NCBI GenBank assembly: GCA_021737275.1
Contig: JAIPEE010000013.1
Coordinates: 1-64,000, forward strand
Reading direction: 5' to 3'
DNA: 64,000 nt
DNA from: Desulfobacterales bacterium
Lineage (GTDB): Bacteria; Desulfobacterota; Desulfobacteria; Desulfobacterales; JAIPEE01
Shown here in pieces: positions 1 to 64,000 of the stretch. The notes beneath the pieces were generated by a model. The model did not search any database. It was not told the DNA's origin and worked only from the letters and a program-made list of their open reading frames with translations. Positions within the stretch are counted from its first letter, which is position 1; each line of letters begins with the position of its first letter. Both the position numbers and the translations under genes were made by a program.

Positions 1-240
1 ATTCAAACCGCCAAATGAGCCATTTTGTACCTGACTGTAGTAAAGGGTGCACCGTTAATTGTAAAAGAGCAAATTGTTAAAAATCATCCACCTATAAAAT
101 GAGATGCCAGGTGGAGCTGTAACTCTAAACTTTAGTTAAGTAAGTTAGGAGAAACAACCAAAGCACTTAGTACTGAGAACGACAAGCGTAACCATCAAAA
201 CCCTGCCAATTAAACAATAATCCAGATAAAAAGAGGTGTT
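1..240. other. Upstream region of the exopolysaccharide module
   Basis: AT-rich leader with no convincing coding frame. A gene ending before base 1 could lie to the left. An AGAGGTG Shine-Dalgarno sits just before the ATG at 241. I saw no convincing riboswitch, sigma-54 element or terminator here. Confidence 0.4.
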
Positions 241-1551
241 ATGCAGTATCGTGAAATTTTGATTCTGCTGTTAGTAAGTTGTGTCGCTATCTTCATAGCG
301 GCATCAGACCTGATGGCCGGTGATCTTAAAATTGATACCACACTTTCTACAAAAGTTGAGCGCAATAATAATATCTTTTATAGTTATCGTAACGAGCTTG
401 ATGATACCATAACAACTTTGTCAGGAACCCTGAAGCTGAAAGAGATAACTGAACGGTTTTATGCAGAACTTTCAGCCGGAATAGATAGCGTTATGTATTA
501 CGAGTATGAAGAGTTGGATGCAGTAGATCAATTCTACGATGCTAATCTTTTGTATAGGATAACGCCAAGACTTAAGGGATTTGGGGGTGTAGGGTATGTC
601 CGTGATTCAAGGCCGGATAGAGATCTTGATACAACGGGAGAATCCCTTCCGTTTTTAGGAACGTATAAAAGGGATAAGATAAATGGTAATGTCGGCTATG
701 AATACCGGCTTACGGAAATTTCAAAGACATCCGTATCATATAGCTATAATGATACCAATTATGATGATATACAGTATACGGATTATTGGGTTCAACAACT
801 CAATCTTGGATATAGTCACTCTCTTAATGAGTATTTAAGAAATACGTCACTAAAACTGAATTTTGCTTATTCCGATTATAACTATCGGAAAACAGTAGAA
901 AAAGTTATTGCAAAAACTATTTTTGGTAACATTCCGGTGCCTGTTGATGTTGTTGCAGGCAATACATATTATGAATATGACAGTACTTCCACGGAAAGTT
1001 TATCCGGTACGGTCGGTTTTGAAAAAAACATGACCGAGCTCTGGTCGATTTCAGTTGATATTGGCCCTCAATATCATGAGACGACGTTTATACAGCCGTA
1101 TGCTGTACAGGGGTGCAGTACTATTTATGAAAATAAATCTTCAAGCAGCGGTTGGAGTGGTGTCGGAAGCCTTACGCTGGATTACTCCGGTGAATTTACG
1201 AACGTTAATATGCTTTTATCCCATGATTTGGGAGCTTCAAGCGGAAACAGCAGTTCTGTTGAACGAACTACTGCTAAAATATCAATCGGATATAAGCTTA
1301 CCCGGTTAAGTAGAATATATTTAAATAGCGGATATATCATAAATAAAGCTGAGGGCGGTGAGCTTTCTTTAACGGATACAGATGAAGTCTCTTCATGGAT
1401 TGAGCCAAAACTGCGCATTGGGTTTAATCGTTATATAGCGCTGGTATTATCGTACAAATACAATAATACAAAAAATAAGGTTAATGATAAATTCCGTGAG
1501 CGCAACCTTGTTTACGCACAACTTGTTTCAGATATTCAACTTCTGGATTAA
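241..1551 (+). CDS. Outer-membrane beta-barrel protein of an EPS/exosortase locus
   Basis: 436 aa. Residues 1-26 form a signal peptide ending at M-A-G-D. The rest is a series of short amphipathic strands rich in Tyr/Phe/Ser with polar turns, the pattern of a large outer-membrane barrel of the BBP2 / PEP-CTERM-associated family. It lies 97 bp before a GumC-like chain-length protein and a CpsD-like kinase, the usual company of such barrels, so a role in passing exopolysaccharide across the outer membrane is likely but inferred. No catalytic motif is visible. The start is ATG with an AGAGGTG ribosome-binding site. A general porin of unknown substrate is the main alternative. Confidence 0.75.
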   Translation: MQYREILILLLVSCVAIFIAASDLMAGDLKIDTTLSTKVERNNNIFYSYRNELDDTITTLSGTLKLKEITERFYAELSAGIDSVMYYEYEELDAVDQFYDANLLYRITPRLKGFGGVGYVRDSRPDRDLDTTGESLPFLGTYKRDKINGNVGYEYRLTEISKTSVSYSYNDTNYDDIQYTDYWVQQLNLGYSHSLNEYLRNTSLKLNFAYSDYNYRKTVEKVIAKTIFGNIPVPVDVVAGNTYYEYDSTSTESLSGTVGFEKNMTELWSISVDIGPQYHETTFIQPYAVQGCSTIYENKSSSSGWSGVGSLTLDYSGEFTNVNMLLSHDLGASSGNSSSVERTTAKISIGYKLTRLSRIYLNSGYIINKAEGGELSLTDTDEVSSWIEPKLRIGFNRYIALVLSYKYNNTKNKVNDKFRERNLVYAQLVSDIQLLD

Positions 1552-1648
1552 AATTGCCTGCCGGAGTCAGATAGATACAATCTTGAATTATATGTTATGT
1601 AATTTTTTTTATTCGCTTTAAAATTATTTATCCTTTCGGAGGTAAAAG

Positions 1649-3214
1649 ATGGATGTAAACACAATGACCCTGAGTGATTATATTGAAATTGTAAAAAGGC
1701 GTAAATGGAGCCTTATTATTCCATTTTGTGTAATTTTTATAATCACAGCACTTGTTGCACAGCTCCTTCCTTCAATTTTTAAATCAACCGCAACCATTTT
1801 GATTGAGGAACAGGAGATCTCTGAAGAGTTTGTGAAGGCGCCGGTAACCAGTTATGCTGAACAGAGAATTCAGATCATAAATCAACGTATTATGAGTTCT
1901 GTCCGTCTGCTTGAAATTATTAAGGAGTATGAATTATATTCAAATTACAAAGGGAAATGGACAACCGAGGAAATTGTTGAAAAGATGCGCGAAGATACCT
2001 TGCTTGAGCCGATCAGTACAGAAGTGGTTGACCCAAAGACCGGAAGACCTGGATCTGCAACAATTGCATTTACGCTTTCATATCAAGGTAAGGAAACACC
2101 TCAAAAAATTTATCAGGTGGCCAATGTTCTGACAACATTTTTTCTTGACGAAAACCTTACAGTCCGTGCTCAGCAGACAGAAGAAGCATCTCAATTTATG
2201 GAAGATGAGATGAAAAAGGTTAAAAAAGAGATGGGGCTTGTCGAGTCCAAGATTGCAGAGTTCAAGGAGAGGCATGTCAATGAGTTGCCTGAGATGCTTA
2301 CAATGAATATCCAGGGACTGGATGGGATAGAACGTAGAATTGATCAGATGAATGAGCAACTTCGCAGTGAAAAAGAACAGGAAGGATATCTGCAGGCTCA
2401 GCTGGTTATGGTTTCACCTGAATTGAAAGATAAGGATCGTCTTGCTGATTTGAAAGTTTCGCTGGCCTATTTAACAAGCCGTTATACAGATGAATATCCT
2501 GATGTAATCAAGGCAAAGGCTGAAATTGCAGAACTGGAAAAACAGATTCAGGAAACTAAAAAAGATTCAAAAAATGCCGGTGAGGCGGCCACTAATCCGG
2601 CATATGTAACACTATCCTCCCAGCTTTCCAGTACTCAGGCTGAAATCAAATCAATCAAAAAACAGATTGACGATCTTGAAGAGCGTGCAGAAGACTATCA
2701 GGCACGTATTGAAGCGGCTCCCCGTGTAGAAGAATCGTATAAGGTGCTGACATCTGAACGTGATAATATGCAGTATAAATATAATGATCTGATGCAGAAA
2801 ATGATGGAAGCCCGGGTTTCGCAAGGGCTTGAAAAAGAGCAGAAGGGAGAACGTTTTACATTGATTGATCCTCCCCGTCTTCCTGAAGAACCATATAGTC
2901 CCAATCGGCTTGCCATAATTCTAATAGGATTTGTTATGGGAATAGGGGTCGGTGTTGGTGTGCTGGCGCTTAAGGAGTTTTCTGATAATTCAATACGTTC
3001 GCCGGAAGCACTTACACGTCTGACCTCTTTTCCTGTTTTAAGCTGTGTGCCTGAATTTATTACGCCTGCACAGGAAATTTTCCAAAAAAGAAAACTCAAA
3101 CTTTCTATTGCCGGTTCCATTGCCTTTTTAGTCTTGTGTATCCTTGCATTTCACTTTTTTGTGATGGATCTTGACATTTTCTGGGCAAAACTGATGCGTA
3201 AAACTGTAATATAG
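1649..3214 (+). CDS. GumC/Wzz-family polysaccharide chain-length determinant
   Basis: 521 aa inner-membrane polysaccharide co-polymerase. It shows the Wzz layout: cytoplasmic N-terminus, TM1 at about 20-40, a long periplasmic coiled-coil region (about 170-390), a proline-rich P-x-x-P motif (PRLPEEPYSP) just before TM2 at about 421-441, and an unusual third hydrophobic segment near 485-503. Such proteins set chain length for Wzy-made or exported polysaccharide and work with a BY-kinase, which is the next gene, 34 bp downstream. ATG start with a CGGAGGT Shine-Dalgarno. The family call is firm; the polysaccharide is unknown because the glycosyltransferases lie outside the window. Confidence 0.9.
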   Translation: MDVNTMTLSDYIEIVKRRKWSLIIPFCVIFIITALVAQLLPSIFKSTATILIEEQEISEEFVKAPVTSYAEQRIQIINQRIMSSVRLLEIIKEYELYSNYKGKWTTEEIVEKMREDTLLEPISTEVVDPKTGRPGSATIAFTLSYQGKETPQKIYQVANVLTTFFLDENLTVRAQQTEEASQFMEDEMKKVKKEMGLVESKIAEFKERHVNELPEMLTMNIQGLDGIERRIDQMNEQLRSEKEQEGYLQAQLVMVSPELKDKDRLADLKVSLAYLTSRYTDEYPDVIKAKAEIAELEKQIQETKKDSKNAGEAATNPAYVTLSSQLSSTQAEIKSIKKQIDDLEERAEDYQARIEAAPRVEESYKVLTSERDNMQYKYNDLMQKMMEARVSQGLEKEQKGERFTLIDPPRLPEEPYSPNRLAIILIGFVMGIGVGVGVLALKEFSDNSIRSPEALTRLTSFPVLSCVPEFITPAQEIFQKRKLKLSIAGSIAFLVLCILAFHFFVMDLDIFWAKLMRKTVI

Positions 3215-3248
3215 AAATTTATGTTTTAATAAATATTGAGGTATATAT

Positions 3249-4085
3249 ATGAAAATACAAAAAGCAATTGATAAAGCCAGAAAAAACCAGCAGAAAAATG
3301 AACGTCGGGATAATACAATGGCTTTGAATTCCGGCCATGAGCATGATGACTGGCGGGCACCTGATTATGATTCATCTCTTTCTGTTGAAATTAATGAAAA
3401 AAAGGCTGTTGAAAATAATTGCGTATGCTTGAAATCAGAATCCTTTGAAATGGATCACTACAAGGTCTTACGGACCATGATTGAACAGAAGGCTAAAAGT
3501 AACGGTTGGAACACAATAATGATTACCAGCCCCAATCCCGGTGAAGGGAAAACACTGACAGCCATTAATCTGAGTCTTACTTTTGCCCGGGCATACAATC
3601 AAACGGTTCTTCTGGTGGATGCAGATCTTCGTCATCAGAAAGTTCATGAATATCTTGGTCTGGATAGTTCAAAGGGCTTATCGGCTTATCTGCTCAAGGA
3701 AAAACCGGTTGAAGATCTCTTTATCTGGCCGGGTGTGGAGAAGTTGACGTTAATATCAGGTGGGAAACCGATCCACAATAGTACCGAATTGTTAGGTTCT
3801 CCGCGGATGAAAGCGCTGGTTGAAGAAATGAAATTACGTTATGAAGACCGTTATATCCTTTTTGATGCACCACCCCTTCTTTGTGGTGCTGATGCTCTTT
3901 CTCTTGAACCTCTGGTTGACAGCATTGTTATGGTTGTTGAAGCAGGGAGGACATCTGAAAAAGATATTGAAAAAGCAATGGAACTTATTCCAAAAGAAAA
4001 ATTTATTGGGTTTGTGCTCAACAGGCACCAGAGGGATAAAGTAGGAATGGGTGCTTATGGGTATCAGATGAGTACTGCTAATTAG
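3249..4085 (+). CDS. CpsD/CapB-family BY-kinase (EPS tyrosine autokinase)
   Basis: 278 aa cytoplasmic P-loop ATPase of the bacterial tyrosine kinase family. Walker A is SPNPGEGKT at about 94-102, Walker A' is LLVDADLR at about 121-128, and Walker B lies in the YILFDAPPLL stretch near 200-210. The N-terminal 60 residues are charged and poorly conserved. The C-terminus has only two tyrosines (GAYGYQ) rather than a long Tyr cluster. Separate kinase and Wzz genes, as here, are the arrangement of Gram-positive CpsC/CpsD and of many exosortase loci. It probably controls polymerisation through its partner at 1649-3214. No terminator is obvious after it. Confidence 0.88.
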   Translation: MKIQKAIDKARKNQQKNERRDNTMALNSGHEHDDWRAPDYDSSLSVEINEKKAVENNCVCLKSESFEMDHYKVLRTMIEQKAKSNGWNTIMITSPNPGEGKTLTAINLSLTFARAYNQTVLLVDADLRHQKVHEYLGLDSSKGLSAYLLKEKPVEDLFIWPGVEKLTLISGGKPIHNSTELLGSPRMKALVEEMKLRYEDRYILFDAPPLLCGADALSLEPLVDSIVMVVEAGRTSEKDIEKAMELIPKEKFIGFVLNRHQRDKVGMGAYGYQMSTAN

Positions 4086-4496
4086 CTTTAATTTATTATA
4101 ATCCGATTTAGAACTATTTTTATAAAGCTCCTGCCAGTTTTAAAACAGTTTAGCATATATACGCTGCTCTTTTATTCAAAAAGAATATATTGGGAATTAT
4201 CATTTCTTCATATAAGCAAAAATTATGATATATTTTAATATAATTATGATTTCGGTAACTTAAGATGCCATAATGACAAGTAGTATCTGTGAAAAAAAGC
4301 AATATGTAATAATAAAGCATGATATTTTCAGATATTAAAATACGATAAATATCATGCTTGTGGCGTATAGACATCATAACATAAATATGTGAGATTAAAC
4401 CCACAATTATTACTTAAAACTTATGAGTATGAAGAATTGGTTTTCAGGTCATTTTTTATTTAGTTTTAAAAAACATAAATAGGGGAGGAAAGAGCA
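4086..4496. other. Non-coding AT-rich spacer before the sorting-tail genes
   Basis: About 410 bp with no supported gene on either strand. It holds the dyad at 4315-4359 and the GGGGAGGAAAGAGC leader before the ATG at 4497. It probably carries a promoter for the 4497 gene, but I cannot place -35/-10 boxes reliably. Confidence 0.5.
4315..4359. repeat. Inverted repeat, 13-bp perfect arms
   Basis: Arms at 4315-4327 (AAGCATGATATTT) and 4347-4359 are exact reverse complements around a 19-nt centre. It lies in the long spacer between the kinase gene and the first sorting-tail gene and has no T-run, so it is more like an operator or mRNA leader structure than a terminator. Confidence 0.5.
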
Positions 4497-5321
4497 ATGA
4501 AGAAAGCATTAACAGCAATCGTTATGATTATGGCAGTTATTTTTATCGGAAGTACTATGGTTAAAGCTTCTGAAACATTATTTCGTGATAGTTTTGATAA
4601 TCCTGATAAAACGAAGTCAAAATGGTGGGATTCGAATCAGGATCTAAAATGGGGAGATTATGATATTTCAGGGACCTTTGAAAATACTCCGGACGGACAG
4701 TACAAGCTTACTGTTGATGAACCTACATCTTCCAGCAAATACATATATTCTTATGCTAATAATTATGGTGCATTGGATACGAACAGAACTGTTACTTCTT
4801 TTGATTTTATGCAAAAGAATGAATCAAAATTTACATATGATGGACTGGACGTCTGGTTTGAGAAAAAAAAGGATGAAGATCTGTATTACGATTTTAATAT
4901 AGAAATTGGTAAAAACGTATTTGGTTATCATCTTCCCGGAATGGCAGATGAGTATTATGAATACATTAGTCTTGAGGAAGTAACAAACGACTATTGGATG
5001 CAGTATGATACATGGTATAGTATGGAAGTTGGTTTCTGGAACTGGGGTATTATGGTAAGTATTCTGAATGCTGATGGTGGAAATATTTACACACACATTT
5101 TTGATCCTTGTGGGTGGAATAATGTTCGTACAGCAATAGATGCATACGGTGATCCTGTTTATTTTGATAATTTTCAAGTTGAAAAATTTCGAAGCGGCAT
5201 GGAAGCTAAAATTTATGACGAAATTCAGTCAGCTGTTCCAGTACCCGGTGCAGTATGGCTGCTTGGATCAGGCCTTCTTGGAATGGTTGGTCTTAGACGT
5301 AAACATAAAAATAAAAAATAA
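4497..5321 (+). CDS. Secreted protein with VPVP-type C-terminal sorting tail (copy 1)
   Basis: 274 aa. An N-terminal signal peptide ends near V-K-A-S. The body (about 27-240) is rich in Asp, Trp and Tyr and resembles the 6273 protein in layout: an N-terminal DSFDNP motif and a conserved YFDNFQVE near the end, suggestive of a beta-sandwich (LamG/concanavalin-like) fold. Residues 247-274 form a tripartite sorting tail: VPVPGAVW, a short hydrophobic stretch with GSG, then a basic end (RRKHKNKK). This is a VPLPA/PEP-CTERM-like signal expected to be handled by an exosortase not present in the window. The leader GGGGAGGAAAGAGC is shared with the 6273 gene. Function unknown; extracellular matrix or surface display is inferred. 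Confidence 0.8.
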   Translation: MKKALTAIVMIMAVIFIGSTMVKASETLFRDSFDNPDKTKSKWWDSNQDLKWGDYDISGTFENTPDGQYKLTVDEPTSSSKYIYSYANNYGALDTNRTVTSFDFMQKNESKFTYDGLDVWFEKKKDEDLYYDFNIEIGKNVFGYHLPGMADEYYEYISLEEVTNDYWMQYDTWYSMEVGFWNWGIMVSILNADGGNIYTHIFDPCGWNNVRTAIDAYGDPVYFDNFQVEKFRSGMEAKIYDEIQSAVPVPGAVWLLGSGLLGMVGLRRKHKNKK

Positions 5322-5324
5322 AAC

Positions 5325-5363
5325 AATAAGTCAGAATGCATACGCGGTGCATTCTGACTTATT
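5325..5363 (+). terminator. Hairpin terminator after sorting-tail gene 1
   Basis: Perfect 16-bp stem (5325-5340 with 5348-5363) and a 7-nt loop, starting four bases after the stop codon of the upstream gene. The T-run is short. Confidence 0.7.
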
Positions 5364-5409
5364 AGTAGCTGCCAGCTTATATATAAACAAGTAAAGCGTT
5401 GAGGGAAAA

Positions 5410-5985
5410 ATGAGAAAAAATCAAATCTTGAAAATGTTTATTTTGTCAATTTGTATAAGCCTTTTTACAAGCGGATTGGCACTGTCTTCAGTATTAAAAC
5501 TGGAAGATGTTGAGCCGGTTGGCTTTTCAGCTTATGGCGATTCACGTGGTGATATACTGCTGAGGATCAAAAACATTAATAAACAATGGAGCCTCAAAAA
5601 TATGTGGGCATTGGAATGGTCATTAACCGGTGAAGAAGACGATTTTGATACGCTGATTACCGGTAAAGGATTAGACCATATTATATTAGCGTCCGATTTC
5701 TCTCAAATATATTTTCAATTGGTAAACAAAAAAAACAATAATGTCATTGAAATGGCCGATCTTGTCTTTAAAACCGGAAATGATACAGATGATAATATGT
5801 GGGATAAACTGATGATATTCTGGAGCGGTAAAAACAGGATGAGGAAAACATTGGTATCAGCACTGGGTGATACCGATTTGTCCACCATGGTGCATACCCC
5901 TGTCCCTGTTCCTGCTGCTGCCTGGCTTCTTGGCTCCGGCTTGATTGGCATAGCCGGTTTTAGGCGTAAATTCAGTCGCATATAG
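5410..5985 (+). CDS. Secreted protein with VPVPAAAW sorting tail (copy 2)
   Basis: 191 aa. Signal peptide about 1-26 (ends G-L-A-L-S-S). The body is unlike the neighbouring sorting-tail proteins and I recognise no domain. Residues 165-191 are a VPVPAAAW, GSG, basic-end sorting tail, the most divergent of the four and closest to the canonical VPLPA form. ATG start 5 nt after a GAGGGA Shine-Dalgarno. It sits between two terminators, so it is probably a monocistronic unit. Likely exported and processed by an exosortase; substrate or role unknown. Confidence 0.75.
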   Translation: MRKNQILKMFILSICISLFTSGLALSSVLKLEDVEPVGFSAYGDSRGDILLRIKNINKQWSLKNMWALEWSLTGEEDDFDTLITGKGLDHIILASDFSQIYFQLVNKKNNNVIEMADLVFKTGNDTDDNMWDKLMIFWSGKNRMRKTLVSALGDTDLSTMVHTPVPVPAAAWLLGSGLIGIAGFRRKFSRI

Positions 5986-6272
5986 TATTATATTCATATT
6001 TTAAGCATTATGCATAATTGAAAGGCGGTATACATTCATGGTCTTCCGCCTTTTTTATACTATTTAGGTTTGGCTTTTCACATAAAAACACTATCTTGAT
6101 GTAATACAAATTCATTACATGGCAATATTGAAAAATACGAAAAAAATCATACTTGGGAGGTATTTACTTTGGCACCTTGAAATTGGTAATGTGCAATCAA
6201 TAATGTGTAAAAGGGTTGTAATATAAACCTTATTTAACGTACCACAAACCAATTATTAGGGGAGGAAAGAGC
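5986..6272. other. Intergenic region between sorting-tail genes 2 and 3
   Basis: Contains the terminator at 6021-6056, then about 215 bp of AT-rich sequence leading to the GGGGAGGAAAGAGC leader before 6273. No gene seen. A TTGGCAC near 6172 lacks the GC at -12 spacing, so it is not called a sigma-54 promoter. Confidence 0.4.
6021..6056 (+). terminator. Rho-independent terminator after sorting-tail gene 2
   Basis: Stem AAAGGCGG (6021-6028) with CCGCCTTT (6046-6053), followed by a T-run ending at 6056. Confidence 0.8.
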
Positions 6273-7115
6273 ATGAAGAAATTATTTATTTGTTTAACAC
6301 TTGTACTTTCACTGGTAGCATTTAATGGCGCAGCATCAGCGGCCACATTTACTGATGACTTTACAACAGATTCAGGTCTTTGGTATTTTTGGGATGCAGA
6401 TAATCCTGATTATGAAGGTGATGATGCTTATCTTACTACAGGTTCTATGGACATTACCGATGGTGTTCTGAACCTTAATCCTGATAAAAAGAGTAACTGG
6501 ATGTATGTTCAGGCATATGCAGCTGATTACGAATATATGTTCCTTGCAGGTGACACAACAATTTCTTTCGACGTTAAAAATACTTCAACAAGTGGATCCG
6601 GTGATGGCTGGGGTTTGGGACTTGAATTTGAAGATGGTTCAGCTTTTGATATCGAAATTGACTCATATACACTTGATAATGAACTTGGTTTTGTTCCGGC
6701 ACAGAATGGCGATAAATATTTTGCAGATTCATTTGCAGATAGCAACCTGTATCTGATGCCGGACATATGGTATACAACTACGGCAACATGGACAGCATCC
6801 TCTCTTAGTGTTGCAATTGCTTACACGGAAGATGGTGAAGATGCTTTTGGCAATCCTGTAGCTGCCGGTGATATTTTTTATGTAAAGACTGTAAACGATG
6901 GTGATATGCCTGAGCCCTTCTTTACTTGGGATTTTGATGCAACAAAAGATCTTTATGCAGCAGCTTATATCTGGGGTGATGGTGGAAGTCCGATAACATT
7001 TGATAACTTCGTAGTTGAAGGTACAATGGCAGAAGTTCCCGTTCCTGGCGCAGTATGGCTGTTTGGTTCAGGTCTTCTTGGTATGGTCGGTCTGAGACGT
7101 AGAAATAGAAAATAA
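6273..7115 (+). CDS. Secreted protein with VPVPGAVW sorting tail (copy 3)
   Basis: 280 aa. Classical signal peptide ending A-A-S-A-A. The body is acidic and aromatic-rich, with an FTDDFTTDSG start and an FDNFVVEG motif close to the tail, matching the layout of the 4497 protein (paralogues). Residues 255-280 are the sorting tail: VPVPGAVW, hydrophobic GSG stretch, RRRNRK. The shared leader GGGGAGGAAAGAGC ends directly at the ATG. Predicted to be secreted, cut and possibly attached to EPS or the surface by an exosortase. No enzymatic motif seen. Confidence 0.8.
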   Translation: MKKLFICLTLVLSLVAFNGAASAATFTDDFTTDSGLWYFWDADNPDYEGDDAYLTTGSMDITDGVLNLNPDKKSNWMYVQAYAADYEYMFLAGDTTISFDVKNTSTSGSGDGWGLGLEFEDGSAFDIEIDSYTLDNELGFVPAQNGDKYFADSFADSNLYLMPDIWYTTTATWTASSLSVAIAYTEDGEDAFGNPVAAGDIFYVKTVNDGDMPEPFFTWDFDATKDLYAAAYIWGDGGSPITFDNFVVEGTMAEVPVPGAVWLFGSGLLGMVGLRRRNRK

Positions 7116-7153
7116 TATAAACGTAATCTAAGTCTTCCAATAGATAAGAAAAG

Positions 7154-7187
7154 GCAGGGTGTGTCATCATGATCACCCTGCTTTTTT
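7154..7187 (+). terminator. Rho-independent terminator after sorting-tail gene 3
   Basis: Stem GCAGGGTG (7154-7161) with CACCCTGC (7174-7181), followed by six T (7182-7187). Confidence 0.85.
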
Positions 7188-7213
7188 AAAAAAATGCTAA
7201 TGGGGAACAAACA

Positions 7214-7912
7214 ATGAAAAATAGAATAGTACTTACAATAATTGTTACAGCATTCTGTTTTTTGATTTCTGTACCAGCAGCATTTGCTTCAGCGATTTGG
7301 GGAACAAACGCTGCAGATGAACTTGAAGGCAGTCGTTCAAGTGCAATAAATGATGGTATTACGGCAAACGCTGACTGGGCTGATGGTGGCATCAGTCTGA
7401 GCTGGAATATTGACCAGGAAGAAGGCCTCTGGACATATATCTACACCGCTGAGGTAACCACAAAACATGATGTCTCACACTTTATTCTTGAAGTTACAGA
7501 CACCGGTGAAGATCTTTTTAATATCTATGAAGGAACGGATGTTGAAATTGAAGGACCGGACACATTTACAAGCGGCGCATCAAACCCGGATATGCCAATT
7601 GAAATGTATGGCATCAAATTTGATTTTGGTGGCGATGACGGTATTGCAACCTATACCATCGTAACTGACCGGGCACCTGTTTATGGTGTGTTTTATGCCA
7701 AAAAGGGAAAAGATAAGGAGACGAAAAAATTCATTTCAGCCTGGAGCGATGCCTTAAATTATGGTGACTACAGAACAAATACAGACCTTAATGCAATGGA
7801 CTTTATCGTCCGTCCTGATGGCTCTGATGTTCCGGTTCCTGGCGCAGTATGGCTGTTCGGCTCAGGCCTCCTTGGTATGGTTGGTCTGAGACGCAGAAGT
7901 AAAAATAGATAG
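7214..7912 (+). CDS. Secreted protein with VPVPGAVW sorting tail (copy 4)
   Basis: 232 aa. Signal peptide ends A-A-F-A-S-A. The body (about 28-200) does not resemble copies 1 and 3 and I recognise no domain. Residues 206-232 are the sorting tail. Over a 70-bp stretch its tail DNA (7829-7898) differs from that of the 6273 gene at seven positions, all synonymous. A GGGGAAC Shine-Dalgarno precedes the ATG. It is followed by a strong terminator and then a group II intron remnant. Probably an exported EPS-associated protein. Confidence 0.78.
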
Positions 7913-7935
7913 TAAATGATAGTCCGAATTAACTT

Positions 7936-7974
7936 AAAAAGACAGAATGTCGTACGGACATTCTGTCTTTTTTT
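7936..7974 (+). terminator. Strong rho-independent terminator after sorting-tail gene 4
   Basis: Perfect 16-bp stem (7936-7951 with 7957-7972), 5-nt loop, continuing into a T-run. The intron remnant begins two bases after the T-run. Confidence 0.88.
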
Positions 7975-7976
7975 AT

Positions 7977-8200
7977 GTGCGCCCGGCAGGGCGCATCCAC
8001 ATGGAGGTGCAAGTCCTCTACAGACCCGACAGAGGGAATTGTTAGCCGGACGGCAAGGGCGTTCATCGTGAGGTGGAATCTGAAGAAATCCGCAGACAAA
8101 GCGCCGGCCTGACGAAAATAAATCGCATATGAGGCAGTCATTCCGCATGAGGAGGCAATTATTTTCAAAGTCCGATACCTTTACGGAAGGTATGGTTTCG
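7977..8200 (+). mobile_element. Truncated group II intron (5' end / domain I remnant)
   Basis: Starts at GTGCGCCCGGCAGGGCGC, a bacterial group II intron 5' boundary (GUGCG), and continues with stretches I recognise from domain I: GGTGCAAGTCC (8009-8019), the segment with GCAAGGGCG, the segment TGAGGTGGAATCTGAAG (8070-8086), GGCCTGACGAA and CATATGAGGC. An AAGTCCGATACC near 8168 may be further domain I. Nothing resembling a reverse transcriptase, domain V or a 3' end follows; the minus-strand HD gene ends at 8215. It is therefore a dead remnant. The 3' limit is approximate. It lies immediately after a rho-independent terminator, the insertion preference known for class C group II introns, though I cannot assign the class. 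Confidence 0.8.
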
Positions 8201-8214
8201 GGTCAGGAGAATTT

Positions 8215-8808
8215 TTATTTTTTCAGCATTCCGCTTGATACGGCATCATCTATAAGCTGATTGACATAATCCCATAATATTTCCGACCCATTTTCAACCG
8301 GTGCCATTCTTTTTAAAACCTGCTGTTTGCTTATGCTGTTTTCTTTCCATATTCTCCCTCCGGAAAAATAATTCAATAGAAAAGCAACCAACCTGTCAAT
8401 TGTATTTGCAAATTTTGCTTCCGGTGAGTATGCTTCTTCAAATTCATTCCATAAGTCTCTGATTTTATTTTTCTGATTATTCGGCAATAAACTGAATATT
8501 TTGTCTGCTGATGATTTTTCACGTTCAAGTTTATTTTTGTTTTCTTTGTCATCGTAACAAAAGGTATCACCCGCATAAATTTCTACAAGATCATGAATCA
8601 GCAGCATTTTTAAGGTCCGAAGTTGATCGACTGCTTCATTTGAATATTCAAACAAGATACAGGCGGCCATGGCCAGATGCCAGGAGTGTTCCGCATCATT
8701 TTCATGGCGATCCGTATCCATAATATATGATTGACGAAAAATGGTTTTGAGCTTTTCAATTTCCAAAATGAATTTAATTTGCTGTTCAAAATGTCTGTTT
8801 TTCAGCAT
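8215..8808 (-). CDS. HD-domain phosphohydrolase (YfbR/HDDC2-like)
   Basis: 197 aa cytoplasmic metal-dependent HD protein (COG1896-type). Metal-binding residues expected for the family are visible: H41 in NDAEHSWHLA, H72-D73 in LIHDLVEIYAGD, and an Asp in NTIDRL further on. Members of this family are 5'-deoxynucleotidases or related nucleotide phosphohydrolases; the substrate here is not deducible. ATG start; 30 bp downstream of the dehydrogenase gene and read the same way. Its 3' end abuts the intron remnant. Confidence 0.8.
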   Translation of the reverse strand: MLKNRHFEQQIKFILEIEKLKTIFRQSYIMDTDRHENDAEHSWHLAMAACILFEYSNEAVDQLRTLKMLLIHDLVEIYAGDTFCYDDKENKNKLEREKSSADKIFSLLPNNQKNKIRDLWNEFEEAYSPEAKFANTIDRLVAFLLNYFSGGRIWKENSISKQQVLKRMAPVENGSEILWDYVNQLIDDAVSSGMLKK

Positions 8809-8838
8809 TCTACAGTTCCCGGTTTTGATCCATTATCG

Positions 8839-9780
8839 TTAATATCCTTTTTTAAAATCCACCACATAATTAAGCGGTTGCCCTGATATAAATCTTTTGT
8901 AATTTTCGCAGAAAATTTTCAGAATATCTTCCGGAAAAGATTCTGCTGAATTGTGAGGGGTGATGATAACATTTTCCATGCCCCAGAGAGGGCTGTCCTG
9001 GGGAAGTGGCTCTGTTTCAAAAACATCTAGCACCGCACCTTTGATTGATTTGCTTTGCAGGGCATTGATCAGTGCTGTTTCATCTACGGTAACTCCCCGC
9101 CCGATATTTATAAAAATGGCTGAAGAGTTTATCTTTTCAAATACAGCATCATTTATAAAATGTTCTGTTTCAGAAGTAGCGGGAAGGGCTGCAACAAGGT
9201 AGTCAAGGCTTTTCAAAAATTCATCAGATTCTGAAAGCGTATAGACATGTTCAACATAATCAATATTGCCAGGTGATCTTTTAAGTCCCAAAACACGCAT
9301 TCCAAAATGGGAAGCGGTGCGTGCAACATGCTGTCCGATTGAACCGAGTCCGATAATACCCATTGTTAATCCGTTGACACTTCGATATGGCAGTGCGTCC
9401 CAGATTTTGTTTGACTGATTTTCATATGTTTTGAAAAGGCTGCGCTCAATGGAAAGAATGTAACTCATAACATATTCGCTCATCAGGGGGCCGAATATTT
9501 TTTTGATTCCGGTTAGTGTGTAGTCAGTTCGAAGCCCTGACATACAAAGCGCATCGATGCCCGCAAAAGTTGATTGTACCCAGGAAAGCTGCTCTGCTTC
9601 ATTTAAAAGTGCAGCTATATATGCCGGTCTTCCAAGAATGATATTGGTCTCACCGGCAAACTGAAGGCCTTCTTCCGGTGTTTCTGCAGAGACAATCTCT
9701 AAACCGGATAAATTTTGTTGTTTTAGAAGTGCCGCGTAATCTTTTGCATCTTCTTCAAGTATGAGGAGTTTGTTTTTCAT
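8839..9780 (-). CDS. D-2-hydroxyacid dehydrogenase, NAD(P)-binding
   Basis: 313 aa from the ATG at 9780, chosen because a GAAGGATAT Shine-Dalgarno precedes it; an in-frame ATG at 9831 would add 17 residues and lacks one. Rossmann motif GLGSIG is at 144-149. The family catalytic set Arg-Glu-His is visible: R228 (NIGRGV), E257 (FETEPL) and H276 (TPHNSA). These enzymes interconvert 2-keto acids and D-2-hydroxyacids; the N-terminal half is shorter than in SerA or glycerate dehydrogenase and resembles GhrA/DDH-like members. Substrate unknown. Confidence 0.85.
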   Translation of the reverse strand: MKNKLLILEEDAKDYAALLKQQNLSGLEIVSAETPEEGLQFAGETNIILGRPAYIAALLNEAEQLSWVQSTFAGIDALCMSGLRTDYTLTGIKKIFGPLMSEYVMSYILSIERSLFKTYENQSNKIWDALPYRSVNGLTMGIIGLGSIGQHVARTASHFGMRVLGLKRSPGNIDYVEHVYTLSESDEFLKSLDYLVAALPATSETEHFINDAVFEKINSSAIFINIGRGVTVDETALINALQSKSIKGAVLDVFETEPLPQDSPLWGMENVIITPHNSAESFPEDILKIFCENYKRFISGQPLNYVVDFKKGY

Positions 9781-9863
9781 GTTATATCCTTCAATTAAAT
9801 GAGTTTTAGCTAAGTTTATGCGTAAGTTCATTTTCTGATTGAATGTGATCTCATTATGTGTTT

Positions 9864-10523
9864 TTACAACTCATATAAAATGTTATCAGCTAAATCCATG
9901 AGTCTGTCGATATTTATCGTATAAATTTTATCTTTTTTTTCACCAACCTGAATACCAATCCAGTGAGGGTATTTTCCTTCAAATGAAAACTCAACAGACT
10001 GGTAGTTAAGCGGTGTCGCATACAGGTTATTATTGGCAGAGAGCAGTTCCTGGACAGTCGGTTTTGAAAGACGTCTTGGTCTGTTACCTTGCCATAAAAG
10101 TTGAGCACCACAGGAGCCCCAAAAATCTGTAACACCAACTTCTATTCGTGACGGGTTGAGTTGAAACAGATACTTGTCACCCAAGGCCTTGGATAGAGTA
10201 TTAATCGTATTTAAAATACCACTGTTTTGAAAGTTGAGAGCATCAAATAGTTTATTTACCCATCGCTTGCATTCAGGCACATCGTTATCTTCCGGTTCAT
10301 AGCAAAGGCCCAGAAACAATTGTTTGCCGTCAGGGTCATTGAAAAAAATTTCACAGGCAATTTCTTTAAAGCCGGAGCTTAAGTATGCATCAAGCTCACT
10401 TTTATCCGGTTTTTCACAACTATTGAATTTCCAGGCTTTTTCCCAGCAATTATCAACAGCAAGTTGTACAAGCATTATTTTACTGTTAAAGCGGGCATCT
10501 AATTGTGATAAGAAATGATTCAT
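9864..10523 (-). CDS. Hypothetical protein, no recognised domain
   Basis: 219 aa, soluble, no signal peptide or membrane segment. Composition and codon use look ordinary, and the frame is long and uninterrupted, so it is probably real. The middle contains DFWGSCGAQLLWQG and the end a KIYTINIDRLMDLAD helix; I do not recognise a family. It sits 29 bp downstream of the sigma-54 activator and 84 bp upstream of the dehydrogenase, all read leftward, so it may share a transcript with them. Confidence 0.6.
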   Translation of the reverse strand: MNHFLSQLDARFNSKIMLVQLAVDNCWEKAWKFNSCEKPDKSELDAYLSSGFKEIACEIFFNDPDGKQLFLGLCYEPEDNDVPECKRWVNKLFDALNFQNSGILNTINTLSKALGDKYLFQLNPSRIEVGVTDFWGSCGAQLLWQGNRPRRLSKPTVQELLSANNNLYATPLNYQSVEFSFEGKYPHWIGIQVGEKKDKIYTINIDRLMDLADNILYEL

Positions 10524-10552
10524 GAGTATTTTCTTTATAGTGAGGTTTATAC

Positions 10553-12337
10553 TTATGGTTTGCTAATACCCATTTTTTTAAGTTTTCGGGCCACTGTAGA
10601 TTGATTTATGCCTAAAACTTCGGCAACAGCAGCCTGTGAACCATATTGTTCTAATGCCTGTTGAAATACCTGATGTTCTACACGCTTCATTATTTCGGCC
10701 AAAGATACCTGCTCTGACCAGTCGGTTTCAAAATTTGACTGGTCATTAAATCTCTGCAGCAGATCTACAGGAAGATCAGCAACATCGATACGATTATTTT
10801 CCGACATGACTGTCATTCGCTCACAAATATTTTTCAGTTCCCTGACATTTCCCGGATAGCTGTATGCCCGAAGTGCATCAATTGCACGACGGGTAAGCTG
10901 AATCTTTTTGATGATTCCCTGCCGGGATGAAAAATTATCCATGTAATGGTTGATCAGCGGAAGGATACATTCCTGACGTTCTCTTAGCGGTGGAATATTC
11001 AGCGGAATGACATGAAGACGATAATAAAGATCCTGTCGAAAAGTACCGGCTTTGACCATTTCTTCCAGGTTCCGGTTTGTTGCAGCAATGACCCTTACAT
11101 CTAGCGTACGTAGTTTTGTTCCTCCCACACGGATTACATCGCCATCTTCCAGAAAGCGGAGAAGTTTAACCTGGGAAGAGGGTTGAAGTTCGGCAATTTC
11201 ATCTAAAAACAGGATACCCTTATCAGCCAGCTCAAAATAACCGGGTTTTCCTTTGGGATCCGCACCGGTAAAGGCACCTTTTTCGTATCCGAACAATTCG
11301 GCTTCCAGCAGGCTTTCCGGAATGGCGCCACAATTGATTTCTATCATAGGCTGCTTGCTGCGGTGGCTGTGCTTATGAATCAGTCGTGCGATCAATCCCT
11401 TTCCTACACCGGATTCTCCGGATAGAAATACGGTGGATTCAACTTCGGCGACTTTCAGGGCTTGATGCAGCGTATTAATCATACAGGTGCTTTTAGCAAT
11501 AATTTCACTTGATTGTTGTTTTTCGAGCTGCATATCCATGATGTGGCGGCGAAACTGATTCTTCATGGCTTCCTGTTCTTCAAGTTCACGGTGAAGCTTG
11601 TCAATTTCAGTAATGTCCCACTCATTGGTGATCAGGCGGATGATTTCGCCTTCGTTATTAAAGATCGGTTTTACAGTGACAGATAATTTATGGCCATCCC
11701 GCGTTCTCTGGAGCATGTTGACAACACTTTTTGTTTTAATTGACTCCAGCGCCACTGACTTATCAAGATATCCTTCTTCAACAATCTGGTGCATGTTTTT
11801 ACCAATAAACTCCCTGGCCTGAATATTGTTGATGCGTTCGGAGGATGAATTAATACGGAGAACATTGGCATCCCCGTCCATTATTACCATACCTTCACGG
11901 GAGTTTTCAAAAATTGTTTCCAGTTCCTGGCTAAGTTGTTTATGGGCATTGACCTGTTGCGCCAGTTGTATGGGAACTGTTTTGTCTTCAAGAATGCAAA
12001 GTACTCCGGCAAAGCCATCGGCATTGGAAAAAGGTTGCAGCTTAGCCTGAAAAAACCGAGTGCCTTTATGAATTGAAATACCAAATCGGCAGCATTGATC
12101 GGATAGAATTTGATCTACAACCGGGCCAAGTGACTGCAAAGTTTCTGAGATATGGAGCCCCGTTATCAAACCCAGTGTATTTCCGGCTGCGGCATTTGAA
12201 TAGCGGATGGTACCATCGGTATCCAGTATAACAACAGTATCCTGGATTGCATTGAGAATTAGAAGTAATTCCGGCGATGGGAGCGTCAGCATATCGTTTT
12301 CATTAAATACATGCGGTTGGTTTTGTCCGGGGTTCAT
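10553..12337 (-). CDS. Sigma-54-dependent activator, PAS-PAS-AAA+-Fis
   Basis: 594 aa bacterial enhancer-binding protein. Two PAS domains (about 22-120 and 135-245), a linker coiled coil (245-275), an AAA+ domain with Walker A GESGVGKG (307-314) and the sigma-54 contact loop GAFTGA (354-359), and a C-terminal Fis-type helix-turn-helix (LGINQSTVARKLKKMG). There is no receiver domain, so the signal is probably a ligand or redox cue sensed by PAS. It is divergent from gabT-sucD across 433 bp holding a -24/-12 element and a large palindrome, so it very likely activates that operon; the ligand could be GABA or a product (inference). Confidence 0.92.
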   Translation of the reverse strand: MNPGQNQPHVFNENDMLTLPSPELLLILNAIQDTVVILDTDGTIRYSNAAAGNTLGLITGLHISETLQSLGPVVDQILSDQCCRFGISIHKGTRFFQAKLQPFSNADGFAGVLCILEDKTVPIQLAQQVNAHKQLSQELETIFENSREGMVIMDGDANVLRINSSSERINNIQAREFIGKNMHQIVEEGYLDKSVALESIKTKSVVNMLQRTRDGHKLSVTVKPIFNNEGEIIRLITNEWDITEIDKLHRELEEQEAMKNQFRRHIMDMQLEKQQSSEIIAKSTCMINTLHQALKVAEVESTVFLSGESGVGKGLIARLIHKHSHRSKQPMIEINCGAIPESLLEAELFGYEKGAFTGADPKGKPGYFELADKGILFLDEIAELQPSSQVKLLRFLEDGDVIRVGGTKLRTLDVRVIAATNRNLEEMVKAGTFRQDLYYRLHVIPLNIPPLRERQECILPLINHYMDNFSSRQGIIKKIQLTRRAIDALRAYSYPGNVRELKNICERMTVMSENNRIDVADLPVDLLQRFNDQSNFETDWSEQVSLAEIMKRVEHQVFQQALEQYGSQAAVAEVLGINQSTVARKLKKMGISKP

Positions 12338-12429
12338 AATGTTCCTGTGTTTTCTTTGAAATTACAATAAATATCTGATGGTAAATACAAATATCATGAT
12401 CGCTAATTCATAACCGTTATAAATTATAT

Positions 12430-12468
12430 ATTATGCACTATTGCATTTAAAATGCAATAGTGCATAAT
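12430..12468. promoter_or_regulatory. 39-bp perfect palindrome, candidate enhancer (UAS)
   Basis: Two 19-bp arms (12430-12448 and 12450-12468) are exact reverse complements about a single central A. Each arm carries TGCACTATTGCA or its complement, itself a near palindrome, so there are four TGCA boxes. It lies about 150 bp upstream of the -24/-12 element. Best reading: binding site of the divergently encoded Fis-type activator. No T-run, so not a terminator. Confidence 0.7.
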
Positions 12469-12618
12469 TGTTGTATGTATTTTTAACGGATAGCCCAAAT
12501 TTTATTAAAAGAATACATTAAAATCAAAATGTTCTTATCCATATATTTATCTTAAATTACAGATCGTTAAATTATATTATACATCCGCTGAATGATAGTT
12601 GGCTCTTATTTATGTAAG

Positions 12619-12635
12619 CCGGCATATCTTTTGCT
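12619..12635 (+). promoter_or_regulatory. Sigma-54 (-24/-12) promoter for gabT-sucD
   Basis: CCGGCATATCTTTTGCT: GG at 12621-12622 and GC at 12633-12634, separated by exactly ten bases, against the consensus TGGCAC-N5-TTGC. Transcription would start near 12645, giving a leader of about 125 nt before the ATG at 12771. Confidence 0.7.
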
Positions 12636-12770
12636 GATTGATTTGTTCATATGTCGGCAGGTGGAACTATCCGGTAGTGTTGTTCAATTTCAACACCATT
12701 GGATCTTTCCACTATTTTTGAAATTATTAACTCCAACCAGGATTTTTTAACAGTAATAAAGGAATAGAAC

Positions 12771-14075
12771 ATGAAAACAAATAAGGATTTGATTCAGAGA
12801 CGAAATGAACATGTTTCACAGGGCCCCTATAACATTTATCCTATCTTCATTAAAAAAGCCCATGGTGCTGTTATGGTGGATGTTGAGGATCGGGAATATA
12901 TTGACTTTGCCGGTGGTATCGGGGTACTGAATGTGGGACACAATCATCCAAAGGTAGTGGCTGCTATCAAGGATCAGGCCGACAAATTTATTCATACCTG
13001 TTTTCATGTCGGAATGTATGAATCATATGTAGATCTGGCTGAGCGATTGAATGAAGTGGCTCCCGGTGATTTTCCAAAAGCAACAATGTTTCTTAATTCC
13101 GGTGCGGAGGCTGTGGAAAATGCCATAAAGGTTGCCCGGATTTCAAAAAAGCGTCCGGCAGTTATCGCTTTTGATAATGCTTTTCATGGCCGCACCCTGT
13201 TGGGTATGACCCTGACAAGTAAAATTAAACCATATAAGCATGAGTTCGGCCCCTTTGCACCGGAAGTATATCGGATGCCTTATGCTTATTGCTATCGCTG
13301 CCCATACGATCTTAAATATCCTGATTGCGGTGTGGCATGTGCGGATAAAATGGAAGACTTTTTTGCGAGCTATGTGGCTCCGGAAACCGTTGCCGCAGTG
13401 ATTGCAGAACCTATTCAAGGTGAAGGTGGTTTTATTACACCGCCGCCTGAATATTTTCCGAAACTTCAGGAGATTTCTCGGAAATACGATATTGCATTGA
13501 TAATTGATGAAGTTCAAGCCGGTTCCGGCCGTACAGGAAAATTCTTTGCCATTGAACATTGGGGCATTGAGCCGGATATTATTACAACAGCCAAGAGTTT
13601 GGCTGCCGGTATGCCACTTAGTGCGGTTACAGGCCGCAAGGAATTAATGAATGCTTCCCATCCAGGTGGATTGGGCGGAACTTATGCCGGTAATCCGCTT
13701 GCCTGTCGTGCGGGTTTGGCTGTGATGGATATATTGTTTAAAGATGGTGTTCTTGAACAGGGCAGGGTACTGGGTGAAAACCTGCAGGCACGGTTTAATG
13801 AGATGCAGTCAAAGTATGAAATAATTGGTGACGTTCGGGGTAAGGGCGCCATGCTGGCCCTGGAACTTGTTAAAGATAGAAAAACCAAGACACCGGCAAC
13901 GGATGAAGCTAAACGGATAGCTCAGTCCTGTTTTGAAAAAGGATTAATTATTCTTACTACCGGTCATTATGGCAATGTGATTCGTGTGCTGATGCCGCTG
14001 GTGATTACTGACGATCAGCTTGATAAGGGAATGAGTATACTTGAAGAGGCATTTACTGAACTGAATAAAGGTTAA
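12771..14075 (+). CDS. gabT: 4-aminobutyrate aminotransferase (class III, PLP)
   Basis: 434 aa, normal length for the family. Class-III aminotransferase features: LNSGAEAVENAIKVAR (phosphate site), the IIDEVQAGSGRTG segment with the PLP-contacting Asp, and the PLP lysine at about K275 in TTAKSLAAGMP. It should move the amino group from GABA (or a similar omega-amino acid such as 5-aminovalerate) to 2-oxoglutarate, giving succinate semialdehyde. The next gene, 51 bp away, encodes a CoA-acylating succinate-semialdehyde dehydrogenase-like protein, which favours GABA as substrate. ATG start after AAAGGAAT. Confidence 0.85.
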   Translation: MKTNKDLIQRRNEHVSQGPYNIYPIFIKKAHGAVMVDVEDREYIDFAGGIGVLNVGHNHPKVVAAIKDQADKFIHTCFHVGMYESYVDLAERLNEVAPGDFPKATMFLNSGAEAVENAIKVARISKKRPAVIAFDNAFHGRTLLGMTLTSKIKPYKHEFGPFAPEVYRMPYAYCYRCPYDLKYPDCGVACADKMEDFFASYVAPETVAAVIAEPIQGEGGFITPPPEYFPKLQEISRKYDIALIIDEVQAGSGRTGKFFAIEHWGIEPDIITTAKSLAAGMPLSAVTGRKELMNASHPGGLGGTYAGNPLACRAGLAVMDILFKDGVLEQGRVLGENLQARFNEMQSKYEIIGDVRGKGAMLALELVKDRKTKTPATDEAKRIAQSCFEKGLIILTTGHYGNVIRVLMPLVITDDQLDKGMSILEEAFTELNKG

Positions 14076-14126
14076 CTCCAAATAATTTATAAACATTCTA
14101 TTTAAAATTGAGAAAGGATATTAACA

Positions 14127-15488
14127 ATGAGTGAAACAGCCATAATGAAAGAGATGATGGAAAAAGCCCGTGTTGCACAACAAGCACTGGAAGCTTACGA
14201 TCAGGCTGGTGTAGACGCACTGGTTCGGGCGATCGGTAAAGCGATTTATGACAACGGAGAAGAGCTGGCCAAAGATGCGGTAGATGAATCCCGAATGGGA
14301 GATTATGAAGACAAGATACTCAAAAATAAGGGTAAGGCTAAAGCTATCTGGAACCACCTGAAAGACAAAAAATCGGTAGGCATCATTGATCGTGATGAAG
14401 AAAAGGGGCTTATCTATGTTGCTAAACCCAAGGGGGTTATTGCCTGTGTTGCACCAACAACCAATCCGACGATTACAGCCATGTGTAATGCCATGTTTGC
14501 CATCAAGGGACGTAATGCCGCTATCGTTGCACCGCATCCCCGCGCCAAAGCGGTTACCATAAAAACCTGCCGTTATATGAGTGATGCCATTGCTGAACTC
14601 GGCGGTCCTGATAATCTTATCCAGTGTATTGAAGAACCTTCCATTCCGCTTACAACTGAATTGATGAAAACAGCCGACGTGGTTGTTGCCACCGGCGGCC
14701 CGGCAATGGTAACGTCGGCTTACAGCAGCGGAAAACCATCATATGGCGTGGGCCCTGGAAATTCTCAGGCCGTTGTGGACAGGGGTATTGATTATAATAC
14801 CGCTGCACAGAAAATTATCAGGGGGCGCACATTTGACAAAGGAATTTTATGTACCGGTGACCAGTCCGTTATCGCACCTGCTGACGAATTTGATAAAGTT
14901 ATGGATGCATTAAAGGCCAATGGCGCATATTATATAGAAGATCAGGCAATCGTAGATAAATTCAGAACTGCACTTTTCAAAGACGGTCATATCAATGTTG
15001 AGGCTGTTGGAAGAAGTGTTCAGGTTCTGGCCGAGATGGCCGGGGTTGATGTTCCTGAAGATACAAAAGCGATTCTTCTGCGTTCAAATGATAAAGATGA
15101 TGATGTGCTGCGGAAGGAAAAAATGTGCATGGTCATGGTTGTCTTTAAATACGATACGATGGAAGAAGCCATTGCCATCGCCAAAAAGAACCTGCTGATT
15201 GAGGGTGCCGGTCATTCATCTGTTATTCATTCAGATAATATGGAACATATAGAAGCGATGGGTATTGCATTGCCGATCAGCCGTCTGGCCATAAATGAAC
15301 CTTGCTCTTTATCTGTAGGCGGTTCACTCGTTAACGGTTTTGCACCGACATCAACAATGGGCTGTGGTTCGTGGGGTAATAACTCAATTTCTGAAAACCT
15401 TGATTATCACCACCTGATCAACATTTCAAGGCTGGGTTTTACTTTAAAAGACAAACCAATTCCGACAGATGAAGAGATCTGGGGATAA
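14127..15488 (+). CDS. sucD: CoA-acylating succinate-semialdehyde dehydrogenase (SucD-like)
   Basis: 453 aa aldehyde dehydrogenase of the CoA-acylating (EutE/AdhE-N/SucD) group. The sequence follows Clostridium kluyveri SucD closely as I remember it: AIWNHLKDKKSVGII, VYVAKPKGV-type, CNAMFAIKGRNA, SSGKPSYGVGPGNSQ, and the end LINISRLGF...EEIWG. The catalytic cysteine is about C242 in KGILCTGDQS. With gabT it would turn GABA into succinyl-CoA, conserving the thioester instead of releasing succinate. Sulfoacetaldehyde or acetaldehyde dehydrogenases are related alternatives. Strong terminator follows. Confidence 0.82.
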   Translation: MSETAIMKEMMEKARVAQQALEAYDQAGVDALVRAIGKAIYDNGEELAKDAVDESRMGDYEDKILKNKGKAKAIWNHLKDKKSVGIIDRDEEKGLIYVAKPKGVIACVAPTTNPTITAMCNAMFAIKGRNAAIVAPHPRAKAVTIKTCRYMSDAIAELGGPDNLIQCIEEPSIPLTTELMKTADVVVATGGPAMVTSAYSSGKPSYGVGPGNSQAVVDRGIDYNTAAQKIIRGRTFDKGILCTGDQSVIAPADEFDKVMDALKANGAYYIEDQAIVDKFRTALFKDGHINVEAVGRSVQVLAEMAGVDVPEDTKAILLRSNDKDDDVLRKEKMCMVMVVFKYDTMEEAIAIAKKNLLIEGAGHSSVIHSDNMEHIEAMGIALPISRLAINEPCSLSVGGSLVNGFAPTSTMGCGSWGNNSISENLDYHHLINISRLGFTLKDKPIPTDEEIWG

Positions 15489-15531
15489 AAAAGCGTATTA
15501 GAAGTTTAATGTACGCCGGACGGTAATATGA

Positions 15532-15569
15532 AAAGACGCCCTGCAGCAATTTCCAGGGCGTCTTTGTTT
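15532..15569 (+). terminator. Terminator of the gabT-sucD operon
   Basis: 12-bp stem AAAGACGCCCTG (15532-15543) with CAGGGCGTCTTT (15554-15565), followed by GTTTT. The next gene is convergent. Confidence 0.85.
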
Positions 15570-15641
15570 TGAAAAATCACAATCATAATCGTACTCGTAA
15601 CCATAATTTCTGAATTTAAAAAACTGAGTACGGGTAACGGA

Positions 15642-16118
15642 TTACGATTGGTTTATAATTATTTTGTACCATCTTTTAACCAGTTCCCCGACACATACCG
15701 GTTTTTGGTATGATTTGCCCTCAAATGTGAGTTTAAATACTGTTTCACAGTATTGCTCACTTTCTTCCGTATTAAGAAGAGAAACTCGCAGTCTGAGCAT
15801 ATCTCCTGTCTTCAGCGGAGAAATAAACCGTAATTTGTTAAACCCACGGTTAACACCCATGTGAGCATTGCTTATCTGAAAAACTTCATCCATCAAGCGG
15901 GGTGCAAAAGAGAGAATCATGTATCCGTGAACGATGGTTCCGCCAAAGGAAGATTCTGAAGCGGCACGATCAGGGTCGGTGTGGATCCACTGATTATCAC
16001 CGCAAAGTTCTGCAAATTTATCAACAAGCGGTTGGGGAACACAGATCCAGTCAGACACACCTATTTCCCTGCCGATATGATCCGTGAGGTGATTCATTGG
16101 TATAATTTGATGAGCCAT
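15642..16118 (-). CDS. MaoC/NodN-like hot-dog dehydratase
   Basis: 158 aa single hot-dog domain. It carries the hydratase signature FAELCGDNQWIHTDPDRA with the Asp/His pair, then GGTIVHGYMILS, as in (R)-specific enoyl-CoA hydratases and NodN-like proteins. It may hydrate a short or medium enoyl-CoA. It lies 66 bp beyond the tonB-like gene on the same strand and its link with that operon is uncertain. ATG start. Confidence 0.82.
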   Translation of the reverse strand: MAHQIIPMNHLTDHIGREIGVSDWICVPQPLVDKFAELCGDNQWIHTDPDRAASESSFGGTIVHGYMILSFAPRLMDEVFQISNAHMGVNRGFNKLRFISPLKTGDMLRLRVSLLNTEESEQYCETVFKLTFEGKSYQKPVCVGELVKRWYKIIINQS

Positions 16119-16183
16119 AATTAAAACTCTATATCGGATAGTTCTCTATTTGGCAAAGAGAAATCATTTTGAATGCCGGTGAA

Positions 16184-16843
16184 TTATGTCAGCTCAAACA
16201 GTAAGGAAATTTCAACTTTCAGTATATCTTTAAAGAGATCCGCCGGTGGCGCAGGGAAAGGGGATGCAGTTAATACGGCATTTATTGCGGCCTGATCAAG
16301 GATCTCACTGCCGGCACTTTTTGAAACGGTAACAGACGATGCATGGCCTTCCTTTGTTATAAAGAACTGAACTGTAACATATCCTTCCCTGTTACTCTTT
16401 TTGGCTTCGATGGGATATTTTTTAACACGTTCAATATGGATTCTTACCATATCAAAGTATGTGTTTCTTGTATCAAAGGAAACGGCACTATCTGATATGG
16501 CAGAAATATCAACAGCGTCGATGGCCGGTAAGGGGCTGATATTTACGATAGTCGGTTTAATGTTTTCCCGGGATATTTGTAAATCGCTTCTGTCAAGTTG
16601 TGGAACGTCAGATATGGCTATGGACGATTGGGTTGCAATTTGTTCAGGCATATTTTTGGGAGGGATATGAGGTTGTGGCGCAGATCTGCCGGTAATAGCC
16701 GCCACCTCATGAAGGGTAAGTTCTATAAAAGAGATTACTTTTGGGCGATACTTTATACCAATAAAAATACCGACGGCCAGATGAAGTGTAAGCGATATTA
16801 TAATTAATATATATAAACGCCTTGCAGGACTATCTGTTGTCAT
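16184..16843 (-). CDS. TonB-family energy transducer
   Basis: 219 aa. One N-terminal transmembrane helix (about 9-27), a 100-residue periplasmic spacer that is only weakly proline-rich, and a C-terminal TonB domain (YPIEAKKSNREGYVTVQF, then AAINAVLTASPFPAPP). It passes proton-motive energy from ExbB/ExbD to an outer-membrane receptor, most likely the divergent one at 19902-21947. It is six bases from exbD. Confidence 0.88.
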   Translation of the reverse strand: MTTDSPARRLYILIIISLTLHLAVGIFIGIKYRPKVISFIELTLHEVAAITGRSAPQPHIPPKNMPEQIATQSSIAISDVPQLDRSDLQISRENIKPTIVNISPLPAIDAVDISAISDSAVSFDTRNTYFDMVRIHIERVKKYPIEAKKSNREGYVTVQFFITKEGHASSVTVSKSAGSEILDQAAINAVLTASPFPAPPADLFKDILKVEISLLFELT

Positions 16844-16849
16844 TTTCTG

Positions 16850-17251
16850 CTATTTCTCGGTTGCCAGACATAGTTTTGCTGCACCGGCCGCTTTTGCTGT
16901 ATCCATAACCTTGACGGCTTTGTTTAAAATAATGGCCCGATCTGCCTTGATAATCACAAGCTGATCCGCAGATCCACTGAACATGGATTTCAGTGTTTCC
17001 AAAAGTTCGTTTTCAGGGATCTGTTTGTTTGCAATATACGCATTTCCATGGATGTCTACATAGATAGTAATTTCTTTTTTTGTCTGTGGTGCGGCAGCAT
17101 TAGCCTGGGGCAATTTAATATTAATACCTTCATCCACCATAAAATTTGTGGTCAGCATAAAGTAAATTAACAATAGAAAAACAATATCTATTAAGGATGT
17201 TAACGGCACCTGGATTGAATACCTGGGCCTTTTATTCCGTAAAAAACGCAT
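16850..17251 (-). CDS. exbD: ExbD/TolR-family biopolymer transport protein
   Basis: 133 aa. Short cytoplasmic N-terminus, one transmembrane helix with the essential family aspartate (about D22 in TSLIDIVFLLL), and a periplasmic ExbD domain. It forms the proton channel with ExbB encoded 25 bp upstream in the same operon and powers TonB. Confidence 0.9.
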   Translation of the reverse strand: MRFLRNKRPRYSIQVPLTSLIDIVFLLLIYFMLTTNFMVDEGINIKLPQANAAAPQTKKEITIYVDIHGNAYIANKQIPENELLETLKSMFSGSADQLVIIKADRAIILNKAVKVMDTAKAAGAAKLCLATEK

Positions 17252-17276
17252 ATGGTTTTATTTCCATCTAAAATAG

Positions 17277-17879
17277 TTACAAGGACATGGCCTTGATAAA
17301 AGTCGTTACACCATTTTGAAGTCTTGCTTCGTATTTATCAATGCGAGAGAGCAGATAACTGTGCGCAACCATAGTCGGCAGTGCTACGGCAAGCCCCATG
17401 GCTGTCGTCAGCATGGCTTCCCATATGCCGCCGGCAAGTACAGCTGCATTTACTTTGCCGCCCATCTGCTGGATAACCATAAACGCCTTGATCATTCCAA
17501 TAACCGTTCCCAGCAGCCCAAGAAGAGGCGCAATGTTGCCGATGGTTGCAAGAGCCTGTGTAAATGAGGAAAGATGCCGGACCTCTTCCTCGGTTGCATT
17601 GGCGATGACAATTTCAAGTGTATTGCGGTCATTTTTATTTACTTCCATGGCCTTTTCAAGAATGCGTCCCATGGGAGAATTGCTTTCCCTGACAAGATCA
17701 AAGGCTTCCTTAAATTTTTTTGCCTTAAACAGTTTTGCCGTTTTTTCTGCAAGACCGGCGCCGCGGACTCTTAATCTGGCAAAATGGATCAAACGTTCTG
17801 AGAATATGGCCAGAGCAAGAACCGAGCAGAAAATTATCGGGTATGTCAGTATGCCGCCTTTTGATAGTAGATTAATCAT
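17277..17879 (-). CDS. exbB: ExbB/TolQ/MotA-family proton channel protein
   Basis: 200 aa with three transmembrane helices: one at the N-terminus and two in the conserved MotA/TolQ/ExbB domain (GNIAPLLGLLGTVIGMI, then AMGLAVALPTMVAH). Inner-membrane channel subunit of the TonB energising complex. Only nine bases from the end of the repeat-protein gene upstream, so co-transcribed. Confidence 0.9.
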   Translation of the reverse strand: MINLLSKGGILTYPIIFCSVLALAIFSERLIHFARLRVRGAGLAEKTAKLFKAKKFKEAFDLVRESNSPMGRILEKAMEVNKNDRNTLEIVIANATEEEVRHLSSFTQALATIGNIAPLLGLLGTVIGMIKAFMVIQQMGGKVNAAVLAGGIWEAMLTTAMGLAVALPTMVAHSYLLSRIDKYEARLQNGVTTFIKAMSL

Positions 17880-17888
17880 AATAAACCT

Positions 17889-19469
17889 TTATATAAAATT
17901 AGTTTCTGTTAAATCCGGCTCTCCATCGTAGTTAAGATCCCTGTCCCGTCGTACAAGTGACTCATTCAGGTCGTAGGATTCCCAGATATCGGCTTTGCCG
18001 TCATTGTTTGTATCTTCCTTCAATGCACTTAACTTGCCATTATTATATTCGTACCACGTGTCGATCATGCCGTCGCCATTATTATCCTGTTCAGCTCGAA
18101 TTGCACATTCCTGTTCATCATAATGCCATATAAGTATTATCCGGCCTGAAGCGTTCAACGATTCAGATTTGAAAATTTTACCGCTGTCAGAATAATAGTA
18201 TTTCAGATCAATATGATGATCATGGTTTTCATCGACCGATTTTATTTTCAGTTTGTCCTGTCTGAAGTAATAGTTTGTCTCGAAATGGCCGTCATGGTCT
18301 AAATCCTGTGAAAGAATTCTGTCCCATTCGGGTATATGGTATAGTTCAAGGGTTTCAAAAAACTGATCATAATTACTGTCGCTGACCATTTTTACTCTTT
18401 CCCCATCCTTATAGTATACCTTTACATCAATGAAACTGTCATAATTTTTATCTTTTTCAAAACGATCAATGTTGCCGGACTTGTAATATTGCCAGGTATC
18501 GATCCGACCGTCAAAATTGCTATCTGTTTCATACCGTATGACCTGTTCCGACTTGTCATAAATAATGGTGACATCCGCTTTACCGTCTCCATTTTTATCA
18601 GATGTCTGAAGCCGGCACTTACCGTTTTTCAATACCGTTGTTGTTTCCAGAAAGCTATCGCCATCTGAATCTGAAACAATTTTAACGGGCATGCTGTTTT
18701 CGAAATACAATATTCGATCCGGTTTTCCCGTATGCCGACTGTCTTCATGGAGTTCTTTTATGCTTCCGTTCGTATTAAACAGGCAGAGGTTATCAAACCG
18801 GCCATCAAAATCAGTGTCTTTTTGCCGTTCCAGAGAAATCCCGTTTTTAAAGGCGATGATTTCATCGATCCTGCCATCGTTATTCCGATCCCATTCCTGT
18901 CGGCGGATCTCTCCTGAACCAAGATTTGAATAATAGAGCCAGATATCAATAAGGCCATCATCATTTTCGTCTTTAGTGGTATAAGACGGGGTCCCATTTT
19001 TATAATAGGTTATTTTGTTAAACACATCATTTGTTCCGGTGGCTTGTTTCAGAAGAACCGGCATACCTGATTTATCAAAGGTTCGGATTTGAAAAACCCG
19101 GCCCATGGAATTTTTTTTATCCTGCTGAAAAACAGTGCCATCTTTAATATGGTCTATCTGGTCAATGTGCCCATCTGAGTTCGTATCTATTTCAACCCGA
19201 ACCACACTTTCATTTTCATAATATTGAAAATGCTCCATAATACCGTCATTATTCCGATCCCCGGCAACAAGAACCAATTTGTCGTGATTGTCATAATATG
19301 CAATTTGATCGATTTTTCCATCGTTGTTCAGATCTTTTTTCAGGGCTCTGTTTTCTTCGGCATATGCAAAAGGTGAAAAAATATTAAAAAAACAAAGCAA
19401 AATAAAAGCAACGACTACAAGCCCGGTTTGCTTCAAAAATTGAAAATTTTTCTGCTTCTTCAACAACAT
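17889..19469 (-). CDS. Secreted protein with about 17 D-x-N-x-D-G repeats
   Basis: 526 aa. Signal peptide about 1-37 (ends F-A-Y-A-E). The rest is a regular array of about 24-residue units, each with an EF-hand-like loop such as DRNNDGRID, DTNSDGHID or DKNGDGKAD followed by a Tyr-rich beta hairpin (YY-x-x-G). I count 17 clear loops plus two or three decayed ones. Such loops bind Ca2+ in dockerin-like and related repeat proteins. It is first in an operon with exbB-exbD-tonB, an unusual partner. Periplasmic or surface location is inferred; function unknown. ATG start after AAGAGG. Confidence 0.75.
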   Translation of the reverse strand: MLLKKQKNFQFLKQTGLVVVAFILLCFFNIFSPFAYAEENRALKKDLNNDGKIDQIAYYDNHDKLVLVAGDRNNDGIMEHFQYYENESVVRVEIDTNSDGHIDQIDHIKDGTVFQQDKKNSMGRVFQIRTFDKSGMPVLLKQATGTNDVFNKITYYKNGTPSYTTKDENDDGLIDIWLYYSNLGSGEIRRQEWDRNNDGRIDEIIAFKNGISLERQKDTDFDGRFDNLCLFNTNGSIKELHEDSRHTGKPDRILYFENSMPVKIVSDSDGDSFLETTTVLKNGKCRLQTSDKNGDGKADVTIIYDKSEQVIRYETDSNFDGRIDTWQYYKSGNIDRFEKDKNYDSFIDVKVYYKDGERVKMVSDSNYDQFFETLELYHIPEWDRILSQDLDHDGHFETNYYFRQDKLKIKSVDENHDHHIDLKYYYSDSGKIFKSESLNASGRIILIWHYDEQECAIRAEQDNNGDGMIDTWYEYNNGKLSALKEDTNNDGKADIWESYDLNESLVRRDRDLNYDGEPDLTETNFI

Positions 19470-19901
19470 GTTTCAGCCTCTTGATATGTTAATTTGATAA
19501 TATTTCTTATTATATCTCTTTATTGTCAATGTTAAAAAATTAAATCATTTATAATATTACTTAAAAAAACAAAAAATAACTTAAAGCTACAGCATAAATT
19601 TAATTATATCATTTGTCTTGCAATCTGAAACATCAGATATTGACATCTGTGTTCGCAAATCAAAGTAAAAAATCAGATTAACGATGATTAATGAGTTAAT
19701 AATTGTAAATATAAGTTATTTTTAGAAGTATTTAACACGTTTTGAAAAATATAATTGACATAAAAAAACCATAAAAGCTAATTAATTAATTACTTTGAAA
19801 TACGACATCATTTTATAAGTAAATAAAAAGTTTTGTAAGTTGATTAAAATGGTCTGAGAGGAGCGGCAGAAATTATTTGATAACAAACAGGAGTACAGGT
19901 G
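19470..19901. promoter_or_regulatory. Divergent promoter region of the TonB system
   Basis: About 430 bp, very AT-rich, no gene. On the plus strand a perfect TTGACA at 19755-19760 with a TAATTA about 18 bp on could be the receptor promoter. No clear Fur box recognised. Ribosome-binding site ACAGGAG precedes the receptor ATG at 19902. Confidence 0.4.
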
Positions 19902-21947
19902 ATGAAGAAATTAGTTGTTTTAGGTCTATTGTTAAGTGGTTTTTTGTTTTGTCCAAATGTATTTGCTGATGATGTGCAGACAGGGAGTACCGTTTATAAT
20001 CTTGGAGAAGTACTGGTCCTTGAAAAAAGTGAACAGGCACAAAATGTAACAACGGTTACCAATGTTTCGGAAGAGACAATTAAGCAGCAGGGCGCAAGAA
20101 ATGTTGCAGAGGCTTTAAACCAGATTCCGGGTGTAAATGTCGTAGTGGGCAACAAAGGGCAGGCCAGTGTAAATTTACGCGGTTTTACCCAGGATGACGT
20201 CAAGGTTCTGATTGACGGCGTTCCGGCCCATGAGTCCTATTTCGGCTCGCTGGATCTTATGCAGATCCCCGTTGATGCCGTTGCCAAAATTGAAGTAACC
20301 AAAGGCGTTTCATCAGCACTTTATGGTGCCAATACGATGGGCGGTGTCATTAATATTATCACCAAAAAAGGTGGTGATGAGCCGTTTACCCAGCTGACCA
20401 CATCTGCAGGTAACAACAATACTCATAATGTTATTTTGAATCATGGCGGTTCTGCCGGTGCTGTCAATTATTGGATGACATACGGTTACAGGGAATCGGA
20501 TGGTTTTGAACTGTCCGATGATTTTGATCCGAATAATGTGTGGACCGGCCTTGGCTCGGAACATAATGAAGACGGCGGTACACGGGATCTGAGTGATTAT
20601 ACCAAAAGATCTTTTAACGGCAAGATAGGTATTGAACCGGATGCCGGTACGGAGATCTATCTTACTTTTGATTATCATAATAATGAGAAAGGTTGTCCGA
20701 CAGAATCTTCCCGTTACTGGGAATTTACCAAATGGGACCAGTGGCACCTGAACCTGGCCGGACAGCATCAGGTCAATGATCTTTTAACGGTCAAGGGGCG
20801 CGCATATTATGTAGATCACAATGATACGCTGGAAGATGTAAGCTGGGATGCAAATCATACCACAGGAAGAAAATGGTTTGAAGAAAGCTCCTATGATGAT
20901 TTTACAGCCGGTGGTGAAGCTCAGGGATATCTTGACTTTGGTCCGGCCAGCCTTGTAAAGATTGGCGCAAGTTATATGAAAGATAATCATAAACAGCAGG
21001 ATTTGCTTGATGATTCTACCTTTAGCGTTATCATGGGTTGGGAACAGGCAGGGTTTCTTCCGGAAGAAGAATATGAAGCCGATACCTGGTCGTTTGCCAT
21101 TGAAGATGAGATCAAACCTCTGGACAAACTGGCCATCGTGCTCGGCTGCAGCTATGATATGTATGAGCCGGTTAAGGCCTATGATCAGGACGTGCCGGAC
21201 AAGTCGGATTCTTTTAACCCGCAGGCCGGCATCAATTATGATATGACGGAAGATCTTGCGTTTCATGCGTCTGTTGGAAAAAAGACCCGTTTCCCACAGC
21301 TCAAGGAACTATACAGTGATGTCTCCGGTGGAAATCCAAACCTGGATCCCCAGAAAGCCATTGTCTATGAAGTGGGCGCGAGCCACCGGCTCAATGATAA
21401 CATCAACACCCGCATTGCCTATTTTTATAATGATATCGAAGACAGGATTGATACTGTAACGCTGCCCAGTGGCGATCCTATATATGTCAATATCGGCGAA
21501 AGTACAACTCAGGGTGTAGAATTGGCAATGGATATGGCGCTTTGGGAAAATCTTATGCTTGGTGCAAACTATACCTATCAGGATGCATACGACAAGGCAG
21601 ATGACACCAGTGATGAAGTACGCGCGGAAAAGACACCCCGTCATAAGGTAAACGTTGATGCAGGCTACCGGTTTGACGTTGGTTTTTCAGCATTTGTTCA
21701 GGCATCCTATACACGGGACCAGGTTACCACTTATCGGGATCCTGTCACTTTTATGGATGTGGAAAGGGATCTGGATAACTACCTGCTTCTTAATGCGAGA
21801 GTCAGTCAGAATTTTGTAAATGTCTGGAAAAAATTCAGTGCCGAGTTATTTGCCGAAGTTAAAAATATTACGGACGAGAATTATGAAGAAGGTGAAGGCC
21901 CTACGCCCGGCAGGAATTATCTGTTTGGTATTACCATGGCATACTAA
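19902..21947 (+). CDS. TonB-dependent outer-membrane receptor
   Basis: 681 aa from the ATG at 19902 (a GTG three bases earlier is also in frame). Signal peptide ends at V-F-A-D. A plug domain (about 45-155) contains GARNVAEALNQIPGVNV, VNLRGF and the LYGANTMGGVINI signature, then a barrel of about 520 residues ending in an aromatic residue (GITMAY). A possible TonB box is LGEVLVLEK near residue 28. It imports a scarce ligand across the outer membrane; size and layout fit cobalamin/siderophore/metal receptors, but the ligand is unknown. The following SUOX-fold and CcsA/ResB genes suggest an atypical, perhaps metal or haem-linked, cargo. Confidence 0.88.
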   Translation: MKKLVVLGLLLSGFLFCPNVFADDVQTGSTVYNLGEVLVLEKSEQAQNVTTVTNVSEETIKQQGARNVAEALNQIPGVNVVVGNKGQASVNLRGFTQDDVKVLIDGVPAHESYFGSLDLMQIPVDAVAKIEVTKGVSSALYGANTMGGVINIITKKGGDEPFTQLTTSAGNNNTHNVILNHGGSAGAVNYWMTYGYRESDGFELSDDFDPNNVWTGLGSEHNEDGGTRDLSDYTKRSFNGKIGIEPDAGTEIYLTFDYHNNEKGCPTESSRYWEFTKWDQWHLNLAGQHQVNDLLTVKGRAYYVDHNDTLEDVSWDANHTTGRKWFEESSYDDFTAGGEAQGYLDFGPASLVKIGASYMKDNHKQQDLLDDSTFSVIMGWEQAGFLPEEEYEADTWSFAIEDEIKPLDKLAIVLGCSYDMYEPVKAYDQDVPDKSDSFNPQAGINYDMTEDLAFHASVGKKTRFPQLKELYSDVSGGNPNLDPQKAIVYEVGASHRLNDNINTRIAYFYNDIEDRIDTVTLPSGDPIYVNIGESTTQGVELAMDMALWENLMLGANYTYQDAYDKADDTSDEVRAEKTPRHKVNVDAGYRFDVGFSAFVQASYTRDQVTTYRDPVTFMDVERDLDNYLLLNARVSQNFVNVWKKFSAELFAEVKNITDENYEEGEGPTPGRNYLFGITMAY

Positions 21948-21982
21948 AAACAGTTAAATTACAGGACACAAAAAAACACACG

Positions 21983-22013
21983 ACTCCGGCCTTTGTTTTA
22001 TAAAAGGCCGGAG
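21983..22013 (+). terminator. Hairpin after the receptor gene
   Basis: 11-bp stem ACTCCGGCCTT (21983-21993) with AAGGCCGGAGT (22004-22014 approx.), T-poor tail. It may trim or attenuate read-through into the next gene rather than end the operon. Confidence 0.6.
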
Positions 22014-22037
22014 TTATTCATATCATACAGGTTTCTT

Positions 22038-23093
22038 ATGAAAAAGATTTTCTATTTATTACTGCTCCTGATCTGCCTGATGTCGACAGTAATTGCACAG
22101 GCAGAGACGTTTGTGAAAACGCTTAAAATTCATGGAAGCGTTGCCCATGAGCTGACACTGACCCGGAGCAACCTTGAAAACTATCAGCAGGCCACCGTAC
22201 ATTTAAATGAAGTCCTTATAGATGGCCGATTTCGTGGCGTATTTGAATTACGGGGTGTACCACTGAAAGCGCTGCTTGAATCGGCAGTGATTCAGAAAAC
22301 TGATACGGATTTTAATAAGCCGGTGGACCTTGTTGTAATGCTCCGCAGCAGCAGTGGTCAGTATGTTACATTGTCCTGGGGTGAAATTTTTTACCGGAAC
22401 CCGGGCGATATTATTATTGCCACTTCAGGTGTTCCGATAATTCCGCACAAGGGTATTCATCATTTTTCAGATCCTGATGAATATCGCACCATGATTAAGG
22501 TACTTCACAGGGAGATTGACTACCCGAAGCTGGTTATTGGAAGTGATTTTTATGCGGACAGAGCATTGGAAGATATTGCAGATATTGAAATAATTGATCT
22601 TAAAGCCAACATACCCGGGGAAAAATCATCTAAAGTCCGTTCAGACTGGTTCAGAGTTAATGGTAAAGTATCTAAAGAACTACTGGTCCATGATCTGTCA
22701 ATTTTTTCAAGACAAGAAATTACGACTCATATTGTGGGAGAGGGTAGAGGGTATCATGGCTCACATCACTTTGAGGGGGCGCCATTTAAGGAAGTTCTGT
22801 TAAAAGCTGAACCCTCTATCAATATGAATACCGTCTTTCTTGTTTCGGCACCGGATGCTTATCGTTCTGCAGTATCCTATGGTGAGCTTTTTCTGAAACA
22901 ACCGGATGATCGTACTATTATTGCAGATCTAAAGAATGGAACAGCCATAGAAAATGGCGGCCGGTTTATCCTGGTAATTCCTGATGATGTAATGGCAGAC
23001 AGGGAAGTTCAGGCAATATGTCGGATCGAGGTTTTTGATATGGATATCTGGCTTAAATACAGAGAAAAAATTGAATCATGGTCAAAAAAATAA
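22038..23093 (+). CDS. Periplasmic protein with two sulfite-oxidase-fold (SUOX-like) domains
   Basis: 351 aa from the ATG at 22038; this start gives a clean signal peptide (KKIFYLLLLLICLMS...AQA) and avoids an in-frame TTG that lies inside the hairpin upstream. Two tandem domains (about 25-185 and 205-345) follow the molybdopterin-dependent oxidoreductase fold pattern: a beta start, then GVPLKALL / GAPFKEVL, and an end RFILVIPDD...CRIEVFD. The molybdenum-ligating cysteine expected for sulfite oxidase or MsrP is missing, and the only mature-region Cys is near the C-terminus. The second domain has GEGRGYHGSHH, a His-rich motif. Likely a binding rather than redox protein. Confidence 0.65.
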   Translation: MKKIFYLLLLLICLMSTVIAQAETFVKTLKIHGSVAHELTLTRSNLENYQQATVHLNEVLIDGRFRGVFELRGVPLKALLESAVIQKTDTDFNKPVDLVVMLRSSSGQYVTLSWGEIFYRNPGDIIIATSGVPIIPHKGIHHFSDPDEYRTMIKVLHREIDYPKLVIGSDFYADRALEDIADIEIIDLKANIPGEKSSKVRSDWFRVNGKVSKELLVHDLSIFSRQEITTHIVGEGRGYHGSHHFEGAPFKEVLLKAEPSINMNTVFLVSAPDAYRSAVSYGELFLKQPDDRTIIADLKNGTAIENGGRFILVIPDDVMADREVQAICRIEVFDMDIWLKYREKIESWSKK

Positions 23094-24154
23094 TTGCCGG
23101 ATGTATGGTGCTTCTTGCCGGTATTATAATTTATTACTACCGGCATAACAAAAGTTACTATGATGTCATGATAATGACCGGTGCGACGCCCCTGGCAATT
23201 ATTGAAACGATACCATCAGACATTTTCCTGACGGTTAACGGGTATGTAAAAAAGAATTATCAGTTTAGCAGTAGTGCACTCAGGGCATTTTCAACAACAC
23301 GTATCCGGACAAAAGAATTTTCTGATGAAGGTTGTTTTATCGGCAGTTATGCATATCAGGGTATACCGGTTTTTCATATACTTGAAGGCATTTCTCCTCA
23401 AAAACCGGCCGGCGCCTCTTTTGATCAACCGCTGGACCTGATGGTTATTTTTACTTCAGCTTCAGGTGAGCAGCGGATTTTCAGTTATAATGAAATTATT
23501 ATGACTGATGACCGTTATCCGATTACACTGGCTTTTCATCGCAAACCACTTTTGCCGACATCGGATAAAGCAAGCGAATCCTATCCATATAATCTGTATC
23601 CGGAGCCGCTGGACGGGTTGCGTCTCATCTGCCCCAGAGAGTCAACGACAGGCCGTTATCTTGATAACGTTATTCGTATTACCCTTATAACACCGGAAAT
23701 GCCGGACCATATTCTGCCTGAAAGAAAAAAAGGGACCGATTGTATAAGCCCTCAAATTATATGTATGGATAATAAAACAGTATGGCCGGCATCATTTGAT
23801 ACGGTTGATCGACAAATTGAAAATAAATGGGTCAGAATCGGCCATGGTCATGGTTATGAAGATACTGTATCTGCTGAGGGATATCAGCTTCGTTCATTTT
23901 TAAAAACCAATTTCCCGCATTGTACAGACCAGGATCTGTTCATGTTTATTGCCTGTGACGGTTACAGATGCCTGTTTTCAGGAAGAGAGATTTTTGGAAC
24001 ATCGGATGGCTCCCGGATGATGATTATTGATGAGCTGAATGGTGAAAAGGCAAAAGAAGGATATAAGCTTGCATCACCGGAAGATTACTATATCGATCGG
24101 GCCATGTGGGGTGTTGCTTATATTGTACGGTTACAGAAAACAAAAAATAATTAG
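23078..24154 (+). CDS. Paralogous SUOX-fold membrane-anchored protein
   Basis: 358 aa, start overlapping the previous gene by 16 bases. An N-terminal hydrophobic helix (about 4-21, IIAGCMVLLAGIIIYYY) is an anchor or lipoprotein-like signal. Two domains mirror the upstream protein: YQGIPVFHILEG, then GHGHGYEDTVSAEG and GYQLRSFLK, ending VIRLQ. The G-x-G-x-G-Y motif is shared with the 22038 protein at the same place. It has several cysteines (CPRES, DCIS, HCTD, ACDGYRC), none clearly the SUOX ligand. Function unknown; probably works with its paralogue and the two membrane proteins that follow. Confidence 0.6.
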   Translation: MVKKIIAGCMVLLAGIIIYYYRHNKSYYDVMIMTGATPLAIIETIPSDIFLTVNGYVKKNYQFSSSALRAFSTTRIRTKEFSDEGCFIGSYAYQGIPVFHILEGISPQKPAGASFDQPLDLMVIFTSASGEQRIFSYNEIIMTDDRYPITLAFHRKPLLPTSDKASESYPYNLYPEPLDGLRLICPRESTTGRYLDNVIRITLITPEMPDHILPERKKGTDCISPQIICMDNKTVWPASFDTVDRQIENKWVRIGHGHGYEDTVSAEGYQLRSFLKTNFPHCTDQDLFMFIACDGYRCLFSGREIFGTSDGSRMMIIDELNGEKAKEGYKLASPEDYYIDRAMWGVAYIVRLQKTKNN

Positions 24155-24166
24155 GAAAACACATCT

Positions 24167-24916
24167 ATGATAACAACCGGTCGGCATGAAATTTTATATA
24201 TCGGTATACTGTTGTTTGCCGTTTCAATGGTTTTCTATTTTTGCAGGGCCCGAAAAACAGCGTTTTATATTTTGATTTCAGGCCTGTTGGTATACACGCT
24301 GTATCTTCTGGGCAGAGGGTGGGTCGGTGGTGTTTTTTTGATCAATCCCATTGTTGAAGCACCTTTTTTACTACCATGGTGTATCGGAATGATTGCCCTG
24401 GTTAAGGGTATTTTAAACAGAGAGGGTGACTGGGGTATTTTACTGATCGGCACGGTCATGGCATCTGTTTTTGCCATGTTTTATGCAAAAGGTATTATAC
24501 CGCCGACACCAAACAAGTTGACGGTCTGGGTACCGCTTTTTTTCGTTCCGGAAGTTATGGGGCATGCACTGTTTTTTTGCGGGGCTCTCTATGCGGTTGC
24601 ATCCGGATTTGGAAAGAATAAAGATATGGATTTCCATAATCTGATTATCTGGGGATTTGTTTTTTACAGTATTTCCCAGGTTACAGGAGCAGTATGGTGT
24701 TATCTGGGGTGGGGAAACACTTTCCGCTGGTCAACAAGACATATGGCTTCTGCAGCGATATGGACACTCTATGCCGCTTACATCCATCTGAGATTTCTTC
24801 CGGGTTTTACCAGAAGAGGTAAAGCCTGGTTTGCACTGGCCGGGGGACTAATCGTTTTATACATAGGTTTTAGCGGGTACCTGCATGAACTTCGTTTTCC
24901 GCGCATCGGAGGATAA
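24167..24916 (+). CDS. CcsA/CcmC-like membrane protein (haem-handling family)
   Basis: 249 aa, about seven transmembrane helices. The periplasmic loop before the last helices, GAVWCYLGWGNTFRWSTRHM, aligns with the tryptophan-rich WWD haem-binding motif of CcsA/CcmC, although the usual W-D-x-x-E is replaced by W-S-x-x-H. A conserved His is present in AAYIHLRFLPG. Shorter than typical CcsA. Pairs with the next gene, a ResB-like protein, as in system II cytochrome c biogenesis. Confidence 0.7.
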   Translation: MITTGRHEILYIGILLFAVSMVFYFCRARKTAFYILISGLLVYTLYLLGRGWVGGVFLINPIVEAPFLLPWCIGMIALVKGILNREGDWGILLIGTVMASVFAMFYAKGIIPPTPNKLTVWVPLFFVPEVMGHALFFCGALYAVASGFGKNKDMDFHNLIIWGFVFYSISQVTGAVWCYLGWGNTFRWSTRHMASAAIWTLYAAYIHLRFLPGFTRRGKAWFALAGGLIVLYIGFSGYLHELRFPRIGG

Positions 24917-24919
24917 ACA

Positions 24920-25783
24920 ATGATAACATTATGGCGTGCCCTGGGCAGCCTTAAACTGGCATTCTGGTTGCTGATAGGTGCAACAGCATCTTTGTTTACA
25001 GGCTCCTTGTATGCCAATCAGGATTATTCATTTTTCAGTACACTCAATGAAACACCGCTTCATATATGGTTGGCGGCCCACATTAAATCAGATTTTGACA
25101 TTATCTGGTGGCTGCCTGTATTGTTTATCTTTATGACCCTTCTGGGTTTTAATATCTTCGTTTGTGCTTTGAACAGAATGATACGGCTGTTAAAGAAAAG
25201 AAAAAAAATGGCGGGCAACCGTTTTTTTGTAAAATTGATGCCGTCCATTATTCATTTTCTGTTTCTGGTTATTATCACGGGACATTTTATTACCTTTACG
25301 CTCGGTTCATGGCAGCGAACACCGCTAAATATAGGAGAAACAGTTTACATCGGGGAAAAACCTGTTGCGATGACGGTACAATCCATTAAACATCAGTATT
25401 TTCCGGAACATTCCGGTTTGAGAGGCCGGGTAGAGCAGATGCAGGTTGTTTTGACGGATGAAAGAGGTCGTGAATTACCGCTTTCATTTCTTAAACCGGT
25501 ATCTTTTGACGGGACAATGCTGCAGCTGGATATGCGACCGAATAAGCAAAAAGCTGTTGATCAGCCACCCTTGCAAATTGATGGTAAAGATATTAATGAA
25601 TATTGTAATAAAGCTCATATCTACCATGTGCAGCCCCAAAAGGCAGATAAACAGCTAACGTTATTGTCTATAAATGACCCCGGCCTCTATCTGATCCTTT
25701 GGGCATTTACAGCGATTTTAATTTTAATGACCTGGTACTTTGTCTCTGTTGCTGCCGCTCGAAGCAAAGCGAAGCATTTTTAA
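24920..25783 (+). CDS. Short ResB/CcsB-like membrane protein
   Basis: 287 aa. It begins LGSLKLAFWLLIGATASLFTGS as ResB does, has three N-terminal helices (about 10-30, 58-78, 105-125), a periplasmic domain (about 130-250) and a last helix (about 255-275). Normal ResB is 450-550 aa, so this is a reduced form. CGGAGGA Shine-Dalgarno; four bases after the CcsA-like gene. Together they could move haem or electrons for the SUOX-like proteins upstream (inference). Confidence 0.68.
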   Translation: MITLWRALGSLKLAFWLLIGATASLFTGSLYANQDYSFFSTLNETPLHIWLAAHIKSDFDIIWWLPVLFIFMTLLGFNIFVCALNRMIRLLKKRKKMAGNRFFVKLMPSIIHFLFLVIITGHFITFTLGSWQRTPLNIGETVYIGEKPVAMTVQSIKHQYFPEHSGLRGRVEQMQVVLTDERGRELPLSFLKPVSFDGTMLQLDMRPNKQKAVDQPPLQIDGKDINEYCNKAHIYHVQPQKADKQLTLLSINDPGLYLILWAFTAILILMTWYFVSVAAARSKAKHF

Positions 25784-25823
25784 TCCTTACATTGATGTAA
25801 TAATAAAAAGATTTAGGAGATAT

Positions 25824-26573
25824 ATGATGCAAATATTACTTTGCATAGATGATACGGACAATTTAAATACACCTGGAACAGGGCATCTGGCAGAATCATT
25901 AATAAATCAGATAGAAAAAAAAGGATGGGGTAATTTTTCCGCCATATCGCGGCACCAGCTTTTTGTCCATGAAGATATACCCTATACTTCCCATAATAGT
26001 GCCATGTGCGCTGAAGCAACCATTGATGGAGATTATCTTGGTTCAATAACGGATTTAGGTATCAGATTTCTTGAGACCGAAAGTGCAGAAGGTTCTGACC
26101 CGGGAATATGTGTTACCGTAATTGATGACAGGCTGGATCATAAAAGCTTGATGGATTTCGGTGCTAAAGCAAAAAATACGGTATTGACAAAGGAAGAGGC
26201 TTACGGCCTTGCCAAATCTTCAGGTGTGCATTTGTCTGAGCACGGCGGTACCGGCGATGGAATTATCGGCGCATTGGCCGGCACCGGTTTGAGACTGGCC
26301 GGGAATGACGGCAGATTTCGAGGCTGGCATCATATTGGTCTCGCCGGTGGGACTATTACCGTAAAAGCGTTGTGTGATTATGAATTCATCGATTCCGTAA
26401 GAAGTGAGTCGGGCCGGAAACTGCAAAATGATGATGTGGTCGAATTTGGAGGAGACAGAATAAAACGTGTACTGCAAAATTTCGAACAGACGCTGTTGGT
26501 TACTGAAAAGGTTGATAACTCAAATGGTGTAAAGTGGAAAACGCTTACAAAAGCGCAGGTGAAGAAATATTGA
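25824..26573 (+). CDS. Stand-alone TiaS-like (IDDTD) domain protein
   Basis: 250 aa from the ATG at 25824, which has a TTAGGAGAT Shine-Dalgarno; an in-frame TTG at 25740 would run into the previous gene. It begins QILLCIDDTDNLNTPGTGH, the start of the ATP-binding domain of archaeal TiaS (tRNA-Ile2 agmatinylcytidine synthetase), and contains EHGGTGDGIIGALAGTGLR. The C-terminal OB/zinc-ribbon part of TiaS is absent. Bacteria use TilS, so another role is likely. It is convergent with the ModE-like gene, only 11 bases apart, and separated from the cytochrome genes by 40 bp. Confidence 0.6.
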   Translation: MMQILLCIDDTDNLNTPGTGHLAESLINQIEKKGWGNFSAISRHQLFVHEDIPYTSHNSAMCAEATIDGDYLGSITDLGIRFLETESAEGSDPGICVTVIDDRLDHKSLMDFGAKAKNTVLTKEEAYGLAKSSGVHLSEHGGTGDGIIGALAGTGLRLAGNDGRFRGWHHIGLAGGTITVKALCDYEFIDSVRSESGRKLQNDDVVEFGGDRIKRVLQNFEQTLLVTEKVDNSNGVKWKTLTKAQVKKY

Positions 26574-26584
26574 GAACACTTTTG

Positions 26585-26944
26585 CTAATTCAGATCTTCA
26601 TTAAATAAATCATTATAGACATCGTTTGCTTCGGTTTGAATGATAGACCGGGTCCGTTTGAATTTTTTCATCAGATTTTTTGCAAAAGGCGTCAGTGTTG
26701 AACCATGTTTGGTTCGAGTAACCAGTGGTTTGCCGAGCAGATCTTCGGAAGATTGTACCCGGAGCCATAACGCCCGATAGCCCATTTTAAGTTCTTTTGC
26801 TGCGGCATGCATGGAGCCTACCCGATCAATAGCTTCCAGAACATGGTAACGTCCGAGGCCGAACGCGATCTGTCCATCCTGACTTTCAATCCATATTTTA
26901 GTCTGAATTTTAAAATCGGTTTTTATTTCTGATGCTTTTTTCAA
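26585..26944 (-). CDS. ModE-type DNA-binding protein without molybdate domain
   Basis: 119 aa from a TTG at 26944, nine bases after AAAGGA; a TTG at 26953 is the alternative. The single domain is the ModE/LysR-like winged helix: VLEAIDRVGSMHAAAKELKMGYRALWLRVQSSEDLLGKPLVTR. The C-terminal Mop/TOBE molybdate-binding repeats of ModE are missing. It sits at the distal end of the Mop maturation operon and is the best candidate regulator of the molybdenum genes here; its signal would have to come from another protein or be absent. Confidence 0.82.
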   Translation of the reverse strand: MKKASEIKTDFKIQTKIWIESQDGQIAFGLGRYHVLEAIDRVGSMHAAAKELKMGYRALWLRVQSSEDLLGKPLVTRTKHGSTLTPFAKNLMKKFKRTRSIIQTEANDVYNDLFNEDLN

Positions 26945-27058
26945 TATGGACAATCCTTTATAAAAATAAAAACATCAATCAGGAATCTGAATCTTTTTGA
27001 ATAATAACTGAAATCAGTATGGGATCAATTTACAATTCTAAAGCGGGATAGTCAATTA

Positions 27059-27709
27059 TCATTTTTTTGCCGGGAAAGCTTCAGGAATGAGATTGACGGC
27101 ATTTACGCGAAATGAGATCCGGTCATATGAAATTATATTTACAGCGCCGTAATGTTGGCCAATTTGGAAGACAGAATTCAGATGCACACCGAGCAAATCA
27201 CACAGGATTACGCGAATAACGCCGGCATGGCTGACAATTATTGTGTTACCATCAGAATTGTGAACAAGATCATTAAACTTTGTCATAACCCGCTGCCGGA
27301 GGTCCATAAAAGATTCTCCGCCTGGCGGTCGAAAACCGGACAGATCTGATCCCCGTTGTTCATATTCATCCGGATATGTTTTTTTGATATGTTCAAAAAT
27401 AAAACCATCCCAATTGCCAAGATCAATTTCCCGGAATTCCGGGTATAGATTTACATCCATTTTGTGGGGTGCTGCTATGATGTCGGCTGTTTCACGTGAA
27501 CGGCTTAAATCACTTGAGACAATCTGATCAATATGAACAAACGCAAATATCTGTTGTAATAATAGAGCCTGTTGGTAACCGGTTTCATTGAGAGGGTAAT
27601 CAATCTGACCGATATATTGTTTTTTAGTTTGCTTTATTATCCGGCCGTGCCGAACTAAAAATATTGTTCGTTTCGGTGAAGGGCAGAGGTATGGGTGTAA
27701 AACATTCAT
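27059..27709 (-). CDS. Histidine phosphatase family protein (CobC-like)
   Basis: 216 aa. Phosphoglycerate-mutase-like superfamily: catalytic R20-H21-G22 in FLVRHGR, SSDLSRSRETA, the REIDLGNWDG motif and VSHAGVIRV with the second His. It is one base after the end of the NTP-transferase gene. Similar phosphatases in cofactor pathways remove a terminal phosphate (CobC, alpha-ribazole phosphatase). In this operon it may process a molybdenum-cofactor nucleotide or precursor (inference). Confidence 0.82.
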   Translation of the reverse strand: MNVLHPYLCPSPKRTIFLVRHGRIIKQTKKQYIGQIDYPLNETGYQQALLLQQIFAFVHIDQIVSSDLSRSRETADIIAAPHKMDVNLYPEFREIDLGNWDGFIFEHIKKTYPDEYEQRGSDLSGFRPPGGESFMDLRQRVMTKFNDLVHNSDGNTIIVSHAGVIRVILCDLLGVHLNSVFQIGQHYGAVNIISYDRISFRVNAVNLIPEAFPAKK

Positions 27710-27710
27710 A

Positions 27711-28847
27711 TTATACCTCTTTTATCTGATTGGAGATGATGGTTTCTATCGGCTGATCGATAATTTTTTCAATACGGCTTTTTAACATGGTTGTGAGCTG
27801 CCATCGCTTTTTAATATTTTTTTCTGCCTCAATATTATCGCCATATTGATCCAGACTGAATTGAAACCGCTTCTCCATATTGATAATCCGGTCGTTTTTA
27901 ACCCACTTGTCTGCGAGAAAAACAATATCTGTCTCAGATACACCGGTTTTCTGAAACGGCTTGCCATCCGTATGGGCAGCAACGATTTCAGCAACCTGTT
28001 CATACCCCATATCTGAAAGCACTTTTCCCCCGGTCTGTGCATGATCTTTTTGACCTTTTGCCATATCATGCAGTAAAGCGGAGGCTTCGATGAGCCTGAT
28101 ATTCAAGGACCCGCCTGTCTCGATGATTTTGTTTGCGATAGTTTTTGCAACCTGTGCAACTACCATGGCATGTCGCTGTATTGCACCAGAAACATGAAAA
28201 ATATCCGTCAGGATTATCCGGCACTCTTCCGGTGTAGGAATATTGTGATCAATATATCTGTTCAGAAGTTCTTCATAATCTTCCGGTTTATTAATGTTAA
28301 ACATAATATTTCTGTCCGGCACTTCAACGCATAGCGCATCCTGATGATATCTTCTGAGCGCGCCTTCCAGTCCGTCAGCTCCGGAGTGGTCAAGAATATT
28401 TTTTTTAAAAATGGTGGGGATTACCGGAGGGTGCCCTTTTTGGCCCATAAAACAGGGATAAATGATTTTGTCGGGATGTTTCTTAAATCCGGAGATCAGG
28501 TGACGGATTGTCCAGGGTCGTATTAACGGCATGTCGACCGGACAGATTAAAAAAGCGTCACACTGTTTCTGCAGACTTGAAATACCGGCTATGACGGATG
28601 AGTACATTCCGTCAGCATATTGAGCATTTTCAACAATATGAATGTTCTCATGTTGCAGAAAGGGATAAAGCTTTTCTTTTCTGTGTCCGACAATAACATG
28701 GATTTCAGATACACCGCCGGTCTGAAACCCTGAAATTACCGTTTCGATAACTGTTTTTCCATTTAACGGCAGTGTGGCTTTTAATCTGCCCATTCGTGAG
28801 GAATAACCGGCTGCCGGGATAATGGCGGCAATATGATGTTTCTTCAT
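27711..28847 (-). CDS. MocA-like NTP transferase fused to HD domain (DVU_1551 family)
   Basis: 378 aa. Residues 1-195 form a MobA/MocA nucleotidyltransferase: AAGYSSRMGRLKATLPL and the metal site CPVDMPL. Residues 225-345 are an HD phosphohydrolase domain (LIEASALLHDMAKGQKDHAQTGG). MocA adds CMP to molybdopterin, giving the molybdopterin cytosine dinucleotide used by xanthine-oxidase-family enzymes such as Mop in this operon. The HD fusion is known from anaerobes; the family name is from memory of Desulfovibrio vulgaris annotation. ATGA overlap with the 39-codon gene upstream. Confidence 0.82.
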   Translation of the reverse strand: MKKHHIAAIIPAAGYSSRMGRLKATLPLNGKTVIETVISGFQTGGVSEIHVIVGHRKEKLYPFLQHENIHIVENAQYADGMYSSVIAGISSLQKQCDAFLICPVDMPLIRPWTIRHLISGFKKHPDKIIYPCFMGQKGHPPVIPTIFKKNILDHSGADGLEGALRRYHQDALCVEVPDRNIMFNINKPEDYEELLNRYIDHNIPTPEECRIILTDIFHVSGAIQRHAMVVAQVAKTIANKIIETGGSLNIRLIEASALLHDMAKGQKDHAQTGGKVLSDMGYEQVAEIVAAHTDGKPFQKTGVSETDIVFLADKWVKNDRIINMEKRFQFSLDQYGDNIEAEKNIKKRWQLTTMLKSRIEKIIDQPIETIISNQIKEV

Positions 28848-28963
28848 TTGGAGAGCTCAGCCCGCTTCATGACCATTTCAGAGACGTTGTTAATGATAGG
28901 TGCGAGTACAATCGATTCATTATTGTTTAACGGATGGCATATCCGTTTTATGACATTTTTCAT
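28844..28963 (-). CDS. Small 39-aa protein inside the Mop maturation operon
   Basis: Peptide starts MKNVIKRICHPLNNNESIV and ends SEMVMKRAELSK. A TGGAGAA Shine-Dalgarno lies six to seven bases before the ATG. It overlaps the AMP-ligase stop by ATGA upstream (28960-28963) and the NTP-transferase start by ATGA downstream (28844-28847), the pattern of a translationally coupled gene. It fills a 113-bp gap in an otherwise gapless operon. One Cys, one His, no signal peptide. It falls where the missing number between DVU_1551 and DVU_1553 families would be; homology not tested. Confidence 0.6.
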   Translation of the reverse strand: MKNVIKRICHPLNNNESIVLAPIINNVSEMVMKRAELSK

Positions 28964-30309
28964 TGTAATTCTCCATTTCCGTATCTTTCGATAATCTTTC
29001 TTTTTGCCGGCTGTTGAGTTTGTCGGGCAACGGCGGACAATGCAACCGTTTTCAGTTGAAGTAACTTTGCCGATATCGCTTTGTGAATGGCCGGTATTTC
29101 GAGAACCGCATTTTTAACCCGGGTTGTTATATCGGCCGGTGAATATGCATCTGTATAAACGGACAGAATGAGGCAGTCATGCCCGTTATCTCTTTCTATG
29201 GTTGCTTCGTAATTTTGGATACCGGATATCCTGAAAATAATTTCATCCAGATCTGAAATAAAAATGAACTGATTGATTCCGATTTTCAAAGCACCATTGA
29301 TGCGGCCCATAACCTTATCTAATCGCTGAAATATACTACCACAGGGACATGGCTCAGGGATTAAACGACTGATATCGCCGGTCCGATAACGGATCAACGG
29401 CATGCCCCTTTGGGTAAGGGTTGTAAAAACGACTTCACCTGATTCACCATTCGTAAGGGTGTGGCCGGTTTCCGGATCAACAATTTCAAAAAAAAGATCC
29501 GCTTCTCGCAAATGATAACCTTCATGGACTGAACATTGAATACCGCCGCCGTAGCCCATTTCCGTCATGCCATAATGTTCGAATACCTCACAATGCCATA
29601 GTTGTTTGATGGTATTAACAAGGGTGTCGGGAATATAGTCACTGCAAAGTACTACTTTTTTGATCAATCCTTTGAACTTTTGCAAAGAATCGGAATGCCT
29701 GGCCATTGAAAGTACATCTGTCGGCAGCCCGATCACCAGTTCTGTTTTGTAACGGATGGCAGCTTCAAGTGCGGCCTGCGGATTTTCAGGAAGTCCATGA
29801 ATAATGCCCCGGGCCCCCATCATTTTCAAGGCACGGGAAAGCAGGTCACCCAAGCTGTCAGGTGTACTGCCCGGGAGTAAAATCAGCATCCGCTGACCGG
29901 ACATAAAAAGATGAGACATAACATGGTGAAAAAAAACCAGTGTACCGGCAAGGTCCTGTTCAGTGAAATATAACCGTTTTGGATCATGCGTTGTGCCCGA
30001 GGTTTGAAGTGTTACCACCCGGGAGACATCATTTTGTGACGTGGACAGTATCTGGAGACTATTATGCCTGAGATCTTCTTCCGTTGTGAATGGCAGCCTG
30101 GAATGATCGGCAAGGCTTTTCAGGTTCATCTGATCAGGATTCAACCGGTTTTTGTAAAAAGGGCTATGATGCGAGGCATACATCAGTGTCTCGTTAAGTT
30201 GTTTTAACTGATGATCTTCAATATCTGCTCTTTTAAGGGGAGCTGCCAAGGGGATTCCTGCTCTGTTTTTGAACCAGTCTTCCAGGTAAGTAGCGCATTG
30301 CTTTGTCAT
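28960..30309 (-). CDS. AMP-dependent CoA ligase-like protein (DVU_1553 family)
   Basis: 449 aa adenylate-forming enzyme of the phenylacetate-CoA ligase type. AMP-binding motif LQTSGTTHDPKRLYF, then HYGMTEMGYGG, the E-V-V-F-T-T-L region and RYRTGDISR. It would activate a carboxylate as acyl-AMP and perhaps acyl-CoA. In the operon of an aldehyde oxidoreductase it might act on the acid product, or on a cofactor precursor; undecided. It overlaps the radical SAM gene by four bases. Confidence 0.8.
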   Translation of the reverse strand: MTKQCATYLEDWFKNRAGIPLAAPLKRADIEDHQLKQLNETLMYASHHSPFYKNRLNPDQMNLKSLADHSRLPFTTEEDLRHNSLQILSTSQNDVSRVVTLQTSGTTHDPKRLYFTEQDLAGTLVFFHHVMSHLFMSGQRMLILLPGSTPDSLGDLLSRALKMMGARGIIHGLPENPQAALEAAIRYKTELVIGLPTDVLSMARHSDSLQKFKGLIKKVVLCSDYIPDTLVNTIKQLWHCEVFEHYGMTEMGYGGGIQCSVHEGYHLREADLFFEIVDPETGHTLTNGESGEVVFTTLTQRGMPLIRYRTGDISRLIPEPCPCGSIFQRLDKVMGRINGALKIGINQFIFISDLDEIIFRISGIQNYEATIERDNGHDCLILSVYTDAYSPADITTRVKNAVLEIPAIHKAISAKLLQLKTVALSAVARQTQQPAKRKIIERYGNGELQ

Positions 30310-31691
30310 ATGCGGTGCAGAGCCTTTCCAGAAGCACTGGTGCAGTTATAGGCACAGAAAGGCACCAGCCTGCCGTCAGGGGCCACTGTATGAATACAGC
30401 AGTCCCTGACTCTTTCAAGATCAATATTCCATACATCCTGAAAAGCCATGGCCGAAATTGATAACGTATGTAGCCTTGTCTGCCGGAGGAAAGCATCCAG
30501 AGCCGTCAATCCATTTGGAGAATTAATTTGAGCGCTTGGAGGGGTGCTCATACCGGGAGATACCGGAACTCTTTTTTCTCCATTGATCTCTGGAAATGCC
30601 CACTGTCTGGCAACATAACGTTTGGCCTTTTCGGCGCCTTCGGCGGCAGGTGACGGCGCACTGCAACAAGATCGGCCGGTATTCTGATGCAGCGGTTGAA
30701 TGGTGCCGTCGGTTTGAATAATGAAATTGGCACTAAAAGAGCAAAGAGCGTTTTCACAACCCGGCGGTTTGAAATGATTTGTCTTAATTTGACCACCGGT
30801 CTGTTTTTCAATATGTAACATAATTTCAGGCAGGGTGATTCGCCGGTCATCTGAGACCATATCTGTATAGCGGCCGAAATAACTGACCGGTTGGAAATGG
30901 ACGGCACGTACAACCGGAGAATGGTCTTTTGCCGTTCGGATAATATCACCAATCTGGCCAAGATTGATATCCGGAATCAGGGTGGGCACCAGAACAACGC
31001 CAATATTATTTTTTCCGCAGTTTTCAATTGCTTTTAGCTTTTTGGAAAGCAGTTTTCGACCGCGTATTTTCAGGAAAACATCATCTGATATACCGTCAAA
31101 CTGAAGGAAAACCGAAGCGAGCCCGGCATCTTTCAATAGCTGTACATAGTTTTTATCATCAGCCAGACGAATACCGTTGGTATTAATCTGGATAAACTCA
31201 AACCCGGCTTTTCTGCCCATATCCACAATGTCCGGCAGATCATTTCTGACGGTGGGTTCACCACCGGAAAGTTGAATATTACAGTTGCCGCCGTATCGCT
31301 TTACCGATTCAAACCAGCTTGAGATTTGTGCCAGGGTAGGGTCTGGCGCCGTATGTTTCTCAGTGTCGGCAAAACAGGTGTTACAGTTCAGATTACATCG
31401 TGATGTGATTTCGATAACAGCGGTACAGGTTTTTTGACGGTGTCTGTTACATAAGCCGCAATCATAGGGGCACCCTTCTTTGCCGGTCTGCCGGGGTGTT
31501 TTTGGATAAGCAGGCGTCTTTGGGCGGTCCCAGGATTCGAATGACGGTTCCCCACGCCAGACAACGGTTTTGAAAGTTCCATGGGTATGGCAGGTTTTTA
31601 AGAGAAACACTGTTGAATCTTCAAATAAATATTCAGCATCTATCCGTTTTAAACATACCGGACACAGGCTTGTTGTTTTATTCTTTCGCAT
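30306..31691 (-). CDS. trsS: Radical SAM protein of the TrsS / COG1964 type
   Basis: 461 aa. Radical SAM cluster motif CNLNCNTC (CX3CX2C) after a Cys-rich N-terminal part: CPVCLKR, KTCHTHG and GCPYDCGLCNRH, the last typical of the COG1964 group that includes the tetraether lipid synthase. SPASM-like C-terminal cysteines follow (PPGCENALC, RSCCSAP, RDCCIH, PFCAYNC). Some relatives are selenoproteins; this frame is open with Cys throughout and no in-frame UGA. Substrate unknown. The symbol is from memory of NCBI naming. Confidence 0.8.
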   Translation of the reverse strand: MRKNKTTSLCPVCLKRIDAEYLFEDSTVFLLKTCHTHGTFKTVVWRGEPSFESWDRPKTPAYPKTPRQTGKEGCPYDCGLCNRHRQKTCTAVIEITSRCNLNCNTCFADTEKHTAPDPTLAQISSWFESVKRYGGNCNIQLSGGEPTVRNDLPDIVDMGRKAGFEFIQINTNGIRLADDKNYVQLLKDAGLASVFLQFDGISDDVFLKIRGRKLLSKKLKAIENCGKNNIGVVLVPTLIPDINLGQIGDIIRTAKDHSPVVRAVHFQPVSYFGRYTDMVSDDRRITLPEIMLHIEKQTGGQIKTNHFKPPGCENALCSFSANFIIQTDGTIQPLHQNTGRSCCSAPSPAAEGAEKAKRYVARQWAFPEINGEKRVPVSPGMSTPPSAQINSPNGLTALDAFLRQTRLHTLSISAMAFQDVWNIDLERVRDCCIHTVAPDGRLVPFCAYNCTSASGKALHRI

Positions 31692-31699
31692 CTTAACCC

Positions 31700-32149
31700 T
31701 TATTCCGGACTGTATGGATCAAACCCTTTGTTGATAAGTATTTCCATAACTTTTGCAAATGTCTCTGCTACAATCCGGCCGCATGTTTCCCGGCTTGCGT
31801 CGGGGCCGGATTCACCAACAATGGCATTGCAGGAGATATCACCCTGCCGGCTGACAATTTTATTACTAAACCACTCCCCTAATTCGTTTTGCATTAATGC
31901 TAATCGTTCTGTCGTTTGTGACTGCTCGGTGCCGTTTCCGGTATAAAGTGCAAGAACGCAGCATCCGCCAGACAATATGCCGCAATCGGAGCGACCGGTA
32001 CCGCATCCATATGCAAGTCCGTTCATGGCCCTGATCAGGTCAGAATTTTCTTTTCCCTGTGTTTCCAAAGCCATTAACATCATTATCTGGCTGCAGGTAT
32101 ACCCTTGCTGTCCCAGATGGGCGACTCGAAAAAAATATTCATCCGGCAT
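31700..32149 (-). CDS. C-GCAxxG-C-C family protein (DVU_1555 family)
   Basis: 149 aa from the ATG at 32149, with AGGGA seven bases before it; an in-frame TTG at 32170 lacks a good site. The family cysteine pattern is visible: GYTCSQ, YGCGTGRSDCGILSGGCC, then DISCNA and RETCGR. Such proteins are thought to be redox or metallocluster proteins. It overlaps the methyltransferase gene by 11 bases and precedes the radical SAM gene by eight. Confidence 0.8.
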   Translation of the reverse strand: MPDEYFFRVAHLGQQGYTCSQIMMLMALETQGKENSDLIRAMNGLAYGCGTGRSDCGILSGGCCVLALYTGNGTEQSQTTERLALMQNELGEWFSNKIVSRQGDISCNAIVGESGPDASRETCGRIVAETFAKVMEILINKGFDPYSPE

Positions 32150-32873
32150 CTTTTTTCCCTGTAGTTGCAATTAGTAAATAATATCCGGGTGAAGCACTGT
32201 TGACGACGTTATGAATGGTTTCTGATTTTTCACCCGGGCAAGTGTTTTCCCAGAACTGATGGATTGAACCAAACGCAAAAACAAGTTTTGCGGCCAGCTC
32301 TTTTAAAAGGGCGGTATGATCCTCCCAGCAAATTATCCGGAAACCTGCAGTTAATAACATTTCTTCAATCTTTGTTTTAGTTCGTGCGCCCTTGATACAG
32401 CAATTCACGGGCAGATCTGAAAGTGACCCGTTTTCCGGCGTCTTGGAATATATATCGCATAAAATAAGATGTCCTGACGGCCTCAAAGTCCGTTTGCATT
32501 CATTAAGAAATAATTCAGGATTAGCCAGCAGGGATAAAACGCATTCGCAAAAAATTCCGGCCATTGAGTGTTTGCTGAAAGGAAGCATTTGAGCGATACC
32601 TGAGACCCGGCTCAGATTCTTAAAAGCGCGAGCGCCATTATTAAGCAGTTTTAAGGAAGGGTCCATACCTACGGGATTTAATCCATGTGAATGCTTCAGG
32701 TAGTCAATGGTGGCGCCTAAGCCGCAACCGACATCCAGTATATGGCTACCGGATTTTAGATGACATATATCAAGTGCCCTTTTGGTAAGTGTAAGTCCTC
32801 CCGGTCGAATAGTATTTCCGGTGACGGTGTGTAAATCAGGAGATTCATAAACATTTGAAAATAGTTCAAACAA
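32139..32873 (-). CDS. trsM: Class I SAM methyltransferase (DVU_1556 / TrsM family)
   Basis: 244 aa. Rossmann SAM-binding motif LDVGCGLGATIDYL, then GMDPS (acidic strand 2) and GHLILCDIYSK. TTG start at 32873 is supported by GAGGA eight bases upstream and by its position directly after the stop codon of the 69-aa redox gene. Always seen with the radical SAM protein and C-GCAxxG-C-C protein in this conserved set (recollection). Substrate unknown; symbol from memory. Confidence 0.78.
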   Translation of the reverse strand: MFELFSNVYESPDLHTVTGNTIRPGGLTLTKRALDICHLKSGSHILDVGCGLGATIDYLKHSHGLNPVGMDPSLKLLNNGARAFKNLSRVSGIAQMLPFSKHSMAGIFCECVLSLLANPELFLNECKRTLRPSGHLILCDIYSKTPENGSLSDLPVNCCIKGARTKTKIEEMLLTAGFRIICWEDHTALLKELAAKLVFAFGSIHQFWENTCPGEKSETIHNVVNSASPGYYLLIATTGKKDAG

Positions 32874-33083
32874 TTATTTATCCTCAAGAATTTGCTCAAC
32901 TTCAGCCATTTTTCCCAATGCCAGATCTTCAGGGACCAGGATAAGCCCGCACTTTTCACATTTGGGTAACCGGATATCAAAACGATTTCCCAGATATTCT
33001 ACTGATACAGGCCCCATTGCCAATGGTTGATGACATTTTTCACACTGCCATGCAATCACTTCTGATTCATCATAATACTTCAT
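32874..33083 (-). CDS. Small CxxC redox / zinc-ribbon protein (DVU_1557 family)
   Basis: 69 aa. Two CxxC pairs (CEKCHQPL and CEKCGLI) suggest a rubredoxin-like or zinc-ribbon knuckle. Overlaps the preceding Fe-S flavoprotein gene by four bases (ATGA) and touches the methyltransferase start. Probably an electron carrier or metal-holding partner for the oxidoreductase upstream. Confidence 0.75.
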   Translation of the reverse strand: MKYYDESEVIAWQCEKCHQPLAMGPVSVEYLGNRFDIRLPKCEKCGLILVPEDLALGKMAEVEQILEDK

Positions 33084-35407
33084 TGACTGCCTCCCTCTGT
33101 CACAACAGCCATTCGATGGGCATAGGCATTATGTATAATAAAATTGTCTTCTTTCTGACTGTACTCTACCCAGAAGGTTGTCTGGTGGGGTCTGAAACTT
33201 GCCTTGTAACAGGACGTAGCCGGCTGAAAGAATTTTTCGCCGCTCTCTATTGCATGATAAATGACCTGTTGAATATCAGTGACAAGGATACGGCGTTCTT
33301 CAATTTTGTTTTGAACATCCGGTGCCATGATAATATTGAGTTTTTCATGTGCTTCCATAGTTTCAGAATTTTCTCTCCATAATTTTCTGAGTAAATCAGA
33401 CTTCAACCTTGCCCGATTTTCCCGTCTGTCGGACCAGCCCGGGCAGGGGCGCTTTGCCGGATCAACACTTTCCTTTCCCGGAAAAAAAAGATCCAGCAGA
33501 TGAATGGCACGTTTACCGGTTGAAGCAAGGCTGTCACGGCACATGGTGCAGTAAGTTATATAATCCAGAACACTTTCGTCTGCCCGTTGTTTGATAACCT
33601 CCCTGGCGACATCCGGATTTACATTATTCATTAATCCGCCAAAACCGCAGCAGGTTGTTTTTTTACGGCCGAGTTCCAGTTCTTCTATCTGAATACCATA
33701 GCTGTTAAGTATATTGCGGACAGAGTCCTGAACGGTTCCTTCATGCCTTGTTGTACACGGATCATGTATGGCCAGCGCTTCATGCTGGAAGTGTTTTAAG
33801 GGCAGATGATTATTGTTCTTTTCAATAATCTCCCAGAGAGTGATGATTTCAATTTCCGGCATATATTTTTTGAATATAAAGTAACAGGAAGAGCAGGCCA
33901 GAATCAGGCAGGGTTTCCCCAGCTCAACCCATTTACTTTTAAGTTCAGACATTTTATTTTTCATGAGGTCTGAATATCCACCCCAGTATGCCGGAGCGCT
34001 GCAGCAGTCGAGCATAAGACCGATGCCGCCGGAAAGAGACGAACGCAGGTAATTATAAACTTCATGTACATGGACCGGGGAAGATGCGCTGAGCTGGCAG
34101 CCCGGGTAGAAACAATAACGGCTTTCCAATTGTCCCGGGGCATGTCTGGCGAGCGAAAATTTACTGCTCTGGCTGAATTCCATATCCTGTAATGCAAATT
34201 CATGGGCTGAAGGCGGCATGTATCTTTCGGATACCATATCCTGCCGGGCCTGAATGCAAAGATCCTGCATGGCAAAATTTTCAGGGCAAACCTGTTCACA
34301 CAGACCGCATAAACTGCAGGAGTTGATCAGCTTGTTTGACTTGTGTGCGCCAATTACAACCGTCGCATTGTTGTGAATTTCTCTTACATATTTTTTAGGG
34401 TAGGCATTATATTTTTTCAGAAAAGGGCAAACCTTGACGCACTCTTTACACTCACACTGCAGGCAGCGAGATGCTTCAGCAATGGCTTCCATTTCGCTAT
34501 AGCCCGTATCTGGATTTGAAACAGGGACTGCAGGAAGTGAAACTATGCCGTCAATGCGGGTATAAAGCCTTGTTTTATAAGGGCCTTCTTTCTCTCGTCC
34601 TGCAGCCGGAGATGTCTGATGGACATACCTGTCAATGGATGTTGCGGCCCATCTTCCTTCTGCAGCCTGCCATACCGGTGAATACCTGCTTTTATCTGAA
34701 TGACCTCCGGCAAAAAGGCCTTCAATATTTGTTACCTGATATTGAGGCATTATTTGAATTTGTTCACCGGTTTTTGATTCGGACAAAAGAATTTTTCCGG
34801 GCAGAGATTCCATAGAGAGATAGATTGCATCGAATGAATCCAGAACTGAATCCGGAAAATATTTTTTCTCAATATGTGCGTTTATGGTAATGGTTACGCC
34901 AAATTGTTCAAGTTTTTTAATCTCTTCCGAAAGAATTTGAGGCGGAAGCTTTTTGGGGTCCATGCCCAATAAAGATCCACCTGCCTGGTGCCCGGGTTCC
35001 AGAATAGTGACCCGGTAACCTTTTCGGGAAAGATCCCACGCCACTGTCAGCCCGCTTATACTGCTGCCGATAACGGCTATGTGTTTATCTTTTTTCGGCA
35101 TAGGAAGCGAGCGCGGTAAAGGCAGCTCCATTTGCATGCAGGCCCTTTCAATTTCTCCGATCTCTATTGCCTCTCCAACTTCAGATCTTTTGCAGCGGGC
35201 CTGGCAGGGGGCATCACATATTCTTCCAAGTATCCCGGGAACCGGCATGGTTTTACGAATAATTTTATAGGCATCATCCCATTGTCCTGATTTAACATAG
35301 TGCAGAAATGTTCTGACGTCTATATGGATAGGGCAGGCTGCCATGCATTCAGGCGGTTCTTCCTGAATACATTTGCTTTCCCATTCTGTAAGTGTTTTCT
35401 GGTCCAT
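33080..35407 (-). CDS. FAD/NAD- and Fe-S-binding oxidoreductase with CCG domains
   Basis: 775 aa. N-terminal GltD/DPD-type [4Fe-4S] domain (CMAACPIHID, CDAPCQARCKR), a reduced nucleotide-binding domain starting IAVIGSSISGLTVAW (note GSS rather than GAG), then two ferredoxin-type clusters (CLQCECKECVKVCPF and CSLCGLCEQVCP), and two HdrB/HdrD-like CCG domains (MLDCCSAPAYWGG and KKTTCCGFGG). A C-terminal extension of about 90 residues follows. Matches what I recall as the 'pyridine nucleotide-disulfide oxidoreductase/dicluster-binding protein' of this cluster. It could pass electrons between Mop and a nicotinamide or thiol pool. Confidence 0.82.
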   Translation of the reverse strand: MDQKTLTEWESKCIQEEPPECMAACPIHIDVRTFLHYVKSGQWDDAYKIIRKTMPVPGILGRICDAPCQARCKRSEVGEAIEIGEIERACMQMELPLPRSLPMPKKDKHIAVIGSSISGLTVAWDLSRKGYRVTILEPGHQAGGSLLGMDPKKLPPQILSEEIKKLEQFGVTITINAHIEKKYFPDSVLDSFDAIYLSMESLPGKILLSESKTGEQIQIMPQYQVTNIEGLFAGGHSDKSRYSPVWQAAEGRWAATSIDRYVHQTSPAAGREKEGPYKTRLYTRIDGIVSLPAVPVSNPDTGYSEMEAIAEASRCLQCECKECVKVCPFLKKYNAYPKKYVREIHNNATVVIGAHKSNKLINSCSLCGLCEQVCPENFAMQDLCIQARQDMVSERYMPPSAHEFALQDMEFSQSSKFSLARHAPGQLESRYCFYPGCQLSASSPVHVHEVYNYLRSSLSGGIGLMLDCCSAPAYWGGYSDLMKNKMSELKSKWVELGKPCLILACSSCYFIFKKYMPEIEIITLWEIIEKNNNHLPLKHFQHEALAIHDPCTTRHEGTVQDSVRNILNSYGIQIEELELGRKKTTCCGFGGLMNNVNPDVAREVIKQRADESVLDYITYCTMCRDSLASTGKRAIHLLDLFFPGKESVDPAKRPCPGWSDRRENRARLKSDLLRKLWRENSETMEAHEKLNIIMAPDVQNKIEERRILVTDIQQVIYHAIESGEKFFQPATSCYKASFRPHQTTFWVEYSQKEDNFIIHNAYAHRMAVVTEGGSQ

Positions 35408-35439
35408 AAAAATTATGCTGACAGATATTTTTAAATATA

Positions 35440-35472
35440 GACGGGCTCGAGATGATGATCCCGGGCCCGTCT
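35440..35472. other. Hairpin between mop and the Fe-S flavoprotein gene
   Basis: 8-bp stem AGACGGGC (35440-35447) with GCCCGTCT (35465-35472) in the 136-bp gap between two minus-strand genes. T-run on the minus side is poor. It may be an mRNA-processing or partial-termination site lowering expression of the accessory genes relative to mop. Confidence 0.45.
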
Positions 35473-35543
35473 TTGTGTCTTAGCGGTTAAGTGTTAACAG
35501 AAGCTTTTAAAAGTTTCTGTTAATTATCCATAATCAAGGACGG

Positions 35544-38261
35544 TTATTTGAGACCGGCCAGTACTTTTTCCGGTAGGGCCGGTAAGCGGGTAATCCTTAC
35601 GCCACAAGCATTGTTGATAGCATTAATGATAGCCGCATGCGGGCTTGTTAACGGTAGTTCACCACAACCGGCAGCGCCAAAAGGACCTTCCGGTCTTTCA
35701 TTTTCAACATAGACAATTTCCATATTATCCGGAATATCCTTAGCGTATGGCAGGCCGGCACCTTTAAGCGTTGAATGCTTTTGAATATCTTCAAAATCTT
35801 CAGTCAGTGCCAGGCCGATACCCTGGGCAAGACCACCGTATATCTGACCGTCTGTTGCCAGCCTGTTACAGATTTTTCCAATATCAGCCACACAGGTCAT
35901 TTTTTCAACCGTGGCTTTTCCGGTCGCAATATCTATTGCTACTTCAGCCAGAAAAATTCCGTACATATATACGGCAAAAGGTTCACCCTGGCCCTTGTCA
36001 TCCGGAACGGTACATGGAGTTGTCCATTTACCGGAATACTTGAGCGGTAGATTTTCGGCGACCATTTCATCATATGTATGGTATGAGCCGTCCGGTTTGC
36101 GCATGCCATCCAGTAATGCCCGACAGGCAGCAACGATTGCCCTTCCGGTAACAACCTGTTGACGGCTTCCGCCGGAGGCACCGCTGTCCGGAGCCGTAGC
36201 CATATCATTTAAAGCCAGTCTGATTTTTTTGGGTGGCACGTTGAGGGGGCGTAAGGCTTCGTGAGCAGTACCAAGTGTGCCGATGTCCGCACCCTGTCCA
36301 TGGTCTTCCCAAGTGTTAAATAATGTAACTACATTGTCGGGCCCGAGTTCGATTGCACATTCGGATGGATCTGGACCATCAGCGCCGCAGCCGTACATGC
36401 CCAGAGAAATACCTACACCGCGTTTTGTTTTATCATCAGAGTTTTCCTTTGCTTTTTTAAGCGCAGCCTCATATTTCGGTTTCAGGATATCCATCATCTC
36501 TTCGTAGCTGTAAACTTCCGGTTTTTGTCCATGAGGCATCGTATCTCCGGGGCGAAGGATATTTTTGTACCGCAGTTCAAATGGATCTAGTCCGATTTTT
36601 TCCGCCAGTTCATCCATGAGTACTTCAGATGCGAACTCACTTTGAGGCGCGCCGTAAGCCCTGAAAGCTGATCCCCATCCATGGTTGGTGCATACCGTAC
36701 GGCCGTTGCCTCTGATATTAGGGATAGAATACCCGGCGCCGATGAACTGGTTGCCTCTTGTGGTCAGGAGGTCTCCGAATTCGGAATAGGGGCCGTGATC
36801 AACGGACCAGTCGGATTCCATTGCCAGCAACTTGCCGTCATTATCGGCGGCCATTTTGAGATTAATGAAGAAAGGAGAACGTTTTCCGGTATATGTCATT
36901 TGCTGATGATAGTCATAGCAAAGATAAGTCGGTCGTCCGGTTGCCATGGATGCAACACCTAAGAGGGCTTCAGTGGTCGGGCTGAATTTGTGGCCGAATG
37001 TGCCACCCGTCGGATTTTGTGCGATAAACAGTTTGTCTTCAGCAATACCCAGGCCTTCAGCAATCATAAAATTATGAACATACAGCGCAATGGATTTCGA
37101 GTTTATAAACAGATTACCGTTATCATCCGTATAGGCAAACCCAACGCACGGTTCCATGGGCATATGCGGCTGGCGGCCGACATAAAAATCATCTTCAACA
37201 ACATGTGCGGCATCCTTGAATATCGGTCCGGTTTCTTCACCTTTTTCGATTTTACAGTTAAAATAAACATTAGGTGTGCCCGGATGTATTTCCATAGCAT
37301 CTTCAGCCATGGCTTCAGGAGCGCTCATGTATGCGGGGAGCTCTTCCAGGTCCACAACTACTTTTTTAGCGGCCGCCTTTGCATTTGATTCCGTATCCGC
37401 ACAAACAATAGCAATGGCATCGCCGTACTGAAAAACTTTTTTGTCACAGAGAATAGGGCGTTCAAGGCCGTCACCGAGATTGGTATCCGGAAATGTTACA
37501 AGTCCGTTAATCCGGTTACTGCCGACAACATCTTTGTAGGTTAAAATTTTATGGACGCCCGGCATTTTTTCTGCGGCGGAAGTATCAATTGACTTTATAT
37601 TTGCATGGGATACCTTTGCCTGGACGAGTGCCAGTACCAACGTATTATCCGGCATTTTGATGCCGAGATCAGCGCCGTAATCAATTGTACCGGTGACTTT
37701 TGCCATTGCGGTGGGGCGCGGTATGGATGATCCCCATATACGTCCGTCAGCGGGCATTTTAAATTCAAGTTCTTCTATATCTTTTTCACCGCGCATAACT
37801 TTAGCAGCATCCATAGTGGCATCAACCAGCGGTTTGTATCCTGTACAGCGGCAGGCATTCCGGTGGGCATTATACCAGTCACGAATTTCTTCACGGTCGG
37901 GGTTGTCGTTCTTATCGAGCAGCGATTTAGATGATACGATAAATCCGGGTGAACAGAAGCCGCACTGGGCACCACCATGAAGCGTCCATGCTTTTTGCAG
38001 AGGATGTGGCGCATCAGGCGTTCCAATGCCTTCAATAGTTGTAATGGATGCATCATTTTTTACTTTGGACATTTTGGTAACACAGGATCTGACCAGCTTG
38101 TCGTTCATGATGACATTGCAGCATCCGCATTGACCTTCGCCACAGCCTACTTTTGTTCCGGTTAACTTAAGCTGTTCACGAACGACCTTAGCCAGGGAAT
38201 CATCTTCCCGTACTACAACCGTTCTGTCGATACCATTAACTTTCAGTGTTTTCTTGATCAT
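35544..38261 (-). CDS. mop: Molybdopterin-dependent aldehyde oxidoreductase (Mop)
   Basis: 905 aa, xanthine-oxidase family. N-terminal [2Fe-2S] cluster Cys 40, 45, 48, 60; second cluster Cys 100, 103, 137, 139; these are the same numbers as in the 907-aa D. gigas enzyme. A long molybdenum-binding part follows, ending GAAGCGELPLTSPHAA with the catalytic Glu. There is no FAD domain, so electrons leave through Fe-S to a carrier. It oxidises aldehydes to acids using molybdopterin cytosine dinucleotide. Strong AGGAGG site before the ATG. Confidence 0.95.
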   Translation of the reverse strand: MIKKTLKVNGIDRTVVVREDDSLAKVVREQLKLTGTKVGCGEGQCGCCNVIMNDKLVRSCVTKMSKVKNDASITTIEGIGTPDAPHPLQKAWTLHGGAQCGFCSPGFIVSSKSLLDKNDNPDREEIRDWYNAHRNACRCTGYKPLVDATMDAAKVMRGEKDIEELEFKMPADGRIWGSSIPRPTAMAKVTGTIDYGADLGIKMPDNTLVLALVQAKVSHANIKSIDTSAAEKMPGVHKILTYKDVVGSNRINGLVTFPDTNLGDGLERPILCDKKVFQYGDAIAIVCADTESNAKAAAKKVVVDLEELPAYMSAPEAMAEDAMEIHPGTPNVYFNCKIEKGEETGPIFKDAAHVVEDDFYVGRQPHMPMEPCVGFAYTDDNGNLFINSKSIALYVHNFMIAEGLGIAEDKLFIAQNPTGGTFGHKFSPTTEALLGVASMATGRPTYLCYDYHQQMTYTGKRSPFFINLKMAADNDGKLLAMESDWSVDHGPYSEFGDLLTTRGNQFIGAGYSIPNIRGNGRTVCTNHGWGSAFRAYGAPQSEFASEVLMDELAEKIGLDPFELRYKNILRPGDTMPHGQKPEVYSYEEMMDILKPKYEAALKKAKENSDDKTKRGVGISLGMYGCGADGPDPSECAIELGPDNVVTLFNTWEDHGQGADIGTLGTAHEALRPLNVPPKKIRLALNDMATAPDSGASGGSRQQVVTGRAIVAACRALLDGMRKPDGSYHTYDEMVAENLPLKYSGKWTTPCTVPDDKGQGEPFAVYMYGIFLAEVAIDIATGKATVEKMTCVADIGKICNRLATDGQIYGGLAQGIGLALTEDFEDIQKHSTLKGAGLPYAKDIPDNMEIVYVENERPEGPFGAAGCGELPLTSPHAAIINAINNACGVRITRLPALPEKVLAGLK

Positions 38262-38314
38262 GGTGTTGAGCCTCCTTTTTTATTATATATTGCATAGACG
38301 CATAATGTTTAAAA

Positions 38315-39358
38315 TCAGCACTTTCCGAATCCGCAAAGCGGGTATTTGCATACCTTGCAGCCCGCACAAAAACTGCCGTATCCGAGAGAGACAATATCCG
38401 CTTTGGTAACAGATTCACCAGCCAGCAGCCTTGGTACAACCAGTTCAAATATTGAAGCCCGGTAGTACATGACACATCCGGGCAGGCCGATTATGGGGAC
38501 ATCATTAATATAGGCCAGCATGAACATGGCGCCGGGGAAAGCCGGTGCGCCATATGTGATTACTTTTCCGCCTGCCGCACGTATACTGGTCGGCGTGAGA
38601 TCATCCGGATCAACAGACATCCCGCCGGTCAGTATTACCATCTCGGCACCTTCATTGATAAAACGATGGATGTTATCTACAGTCATTTTTACATCGTCAG
38701 GAACGAAGACCTGGCGGGTAACATGGCTTCCAAGTGCTTTGAATTTTTTCTTAACAATCGGACCGAACTTGTCTTTAATACGGCCACTGTATACTTCACT
38801 GCCGGTTGTAATAAGGCCGACACGCCAGGCGTTATAGGGTTTGATTTCAATCAGAGGATAGTTTGACTGGCAGATATTTTCTACGGCGACAATTTCACGA
38901 TCATCAATAACCAGAGGGATAATTCGCGTTCCGGCAACCGCCTGGCCGGCTTCAACCTGTTGGTTATTGTGCATGGTGCCGAAAACAATTCCATCCATTG
39001 AATTGAGCTGGAACAAGGCCTCTTTGTTCAGTTTGAGTAATCCCGGATATTCGGAAACGAGGTTAACCCGGCCTTCCTTTACTTCAGAAAAGTGAAATCC
39101 CTTACCTGCAGCAGCATTGGCTATTCTTTCTGCCGCTTCATTTTCATGAACCATTCCAGGACTCATTCCAAAAACATAAATATTCTGTTTTCCAATATCC
39201 AGCAGTTTTGAAATATCTTCTTCCCGGATGATATGCCCTTTTCTGAAAGCCGGACCCTTGACACTCTCCGGAATGATCTGTGTAACATCATGTGATAATA
39301 TTGTGCCAACTGCTTCATGTACGGGTATGGATTTCATCACCATACTGGGGTTTTCCAT
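38315..39358 (-). CDS. MoeA-like molybdopterin-binding protein with Cys-rich tail
   Basis: 347 aa from the ATG at 39358 (AAAGGTG upstream; a GTG two codons earlier is less likely). A MoeA/MogA-type domain includes GLITTGSEVYSGR and ILTGGMSVDPDDLTPT. The last 17 residues, CAGCKVCKYPLCGFGKC, carry five cysteines in a CxxCxxC-x4-C-x4-C pattern not normal for MoeA and like a small Fe-S or metal site. First gene of the leftward molybdenum operon. Probably supplies or inserts molybdenum for Mop. Confidence 0.8.
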   Translation of the reverse strand: MENPSMVMKSIPVHEAVGTILSHDVTQIIPESVKGPAFRKGHIIREEDISKLLDIGKQNIYVFGMSPGMVHENEAAERIANAAAGKGFHFSEVKEGRVNLVSEYPGLLKLNKEALFQLNSMDGIVFGTMHNNQQVEAGQAVAGTRIIPLVIDDREIVAVENICQSNYPLIEIKPYNAWRVGLITTGSEVYSGRIKDKFGPIVKKKFKALGSHVTRQVFVPDDVKMTVDNIHRFINEGAEMVILTGGMSVDPDDLTPTSIRAAGGKVITYGAPAFPGAMFMLAYINDVPIIGLPGCVMYYRASIFELVVPRLLAGESVTKADIVSLGYGSFCAGCKVCKYPLCGFGKC

Positions 39359-39739
39359 ATTCACACCTTTTTCAGTAGTTTATGTTTGATGATGACAAGT
39401 TCTAAACTTTCTCCGGAAGATACGATATCCGGATGCTTAAAAATTATTTCCAGGGTAAATCAAGTCTTGTTATATCGAAGTCAATACAACAAGACTTATA
39501 AACATGGTCTTTAAAATTCTGTCAAGAGAAAAAATAAGTGTTTTATTATATAATACATATTTTTTTAAACAGACACTATAAAAGGCTTATAAGATCCGGG
39601 GATTAAGTGAACCGTATTTTGTACTTGACAGTACCAATCAGGTTGGTTTAGGAGTCGTTATATCTTTAAAGGATCAACAAATAAATCTGATCCTGTGTTT
39701 TTTCACCTAAAGTATCAAGAATGCATAAGGGGGAGAAAT
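39359..39739. other. Divergent control region between moeA-like gene and mod operon
   Basis: About 380 bp, AT-rich, no gene. Contains the dyad at 39462-39497. A CGTTATAT near 39656 matches a ModE half-site but lacks its partner. Ribosome-binding site AAGGGGGAG at 39728-39735 serves the TTG at 39740. Confidence 0.5.
39462..39497. promoter_or_regulatory. 36-bp dyad, candidate ModE-type operator
   Basis: 14-bp arms 39462-39475 (AAGTCTTGTTATAT) and 39484-39497, one mismatch, 8-nt centre. The core GTTATAT-N8-ATACAAC resembles the ModE box (CGTTATAT...TAYATAACG). Position between the two divergent molybdenum operons fits joint repression. Confidence 0.55.
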
Positions 39740-39994
39740 TTGACGATAGATGTGAAAAACTCTTTAAAACTTACTACAGAGCAAGAAATGAATATTACAT
39801 TGAGATGTGTCAATCTTGTTGATTATCTTACGGATACGGCAAACAGGATAATCCATCAGTTTGTTCAGAATATTCCATGTGCTGAAGCAAAAAAAACACT
39901 TTTGGAAAACCCTGAATCACTTGCGCTCAGGGCGCTTGAACAAGCCTGGAAAAATATTGCAAAAGCTGATAATTCCGGGCAGGCCAAGCATTAA
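39740..39994 (+). CDS. Small hypothetical protein upstream of modB
   Basis: 84 aa from a TTG at 39740, five bases after AAGGGGGAG; longer GTG start at 39695 has no such site. Predicted helical and soluble, two Cys (RCVNLV and IPCAEAKK). No known domain recognised. It begins the mod operon 32 bp before modB, so may be a molybdate-linked accessory or unrelated; confidence is moderate because it is short. Confidence 0.5.
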   Translation: MTIDVKNSLKLTTEQEMNITLRCVNLVDYLTDTANRIIHQFVQNIPCAEAKKTLLENPESLALRALEQAWKNIAKADNSGQAKH

Positions 39995-40026
39995 ATCCGG
40001 GTTTCTGATATTTCTAACATGTTAAG

Positions 40027-40713
40027 ATGAATACTATTGTTTCGGTTAATCTTCAACCCTTATGGTTGTCATTGAAAGTTGCTTTTTGTGCTACGGTGAT
40101 TGCATTTGTATTTGGTGTTTTACTGGCATACCTTTTTGCAAAATTAAAATTTAAGGGAAAAGATCTGATGGATGCTGTTTTGACGCTGCCACTTGTTTTG
40201 CCGCCGACAGTTCTTGGATATTACCTGATCGTTCTTTTTGGGCATAATGGAGTTCCGGGTATAATTCTACAAAAATTATTCGGATTATCTTTGATTTTTA
40301 CATGGCAGGGTGCTGTAATTGCTTCAGCCATTGTTTCCCTGCCGCTGGTTTTGAAATCGGCGCGCGCAGCATTTGAAAACGTTGATATAAATACTGAAGA
40401 TGCAGCAAGGACACTGGGATCAAATGAAATTATTGTGTTTTTGATGGTTTCATTTCCGTTAGCCTGGCGTGGTATTCTGGCTGGAACAATGCTGGCATTT
40501 GCCAGATCTTTGGGGGAATTCGGAGCAACATTAATGTTAGCCGGAAATCTGCCGGGTAAAACTCAAACTCTGTCAATGGCTGTTTATGATGCGGTTCAGG
40601 CCGGAGATGATCACCTTGCAACAACATTGGTATTGATTACTTCCTGTGCGGGTGTTTGCATCTTGTATGTTTCCGGAAAAATATTAAAAAACCAGAAAGT
40701 TAGTGAGGGGTGA
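40027..40713 (+). CDS. modB: Molybdate ABC transporter permease
   Basis: 228 aa, five predicted membrane helices and the binding-protein-dependent permease EAA loop (DAARTLGSNEIIVFLMVSFPLAWRG). Inner-membrane channel of the ModABC molybdate (or tungstate) importer. Gene order here is B-A-C instead of the usual A-B-C. modA starts one base after its stop. Confidence 0.9.
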   Translation: MNTIVSVNLQPLWLSLKVAFCATVIAFVFGVLLAYLFAKLKFKGKDLMDAVLTLPLVLPPTVLGYYLIVLFGHNGVPGIILQKLFGLSLIFTWQGAVIASAIVSLPLVLKSARAAFENVDINTEDAARTLGSNEIIVFLMVSFPLAWRGILAGTMLAFARSLGEFGATLMLAGNLPGKTQTLSMAVYDAVQAGDDHLATTLVLITSCAGVCILYVSGKILKNQKVSEG

Positions 40714-40714
40714 C

Positions 40715-41476
40715 ATGTTTCCATATCGTAAACGATGTGTATTTATTTTAATCATCTTGTTATTGTTACCGGGCATGACAACTGCCGGTGATGAACTGAT
40801 TGTTTCTGCTGCCGCAAGTCTTACAAATGCAATGAGAGAAATAGAACAACAATATGAAATTTCCAATCCTGAAGTTGATATAATTCTTAACCTCGCATCA
40901 TCAGGTTCTTTACTGCAGCAGATGATCCATGGTGCGCCGGTTGATGTATTTGCTTCAGCCAATCAGAAATTTATGAATAAGGCTGAAGAAGAGGGGTTGA
41001 TTCTGAAAGATTCGAAAAAGAATTTTGTACGAAATACGCTGGTTCTTGCAGTGAATGCCCCTGCTGATAAGACTCCGGTATGTATGGAAGATATACTTCA
41101 GCCTTTTGCTAAACGGGTAGCTGTTGGAAATCCCGACTCTGTACCTGCAGGACTTTATACGCGGGAAGCATTGATGCAAAACGGTTTATGGGAAAAAATT
41201 TCAGATAAAATTATTTATGCCAATTCCGTGAGACAGGTGCTGGATTATCTTATTCGAGGTGAAGTGGATGCCGGTTTTATTTATTCAACAGATGCGGTTA
41301 TCGGAGGGGATAAGATTAAGGTGGTAACACATGTTGAAGGCCATAAACCGATTATCTATCCGATTGCCGTATTGGCTTCAAGTCATGATAAAGCAAGGTC
41401 CGCTCACTTTATCGATTTTGTTTTAAGTGAACGGGGACAGCAGATATTTGCCAAATTCGGATTTAAAAAACCCTGA
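40715..41476 (+). CDS. modA: Molybdate ABC transporter substrate-binding protein
   Basis: 253 aa from the ATG at 40715, preceded by GAGGGGT; signal peptide MFPYRKRC...PGMTTAGD. Periplasmic-binding fold with the oxyanion-binding starts VSAAASLTNAMREIEQ and ASSGSLLQQM, and SAGLYT-type later part (PAGLYTREAL). Binds molybdate/tungstate in the periplasm and delivers it to ModB. Confidence 0.9.
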   Translation: MFPYRKRCVFILIILLLLPGMTTAGDELIVSAAASLTNAMREIEQQYEISNPEVDIILNLASSGSLLQQMIHGAPVDVFASANQKFMNKAEEEGLILKDSKKNFVRNTLVLAVNAPADKTPVCMEDILQPFAKRVAVGNPDSVPAGLYTREALMQNGLWEKISDKIIYANSVRQVLDYLIRGEVDAGFIYSTDAVIGGDKIKVVTHVEGHKPIIYPIAVLASSHDKARSAHFIDFVLSERGQQIFAKFGFKKP

Positions 41477-41483
41477 GTATGTT

Positions 41484-42212
41484 ATGCGAATCGAAGTTAC
41501 TATAAAAAAGCAATATCATTCAAAAGGAAGATGTTTTGATTTAAGCGCATCTTTTTACTCTTCAGATCAATTTGTGGTGTTGTTTGGGCCATCCGGTTCC
41601 GGTAAGACACAGACATTCAAGACGATTGCCGGGCTTGAAAAACCCGAGGCAGGACGGATTGTTGTGGGAGATAAAATTTTTTTCGATGCTGAAAAAAGAA
41701 TTAACGTGCCGGCCCGCCGGAGAAACATAGGCTACGTATTTCAGGATTACGCACTGTTTCCCCATTTGAATGTGGCTGAAAATGTGGGGTTCGGTATTCG
41801 GTATAAAGGATTCTGGTATCTTGATACTTCTGATCGCAAGCGTATCGAAGAATTTCTTGACCTGTTTGAAATCAGGGCATTGTCCCGGCTGATGCCACAT
41901 GAATTGTCAGGAGGTCAGAAACAGCGTGTAGCGTTATCACGGGCGCTTATAAAAAAACCGGATATACTGCTGCTGGATGAGCCTTTTTCTGCACTGGACC
42001 CTTTTCTGAGAGAGCGGCTTCGAAATGGTTTGATCGATATTAAGAACCGCATAGAAGTTCCTGTTATCATGATCACACATGACCCTGAGGATATAGATGC
42101 TTTTGCTGAAACCCTTGTGGTATATGAATCGGGATCAGTCAAAAAAATATGTCCTTTTTACAAGCAGAACAAAAAGAGATATTCACTGGATGCGATTTTC
42201 TCATCTGCCTGA
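41484..42212 (+). CDS. modC: Molybdate ABC transporter ATPase (short, no TOBE domain)
   Basis: 242 aa from the ATG at 41484, eight bases after the modA stop; a GTG at 41427 inside modA is rejected. Walker A GPSGSGKT, Q-loop YVFQDYALFPHLNV, signature LSGGQKQRVALSRAL, Walker B LLLDEPFSALD. Normal ModC is about 350 aa with a C-terminal TOBE/Mop molybdate-binding domain; it is missing here, so feedback by bound molybdate is absent. Confidence 0.88.
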   Translation: MRIEVTIKKQYHSKGRCFDLSASFYSSDQFVVLFGPSGSGKTQTFKTIAGLEKPEAGRIVVGDKIFFDAEKRINVPARRRNIGYVFQDYALFPHLNVAENVGFGIRYKGFWYLDTSDRKRIEEFLDLFEIRALSRLMPHELSGGQKQRVALSRALIKKPDILLLDEPFSALDPFLRERLRNGLIDIKNRIEVPVIMITHDPEDIDAFAETLVVYESGSVKKICPFYKQNKKRYSLDAIFSSA

Positions 42213-42319
42213 GTTGATTAAAACGGAATATCTTTATGATCAATCACCGTTCTTAATATTGTTGATCAGGTTGAATTACTATACAGAGGATTCTTTCCAC
42301 AATGATCTTCTGTAAGAAA

Positions 42320-42997
42320 CTATTTTGATATGGCAAAATCCCATTCCATTTCAATTGCCAGCCAGTGCGGCAGAAGCATTATTGAGCGGGAAAAATCCAC
42401 GTCTGTGTCCTCAATATGATTTTTTATCAATTTTAAAAACGGACTTGTTGCCGCTACAATTGAGTTGAGCACTATCGGTGAAGGCTCTGTAGATTTGGGA
42501 TCGTTTACTTTAAGACACCGTAAAGGGTTAGAACGGACAAAATGAGTGCGACACGCGATTGGCCGCACAGAATAAGCACTGCATATATCATTTACCAGCA
42601 GAGGACAGCGATGAATATAGTTGGAAAGGTCTGTCTGTCTTTCAATATTGTACGGCTGAAATTTTCCCGGTCTGGAATCTTCCCATTCATGCCATTGTTG
42701 TGTTCTTATACGAAGCGCATTTATCTGATATGCCGAAAAGGTTCGCTTGATATATTGTCCCAATGCGTGGGATTCTGCTATATTTGTCTGGATATAATAC
42801 CGACAACAGTGGCAACAGCCCTTTTGGCATGAGGAAATTATACCATCTTCGATTCGAAGACGATCCAGCCCGCAGCCAACAGCCTCATCTGCTAATTTAT
42901 AAACACCATTGATGAAGGATTCCTGAGGTGTAATCAGGATATCAGTCCTTATGCTCTTAGCTCGGGTACCGAAGTTATTATTCTCAATTAAATCCAT
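42320..42997 (-). CDS. YkgJ-family cysteine cluster protein
   Basis: 225 aa. Cys cluster CQKGCCHCC near residue 59 and CPLLVNDICSAYSVRPIACRTHF, the YkgJ/Fe-S or Zn cluster pattern (CxxxCCxxC with later Cys). Soluble. Function of the family is not settled (putative metal/Fe-S protein). Convergent with modC. Confidence 0.8.
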   Translation of the reverse strand: MDLIENNNFGTRAKSIRTDILITPQESFINGVYKLADEAVGCGLDRLRIEDGIISSCQKGCCHCCRYYIQTNIAESHALGQYIKRTFSAYQINALRIRTQQWHEWEDSRPGKFQPYNIERQTDLSNYIHRCPLLVNDICSAYSVRPIACRTHFVRSNPLRCLKVNDPKSTEPSPIVLNSIVAATSPFLKLIKNHIEDTDVDFSRSIMLLPHWLAIEMEWDFAISK

Positions 42998-43089
42998 TGT
43001 TCTCCAATTAATAAAAAAATGCTTCAGACATATACAAAAAAATAATTTTTAATTTTTATTTTTATCAGTGGGTTATCAACCAGAAGATA

Positions 43090-43905
43090 TCATCCTAAGG
43101 CCACATCAAGAATCATCATAACCGAAAATCCGATCATGGTTGTCATTGTTACCAGATCAATATTTTCATACTTTCTTTGAGATTCAGGAATGAGTTCCTC
43201 CACTACGACAAAAATCATAGCCCCAGCAGCAAAACATAGCGCATAGGGTAAAATGTTTTGCATTTTCAAGACAAAAAATGCGCCAATTACACCTGCAATG
43301 GGCTCAACGATACCTGAAGCCTGTCCCATAAAAAAACTTTTGCCCTTACTCATTCCTTCTCTTCTCAATGGTACTGATACGGCAGTTCCTTCAGGAAAAT
43401 TTTGAATTCCGATGCCGATTGCCAGGGCAATGGCGCCACCAATTGTAGCCGAAGGAAGATTTGCAGCGACAGCGCCAAAAGCAACACCAACGGCAAGACC
43501 CTCAGGTATGTTATGTAGTGTTATGGCAAGTACCAGAAGCGTGCTTCGCTGCCATGAAGTCTTTAAACCTTCACTTTTATCGATACCTAACCCTGGATGA
43601 AGATGTGGTAGAAACTTATCCGTCAATCTCATAAAAATCCCACCGCCCATAAATCCGATAACTGCCGTCAACCAAGGGATATGTCCCAGCTGTTCAGCCA
43701 TTTCGATGCCGGGTGCGAGAAGAGACCAGAAGCTGGCAGCAATCATAACGCCGGCAGCAAACCCGAGCATTGAATCCAAAATTTTCTGATTTACAGCTTT
43801 TGTAAAAAAAACAAGTGCCGCACCTGCTGCTGTTAACCCCCAGGTAAAGAGTGTCGCAATGAAAGCCTGCATAACAGGGTTGAACTGTTGGATGAAATCG
43901 ATCAT
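43090..43905 (-). CDS. ZIP-family metal transporter
   Basis: 271 aa, about eight membrane helices. ZIP signature in helix [19 protein letters not shown], and helix [18 protein letters not shown], with the metal-binding His/Asn/Glu residues. Imports a divalent metal (Zn, possibly Fe/Mn/Co). The ATG overlaps the end of the RNase H-like gene by four bases, so the two are translationally coupled. Confidence 0.88.
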
Positions 43906-44390
43906 TTCCAGCTCCTTTTATCTTCTCTTAATGCATGCCGTGAAGCTCTGTCAACAAGTGTAAAAAGCCTGTCAATGTTATCTTTCTGACTCAAGACCCG
44001 GTGTCCACGGACTTTAACAAACTCACAAGCCAACTGATCGGTTATTCTAAAAAATTTCTGATACAGCTTATAGTTATTGATATGTCTGTTTTTCTTTGAG
44101 CGGTAATTATTTTGCTCAAGCCTGTTACGTCTTTTCATTAATCCTAAAATATTTTGAGAATCCGTATACACAAACAATTTACGCCCTGATATGTTAATAT
44201 TGCTTAGCGCCCATAATAAAGCCTGCAATTCAAGTTTTGTTGAAGATGTATTCTCAAATCGTTTTACTTTCACTCTTGTTTTTAATAAATCCAGTGAAAG
44301 TCCGGGATCGGATAATGCAAGGTAAGCGCCATATCCGATTTTTGACTTAGTATCCACGCTCCCATCTGTAAGCAGAATCAGTTTTTCCAT
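43902..44390 (-). CDS. RNase H-like protein
   Basis: 162 aa. RNase HI fold with likely catalytic acids D9 region (LLTDGSVD), E in [13 protein letters not shown] in [10 protein letters not shown] and a C-terminal D in [12 protein letters not shown]. Related proteins remove RNA from RNA-DNA hybrids. Spacing is close to canonical, though a basic handle region is enriched in Arg/Asn/Lys ([17 protein letters not shown]). Coupled to the ZIP gene. Confidence 0.75.
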
Positions 44391-44622
44391 ATAAATTTTT
44401 TAAAATACGAAGACTCATAGTGTAAAGGCGATTTTTGCAAAAGGCCTTACTCAGGGTACCGTAGCTGCCCTTGAAACGTTATTTAGTGCTTTTTTATTTT
44501 CTGACCGGTTTTTTCAGATTTATGATGTTATTAACATAGGTAATAGTTGATAGCAAGATTGTTATCCGGGATAACGGTGTTGGAAAAACAGCCAATAAAC
44601 ATGGGGTTTGTTTTAGACTTTC
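44391..44622. other. Intergenic region before the RNase H / ZIP pair
   Basis: 232 bp, no gene. Holds a 15-bp palindrome GTTATCC-G-GGATAAC at 44561-44575 that may be an operator, and probably the promoter of the leftward RNase H-ZIP pair. Confidence 0.35.
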
Positions 44623-45846
44623 TTAATTATTCAAATTGCTTATCTGGCGAATGGACCTGGTCACCTGAAGCATAAATGGTTTTGCAGGTTTTCCTTTTGA
44701 GTTGAGCATGACGACATATTTATACAATTGATCACCGCTTTTAATGTAACCTGCTTTAGTTGAAATCCCGGATAGTGTACCGGTTTTAAAATAATCATCC
44801 TGCTTTTTTTTGAGTAGTTGATGATAGGGCTCAAATTCATCAAGAAGTCTCAGCATACCTTCAGCGGTTATTCTGTTTCTTCTGGAAATTCCGGAACCCT
44901 CTGCATAAGTAAAATTTTCAATCTTTAAATTATTAGCGGCATATTCGGTAACCGCCTGAACCCCTTTTTCAAGTGTACCCGGTTTACCATAGACCTCTGC
45001 GCCAATTGCAATTGTAAGCTGGTTTGCAATAAAATTATTTGAAAATTCCATGAGTTTCGAAATGACTTCAGTCAGTTTATATGGAGATGTATACGTCAAA
45101 ACAGGCTTGGCGTTATCCGATACTTTTCCTGTCTTAATTTTGCCAAATCCTTTAATACCTTTTTTTTCAAGGAAGTATTTGAGCAGCTCGCCCGTATATG
45201 TGAGAATATCATCATTTTCATGAGAGAAAGTTATACGTCCCTGAGGCGGTTTAGTTGCATTGATTTTGTTAATGACAAAAGGCAAAAGAGGTGTCTGTGG
45301 CTCAGCACTTTGAGGCCGGGCATTATCGTATTTAAAAAATACCGTATTGAAATTGCTGCACAATGCACCTACAGGTGCATCATAGGGATTGGTTGATGAT
45401 GATCTTCCGGGAATGGAAATGGGCTTTTCAAAATAAGAATCATCAAGAATCAGATCATTAAATGATTTGATTTTGCCGGACAGTTGTTCTGAGATGTCTG
45501 TTAAAATTTCCGAGATCAGCAGAGGATCACCAAAACCTTTTACATAAAGGTTATTATCGGCATCCATAAAAAATTCCGTTTTAAATTGATACCCAGGGCC
45601 AAGATAATGAATGGCGGCAAGAGATGTCAGATACTTTAGCGTAGATGCCGGAATAAGCTTTAAGCCGGACTGATAATCATAAAGAATGGTTCCGTCAGGT
45701 CCGGCAATAATAACGGCATCCAGTCTCCCCAGGCCTCTTATGCTTATTTCCTGCTGAGCGTTAAGCAGGGCAGGGGTGGTGAGGTTTACAATGAGGAGGA
45801 AAAATAAAGTTGCCGTTAATATTGTGTGACGTAAGTAATTCACCAT
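44623..45846 (-). CDS. dacB: D-alanyl-D-alanine carboxypeptidase/endopeptidase (PBP4-type, S13)
   Basis: 407 aa. Signal peptide about 1-30 (ALLNAQQE). Active-site motifs S68-T-L-K71 (IPASTLKYL), SNNF (SxN) and KTGTLSG (KTG) in order. Trims or cleaves murein peptide cross-links in the periplasm. It sits 70 bp upstream of dtd and both read leftward with a weak link. Confidence 0.9.
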   Translation of the reverse strand: MVNYLRHTILTATLFFLLIVNLTTPALLNAQQEISIRGLGRLDAVIIAGPDGTILYDYQSGLKLIPASTLKYLTSLAAIHYLGPGYQFKTEFFMDADNNLYVKGFGDPLLISEILTDISEQLSGKIKSFNDLILDDSYFEKPISIPGRSSSTNPYDAPVGALCSNFNTVFFKYDNARPQSAEPQTPLLPFVINKINATKPPQGRITFSHENDDILTYTGELLKYFLEKKGIKGFGKIKTGKVSDNAKPVLTYTSPYKLTEVISKLMEFSNNFIANQLTIAIGAEVYGKPGTLEKGVQAVTEYAANNLKIENFTYAEGSGISRRNRITAEGMLRLLDEFEPYHQLLKKKQDDYFKTGTLSGISTKAGYIKSGDQLYKYVVMLNSKGKPAKPFMLQVTRSIRQISNLNN

Positions 45847-45915
45847 ATTTGTTTTTAATTTAAAATCCTTTTCCTGTGCTATTTTAAACTATGGCGGCGT
45901 GACAAGCCCTATCCA

Positions 45916-46368
45916 TTACTTCGAAGTATTATTTGATTCAACAATTAATGTTACCGGGCCATCATTGATCAGAGATACATCCATCATGGCCTGGAATATA
46001 CCGGTCTCAACTTTAATGCCCTGCGCTTTACTTTTTTCTACAAAATATTCGTAAAGCTCACTGGCTGTTTCCGGTCTGGCCGCTTTAATAAATGAAGGCC
46101 TTCGACCCTTGTGGCAGTCCCCGAGCAGTGTAAACTGTGAAACCACAAGCATTTCACCACCGATATCCACAAGAGAAAGATTCATCTTTTTGTTTTCATC
46201 TTCAAAAATACGGAGGTTGACAATTTTGTTAACCAGAAAGTCGGCATCTTTTGATGTATCATCTGTGCCAACACCCAGAAGCACCAAAAGACCCTTGCCG
46301 ATGACACCGGTTACTTTGCCGTCAACAGTTACACTGCTTTCTGATACGCGCTGGATTACTGCTTTCAT
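45916..46368 (-). CDS. dtd: D-aminoacyl-tRNA deacylase
   Basis: 150 aa, normal length. Family motifs SQFTLLGD and [11 protein letters not shown] (Gly-cisPro site) are present, as is the N-terminal [17 protein letters not shown]. Hydrolyses D-amino acids wrongly charged on tRNA. Single ATG; next to tex on the same strand with a 152-bp gap. Confidence 0.95.
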
Positions 46369-46520
46369 GGGTTTCCTATAGCATATATGTTGATTGAAGT
46401 GAACACCGCACGCAATTTAAGTTTTAATTGCGAATCTGTTTCGCTATTATGCACATAAAGATTTTTTCTGTGCTCTATGCGGCTCAAAAGATCGAAGAGA
46501 GGCCGGCGTGAGATTCTTTT

Positions 46521-48803
46521 TTAGTTTTTTCCAAACAACTCCGCAAACGGATTATTAAACGGCACATCCTTTTTAGATGCCGGTTTGCCTTTAGCTTTAT
46601 CCATGGGCTTGTTCTGCTTCCGGCCCCGGTTGGTTTTCGGTCGAGCTTTCTGAGGCTCCTTTTTAGGCGCCGGAGCACCTGATTTCATAGAGAGCGATAT
46701 CCGGTTTCTTTTAATATCTACCTCAAGCACTGTGACGGAAACCTGTTGCTGAACTTTAACCACATCAGCCGGATTTTTTACAAATCCATCAGCGAGTTCA
46801 CTGATATGCACAAGACCATCCTGATGGACACCAACATCAACAAATGCGCCAAAAGCCGTAACATTCGTGATAATACCGGGAAGTTTCAGGCCGGGTTCAA
46901 GATCCGTTATTTTATTGATGCCCTGCTCAAAGGCAAATTCTTCAAATGCTTTACGCGGGTCTCGGCCGGGTTTGGCCAGTTCTCCGATAATATCATTCAG
47001 TGTAGGAAGACCCACTTTATCGGTAACATATTTTGAAAGATCAATCCGGCTTCTCAGTTTTGAATCAGCCATGAGGTCTGTCACATCACAACCGATATCT
47101 TTCGCCATGGCATATACAATATGGTAGCTTTCCGGATGTACGGCACTGCCATCCAGTGGATTGCCGCTGTTATTGATTCTCAAAAATCCGGCACACTGCT
47201 CAAAAGCTTTTGCACCAAGTCGGGGCACATTTTTGAGATCATCCCGGGAATTAAATCGTCCATTTTCATTTCTGTAGGTGAGAATCTTTTTGGCAAGTGC
47301 CGGGCCAAGACCGGAGACATAGGTCAGCAACTGAACACTGGCTCTGTTAACATCAACACCGACACCATTAACACAGCTTTCCACAACATCATCCAGAGAC
47401 TGTTTTAATAAGGTCTGATCAACATCATGCTGATACTGACCGACACCGATGGATTTGGCATCAATTTTGACCAGTTCCGAAAGGGGGTCCATGAGGCGTC
47501 GCCCGATAGAGATAGAACCACGCACGGTCAGATCAAGATCAGGAAATTCATCACGGGCAACTTCTGATGCGGAGTATATGGATGCGCCGCTTTCATTAAC
47601 CATGACAACAGGAATATCCTTAATAAGAATTTCCCTGACAAACGTTTCTGTTTCCCGCCCGGCTGTGCCGTTTCCAACGGCAATAGCTTCAATCTCAAAT
47701 TTTTCACAAAGCTTATTGACCATATGACCTGCATCCGTTGTTTTGGCATCGGACATGTGTGGAAATATTGTTTCATAATGCAGGAACTTTCCCTGGCGAT
47801 CCAGACAAACGACTTTGCAGCCCGTTCTGAATCCGGGATCGATGCCCATAATTGCTTTGGCACCAAGCGGGGAAGCCATGAGAAGTTCTCGCAAATTTTC
47901 GGCAAAAATCTTTATGGCGGTTATATCGGCGGCCTCTTTGGTCGTAAGTCTGATTTCAGTTTCCATGGATCGTGAGAGCAGTCTTTTGTAACAGTCTGAA
48001 ATGGCCAGTCTTACCTGTTGTGAATCCTCACCGGCACCTTTAATAAAAAGCGCTTCCAGTATTTTAATGGCATCTTCTTCTTCCGGTACGATCGAAAGAT
48101 TCAGGATATCTTCTTTTTCACCCCGGCGCATGGCCAGAATTCTGTGGGATGGTACGCTGGTAACTGGCTCGCTCCAGTCAAAATAATCCTTGAACTTGGC
48201 GCCTTCCTCTTCCTTATCTGATACCACACTTGAACGGACAACAGATTTTGTTGCATAAAGTTCTCTCAGTTTTGCACGGGCATCACCGTTTTCATTTATT
48301 ATTTCTGCAATGATATCCCTTGAGCCGGAAAGAGCATCTTCTGCTGTATTGACCCCTTTTTCAGCATCAATATATTCATTCGCTGCCACTTCCGGATTAA
48401 TTCCTGTCTGTTCAAATATTATTTCAGCAAGGGGTTCAAGGCCTTTTTCTTTTGCAATGGTAGCCTTAGTGCGACGTTTGGGGCGGTAGGGCAGGTAAAT
48501 ATCTTCCAGCACCGAAAGGGTTTCTGCTTTTGAAACGCTTTCTTGCAGCTCATCTGTTAAGTGGCCATTCTCTTCAAGGGATTTCAAGATAGCGGACTTC
48601 CTGTTATCCAGCTCTTCAAGTTGAGCCAGACGGTCACGAATGGAGGTGATAGCCACCTCGTCAAGGTTGCCGGTAGCCTCTTTACGATAACGTGCAATAA
48701 AAGGTACGGTTGCATCTTCAGCAAGGAGTCCTGCTACGGCCATAACATTAGATTCCGTTAAATTGAGTTCTGCACAGATGGTAGAGATGTATAGCTGGTT
48801 CAT
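46521..48803 (-). CDS. tex: Tex-family RNA-binding transcription accessory protein
   Basis: 760 aa. Tex N-terminal helical domain, YqgF-like RNase H fold (IMGIDPGFRTGCKVVCLD), helix-hairpin-helix repeats (VNRASVQLLTYVSGLGPALA) and a C-terminal S1 domain (GIITNVTAFGAFVDVGVHQDGLVHISELAD). A Lys/Arg/Pro-rich tail (about 700-745) is longer than in some homologues. Binds RNA/DNA and tunes transcription and translation. Confidence 0.95.
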   Translation of the reverse strand: MNQLYISTICAELNLTESNVMAVAGLLAEDATVPFIARYRKEATGNLDEVAITSIRDRLAQLEELDNRKSAILKSLEENGHLTDELQESVSKAETLSVLEDIYLPYRPKRRTKATIAKEKGLEPLAEIIFEQTGINPEVAANEYIDAEKGVNTAEDALSGSRDIIAEIINENGDARAKLRELYATKSVVRSSVVSDKEEEGAKFKDYFDWSEPVTSVPSHRILAMRRGEKEDILNLSIVPEEEDAIKILEALFIKGAGEDSQQVRLAISDCYKRLLSRSMETEIRLTTKEAADITAIKIFAENLRELLMASPLGAKAIMGIDPGFRTGCKVVCLDRQGKFLHYETIFPHMSDAKTTDAGHMVNKLCEKFEIEAIAVGNGTAGRETETFVREILIKDIPVVMVNESGASIYSASEVARDEFPDLDLTVRGSISIGRRLMDPLSELVKIDAKSIGVGQYQHDVDQTLLKQSLDDVVESCVNGVGVDVNRASVQLLTYVSGLGPALAKKILTYRNENGRFNSRDDLKNVPRLGAKAFEQCAGFLRINNSGNPLDGSAVHPESYHIVYAMAKDIGCDVTDLMADSKLRSRIDLSKYVTDKVGLPTLNDIIGELAKPGRDPRKAFEEFAFEQGINKITDLEPGLKLPGIITNVTAFGAFVDVGVHQDGLVHISELADGFVKNPADVVKVQQQVSVTVLEVDIKRNRISLSMKSGAPAPKKEPQKARPKTNRGRKQNKPMDKAKGKPASKKDVPFNNPFAELFGKN

Positions 48804-49303
48804 ATTTTAGTTTTTACCCTTTCAAAAATAAAAAAAATTAACATTCATGAAACGAAGGCAGCGCATAGTGTCTTATTAATGATAGCCCGTTAAGTCAAGT
48901 CTTGATGGCTGTTGTAAAAAGTGCAATCCGTCACACTTTTTCTATTGACCTCGTATCATTTATATTTTATTTAAATAAACACAGTTTAATTATACTTTAT
49001 TTTAGCTATCCATATGAACTCAAAAATTATTAAAGTAGACGAAAAAATATTATTAACAAGCCTTAATCCGGAAGATTTCTTCTTCTGCAAATATTCGTTT
49101 TCATAGAACTCATATCATTAGATAATACCGGACCAGCCGTATTGGTATTATTTTTATACAGGGTATATTGTATTTAAACTCATTTCGTTTCAGTTTAATA
49201 ACTGGATGAAACGATGTTCAGATATAATTACACCCGATTATAATTAAGGAAGATAATTTTTGATATTTATGTCGAATTTTTTTTAAGAAACAAGGAGGAT
49301 TTA
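48804..49303. other. Divergent intergenic region between tex and the dehydrogenase gene
   Basis: 500 bp, AT-rich, no supported gene. A TTGACC near 48954 with TATTTA 17 bp on could be a promoter. A hairpin ATAATACC (49122-49129) / GGTATTAT (49144-49151) followed by TTTTA looks terminator-like. An 8-bp inverted repeat TCGTTTCA (49185-49192) / TGAAACGA (49207-49214) is a possible operator. AAGGAGG precedes the ATG at 49304. Confidence 0.4.
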
Positions 49304-50584
49304 ATGAAAGTACTATTAGTAGGAACGGGTGGTGTCGGTGAATCTATAGCTTCTATTATCAAAAGACGTGGTGAGGCTGCAAACTGGATGGAGAAGATGA
49401 TCCTTTCAGATTACAACCTTGACCGTGCAAAGGAAGTTGCGGCGAAGATGGGCGATGAAATCGGATTTGTTCCCGATCAGATTAATGCACGGAGCAAAGA
49501 TGAAATTATTTCCATGGCAGTAAAATATGATGTGGATCTCATTATGAATGCGTGTGATCCGTCTTTTAACCGGTCCATATTTGATGCTGCCTACGAAGCG
49601 GGTATCAATTATATGGATATGGCGATGACATTGTCTGAAAAACATCCGGACGATCCATATAATAAATGCGGTATTAAACTGGGGGATTATCAGTTTGACC
49701 GCTCAACCCAGTGGGAAGAGAAAGGGATACTGGCACTTTCCGGTTCAGGTGTTGAGCCTGGAATGGCCAATGTTTTTGCACGCTATGCAGAAAAACATCT
49801 GTTTGATGAAATTGAAGAGATTGGTATTCGGGATGGCGCCAACCTTGAAGTTGAGGGGCTGGACATCGCATTCGGTTTTTCTATCTGGACAACCATTGAA
49901 GAGTGTCTGAATCCGCCGGTTGTCTGGGAAAAAGAGAAGGGCTGGTATACCACCAAGCCTTTCTCCGACCCTGAAATTTTTCACCTGCCGGAAGGTATCG
50001 GGCCGGTTGAAATGTGTAATGTTGAGCATGAAGAGGTGTTGCTGGTGCCTCGATATGTTGACAAAGGTCTGAAAAAAGTAACGTTCAAATATGGCCTTGG
50101 AGATGAGTTTATTCAATGTCTGAAATACCTCCAGGCGCTGAACCTAGACCGGGTGGATATGACGGTAAAGGTTGGTGACAGTGAAATTACACCGCGTGAT
50201 TTTCTGGCCAAAGTTGCGCCCAACCCGATTGAAATCGGTAACAGGATGACTGGTAAAACCTGCGCCGGTACATGGGTAAAAGGTAAAAAAGATGGTATGG
50301 AACGAGAAGTTTATCTCTATCAGGTTGCAGATAATCAGGATTGTATTGAGCGTCTTGGCTGCCAGTCTGTTGTGGCCCAGACAGCCTTTAATCCGGTGAT
50401 TATGATGGAACTGCTGGCAACGGGTGTATGGTCAGGTAAGGGTGTTCACAGCCCTGAAGCATTTGACCCGGATCCGTTTGTAGCGCTCATGAACGATTAT
50501 GAGTTTCCGGGCGGAATGATGGAGATGGAATCGGAATACCGCAAAATCATGGAGGCCGAAAGCCTGGTAAAACCGATTAAATAA
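49304..50584 (+). CDS. Saccharopine dehydrogenase-family protein, carboxynorspermidine dehydrogenase-like
   Basis: 426 aa. Rossmann motif VLLVGTGGVGESIA at the N-terminus, Saccharop_dh domain, and a C-terminal stretch TCAGTWVKGKKDG that closely follows the Vibrio carboxynorspermidine dehydrogenase (TCIGTWVQGKKDG) as I recall it. It could make carboxyspermidine or carboxynorspermidine with a decarboxylase encoded elsewhere, or be a lysine/saccharopine reductase. AAGGAGG site; terminator follows. It is 445 bp before gdhA, also on the plus strand. Confidence 0.78.
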   Translation: MKVLLVGTGGVGESIASIIKRRGEAANWMEKMILSDYNLDRAKEVAAKMGDEIGFVPDQINARSKDEIISMAVKYDVDLIMNACDPSFNRSIFDAAYEAGINYMDMAMTLSEKHPDDPYNKCGIKLGDYQFDRSTQWEEKGILALSGSGVEPGMANVFARYAEKHLFDEIEEIGIRDGANLEVEGLDIAFGFSIWTTIEECLNPPVVWEKEKGWYTTKPFSDPEIFHLPEGIGPVEMCNVEHEEVLLVPRYVDKGLKKVTFKYGLGDEFIQCLKYLQALNLDRVDMTVKVGDSEITPRDFLAKVAPNPIEIGNRMTGKTCAGTWVKGKKDGMEREVYLYQVADNQDCIERLGCQSVVAQTAFNPVIMMELLATGVWSGKGVHSPEAFDPDPFVALMNDYEFPGGMMEMESEYRKIMEAESLVKPIK

Positions 50585-51029
50585 GATAACGGATCTGTTC
50601 CGGGTAATATTTTTATAAATGGAGAGGGGTTTTTAAGGCAATATTTATGGGAACCGGAATATGAATAGATGGACCAAAATGAAGGTTCTCTGCAAAATGG
50701 CAGAGAGCCTTTATTTATTTGAGATTATTACAAAAAGAAAAGATTAAGATTAGCTGTAAGGTTATCGGATCATTTGTCCGGGAAAAATATGATATATAAT
50801 CGTATTTTTCTCAACTATTTTGTCGATTTACATTGACTTTTTGTATCTGGAAAAATAAGAAGCAGTTTTGTTTGTTTTTAAGGATTAATGCCCGGCCTTT
50901 TGGCGGGCTGATGTAATAGATGAGTTGATGTATTCAGTTAATGGGGGGTGAATAATAATAAGTTGTATTTCAGGTATCAAACTTTATTATTAATTTTTTT
51001 ATTTTAATTTTTTATCAGGAGGCAATTAA
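50585..51029. other. Intergenic region upstream of gdhA
   Basis: 445 bp, no gene. First part holds the terminator at 50682-50711. Later part is AT-rich; TTGACT near 50834 with TAAGAA 17 bp on is a weak promoter candidate, and a small GC hairpin (GCCCG...CGGGC) lies near 50890. TCAGGAGGC precedes the gdhA ATG. Confidence 0.4.
50682..50716 (+). terminator. Terminator after the saccharopine dehydrogenase-like gene
   Basis: 12-bp stem AAGGTTCTCTGC (50682-50693) with GCAGAGAGCCTT (50700-50711; one G-U pair), then T-rich sequence. Confidence 0.8.
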
Positions 51030-52379
<1,350 letters not shown>

Positions 52380-52405
52380 TTAAGTTCAACCGCTTTTAGC
52401 AATAC

Positions 52406-52460
52406 TTTAGATAAAAAAATGCCCTTTCGGTCTTACCGAAAGGGCATTTTTTTATCTAAA
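52406..52460. terminator. 26-bp perfect-stem terminator after gdhA
   Basis: Arms 52406-52431 and 52435-52460 are exact reverse complements with a 3-nt loop CTT; A-run on one side and T-run on the other make it work in both directions. Confidence 0.92.
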
Positions 52461-52559
52461 AATTTCTTAAATACATGGATATGCCTGAGTGTAGAGAGGT
52501 ATACGTGAAACCTGTCTAGTAAATTGGTTTGATAAGAAGTGAAGGCTCGGTAGTTTTTA

Positions 52560-52593
52560 AAATAAAAAGGGCTTACAACTTAATGTAAGCCCT
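52560..52593 (-). terminator. Terminator of the tRNA operon (minus strand)
   Basis: 9-bp stem AGGGCTTAC (52568-52576) with GTAAGCCCT (52585-52593), followed on the minus strand by a T-run (A at 52563-52567). Confidence 0.85.
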
Positions 52594-52601
52594 GAATAAT
52601 C

Positions 52602-52676
52602 TGGAGGCGGCAATCAGATTCGAACTGATGAATAATGGTTTTGCAGACCACTGCCTTACCACTTGGCTATGCCGCC
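52602..52676 (-). tRNA. tRNA-Cys (GCA)
   Basis: Minus strand. Starts GGCGGCA, anticodon GCA within TCTGCAAA, T-arm TTCGAAT, acceptor TGCCGCC, discriminator T and an encoded CCA (52602-52604). Seventy-five bases with CCA. Confidence 0.95.
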
Positions 52677-52684
52677 AAAAAAAA

Positions 52685-52759
<75 letters not shown>

Positions 52760-52814
52760 TCAATTGGTAGCGATCTTCTACCTATTAAATTATTTTTTGT
52801 CAACAAAAAATAAT

Positions 52815-53381
52815 TTAAAATTTAAGAAGATCCCTATATTTTATAAAATAGTCCAAACCGGACCAGACCGTAAATATCAGTGCTCCCCAGAGAAACACCT
52901 GACCTATGGCATCGAAATTTATGCCAAGGTAAGGGTAATGAATCAGAAGGGGGATAATTGCTGCAATCTGAAAGCCGGTTTTATATTTGCCAAGCCAGGA
53001 TGCGGATACATCCATTTGCTTATCGGCAATAAGATTTCTAAAGCCGGTAACCAGGATTTCCCGGCCAATGATAATACATACAATCCATGCAGGTATCCAT
53101 CCGTGAGCCGTAAGCAGTATAACAGATGTGCATACCAGCAGTTTATCTGCCAGCGGGTCCATTACTTTTCCAAACTGGCTCTCCAACCCCCTGGTTCGGG
53201 CAAGATAACCGTCAAAATAATCGGTTATTGCTGCTGCACTGAATAAAAGTGCTGCCATAAACGTCAGGAACCCGTTCTTGGAGAGCATCAGCAGCATAAT
53301 TGCCGGAGTCATAGCCATTCGAAACATCGTCAGGGTGTTGGGATGGCTTGCATATTTTTTTATTTTTTCAGCCGAAGTCAT
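52815..53381 (-). CDS. pgsA: CDP-diacylglycerol-glycerol-3-phosphate 3-phosphatidyltransferase
   Basis: 188 aa membrane protein with about five helices. The CDP-alcohol phosphotransferase motif DYFDGYLARTRGLESQFGKV, ending D-P-L-A-D, has the three catalytic aspartates in D-G-x2-A-R-x8-G-x3-D-x3-D. Makes phosphatidylglycerol phosphate. Nine bases after fsa. Confidence 0.92.
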   Translation of the reverse strand: MTSAEKIKKYASHPNTLTMFRMAMTPAIMLLMLSKNGFLTFMAALLFSAAAITDYFDGYLARTRGLESQFGKVMDPLADKLLVCTSVILLTAHGWIPAWIVCIIIGREILVTGFRNLIADKQMDVSASWLGKYKTGFQIAAIIPLLIHYPYLGINFDAIGQVFLWGALIFTVWSGLDYFIKYRDLLKF

Positions 53382-53389
53382 TTTACCAA

Positions 53390-54034
53390 CTATTTTTTTG
53401 CTTTGTTCCAGTCATCCAAAAAAGCCTTGAGGCCCTTGTCTGTCATGGGGTGAGAGGCAAATTTGCCAAGTACGTTAAAGGGGATTGTGGCAATGTCTGC
53501 GCCGAGCATGGCCGCATCCAGAACATGCAGCGGATTACGGACGCTGGCAACAATAATTTCAGTATCAAATGCATAGTTACTGTACATTTCAACAATCTGC
53601 TCAATAAGCTGCATGCCATCCTGTGCCAGATCATCCAGACGGCCAATGAAAGGGCTTACATATGTTGCACCGGCTTTGGCAGCCATAAGTGCCTGAAGCG
53701 GAGAAAATACCAGTGTTACGTTAGTTGCAATATCTTCTTTTGAGAGCCGGCAGGTTGCTTTAATACCATCAATGGTCATCGGTACCTTGATCACGATATT
53801 TTTATTAATCTTGACCAGTTCACGGGCTTCTTTAAGCATACCTTCCGTATCTGTGCTGATAACTTCAGCGCTGACAGGGCCGTCGACAATCTCACATATT
53901 TCGGTGATCACTTCTTTAAAGTCACGACCCTCTTTAGCAATAAGTGACGGGTTTGTTGTAACACCGTCAACCATGCCCATGCTGTGAGCTTCCCTTATTT
54001 CATCAACATTTGCCGTATCTAAAAAAAACTTCAT
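53390..54034 (-). CDS. fsa: Fructose-6-phosphate aldolase / transaldolase-like
   Basis: 214 aa, the short transaldolase family. N-terminal [20 protein letters not shown], and NIVIKVPMT with the Schiff-base Lys. [20 protein letters not shown] matches the family end. Annotated either as FSA or as TalC-type transaldolase; which reaction dominates cannot be told from sequence. Eight bases separate it from pgsA downstream. Confidence 0.88.
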
Positions 54035-54081
54035 TTAAAACTCCTCCTAAAATTAATACACAAAATAAATAATTCGTATCA

Positions 54082-54357
54082 TTAATTACTATTTGAATGT
54101 TCAGCCTTATACTTATCACAGCATTCCTGACAGCAAAAATATAAATCCTGACCGGCATGACGGAGGTGAATACCTTTTCTTTGTGGGAAATACACTTCAC
54201 AGTAGGGGTCTTTTACCATTATGTCGTCAATTTTTTCCAACTGGCCATTGTCCACCGGCCTGTTTGAATATTCACCATGCGACGGGGGCGTAAACAGCTT
54301 TGATTTTATGGCCCGGTAACACAGGTAAAAAATCAGGAGAATTATCAGTAATCTCAT
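54082..54357 (-). CDS. Small membrane-anchored protein with YHS/TRASH-like Cys motif
   Basis: 91 aa. N-terminal transmembrane helix (LLIILLIFYLCYRAI), then a soluble C-terminal half with MVKDPYCEVYFPQ and LYFCCQECCDKYK, the pattern of YHS or TRASH metal-binding domains. Its start overlaps the folK stop by four bases (ATGA). Likely a small metal-binding membrane protein; function unknown. Confidence 0.7.
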   Translation of the reverse strand: MRLLIILLIFYLCYRAIKSKLFTPPSHGEYSNRPVDNGQLEKIDDIMVKDPYCEVYFPQRKGIHLRHAGQDLYFCCQECCDKYKAEHSNSN

Positions 54358-54851
54358 TTGAAAATCTTTATCCTTTGCGTTTCATCATCCAGTTTATCCA
54401 GCAGGGATTTTAAATCCTTTTTTAGCCGGGGGTGAACAATTGTCGGATCTATATCACACATCGGCTGTAATACAAACCGCCTTTCATGCATCCGGGGATG
54501 CGGTATGACAAGATCATTATCCTGCAAAACCATATCGTCATACAGGATAATATCCATATCCAGTATTCGCGGCCCAAAGCGGATGCCGCTATCGACTCTG
54601 CCGGTTTCGACTTCAATGTTTTTAAGCAGCCGAAGCAGATCTGCAGGATCAAGCAATGTGTTCACCTTTAAAGCCGCATTAATAAACCAGTCCTGATCCG
54701 TATATTCAACCGGTTCTGTCCGGTAAAAATGTGACCGGGTTAAAACATCGCACGTACCGGATTCGACCAGCAGTCTGATTCCGTTTTCACAGTTGGCCGA
54801 TTTGTCTCCGATATTAGATCCGATGGCTATATATGCCGTATGTTTATTCAT
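54354..54851 (-). CDS. folK: 2-amino-4-hydroxy-6-hydroxymethyldihydropteridine pyrophosphokinase
   Basis: 165 aa. HPPK motifs: AIGSNIGDK, EPVEYTDQDWFINA, PRILDMDIILYDD and IPHPRMHERRFVL. Transfers pyrophosphate from ATP to the pterin in folate synthesis. ATG start with a 95-bp gap from dapL upstream. Confidence 0.92.
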   Translation of the reverse strand: MNKHTAYIAIGSNIGDKSANCENGIRLLVESGTCDVLTRSHFYRTEPVEYTDQDWFINAALKVNTLLDPADLLRLLKNIEVETGRVDSGIRFGPRILDMDIILYDDMVLQDNDLVIPHPRMHERRFVLQPMCDIDPTIVHPRLKKDLKSLLDKLDDETQRIKIFK

Positions 54852-54946
54852 TACAATTAAAAATTGTTTTTCTGTCTGATTTCTTTGTTATATGAAAACA
54901 TTTAAACCTATATCCTGATTTTTAAGTTATGCCAAATCGAAAAAAA

Positions 54947-56116
54947 TCATATACCGACTTTTTTCATTCTTTCAATAACTTCTTTCAGGCGCTCAACACC
55001 AACGGTCAGGGCCATACGGATATATCCTTCACCGGGTTCACCAAAACCGTTGCCGGGCGTTACAACTATACCGGCTTTTGTCAGAAGGTGTGATGTAAAC
55101 TCAGCAGAAGTGTATCCTTCAGGAACTTCAACCCACATATAAAATGTCGCTTTGAGGGGCAGGAACTTGAGCCCCATGGATGTTAAACCCTCGGAGAGGA
55201 TATCTCTGCGCCGGGTGTATTCCATTTGCATCTCTTCAACACAGGTTTGATCACCCTCAATGGCTTCAATGCCTGCAAACTGAACAGCCTGAAAAGCACC
55301 GGAATCAATGTTGCTTTTAATCTGACCAAGTCCGCCGATTACTTCAGAATTACCGACGGCAAAGGCGATGCGCCAGCCGGTCATATTATAAGTCTTTGAG
55401 AGGGAGTGAATTTCTATACCGACCTCTTTGGCACCATCAACTTCAAGGAAGCTGGGTGGCTTATATCCATCAAAGGCCATTTCCGTATAGGCGGCATCAT
55501 GACAGATGATAATGTTGTGTTTATTTGCAAAAGCAACAACCTCTTCAAAAAATTCCAGTGAGGCACATGCAGATGTCGGATTGTTGGGATAATTGATAAA
55601 CATTATCTTGGCTTTTTTACAGATATCTTCAGGAATGGCTTTCAGGTCCGGCAGAAAATCATTTTCCTTGACCAGCGGCATGAAATAGGGATCGCCACCG
55701 GCAAATTGGGTGCCGATATGGTAAACCGGGTAGCCCGGTGTCGGACAAAGTGCAATGTCGCCCGGATTAATAAATGCCAGTGGAATGTGAGCAATGCCCT
55801 CTTTGGAGCCGATAAGCGTAACGGCCTCTGACGATGAATCAATATCCACATTAAATCGCTTCTTGTACCAGCGGGCAACGGTTTCATTAAATAAGGCCAT
55901 GCCTGTATATGACGGGTAACGGTGATTTTCTTTGTCGGCTGCCGCTTTTTCCAATGCTTTAATGATATGTCCTGGTGTCGGCATATCAGGATCGCCTACA
56001 CCAATATCGATGATATCAACGCCTTTGGCTTTTTCTTCATCCTTCTGGCGGTCAATTTCCTTGAAAAGGTAAGGTGGTAATTGTTTCAATCTGTCAGATT
56101 TTTCAATTTTAATCAT
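54947..56116 (-). CDS. dapL: LL-diaminopimelate aminotransferase
   Basis: 389 aa class I/II PLP enzyme with YPSYTG, NYPNNPTSA, and SLSKTYNMTGWRIAFAVG holding the PLP lysine. Converts tetrahydrodipicolinate straight to LL-DAP, bypassing DapD/C/E; typical of Desulfobacterota. Lies 41 bp downstream of dapF. General aspartate-type aminotransferases are similar but the context with dapF and lysA favours DapL. Confidence 0.85.
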   Translation of the reverse strand: MIKIEKSDRLKQLPPYLFKEIDRQKDEEKAKGVDIIDIGVGDPDMPTPGHIIKALEKAAADKENHRYPSYTGMALFNETVARWYKKRFNVDIDSSSEAVTLIGSKEGIAHIPLAFINPGDIALCPTPGYPVYHIGTQFAGGDPYFMPLVKENDFLPDLKAIPEDICKKAKIMFINYPNNPTSACASLEFFEEVVAFANKHNIIICHDAAYTEMAFDGYKPPSFLEVDGAKEVGIEIHSLSKTYNMTGWRIAFAVGNSEVIGGLGQIKSNIDSGAFQAVQFAGIEAIEGDQTCVEEMQMEYTRRRDILSEGLTSMGLKFLPLKATFYMWVEVPEGYTSAEFTSHLLTKAGIVVTPGNGFGEPGEGYIRMALTVGVERLKEVIERMKKVGI

Positions 56117-56157
56117 AACCGTAATTTATCCTTTATTTATTAATAATATCAAAAAAA

Positions 56158-56997
56158 TTATTGTTCCAGTTCATCGCGCCAGGCATCGCTCCAGAGTTTT
56201 CCCTCATATATGATGCGCGCGTCACCTTCAAGAAAAACATCAGTAAATTTTCCCTGAAATCTGTTGAAGTAGATGGTCAGGTATCCGCCGCTGCGTGTCA
56301 TAATATTAATGGGGGAGGTGAGATCAAATTTATCAGCATACACCAGTGCAACCGCAACACATCCGGTGCCACAGGCCAGTGTTTCTTCCTCTACGCCGCG
56401 TTCGTATGTTCTGACAGATATACAGTTATTATTTTCAGGTCCTGCAAAATTGACATTCGTACCGGCAGGTTTAAAATCTTCATGAAACCTGATTTCACGT
56501 CCGATATTTACGACATCAACCGTATCAATCATATCTGTCATAGTGACGACATGCGGCACACCGGTATTGATACTGCCGGCACTTAATGTTGTGTCAGCCA
56601 GTTCAATTTTAAAGTCAGGTCTGAAATCAACCGGCGGCGTCATTTGGATTTTAACACGCTCATTCATAACTTTGGCGCTGATAATACCCGCCTCTGTTTC
56701 AAATGTCATTTCAGGCCCGGTTATATCATTAAAATATGCATACCTGGCCACACAGCGCGCACCATTGCCACACATCTCCGCAACACTGCCATCGGCATTA
56801 AAAAACCGCCATTTAAAATCAGCATTGGCGGAATCTTCCACAAGAATAAAACCATCCGCACCGACAGACATCTTTCTGCGACATGCACCGACAATGATAT
56901 CCTGCAAAGAGGCTTCATCAACAATTCCGTTACGGTTGTCAATGATGATAAAATCATTTCCACTGCCGCTCATTTTGTAAAATGGTATATGTTTCAT
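56158..56997 (-). CDS. dapF: Diaminopimelate epimerase
   Basis: 279 aa from the ATG at 56997 (TGGAG 10 bases upstream; a TTG at 57012 is rejected). The two catalytic cysteines are C76 (AEMCGNGARC) and C209 (ETLACGTGC). Interconverts LL- and meso-DAP for lysine and murein synthesis. Confidence 0.94.
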   Translation of the reverse strand: MKHIPFYKMSGSGNDFIIIDNRNGIVDEASLQDIIVGACRRKMSVGADGFILVEDSANADFKWRFFNADGSVAEMCGNGARCVARYAYFNDITGPEMTFETEAGIISAKVMNERVKIQMTPPVDFRPDFKIELADTTLSAGSINTGVPHVVTMTDMIDTVDVVNIGREIRFHEDFKPAGTNVNFAGPENNNCISVRTYERGVEEETLACGTGCVAVALVYADKFDLTSPINIMTRSGGYLTIYFNRFQGKFTDVFLEGDARIIYEGKLWSDAWRDELEQ

Positions 56998-57027
56998 TTT
57001 ACATAACTCCAAAATATTATGTCACCA

Positions 57028-57048
57028 GTGATGGGATAAAGCCATCAC
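57028..57048. other. Small hairpin between lysA and dapF
   Basis: 7-bp stem GTGATGG (57028-57034) with CCATCAC (57042-57048), overlapping the lysA stop codon. No T-run; may be an RNA-processing site. Confidence 0.35.
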
Positions 57049-58319
57049 AAGTGTCGGGGTGGATCCGTCAAAAATGACGGAATGGATTCTCCTGCAACAA
57101 GATCATCATATGACTGGCGTTTTCTTATTACATGAAACTGATTGCCTTTGACCATGATTTCTGCCGGTTTAAGTCTGGAACAGTAGTTGGAAGCCATTGT
57201 GTAACCATATGCACCGGCACTCATCAATGCGATCAACTCTCCTTGTTTTACATCCGGCATTTTTCTGTCCGTTGCCAGAAAATCACCGCTTTCACAAATA
57301 GGGCCGACAATATCGGCTACAATGGTACGCCTGTCACTTGAAACAACCGGCTGTACACCATGATAAGCACCATACATGCTGGGTCTTGCGAGATCATTCA
57401 TACCGGCATCAGCTATAACAAAATCTTTGATCTCGCCCGATTTTCTGTATAGTACTTTGCTGACAAGGATGCCTGCATTTCCGACAATCACCCGGCCGGG
57501 TTCAAGTATAAGTTTGAGATTCATTCCCTTGAGCGAACTTATAATACCGGCGGCATATTCATCGGGCAGGGGAGGGGTTTCTTCATTATATATAATTCCC
57601 AGCCCGCCGCCCATGTCCAGATGCCTGATGTTGATGCCCATTCCTCTGAGTTCAAGGATCATATCCTTAAGACTTTCCAGGGCATCCTCAAAGGGCTGCG
57701 CCTGAATAATCTGGGAACCGATATGACAATCAATACCTGTAATGTCAAGATTCACAAGGTCCTGGGCTATTATATAAGCTTCTATGGCGGCATCGGCTTC
57801 GATACCGAATTTATTCTTTTTCAGGCCGGTTGAAATATACGGGTGCGTTTTGGGATCCACATTCGGGTTAACGCGAATGGCAACCGGCGCTATTTTATTC
57901 ATTGCAGCAGCTCTACTGTTGATAACTTCCAGCTCTTCGAGAGATTCAACATTGAAGGCCAGAATACCGGATTCAAGGGCGTAGTCAATTTCATCAATAC
58001 GTTTTCCAACACCGGAATATACAATTTTTTCAGGTTTGAAACCGGCTTTTAACCCACGAAAGAGTTCTCCACCGGAGACAATATCAAGTCCCGAGCCGAG
58101 ATCGGCAAACAGCTTTAAAACAGCATAGCTGGAATTGGCTTTGGCAGAATAGCAGACCAGGCTGTCCATCTCCTTAAACGCGTTGCTGAAAACATGGTAG
58201 TGGCGTGCAAGGGTGGCATGGCTGTAAAGATAAAAAGGAGTACCGACCTCTTCTGCAATTTTACATACCGGCACATCTTCACAATGAAGTTCATTTTCCT
58301 TGTATTTAAAATGATGCAT
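57045..58319 (-). CDS. lysA: Diaminopimelate decarboxylase
   Basis: 424 aa from the ATG at 58319, which follows AAGGAGAAG. A longer in-frame reading begins at 58451 and runs into the lipoprotein gene, so it is rejected. PLP lysine K60 in CYSAKANSS, HIGSQI, the GGGLGI glycine motif and CESGDFLA with the catalytic Cys. Last step of lysine synthesis from meso-DAP. Confidence 0.94.
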   Translation of the reverse strand: MHHFKYKENELHCEDVPVCKIAEEVGTPFYLYSHATLARHYHVFSNAFKEMDSLVCYSAKANSSYAVLKLFADLGSGLDIVSGGELFRGLKAGFKPEKIVYSGVGKRIDEIDYALESGILAFNVESLEELEVINSRAAAMNKIAPVAIRVNPNVDPKTHPYISTGLKKNKFGIEADAAIEAYIIAQDLVNLDITGIDCHIGSQIIQAQPFEDALESLKDMILELRGMGINIRHLDMGGGLGIIYNEETPPLPDEYAAGIISSLKGMNLKLILEPGRVIVGNAGILVSKVLYRKSGEIKDFVIADAGMNDLARPSMYGAYHGVQPVVSSDRRTIVADIVGPICESGDFLATDRKMPDVKQGELIALMSAGAYGYTMASNYCSRLKPAEIMVKGNQFHVIRKRQSYDDLVAGESIPSFLTDPPRHL

Positions 58320-58350
58320 AATCTGCTTCTCCTTAAACCTGGAGTCACTA

Positions 58351-58842
58351 TTAAGGGGTCTTAAAATCAAATTCAACAAGGTTTGAATCTTTTCCCGGTA
58401 TCTTGCCGGAAAAAGGTACAACCTTATAAACATACTGGAATCCCGGCTCAAGTGATTCCAGGTAATAATATCTGTCAGCCTCGATGTTAAAATTTTTATT
58501 CAGGTTCGTTATTTCGGAAACAGTTTGAAACACCAGAGGGCAGTCTGTACAGTCCGGATCATCAAGGGATGTTTTACTCCGGTAAACCTTAAACAGGGTC
58601 ACTTCAGCATTGTTTCCATCTCCTTCAGGTATTGGCCAGTTAAGTGTTAGTGTGCTGCCGGATATATTTGCTTTAAGACCGCGAACGACAGGCGGTTTCA
58701 ATTGCTGCGGGAGTGTTGGCGGTACTTTTCTGCCACATCCGGATGCAGTGAACAAAAAAATGATGATCAGGCTTAATAAAACTGTTTTTATAACGGGCCG
58801 GTTGATATTTGAATTTATCGTATCAGAATAAAAATTATACAT
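58351..58842 (-). CDS. Lipoprotein with fibronectin type III-like domain
   Basis: 163 aa. Lipobox FTASGC after a signal sequence (about 18-36), then an FnIII-like beta-sandwich with VYRSKTSL and YYYLESLEPGFQYVYKVVPF. Conserved between argH and lysA in several Desulfobacterota and Geobacter-type genomes (recollection). Overlaps argH by eight bases at its start. Role unknown. Confidence 0.78.
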   Translation of the reverse strand: MYNFYSDTINSNINRPVIKTVLLSLIIIFLFTASGCGRKVPPTLPQQLKPPVVRGLKANISGSTLTLNWPIPEGDGNNAEVTLFKVYRSKTSLDDPDCTDCPLVFQTVSEITNLNKNFNIEADRYYYLESLEPGFQYVYKVVPFSGKIPGKDSNLVEFDFKTP

Positions 58843-60250
58843 ATTTTAGTTTTTTATCTATCATATTGATTTCTTTTTTAACGGTATTATCCGCTTTTCT
58901 GATAGCGGCAGAAACATTCGTTTTTGCTGTACCACCCTCAGACACACGGCGATTGATCATCTGCTCTATTGTTAAAAAAATAAAAATATCATCTGATACC
59001 AGGTTAGAGATTGATTTAAGTTCTTTTAAGGAAAGTTCATGAAGTTCTTTACCCTCTTTAAGGGCATAACCCACTGCTTTTCCTGCACAACCATGGGCTT
59101 GCCTGAAGGGCATTCCTTTTGAAGTCAGATAGTCTGCAAGGTCCGTAGCATTAAGGAACCCTTCATTTGCAGCCTTAAACATGTTCTCTTCAATCGGTTT
59201 GATATTAGGCAGCATGGCGTTATAAATTTTAAGCGATGCATTCAATGTGTCAACCGCATCAAAAAGAGGTTCCTTATCTTCCTGCATATCTCTGTTATAG
59301 GCAAGGGGGAGAGACTTCATAATGGTCAAAAGTGTCATGAGGCTGCCATAAACTCTACCGGTTTTACCCCTGACCAGCTCAGGAATATCCGGGTTTTTCT
59401 TTTGGGGCATAATACTGCTGCCGGTTGCAAACGCATCAGGCATATCAATAAATTTGAACTCGGATGATGACCAGAGAATAAGCTCTTCGGAAAAACGGCT
59501 CAGGTGCATCATGCAGATACTGGCGGCAGAAAGATATTCAATGGCAAAATCCCTGTCAGATACGGAATCAATACTGTTTGCCGAAACTTCAGGAAAGTTC
59601 AGCAGTCTTGCGGTAAGTGCACGATCAATGGGATAAGTGGTTCCGGCAAGCGCCGCACTTCCAAGCGGCATGACATTAATGCGTTTCAGACCCTCTTGAA
59701 ACCGCTGTGTATCCCTGTTAAACATTTCATAGTAGGCCATCAGATGGTGAGACCACAGAACCGGCTGGGCCCGCTGGAGATGTGTATAGCCCGGAAGAGC
59801 CACATCAATATATCTCTTTGCCATATCGACAAGGACTTTTCTGAGACCCACAAGATAGATAATGGTATTTTTACACTCTTCTCTGAGGTACATACGAACA
59901 TCAAGGGCAACCTGATCATTCCGGCTTCTTGCCGTATGGAGTTTCTGAGCAGGTTTGCCGATGATTTCGGTCAGTCTTGATTCGATATGCATGTGGATAT
60001 CTTCAAGGCGGTCATCTTCCCTGAACTGATCCTTTTCGATCTCTTTCCGGACAGCATTGAGTCCCTTTACAATGGTTTTTGCCTCTTTTTTGAGGATGAT
60101 ATCTTTTTCCGCCAGCATGGTGCAGTGGGCAATGCTGCCTTCAATATCATATGCATAAAGGCGTTTATCAAAAGCAATTGATGATGTGAATTTTTCAACA
60201 TCCTTATGTGTTTTTTCCGAGAATCTGCCATCCCAGGGTTTGTTGGCCAT
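58835..60250 (-). CDS. argH: Argininosuccinate lyase
   Basis: 471 aa. Superfamily signature GSSIMPQKKNPD with the catalytic serine, plus HTARSRNDQVALD and YTHLQRAQP. Releases arginine and fumarate. 21 bp after argG. Confidence 0.96.
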   Translation of the reverse strand: MANKPWDGRFSEKTHKDVEKFTSSIAFDKRLYAYDIEGSIAHCTMLAEKDIILKKEAKTIVKGLNAVRKEIEKDQFREDDRLEDIHMHIESRLTEIIGKPAQKLHTARSRNDQVALDVRMYLREECKNTIIYLVGLRKVLVDMAKRYIDVALPGYTHLQRAQPVLWSHHLMAYYEMFNRDTQRFQEGLKRINVMPLGSAALAGTTYPIDRALTARLLNFPEVSANSIDSVSDRDFAIEYLSAASICMMHLSRFSEELILWSSSEFKFIDMPDAFATGSSIMPQKKNPDIPELVRGKTGRVYGSLMTLLTIMKSLPLAYNRDMQEDKEPLFDAVDTLNASLKIYNAMLPNIKPIEENMFKAANEGFLNATDLADYLTSKGMPFRQAHGCAGKAVGYALKEGKELHELSLKELKSISNLVSDDIFIFLTIEQMINRRVSEGGTAKTNVSAAIRKADNTVKKEINMIDKKLKYV

Positions 60251-60271
60251 TTGTTACCTCTTTATAAAATT

Positions 60272-61474
60272 TCATTTATTGACCATATTCAGAATTCGCA
60301 GTCTGAGTGAATTCAGTTTGATAAAGCCTTCAGCGTCATTCTGGTTATAAACCGAATCGTCTTCAAACGTTGCAAAATCTTCACTGTAAAGCGATTTATC
60401 AGATTTTCGTCCAAGAATGATACAGTTTCCTTTGTAGAGTTCAAGACGAACAACACCGTTAACATTCTGTTGTGTCATGTCGATCATATTCTGCAGAATC
60501 TTCATCTCAGGAGTAAACCAGAAGCCGTTATAAATTATTTTGGCATATTGAGGAATAAGGGAGTCACGCAGATGCATCACTTCACGATCCAGCGTAATGG
60601 ACTCCATAGCCAAGTGAGCCAGTCTTAAAATGGTACCGCCGGGTGTTTCATAAACACCGCGTGATTTCATACCGACAAAACGGTTTTCTACAATATCAAT
60701 ACGGCCAACACCATGCTTACCGCCCAGTCTGTTCAGCTCTCTGAGCATATCGCCGGGAGAGAGTTCCTTGCCATTGATTGCAACCGGGTCACCCTGTTTA
60801 AAGGTTATCTCGATAATTTCAGATTCATCAGGTGCATCTTTCGGGGAAACGGTCAGCGCGAACATATCATCTGAGGGTGCGGCCCATGGATCTTCAAGTA
60901 TGCCGCCTTCATAACTGATGTGCAGCAGGTTTCCGTCAGTGCTGTATGGTTTTTTTGGCGTTGTCGGAACATCAATATCATGTTTCTTTGCAAAATTGGT
61001 CAGTGCGGTTCGTGACGTCAGATCCCATTCACGCCAGGGGGCGATAACCTTTATATGGGGATTGATGGAATAATAACTCAGCTCAAAACGAACCTGATCA
61101 TTTCCTTTACCGGTGGCACCATGGCTTACCGCATCAGCACCTTCAATCTCTGCAATTTCCATCTGGCGTTTTGCAATTAATGGTCTGGCAAGGGATGTGC
61201 CCAGCAGATACTGGGTTTCATATACGGCGTTTGCCCTGAAAGCAGGGAACACATAATCGGATACAAACTCTTCAACCAGATCGTCAATGTATACTTTGCA
61301 AGCCCCTGTTTTTTTAGCTTTTTCATCAATAAAATCAAGCTCCTCACCTTGGCCAAGGTCAGCTGAGAAGGTGACTACTTCACACCGGTACTCTTCTATG
61401 AGCCATTTCAGTATAACTGATGTATCAAGACCACCTGAATAGGCCAGAACAACTTTATTTATGTTTTTAGACAC
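60272..61474 (-). CDS. argG: Argininosuccinate synthase
   Basis: 400 aa. [11 protein letters not shown] (PP-loop, ATP binding), [17 protein letters not shown], and [18 protein letters not shown] start after AAAGGAG. Joins citrulline and aspartate. Confidence 0.96.
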
Positions 61475-61515
61475 GTTGTACTCCTTTGAAAGTGTTTATA
61501 TGTTAAGTGCAGTTG

Positions 61516-62406
61516 TCAGCAGACTTCTTTTTCTATAACGACTTCGGTGCCCACACCACGGTCTGTAAAAAGCTCAAGGATCAGTGCGTGGGGTTTGCAG
61601 CCGTTTATAATATGTACCTTTTCGGTATTGTTTTTAAGAGCATCTATTGCACATTCAATTTTCGGAATCATCCCGCCGGAAATTGAATTATCATTAATCA
61701 TTCGGGTAATTGTTTTTGCATCAATAGATGAAATCAGCTTTTTATTGTGATCAAGCACACCGTCAACATCCGTCATCAGGATGAGGCTTCTGGCGGAAAG
61801 TGCCTGGGCAATTTTGCCGGCCACCAGGTCGGCATTTATGTTGAATGTCTCACCGGCTTCACCAACGCCGACCGGTGCTATAATAGGGATAAAACCTTTA
61901 GCGGTCAGTGTATGTATAATATCAGGGTTGATGGTTGTTACTTCGCCCACAAGACCGGGATCGATAATTTCAGGTGGTTCATTCGCATCTTCCTGATGCA
62001 TAATTGTGATTTTTTTTGCCTTGATCAGGTTACCGTCCTTTCCACTCAGACCGACTGCCTTGCCACCCTGCTGGTTGATTTGTGCAACAATGGATTTATT
62101 TACCTTGCCACCCAGCACCATCTCCACAACATCCATGGTCGGTTCATCCGTGAGCCGCATGCCCCTTACAAAGGTTGGCCGGATACCCATCTGGTCAAGA
62201 ACATTATTAATCTGCGGGCCGCCGCCATGAACAACAACCGGATTCAGGCCAATAAATTTCATCAGGGTAATATCCCTTGCAAAATTAATTTTCAGCTGTT
62301 CATCCACCATGGCATGACCGCCATATTTAATTACGATGGTTTTGCCTGAGAATCGTTTGATATAAGGCAGTGCTTCTATCAGTATATCTGCTACATTCGG
62401 TGTCAT
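61516..62406 (-). CDS. argB: Acetylglutamate kinase
   Basis: 296 aa from ATG 62406 with GAGG upstream; an in-frame TTG precedes it. Motifs [21 protein letters not shown] and [10 protein letters not shown]. Phosphorylates N-acetylglutamate. Residues [15 protein letters not shown] precede the nucleotide part. 174 bp after hslU. Confidence 0.96.
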
Positions 62407-62580
62407 CAATTTGACCTCAATCTACAATTTATTTTCAATAATTTACTTTCAATATTAACTTTTAAATATATGTTTTTAATGTTAATTATAATCTTACTTT
62501 TAATCTATTTTTACACTATGTCAAAACTAATCGATTACGAGTAAGCGTATGATTACGTTTAGGAAAACCGATTAAAAAAT
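62407..62580. other. Spacer between hslU and argB
   Basis: 174 bp, very AT-rich, no gene. It may hold a promoter for the argB-argG-argH group; I cannot fix its boxes. Confidence 0.3.
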
Positions 62581-63963
62581 TTAAAGAATATAACGGCTCA
62601 GATCCTCATCGTCCTTAATGTCTTTCAGCTTGTCTTTTACATGATCGCTGGTTATGACGACGTCTTTTTCAGTCATATCCGATGCATCAAAAAGGATATC
62701 TTCCAGAAGCTTTTCCATCAGTGTATGCAGCCGCCTTGCCCCGATATTTTCAGTATTGGTATTAACGTCTTCAGCAATATGGGCAATTTCCGCTACGGAT
62801 GAATCTTCAAAAACAAGATTAACACCTTCTGTTCTCAGCAATGCAATGTACTGAAGCAGAAGGGCATTTTTGGGTTCTGTCAGAATTCGAACAAATTCAT
62901 CTTTTCCAAGAGAACTCAGTTCAACACGGATCGGAAATCTTCCCTGGAGTTCAGGAATAAGGTCTGCGGGTTTAACCATGTGAAACGCACCGGATGCAAT
63001 AAACAGGATATGGTCGGTTCTGACCGGGCCGTATTTGGTTGAAACGGTTGAACCTTCTACAATCGGCAACAGGTCACGTTGAACACCTTCCCTTGAAACA
63101 TCCGGGCCGTGGCCGCCCTCTTTGCCGGCAATTTTGTCGATTTCATCAAGAAAGACAATGCCGGACTGCTCTACCTTTTCGATGGCTGTTTTTACAACCC
63201 TGTCCATATCAACAAGGCTCTGCGCTTCTTCCTGGGTCAGCATGTCCAGTGCTTCCGGTACCTTTATTTTTTTCTTTTTAGAGTTTTTGGGCATCAGGCC
63301 GCCAAGCATATCCTTGAAGTTAATCCCCATCTCTTCCATACCGACATTTGAAAACACTTCAACCATCGGCATAGATTTATCGGCCACATCAAGATCCACA
63401 AACCGGTTATCCAGTTTTCCTTTATGGAGCATCTCCCGAAGCTTTTCCCTGGTGGAAGAAGATTCTTCCTCAGGCGGCGGCAGCAGTTCGGGTGATAATA
63501 GGCTATCTTCGCCCGGTCGAAGAGGCGGCGCAGTTGCCTGTTTTGTGGTTTTTGGCAGCAGCAGATCCAGTAACCGCTCTTCTGCAAGCTTTCCGGCCTT
63601 TTCCTGAACATTTTCCTGTTCTCGTGATTTCAGCAAGGTCACTGTTAGTTCCACAAGGTCTCTGATCATGGATTCTACATCACGTCCAACATAACCGACT
63701 TCTGTAAATTTTGAGGCTTCCACCTTGGTAAAAGGAGAATCCGTCAACTTTGAAAGTCTTCGGGCAATCTCGGTTTTACCGACACCGGTCGGTCCGATCA
63801 GAATAATATTTTTGGGGGCAATTTCATCTCTGAGCTCTTCATCAACTTGCTGTCTTCTCCATCGATTTCTAAGGGCTATTGCCACGGAGCGTTTTGCAGC
63901 ATTCTGACCAATAATATATTTATCCAGTTCCTGTACAATTTCAGATGGTTTTAGTTCATTCAT
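62581..63963 (-). CDS. hslU: ATP-dependent protease ATPase subunit HslU (ClpY)
   Basis: 460 aa AAA+ unfoldase. Walker A GPTGVGKT (57-64), Walker [12 protein letters not shown], and the C-terminal LSRYIL that docks into HslV. Full length; E. coli HslU is 443 aa. AAAGG site before the ATG. hslV, normally directly upstream, should lie just past the window end. Confidence 0.96.
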
Positions 63964-64000
63964 TTAAAAAAAGCCTTTATATAAAGATCAACCCGTATCC

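Follow-up and report, generated by a model that had tools for sequence, protein, structure and literature searches.

The DNA between a divergent sigma-54 activator (bEBP) gene and gabT-sucD very probably holds, as judged from motif matches and their conservation among relatives, both the UAS (12430-12468) and the promoter (12620-12636) through which the neighbouring bEBP would act as a local activator of GABA catabolism. Here we describe the parts of this unit in a 64,000-nucleotide stretch of a Desulfobacterales genome (the window), their conservation across the order, and the alternative readings of the operator. An earlier note on this DNA, which had proposed a sigma-54 promoter with an enhancer-like palindrome controlling gabT-sucD, is supported in outline, as a pair of operator dyads and a sigma-54 site are conserved before gabT.

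Parts of the unit

Domain matches bear out the divergent PAS-PAS-AAA-Fis activator that had been placed beside the palindrome (Table 1). The protein matches Sigma54_activat (224 bits), PAS (138-235), HTH_50 and HTH_8, and a scan limited to residues 1-130 brings out a second, N-terminal PAS domain (24.3 bits; cut-off 22.6). Its GAFTGA and Walker motifs are intact, and it possesses the features of its class, namely a sigma-54 interaction domain, GAFTGA and an HTH. Of the two genes on the other side of the gap, gabT lies above the TIGR00700 GABA-transaminase cut-off (551.1 versus 506.65 bits), and the sucD-like gene, which falls below every NCBIfam cut-off, has as its closest solved structure 8cei, a succinate-semialdehyde dehydrogenase (acetylating), at 594 bits over residues 2-453.

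Table 1. Features of the candidate regulatory unit in the window
Feature	Position	Strand	Basis
PAS-PAS-AAA+-HTH (TyrR/Fis type) sigma-54 activator (bEBP), GAFTGA motif	10553..12337	-	profile matches
Sigma-70-like promoter TTTAAA-17-TATAAT of activator gene, over dyad 1	12423..12451	-	prediction
Perfect 19+1+19 palindrome holding both operator dyads	12430..12468	.	sequence
Operator dyad 1, TATGCA-CTAT-TGCATT, 1 mismatch to TATGCA-N4-TGCATA	12432..12447	.	kept in relatives
Operator dyad 2, AATGCA-ATAG-TGCATA, 1 mismatch to TATGCA-N4-TGCATA	12451..12466	.	kept in relatives
Sigma-54 -24/-12 promoter CGGCATATCTTTTGCTG	12620..12636	+	consensus match + conservation
gabT, 4-aminobutyrate transaminase	12771..14075	+	TIGR00700
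sucD-like CoA-acylating succinate-semialdehyde dehydrogenase	14127..15488	+	closest solved structure

The gap between the activator gene and gabT measures 433 bp and contains both the palindrome and the sigma-54 site. As the earlier note had claimed, the palindrome is perfect over 39 bp (arms 12430-12448 and 12450-12468 around a 1-nt centre) and carries four TGCA boxes, at 12434, 12442, 12453 and 12461; perfect 19-bp arms with a 1-nt loop would be expected 4e-7 times in 64 kb at the composition of the window and 6e-6 times at the local composition. It resolves into two tandem 16-bp dyads of the form TATGCA-N4-TGCATA, 19 bp apart centre to centre. The distance of about 150 bp given for palindrome to promoter also holds, with 152 bp between the palindrome end and the -24 GG, and 172 bp separate the centre of the dyad pair from the promoter's -24 end. 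The GG-N10-GC at 12621-12634, with -24/-12 spacing, is present inside CGGCATATCTTTTGCT; the promoter agrees with 11 of the 12 specified positions of TGGCAYRN4TTGCW, a score equalled by 1% of 200 shuffles of the intergenic region. Transcription of gabT-sucD is predicted to start near 12646, and a sigma-54 gene is present in the genome. We discarded an IHF site between operator and promoter, for which there is one 1-mismatch match (12522-12534), a frequency no higher than chance.

These parts suggest a mechanism in which two bEBP dimers would occupy the two dyads, 19 bp apart, while the PAS region senses the substrate or its product; the parallel with GabR of Bacillus thuringiensis makes GABA or succinic semialdehyde the probable signal. 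The AAA+ domains would then assemble and reach sigma-54 polymerase at 12620-12636 via a loop of about 170 bp of AT-rich DNA, opening the promoter of gabT-sucD, whose products would convert GABA to succinic semialdehyde and on to succinyl-CoA.

Conservation of the dyad pair with gabT

The order contains further orthologs of the bEBP, and at 52 loci the analysis took in as much as 900 bp of sequence upstream of the bEBP gene. A set of gabT upstream regions was drawn from the fetched loci of bEBP-holding genomes, requiring at least 49% identity to the gabT of the window and at least 300 bp of upstream sequence; with duplicates removed it comprised 36 regions, the window included, with L209 and L210 being near-copies. 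When up to 5 mismatches in 24 positions are allowed, the dyad pair occurs before gabT in 30 of the 36 regions, compared with 1 of 1800 Markov shuffles, and a reversed-pattern control upstream of gabT gave 0 of 36. A sigma-54 match reaches at least 11/12 in 28 of the 36 (against 42 of 1800 shuffles), and 34 regions have one of at least 10/12; in the 30 regions with a pair its centre lies 72-301 bp before the promoter.

The earlier note had suggested looking for the same palindrome before orthologous operons. What recurs there is a sigma-54 site together with two TATGCA-N4-TGCATA dyads at a spacing of 18-20 bp, whereas perfect symmetry is limited to some genomes. The conserved unit is the dyad pair, and we reject the perfect 39-bp symmetry in that role. 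Full complementarity between the two N4 spacers of a pair is seen in 4 of 36 pairs (shuffle P 0.0013), or in 3 of 35 with the window left out (P 0.011), which gives a weak hint, arrived at post hoc, that pairs have recurrently been turned into perfect palindromes. At L200 (G095), on the reverse strand near 2411-2466, the dyad pair sits inside an almost perfect palindrome, about 56 bp long, that extends past the dyads.

The full pair is absent within 650 bp of gabT in six of the 36 regions. A single dyad with 0-1 mismatches precedes gabT in L150, L153 and L158; another gene, a glutamate dehydrogenase in L181 and one of the same kind by resemblance in L193, intervenes before gabT in these two loci and has the pair before it; and L216 has neither pair nor dyad before gabT. 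Several genomes hold the bEBP without an adjacent pair, for which the pair was expected before gabT instead, and 18 regions were fetched. The expected pair was found in L208-L215 (8/8), L218, L221, L222 and L223 and is missing in L216 and L225, the gabT of the latter being only 38% identical; L217, L219 and L220 offered no gabT upstream sequence that could be used, and L224 is the same locus as L150, with its single dyad. Because the pair stays with gabT where gabT and the bEBP gene are apart, the site serves gabT first.

The operator motif also found regulon members by pattern alone. Searching 389 genomes of the order for TATGCA-N4-TGCATA-N3-TATGCA-N4-TGCATA with at most 3 mismatches returned 21 places in 20 genomes, and the reversed control returned none. 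Among 20 fetched loci, one of which is the window, 12 hold both bEBP and gabT, three the bEBP, three gabT and two neither; counting the cluster aldehyde oxidoreductase as well, 19 of the 20 hold at least one of these genes. At L135 the pair lies 5' of an aldehyde oxidoreductase-like gene, named by resemblance and not by family search, which has an 11/12 sigma-54 site and is 81% identical over 415 residues to the likewise named gene that follows gabT in L189. At L130 (G302), a pair of direct-repeat character at 1501-1535, TAAGCACCATTGCATA twice, lies between unrelated genes, with no bEBP, gabT, other regulon gene or sigma-54 site of at least 10/12 at the locus. This locus, like the six gabT regions without a full pair, counts against the activator reading.

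The description of the unit as self-contained holds for its own genome (G000), which has a single dyad-pair place within 3 mismatches, and does not extend to relatives, where pairs also precede glutamate dehydrogenase, CoA-transferase or aldehyde oxidoreductase genes. Elsewhere in the same genome (L207, contig C63, 4548-4563) stands one isolated dyad, TATGCATAGCTGCATA, that matches TATGCA-N4-TGCATA perfectly. We do not count it as a second target: the class-III aminotransferase gene that it precedes is about 560 bp away, inspection by eye showed no sigma-54 site, and by our estimate one such dyad in 4.3 Mb may plausibly arise by chance.

Among the genes that adjoin the bEBP gene or gabT in relatives are aldehyde:ferredoxin oxidoreductase (L191), glutamate dehydrogenase (L181), CoA-transferase (L183) and solute-binding proteins of the DctP and Peripla_BP_6 families (L190, L192). 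In G268 the neighbours include an N-carbamoylputrescine amidase and a putrescine aminotransferase, each above the cut-off in one model, the latter without reaching a second putrescine-aminotransferase model. This gene content fits a GABA/putrescine regulon, and the unit offers a candidate regulator, operator and promoter for GABA catabolism (agmatine/putrescine in one relative) in a bacterial order rich in bEBPs.

Recognition helix and operator type

One sub-clade of the bEBP has a changed recognition helix, and its members have TATTCA-N4-TGAATA pairs at the same spacing in 7 of 7 cases. Under a strict rule, the fetched loci of the 52 bEBPs divide into 20 with TATGCA pairs, 7 with TATTCA pairs and 25 with neither; eight of these 25 were set by hand to TATGCA and the other 17 left uncounted. 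With the eight hand-set loci included, TATGCA sites go with an N/D-Q-S/A helix in 28 of 28 cases and TATTCA pairs with S-Q-P in 7 of 7. When the helix columns are left out of the tree, each trait changes a single time, both on the same branch, so this amounts to one evolutionary event and yields no independent count. Outside the ortholog set, 22 bEBPs with an SQ helix have a nearby TATTCA dyad that is better than the TATGCA one in 15 cases, worse in 2 and tied in 5, a comparison to be read knowing that TATTCA is AT-richer and therefore commoner by chance; for 13 bEBPs with NQ or DQ helices the count of 4 to 3 with 6 ties is not discriminating.

These patterns make a link between helix and operator suggestive. 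Whether they reflect a two-state code for TyrR/Fis-type bEBPs, in which N/D-Q-S/A would read TATGCA-N4-TGCATA and S-Q-P would read TATTCA-N4-TGAATA with the 19-bp pair geometry unchanged, is a question we would answer in the affirmative only tentatively, at slightly under an even chance. Were the code true, a difference of one base per half-site and about three residues in the protein would keep paralogous catabolic activators in one cell insulated, and two genomes, G273 and G279, hold both operator/helix types. The natural helix-operator pair also lets a change of bEBP specificity be examined. The window's own genome has no TATTCA pairs within 3 mismatches. On its contig C68 (L206, 1407-1512), three TATTCA-N4-TGAATA dyads with 0-1 mismatches adjoin another bEBP gene with the helix ISQASSVRK, an arrangement that agrees with the helix-operator link.

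Known systems and alternative readings

The activator's HTH matches to Pfam HTH_50 and Fis HTH_8 recall TyrR, but the protein falls short of the TyrR model, reaching 271 of the 576 bits needed. TyrR recognises the box TGTAAA-N6-TTTACA, from which the dyads here differ in letters and spacing. The best NCBIfam match is to PrdR, the proline reductase regulator of Clostridiales (NF041552; 413.6 bits, residues 131-588), far below the cut-off of 795 bits, so that the protein does not qualify as PrdR; PrdR is likewise a local sigma-54 activator of amino-acid catabolism, and its motif is TGT-N10-12-ACA as opposed to TATGCA-N4-TGCATA (PMC6615313). Both a UAS 100-250 bp upstream and local bEBPs serving one operon are standard (PMC6615313). 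The closest parallel in kind is GabR of Bacillus thuringiensis, a PAS protein that activates gabT through sigma-54, binds an inverted repeat and responds to GABA and succinic semialdehyde (PMC4279683). Like GabR at PgabT, where the inverted repeat lies upstream of a -24/-12 site (TGGCATACATTTGCA; PMC4279683), the unit here links a PAS-AAA+-HTH activator to gabT with a -24/-12 promoter. The Bacillus system differs in that its 21-bp inverted repeats, with 5 bp between them, sit close to gabT, gabR is co-transcribed with gabD, one PAS is named, and its gabD is of the NAD(P) type as opposed to the CoA-acylating sucD found here (PMC4279683). In the related bacterium Desulfovibrio vulgaris, one-component PAS bEBPs are also encoded beside sigma-54 operons, and the main text of the sigma-54 regulome study contains no TGCA, aminotransferase or aldehyde strings (PMC4641369). 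A literature search, covering result listings and selected text passages, returned no description of the motif or unit in Desulfobacterota. The kind of unit is already known elsewhere as GabR-like sigma-54 activation of gabT and is ordinary in kind.

Three other readings of the palindrome were weighed. It could be mainly autoregulatory, the bound protein blocking the bEBP's own sigma-70 promoter with activation of gabT secondary, and some autorepression is possible because the sigma-70-like promoter facing the bEBP gene overlaps dyad 1; in G268, moreover, the bEBP gene has its own pair (L160/L195) and gabT, on another contig, has another (L138). Against this, where the two genes are not divergent it is gabT, not the bEBP gene, that the pair precedes, and GabR shows no binding to its own promoter in B. 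thuringiensis (PMC4279683); we regard a mainly autoregulatory role as unlikely. Slightly less probable still is that another bEBP or a global regulator binds the site, even in a genome rich in bEBPs (58 first-look candidates) in which one other member (L204, contig C16) likewise carries an NQS helix, INQSTVVRK: across families the pair is found together with orthologs of the neighbouring bEBP, operator type tracks that bEBP's helix type, and the own genome has its one pair place only.

That the palindrome is a transcription terminator or RNA hairpin and not a protein-binding site seems scarcely credible. A terminator scan does flag it on both strands, but it lies upstream of both divergent genes, its tails TGTTGTATGT and ATATAATTTA are not T-runs, and the TGCA boxes and 19-bp spacing stay while loop and spacers vary. 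There is also no Rfam match, and on these grounds of position, tails, box conservation and Rfam result we rejected the terminator reading in favour of the operator. The palindrome is also unlike the true bidirectional-type terminator of the window at 52406-52460, a perfect hairpin with 26-bp arms, a GC core and A/T tracts on either side that lies just 3' of a glutamate-dehydrogenase-like gene (51030-52379) and is typical of its type. Elsewhere in the window, a terminator-like hairpin at 7936-7972 has 16-bp arms and a T run after it, and an AT-rich perfect palindrome at 52785-52818 (16-bp arms, 2-nt loop) adjoins a putative tRNA-like sequence at about 52605-52760.

Follow-up and report, generated by a model that had tools for sequence, protein, structure and literature searches.

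The window is the whole 64,000 nt stretch analysed here, from a Desulfobacterales genome (contig JAIPEE010000013.1 of assembly GCA_021737275.1). Within it, a minus-strand set of genes for a TonB energiser lies divergently from a plus-strand run that begins with a TonB-dependent receptor:

16184..16843, minus strand: TonB (PF03544, E 5.6e-16)
16850..17251, minus strand: ExbD (PF02472, E 2.3e-27)
17277..17879, minus strand: ExbB (PF01618, E 3e-32), with homologues adjoining other SUOX1 loci
17889..19469, minus strand: secreted Ca-loop repeat protein, DUF6802-like (PF20615, E 1.9e-10), heading the exbBD-tonB operon
19470..19898, no strand: divergent promoter region (Rfam scan)
19899..21947, plus strand: TonB-dependent outer-membrane receptor (PF07715, E 9.5e-28; PF00593, E 1.6e-49)
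22038..23093, plus strand: SUOX1, exported tandem SUOX-fold protein without the Mo-binding Cys (PF00174, E 1.4e-6; AlphaFold)
23078..24154, plus strand: SUOX2, diverged SUOX1 paralogue with an N-terminal hydrophobic anchor
24167..24916, plus strand: CcsA-like membrane protein, WWD aspartate lost (PF01578, E 6.4e-8; hhalign)
24920..25783, plus strand: ResB-like membrane protein with invariant C82 and H112 (hhalign, alignment)
25827..26573, plus strand: TiaS/Mmp11-like cytoplasmic protein, final gene of the run (TIGR03280, E 3e-10, below cutoff)

The preliminary description had an exbB-exbD-tonB set facing a TonB receptor, a SUOX-fold pair and a CcsA/ResB pair, and all of these genes were confirmed on the strands described. 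The genes of the minus-strand set are separated by gaps of 6-25 nt, and by Pfam both a plug-and-barrel receptor and a complete energiser set are present. DUF6802-like homologues adjoin ExbB at two further SUOX1 loci (L035 and L038), and TiaS/Mmp11-like homologues lie close to three (L040, L068 and L213). An Rfam scan gave no element above threshold in the divergent promoter region and no Mo/W riboswitch in the window.

The AlphaFold model of SUOX1 (pLDDT 90.8) has the SUOX fold, matching SorA (2blf_A) with Z 16.4 and an rmsd of 2.6 over 137 residues, and its domains match PruR (7rkb) with Z 14.8 and 2.0 A over 120 residues in the predicted structure. The position of the Mo-ligating Cys of YedY is occupied by I61 in SUOX1, and none of 33 relatives has a Cys there. 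A Pfam search with SUOX2 gave no match, and its homology to SUOX1 rests on ~24% identity. The earlier description of a SUOX-fold pair that lacks the Mo ligand is confirmed. Residues conserved in SUOX1 include H240, D273, Y275, E283, D321 and R322. SUOX2 orthologues adjoin tungsten AOR genes at L054 and L057. In the 57 core SUOX1 loci (those in phyla other than that of the Bacteroidales), 30 of the SUOX1 proteins carry, as a fusion, a tetrapyrrole methylase fold like that of CbiF (Z 20.4), and 47 contain CXXCH. The SUOX part of the fusion protein was folded alone, since the methylase domain otherwise fills the list of structure matches.

The CcsA-like and ResB-like proteins are homologous to the canonical CcsA and ResB encoded as a pair elsewhere in the same genome, with hhalign profile-profile probabilities of 97.8% and 96.4% respectively, and this homology upholds their description as a reduced CcsA/ResB pair. 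The ResB-like protein had no match in a Pfam search. In the alignment of the CcsA-like protein, WGNTFRWS replaces WGxxWxWD, so that the WWD aspartate of haem-handling CcsA is lost.

The set of receptor, SUOX1 and CcsA/ResB is a real conserved system. Among 297 Desulfobacterota genomes sampled, 27 have SUOX1, as do 73 of 393 Bacteroidales genomes; the system is conserved across these two groups and is scarcer elsewhere. SUOX1 relatives have an orthologous receptor adjoining and often CcsA/ResB as well, and among 42 Bacteroidales SUOX1 neighbourhoods the receptor is present in 27. When the window receptor is compared with the other SUOX1 genomes, its top match in most of them is the SUOX1-linked receptor. 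None of the siderophore, haem or cobalamin receptor models reaches its cutoff with the window receptor, the BtuB family model TIGR01779 scoring 166 bits against a cutoff of 599.7. The receptor falls outside the named siderophore and cobalamin families and is orthologous to other SUOX1-linked receptors. The genes are not scattered in relatives but occur together, and this co-occurrence, with the receptor orthology, supports the original proposal of one conserved uptake/redox system.

The substrate class, tungsten (W) or molybdenum (Mo), is strongly inferred, because in two phyla relatives have these genes and established tungstate importers in a single operon. At L146 (Desulfobacterota) a one-strand run reads receptor-CcsA-ResB-SUOX1-TupA-TupB-TupC, and at L232 (Bacteroidales) another reads receptor-SUOX1-CcsA-ResB-WtpA-WtpB-WtpC, with several genes overlapping. 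Operonic linkage to a known W/Mo ABC importer is also seen at L202 and L223. Several of the Tup/Wtp subunit matches score below curated cutoffs, as for TupA (NF041772, 358 bits, cutoff 400) and TupB (288 bits, cutoff 320) of L146, while WtpA of L232 scores 258 bits with TIGR03730 (cutoff 243). Wtp genes occur in 22 of the 42 Bacteroidales neighbourhoods. TupA, WtpA, ModB, ModE or an HTH-PBP regulator occurs at 19 of the 57 core loci, about two thirds of the non-Bacteroidales loci having no W/Mo gene within the DNA examined around them. Regulators of the ModE-like and HTH-PBP kinds often lie near SUOX1.

As a control for this proximity, 4 of 17 SUOX1-linked receptors in 22 genomes have TupA or WtpA no more than 10 kb away, against 2 of ~128 other receptors (Fisher p 0.0017; receptor totals tallied by hand). 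The TupA-adjacent receptors of L130 and L131 were considered as carriers of a diverged SUOX protein and rejected; Pfam identifies the L130 gene as a TP_methylase on its own, and for this reason the conservative 4/17 versus 2/128 is used and not 6/19 versus 0/126. AOR genes are more numerous in SUOX1 genomes (median 6.5 versus 2.0, p 9e-4, uncorrected for genome size or phylogeny). A Mo/W riboswitch (RF01055, 59.9 bits) followed by a terminator (z -3.9) lies ahead of the receptor gene at L113 and at that locus only. Across the order of genome G224, RF01055 gave one sub-threshold match in 46 genomes, so the riboswitch is rare support. Counting against W/Mo, the neighbours also include the cobalamin genes CbiB/CobS/CobT near L036 and L037 and a FecCD-type ABC importer at L033.

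The window itself has a region of Mo genes, which reaches ~42.2 kb:

26585..26953, minus strand: ModE-N-terminus-like regulator with a LysR-type HTH (PF00126, E 1.9e-11)
27711..28847, minus strand: MobA-like nucleotidyltransferase fused to an HD domain, Mo context (PF12804, E 4e-34)
30306-31691: radical-SAM protein with an HMPTM zinc ribbon (domain search)
35544..38261, minus strand: xanthine-oxidase-family Mo aldehyde oxidoreductase (PF02738, PF20256)
38315..39364, minus strand: molybdopterin-binding MoeA/MogA-like protein, Mo context (PF00994, E 4e-25)
40027..42212, plus strand: modB-modA-modC molybdate/tungstate ABC transporter (profile matches)

Between the end of the ModE-like gene and the receptor/SUOX run lie 12 nt, and homologues of this gene occur at L039, at L103 and at Bacteroidales loci. 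The nearest W/Mo importer is modBAC, a separate unit starting 14 kb beyond the last gene of the run. No Tup or Wtp genes adjoin the system in the window; WtpABC and TupABC are on other contigs, and the genome as a whole encodes 13 tungsten-type AORs, WtpABC, an HTH-PBP regulator with TupABC, and ModBAC. The first reading of this DNA overlooked the window's Mo region, and with it the W/Mo ABC transporters, ModE-type regulators and Mo/W riboswitch around relatives.

A system that scavenges a cofactor would also end at a tungstate importer: the receptor would import a pterin-bound metal, SUOX1 would hold the pterin as PruR does, and the metal would then be stripped. The likeness of the SUOX1 domains to the periplasmic pterin-binding PruR, an apparently exported deaminase that adjoins SUOX1 in Geobacter-type loci, and the radical-SAM protein with its HMPTM zinc ribbon would suit such a role. 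However, intact Moco is unstable outside proteins, which counts against it, and we regard this reading as possible but rather improbable. The PruR pocket, moreover, is reported to be truncated and too small for Moco (PMC13259868). SUOX1 could in theory be a sensor, reporting periplasmic pterin or W/Mo status while the receptor serves in surface signalling. PruR is indeed a signalling SUOX-fold protein (PMC13259868), and ModE-like and HTH-PBP regulators are often neighbours. However, transport genes are neighbours too, often in the same run, the receptor has a dedicated ExbB-ExbD-TonB energiser, and the annotated neighbours showed no obvious DcpA or sensor-kinase partner, making a sensor highly improbable.

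Two further readings give haem or a corrinoid the central place. Uptake of such a ligand could involve a BtuB-like receptor, a periplasmic protein that binds tetrapyrroles and a CcsA/ResB pair that handles haem, and the methylase fusions, the frequent CXXCH and the cobalamin genes near L036 and L037 point in that direction. The window SUOX1, however, lacks both the methylase domain and CXXCH, CcsA/ResB-like proteins are kept at 8 core loci without CXXCH, and no cobalamin riboswitch was found in the window or in ~50 scanned loci, though one Mo/W riboswitch was. Cobalamin, suggested by BtuB-like Pfam/NCBIfam signals, CbiB/CobS/CobT and the CbiF-like fusion, was rejected because of the missing riboswitch and of scores far under cutoff. 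Cobalamin and haem are thus unlikely substrates, and uptake of either has very little probability. Alternatively, the small CcsA/ResB pair might be a specialised cytochrome c maturation unit that attaches haem to SUOX1, the whole being mainly a periplasmic electron-transfer chain. The CcsA/ResB homology and the CXXCH motifs would agree with this, but CXXCH occurs without CcsA/ResB at 25 core loci, in addition to the 8 with the reverse. Haem attachment was rejected because the two do not co-vary; with the WWD aspartate lost, a canonical pair elsewhere in the genome and no CXXCH in the window copy, such a role is very doubtful. Of the 'metal or haem-like ligand' suggested at first, the metal stands, Mo having been among the candidates named, whilst the haem-like part is unsupported.

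On the sequence evidence, the system is likely to collect tungsten (or molybdenum) in a TonB-dependent manner, with the metal probably arriving in a complex. Tungstate and molybdate cross porins, and a putative complex is therefore a likelier cargo for a TonB receptor than the bare oxyanion; that such a complex has to be assumed counts against the reading. We infer both the substrate and the steps from receptor to ABC import. The receptor (19899-21947), driven by its own ExbB-ExbD-TonB, would take a W- or Mo-containing compound through the outer membrane. Once in the periplasm, this compound may be bound or processed by the SUOX-fold proteins, which have the fold of a pterin-cofactor protein but not the Mo ligand. 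The reduced CcsA/ResB pair probably acts as a haem-redox pair in the membrane and may give electrons or maintain reduced thiols for the SUOX step. Freed tungstate or molybdate would then be imported by TupABC, WtpABC or ModABC and supplied to W/Mo enzymes such as the 13 AORs. A more specific proposal, which we make tentatively, is that the duplicated SUOX-fold protein and the CcsA/ResB-derived redox pair reductively free W from an organic, possibly pterin-bound, form before TupABC/WtpABC, as part of a widespread TonB pathway. In many relatives this SUOX-fold protein also bears the CXXCH haem motif and the CbiF-type methylase fold, the latter apparently on the periplasmic side.

W and Mo are thought to enter Gram-negative cells through porins, as small oxyanions. 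Literature searches linking TonB to W/Mo transport, WtpA, Mo riboswitches or SUOX brought up no such system, and the literature examined on W enzymes, W cofactor maturation and W metabolism mentions no TonB or outer-membrane step. This looks like an undescribed TonB-powered outer-membrane system of anaerobic bacteria for scarce W or its chemical twin Mo. If so, these anaerobes compete for W in a form that requires active outer-membrane uptake, and an undescribed W/Mo ligand is implied in anoxic environments. TonB transport would gain a metal class, and the SUOX fold and the CcsA/ResB pair a new role.

The system has in common with TonB-dependent metal and cofactor uptake, such as BtuB-BtuFCD and the siderophore systems, a plug-barrel receptor, ExbB-ExbD-TonB, a periplasmic protein and an ABC importer, but here the importers are Tup, Wtp or Mod, and the set is extended by a SUOX-fold protein and a reduced CcsA/ResB pair. 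TupABC, WtpABC and ModABC, co-operonic at L146, L232 and L202 and present elsewhere in the window's genome, perform the inner-membrane step only. PruR is a periplasmic pterin-binding SUOX-fold protein that also lacks the Mo cysteine (PMC13259868). It thus resembles SUOX1 as an exported SUOX fold, but PruR is a single domain partnered with c-di-GMP enzymes, whereas SUOX1 has two domains in tandem and goes with a receptor and metal importers. MsrP/YedY and SorA have the same fold, from which SUOX1 differs by the absence of the Mo-ligating Cys and by its duplicated domain. The genetic pairing of a SUOX protein with a haem-type membrane protein is reminiscent of MsrPQ, the partner here being CcsA/ResB-like and not MsrQ. 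Finally, in System II cytochrome c synthesis both CcsA and ResB are homologous to the window pair, but the window ResB is much smaller, the WWD aspartate is lost and the canonical pair is encoded elsewhere.

All the genes of the proposed set (a divergent TonB set, a receptor, a SUOX-fold pair and a CcsA/ResB pair) are present in the window, as the preliminary description claimed. The minus-strand unit runs Ca-loop repeat protein-ExbB-ExbD-TonB and the plus-strand run receptor-SUOX1-SUOX2-CcsA-like-ResB-like-TiaS-like, in which SUOX1 and SUOX2 overlap and the downstream gaps are 3-43 nt. Pfam gave no match for the ResB-like protein or SUOX2; these assignments hold nevertheless, because the former aligns with the canonical ResB of the same genome (locus L133; hhalign probability 96.4%) and SUOX2 shares about 24% identity with SUOX1 over ~300 residues. 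The CcsA-like protein aligns with the canonical CcsA of L133 (hhalign probability 97.8%). The AlphaFold model of SUOX1 (pLDDT 90.8) matches SorA, chicken SUOX, YedY and the pterin-binding PruR, and the Mo cysteine, described earlier as missing from the SUOX-fold proteins, is absent from SUOX1 in all relatives compared. A TiaS/methanogenesis-marker-11-like protein lies near this system repeatedly, in three phyla:

window 25827-26573 (+), TiaS/methanogenesis-marker-11-like protein
L040:14499-15278, the same type of protein
L068:2084-2803, the same
L213:2068-2808, the same

The evidence for the whole system is comparative genomics and structure prediction, and it indicates that the receptor-SUOX1-CcsA/ResB genes are a unit; the three are found together in other genomes, which bears out the idea of one conserved system. 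Among 57 core SUOX1 loci, a receptor gene was found in 40, a ResB-like gene in 29, a CcsA-like gene in 18 and an Exb/TonB gene in 12, counts to be read knowing that many contigs end close by and that short contigs hide neighbours. When the window receptor is compared with 24 other genomes, the top hit is nearly always the receptor linked to SUOX1, in many cases by a wide margin over the runner-up (for example, 630 versus 223 bits in genome G252). The distribution within the order is patchy. Of 297 genomes sampled from the phylum, 27 have a SUOX1 homologue, as do 7 of 58 among the closest relatives and 73 of 393 in Bacteroidales. A scan of 84,980 species gave no fewer than 69 loci, a lower bound since the scan reports only loci sharing one conserved peptide; some organisms contribute loci to both collections, making counts partly non-independent.

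No single neighbour within the window names the substrate; the neighbour genes of relatives do name it, and would make it tungsten or molybdenum. Neighbour labels reflect similarity to reference proteins, with a Pfam/NCBIfam check at key loci only. In Desulfobacterota locus L146, the receptor, CcsA, ResB, SUOX1, TupA, TupB and TupC genes lie on a single strand, whilst L232, from a different phylum (Bacteroidales) and with a different importer, has receptor, SUOX1, CcsA, ResB, WtpA, WtpB and WtpC, several of these genes overlapping. Four loci (L202, L206, L214, L223) resemble L232 minus CcsA/ResB, L122-L124 have the order ModE-WtpA-SUOX1-WtpB-WtpC-MoeA, and in L070, L073 and L082 an HTH-PBP regulator and TupA adjoin the receptor. 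At L113, the stretch between TupA and the receptor gene holds an aptamer of the Mo/W riboswitch (RF01055) along with a strong terminator hairpin. Wtp genes are found in 22 of 42 Bacteroidales SUOX1 neighbourhoods (<1 expected if randomly placed, by a rough binomial). Within a set of 22 genomes, TupA/WtpA linkage was seen for 4/17 SUOX1-linked receptors against 2/128 other TonB receptors (p 0.0017), the latter two belonging to a pair of related genomes; at the one of these two loci that was examined (L130), the receptor is followed by a gene for a free-standing homologue of the methylase domain found in the fusions. Tungsten is favoured over molybdenum because Tup and Wtp prefer tungstate, although the two are not separable here.

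A receptor and a TupA-like protein with no SUOX domain occur at L130:8187-11803 and L131:6427-8950, L130 additionally having a stand-alone TP_methylase and an FmdE gene; these loci are possibly a sister system. Upstream of the Bacteroidales receptor, lipoprotein-like and T9SS-secreted proteins (L232:2786-4601, L202:2605-4424) are candidates for extracellular metal capture.

The window's own gene content agrees with tungsten or molybdenum: a ModE-like regulator gene ends 12 nt from the plus-strand run, and beyond it MobA-like, Mo aldehyde oxidoreductase, MoeA-like and modBAC genes extend up to 42.2 kb. This Mo gene region also holds a radical SAM protein with an HMPTM zinc ribbon, of the pterin methyltransferase type (30306-31691, minus strand). 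The genome has WtpABC, TupABC and 13 genes for tungsten-type oxidoreductases (AOR), which are tungsten enzymes as a rule. AOR genes are more numerous in SUOX1-bearing than in other sampled genomes, in a comparison uncorrected for genome size or kinship. SUOX2 orthologues adjoin one AOR-like gene at L054:994-4405 and three at L057:164-10363, where the genes were identified as AOR because they cluster with that of L054. Elsewhere in the window, an Rfam group II intron (D1-D4-3) match at 8062-8221 (+; 58.8 bits, gathering score 32) adjoins an ORF at 8215-8808, and four consecutive exported proteins (4497-7912) share a 16-residue type of tail with a basic end, a PEP-CTERM/VPxxP-like sorting signal.

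Gene content suggests that TonB-driven uptake across the outer membrane precedes an ABC step at the inner membrane. A FecCD-type importer, a class that includes the molybdate importer MolABC, sometimes adjoins the system (L033, L091, L113), and an APC-type permease is found in 18 of the 57 core loci. Most likely, the SUOX-fold protein would bind or process the imported compound in the periplasm. In PruR, a SUOX fold that lacks the cysteine is able to bind a pterin (PMC13259868); a pterin-bound metal is, by analogy, a live possibility for that compound. SUOX1 carries CXXCH in 47 of the 57 core loci and, in 30, a C-terminal domain with a full CbiF fold, by inspection behind a signal peptide; the window SUOX1 has neither. 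As the periplasm is not expected to contain SAM, the CbiF-fold domain may be a binding module. Apparently exported fusions of a SUOX-fold protein to a CbiF-type tetrapyrrole methylase, often with CXXCH, occur at L063:10001-11773, L036:1686-3515 and other loci; it is unusual for a methylase fold to follow a signal peptide. At L091:6961-7680 and similar Geobacter-type loci, which also have FecCD-type ABC, DUF364 and FmdE genes, an apparently exported cytidine/guanine-deaminase-like protein adjoins the fusion.

The CcsA/ResB-like pair keeps some invariant residues, C82 and H112 (ResB-like) and H207 and W188 (CcsA-like), but has lost the WWD aspartate of CcsA. Across loci it does not track with the CXXCH of SUOX1, and we therefore set aside a haem ligase and read the pair as a probable redox or thiol module.

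A search of open-access papers turned up no description of a TonB-dependent system for tungsten or molybdenum, and those consulted on tungsten enzymes and tungsten cofactor maturation make no mention of TonB or the outer membrane. As far as sequence can tell, the system belongs to TonB-dependent transport. It departs in one defining feature from BtuB, as does its SUOX-fold protein from the SUOX enzyme family and its CcsA/ResB-like pair from the CcsA/ResB synthase. We rate it as a known principle of transport in which both the substrate class and the periplasmic parts are new.
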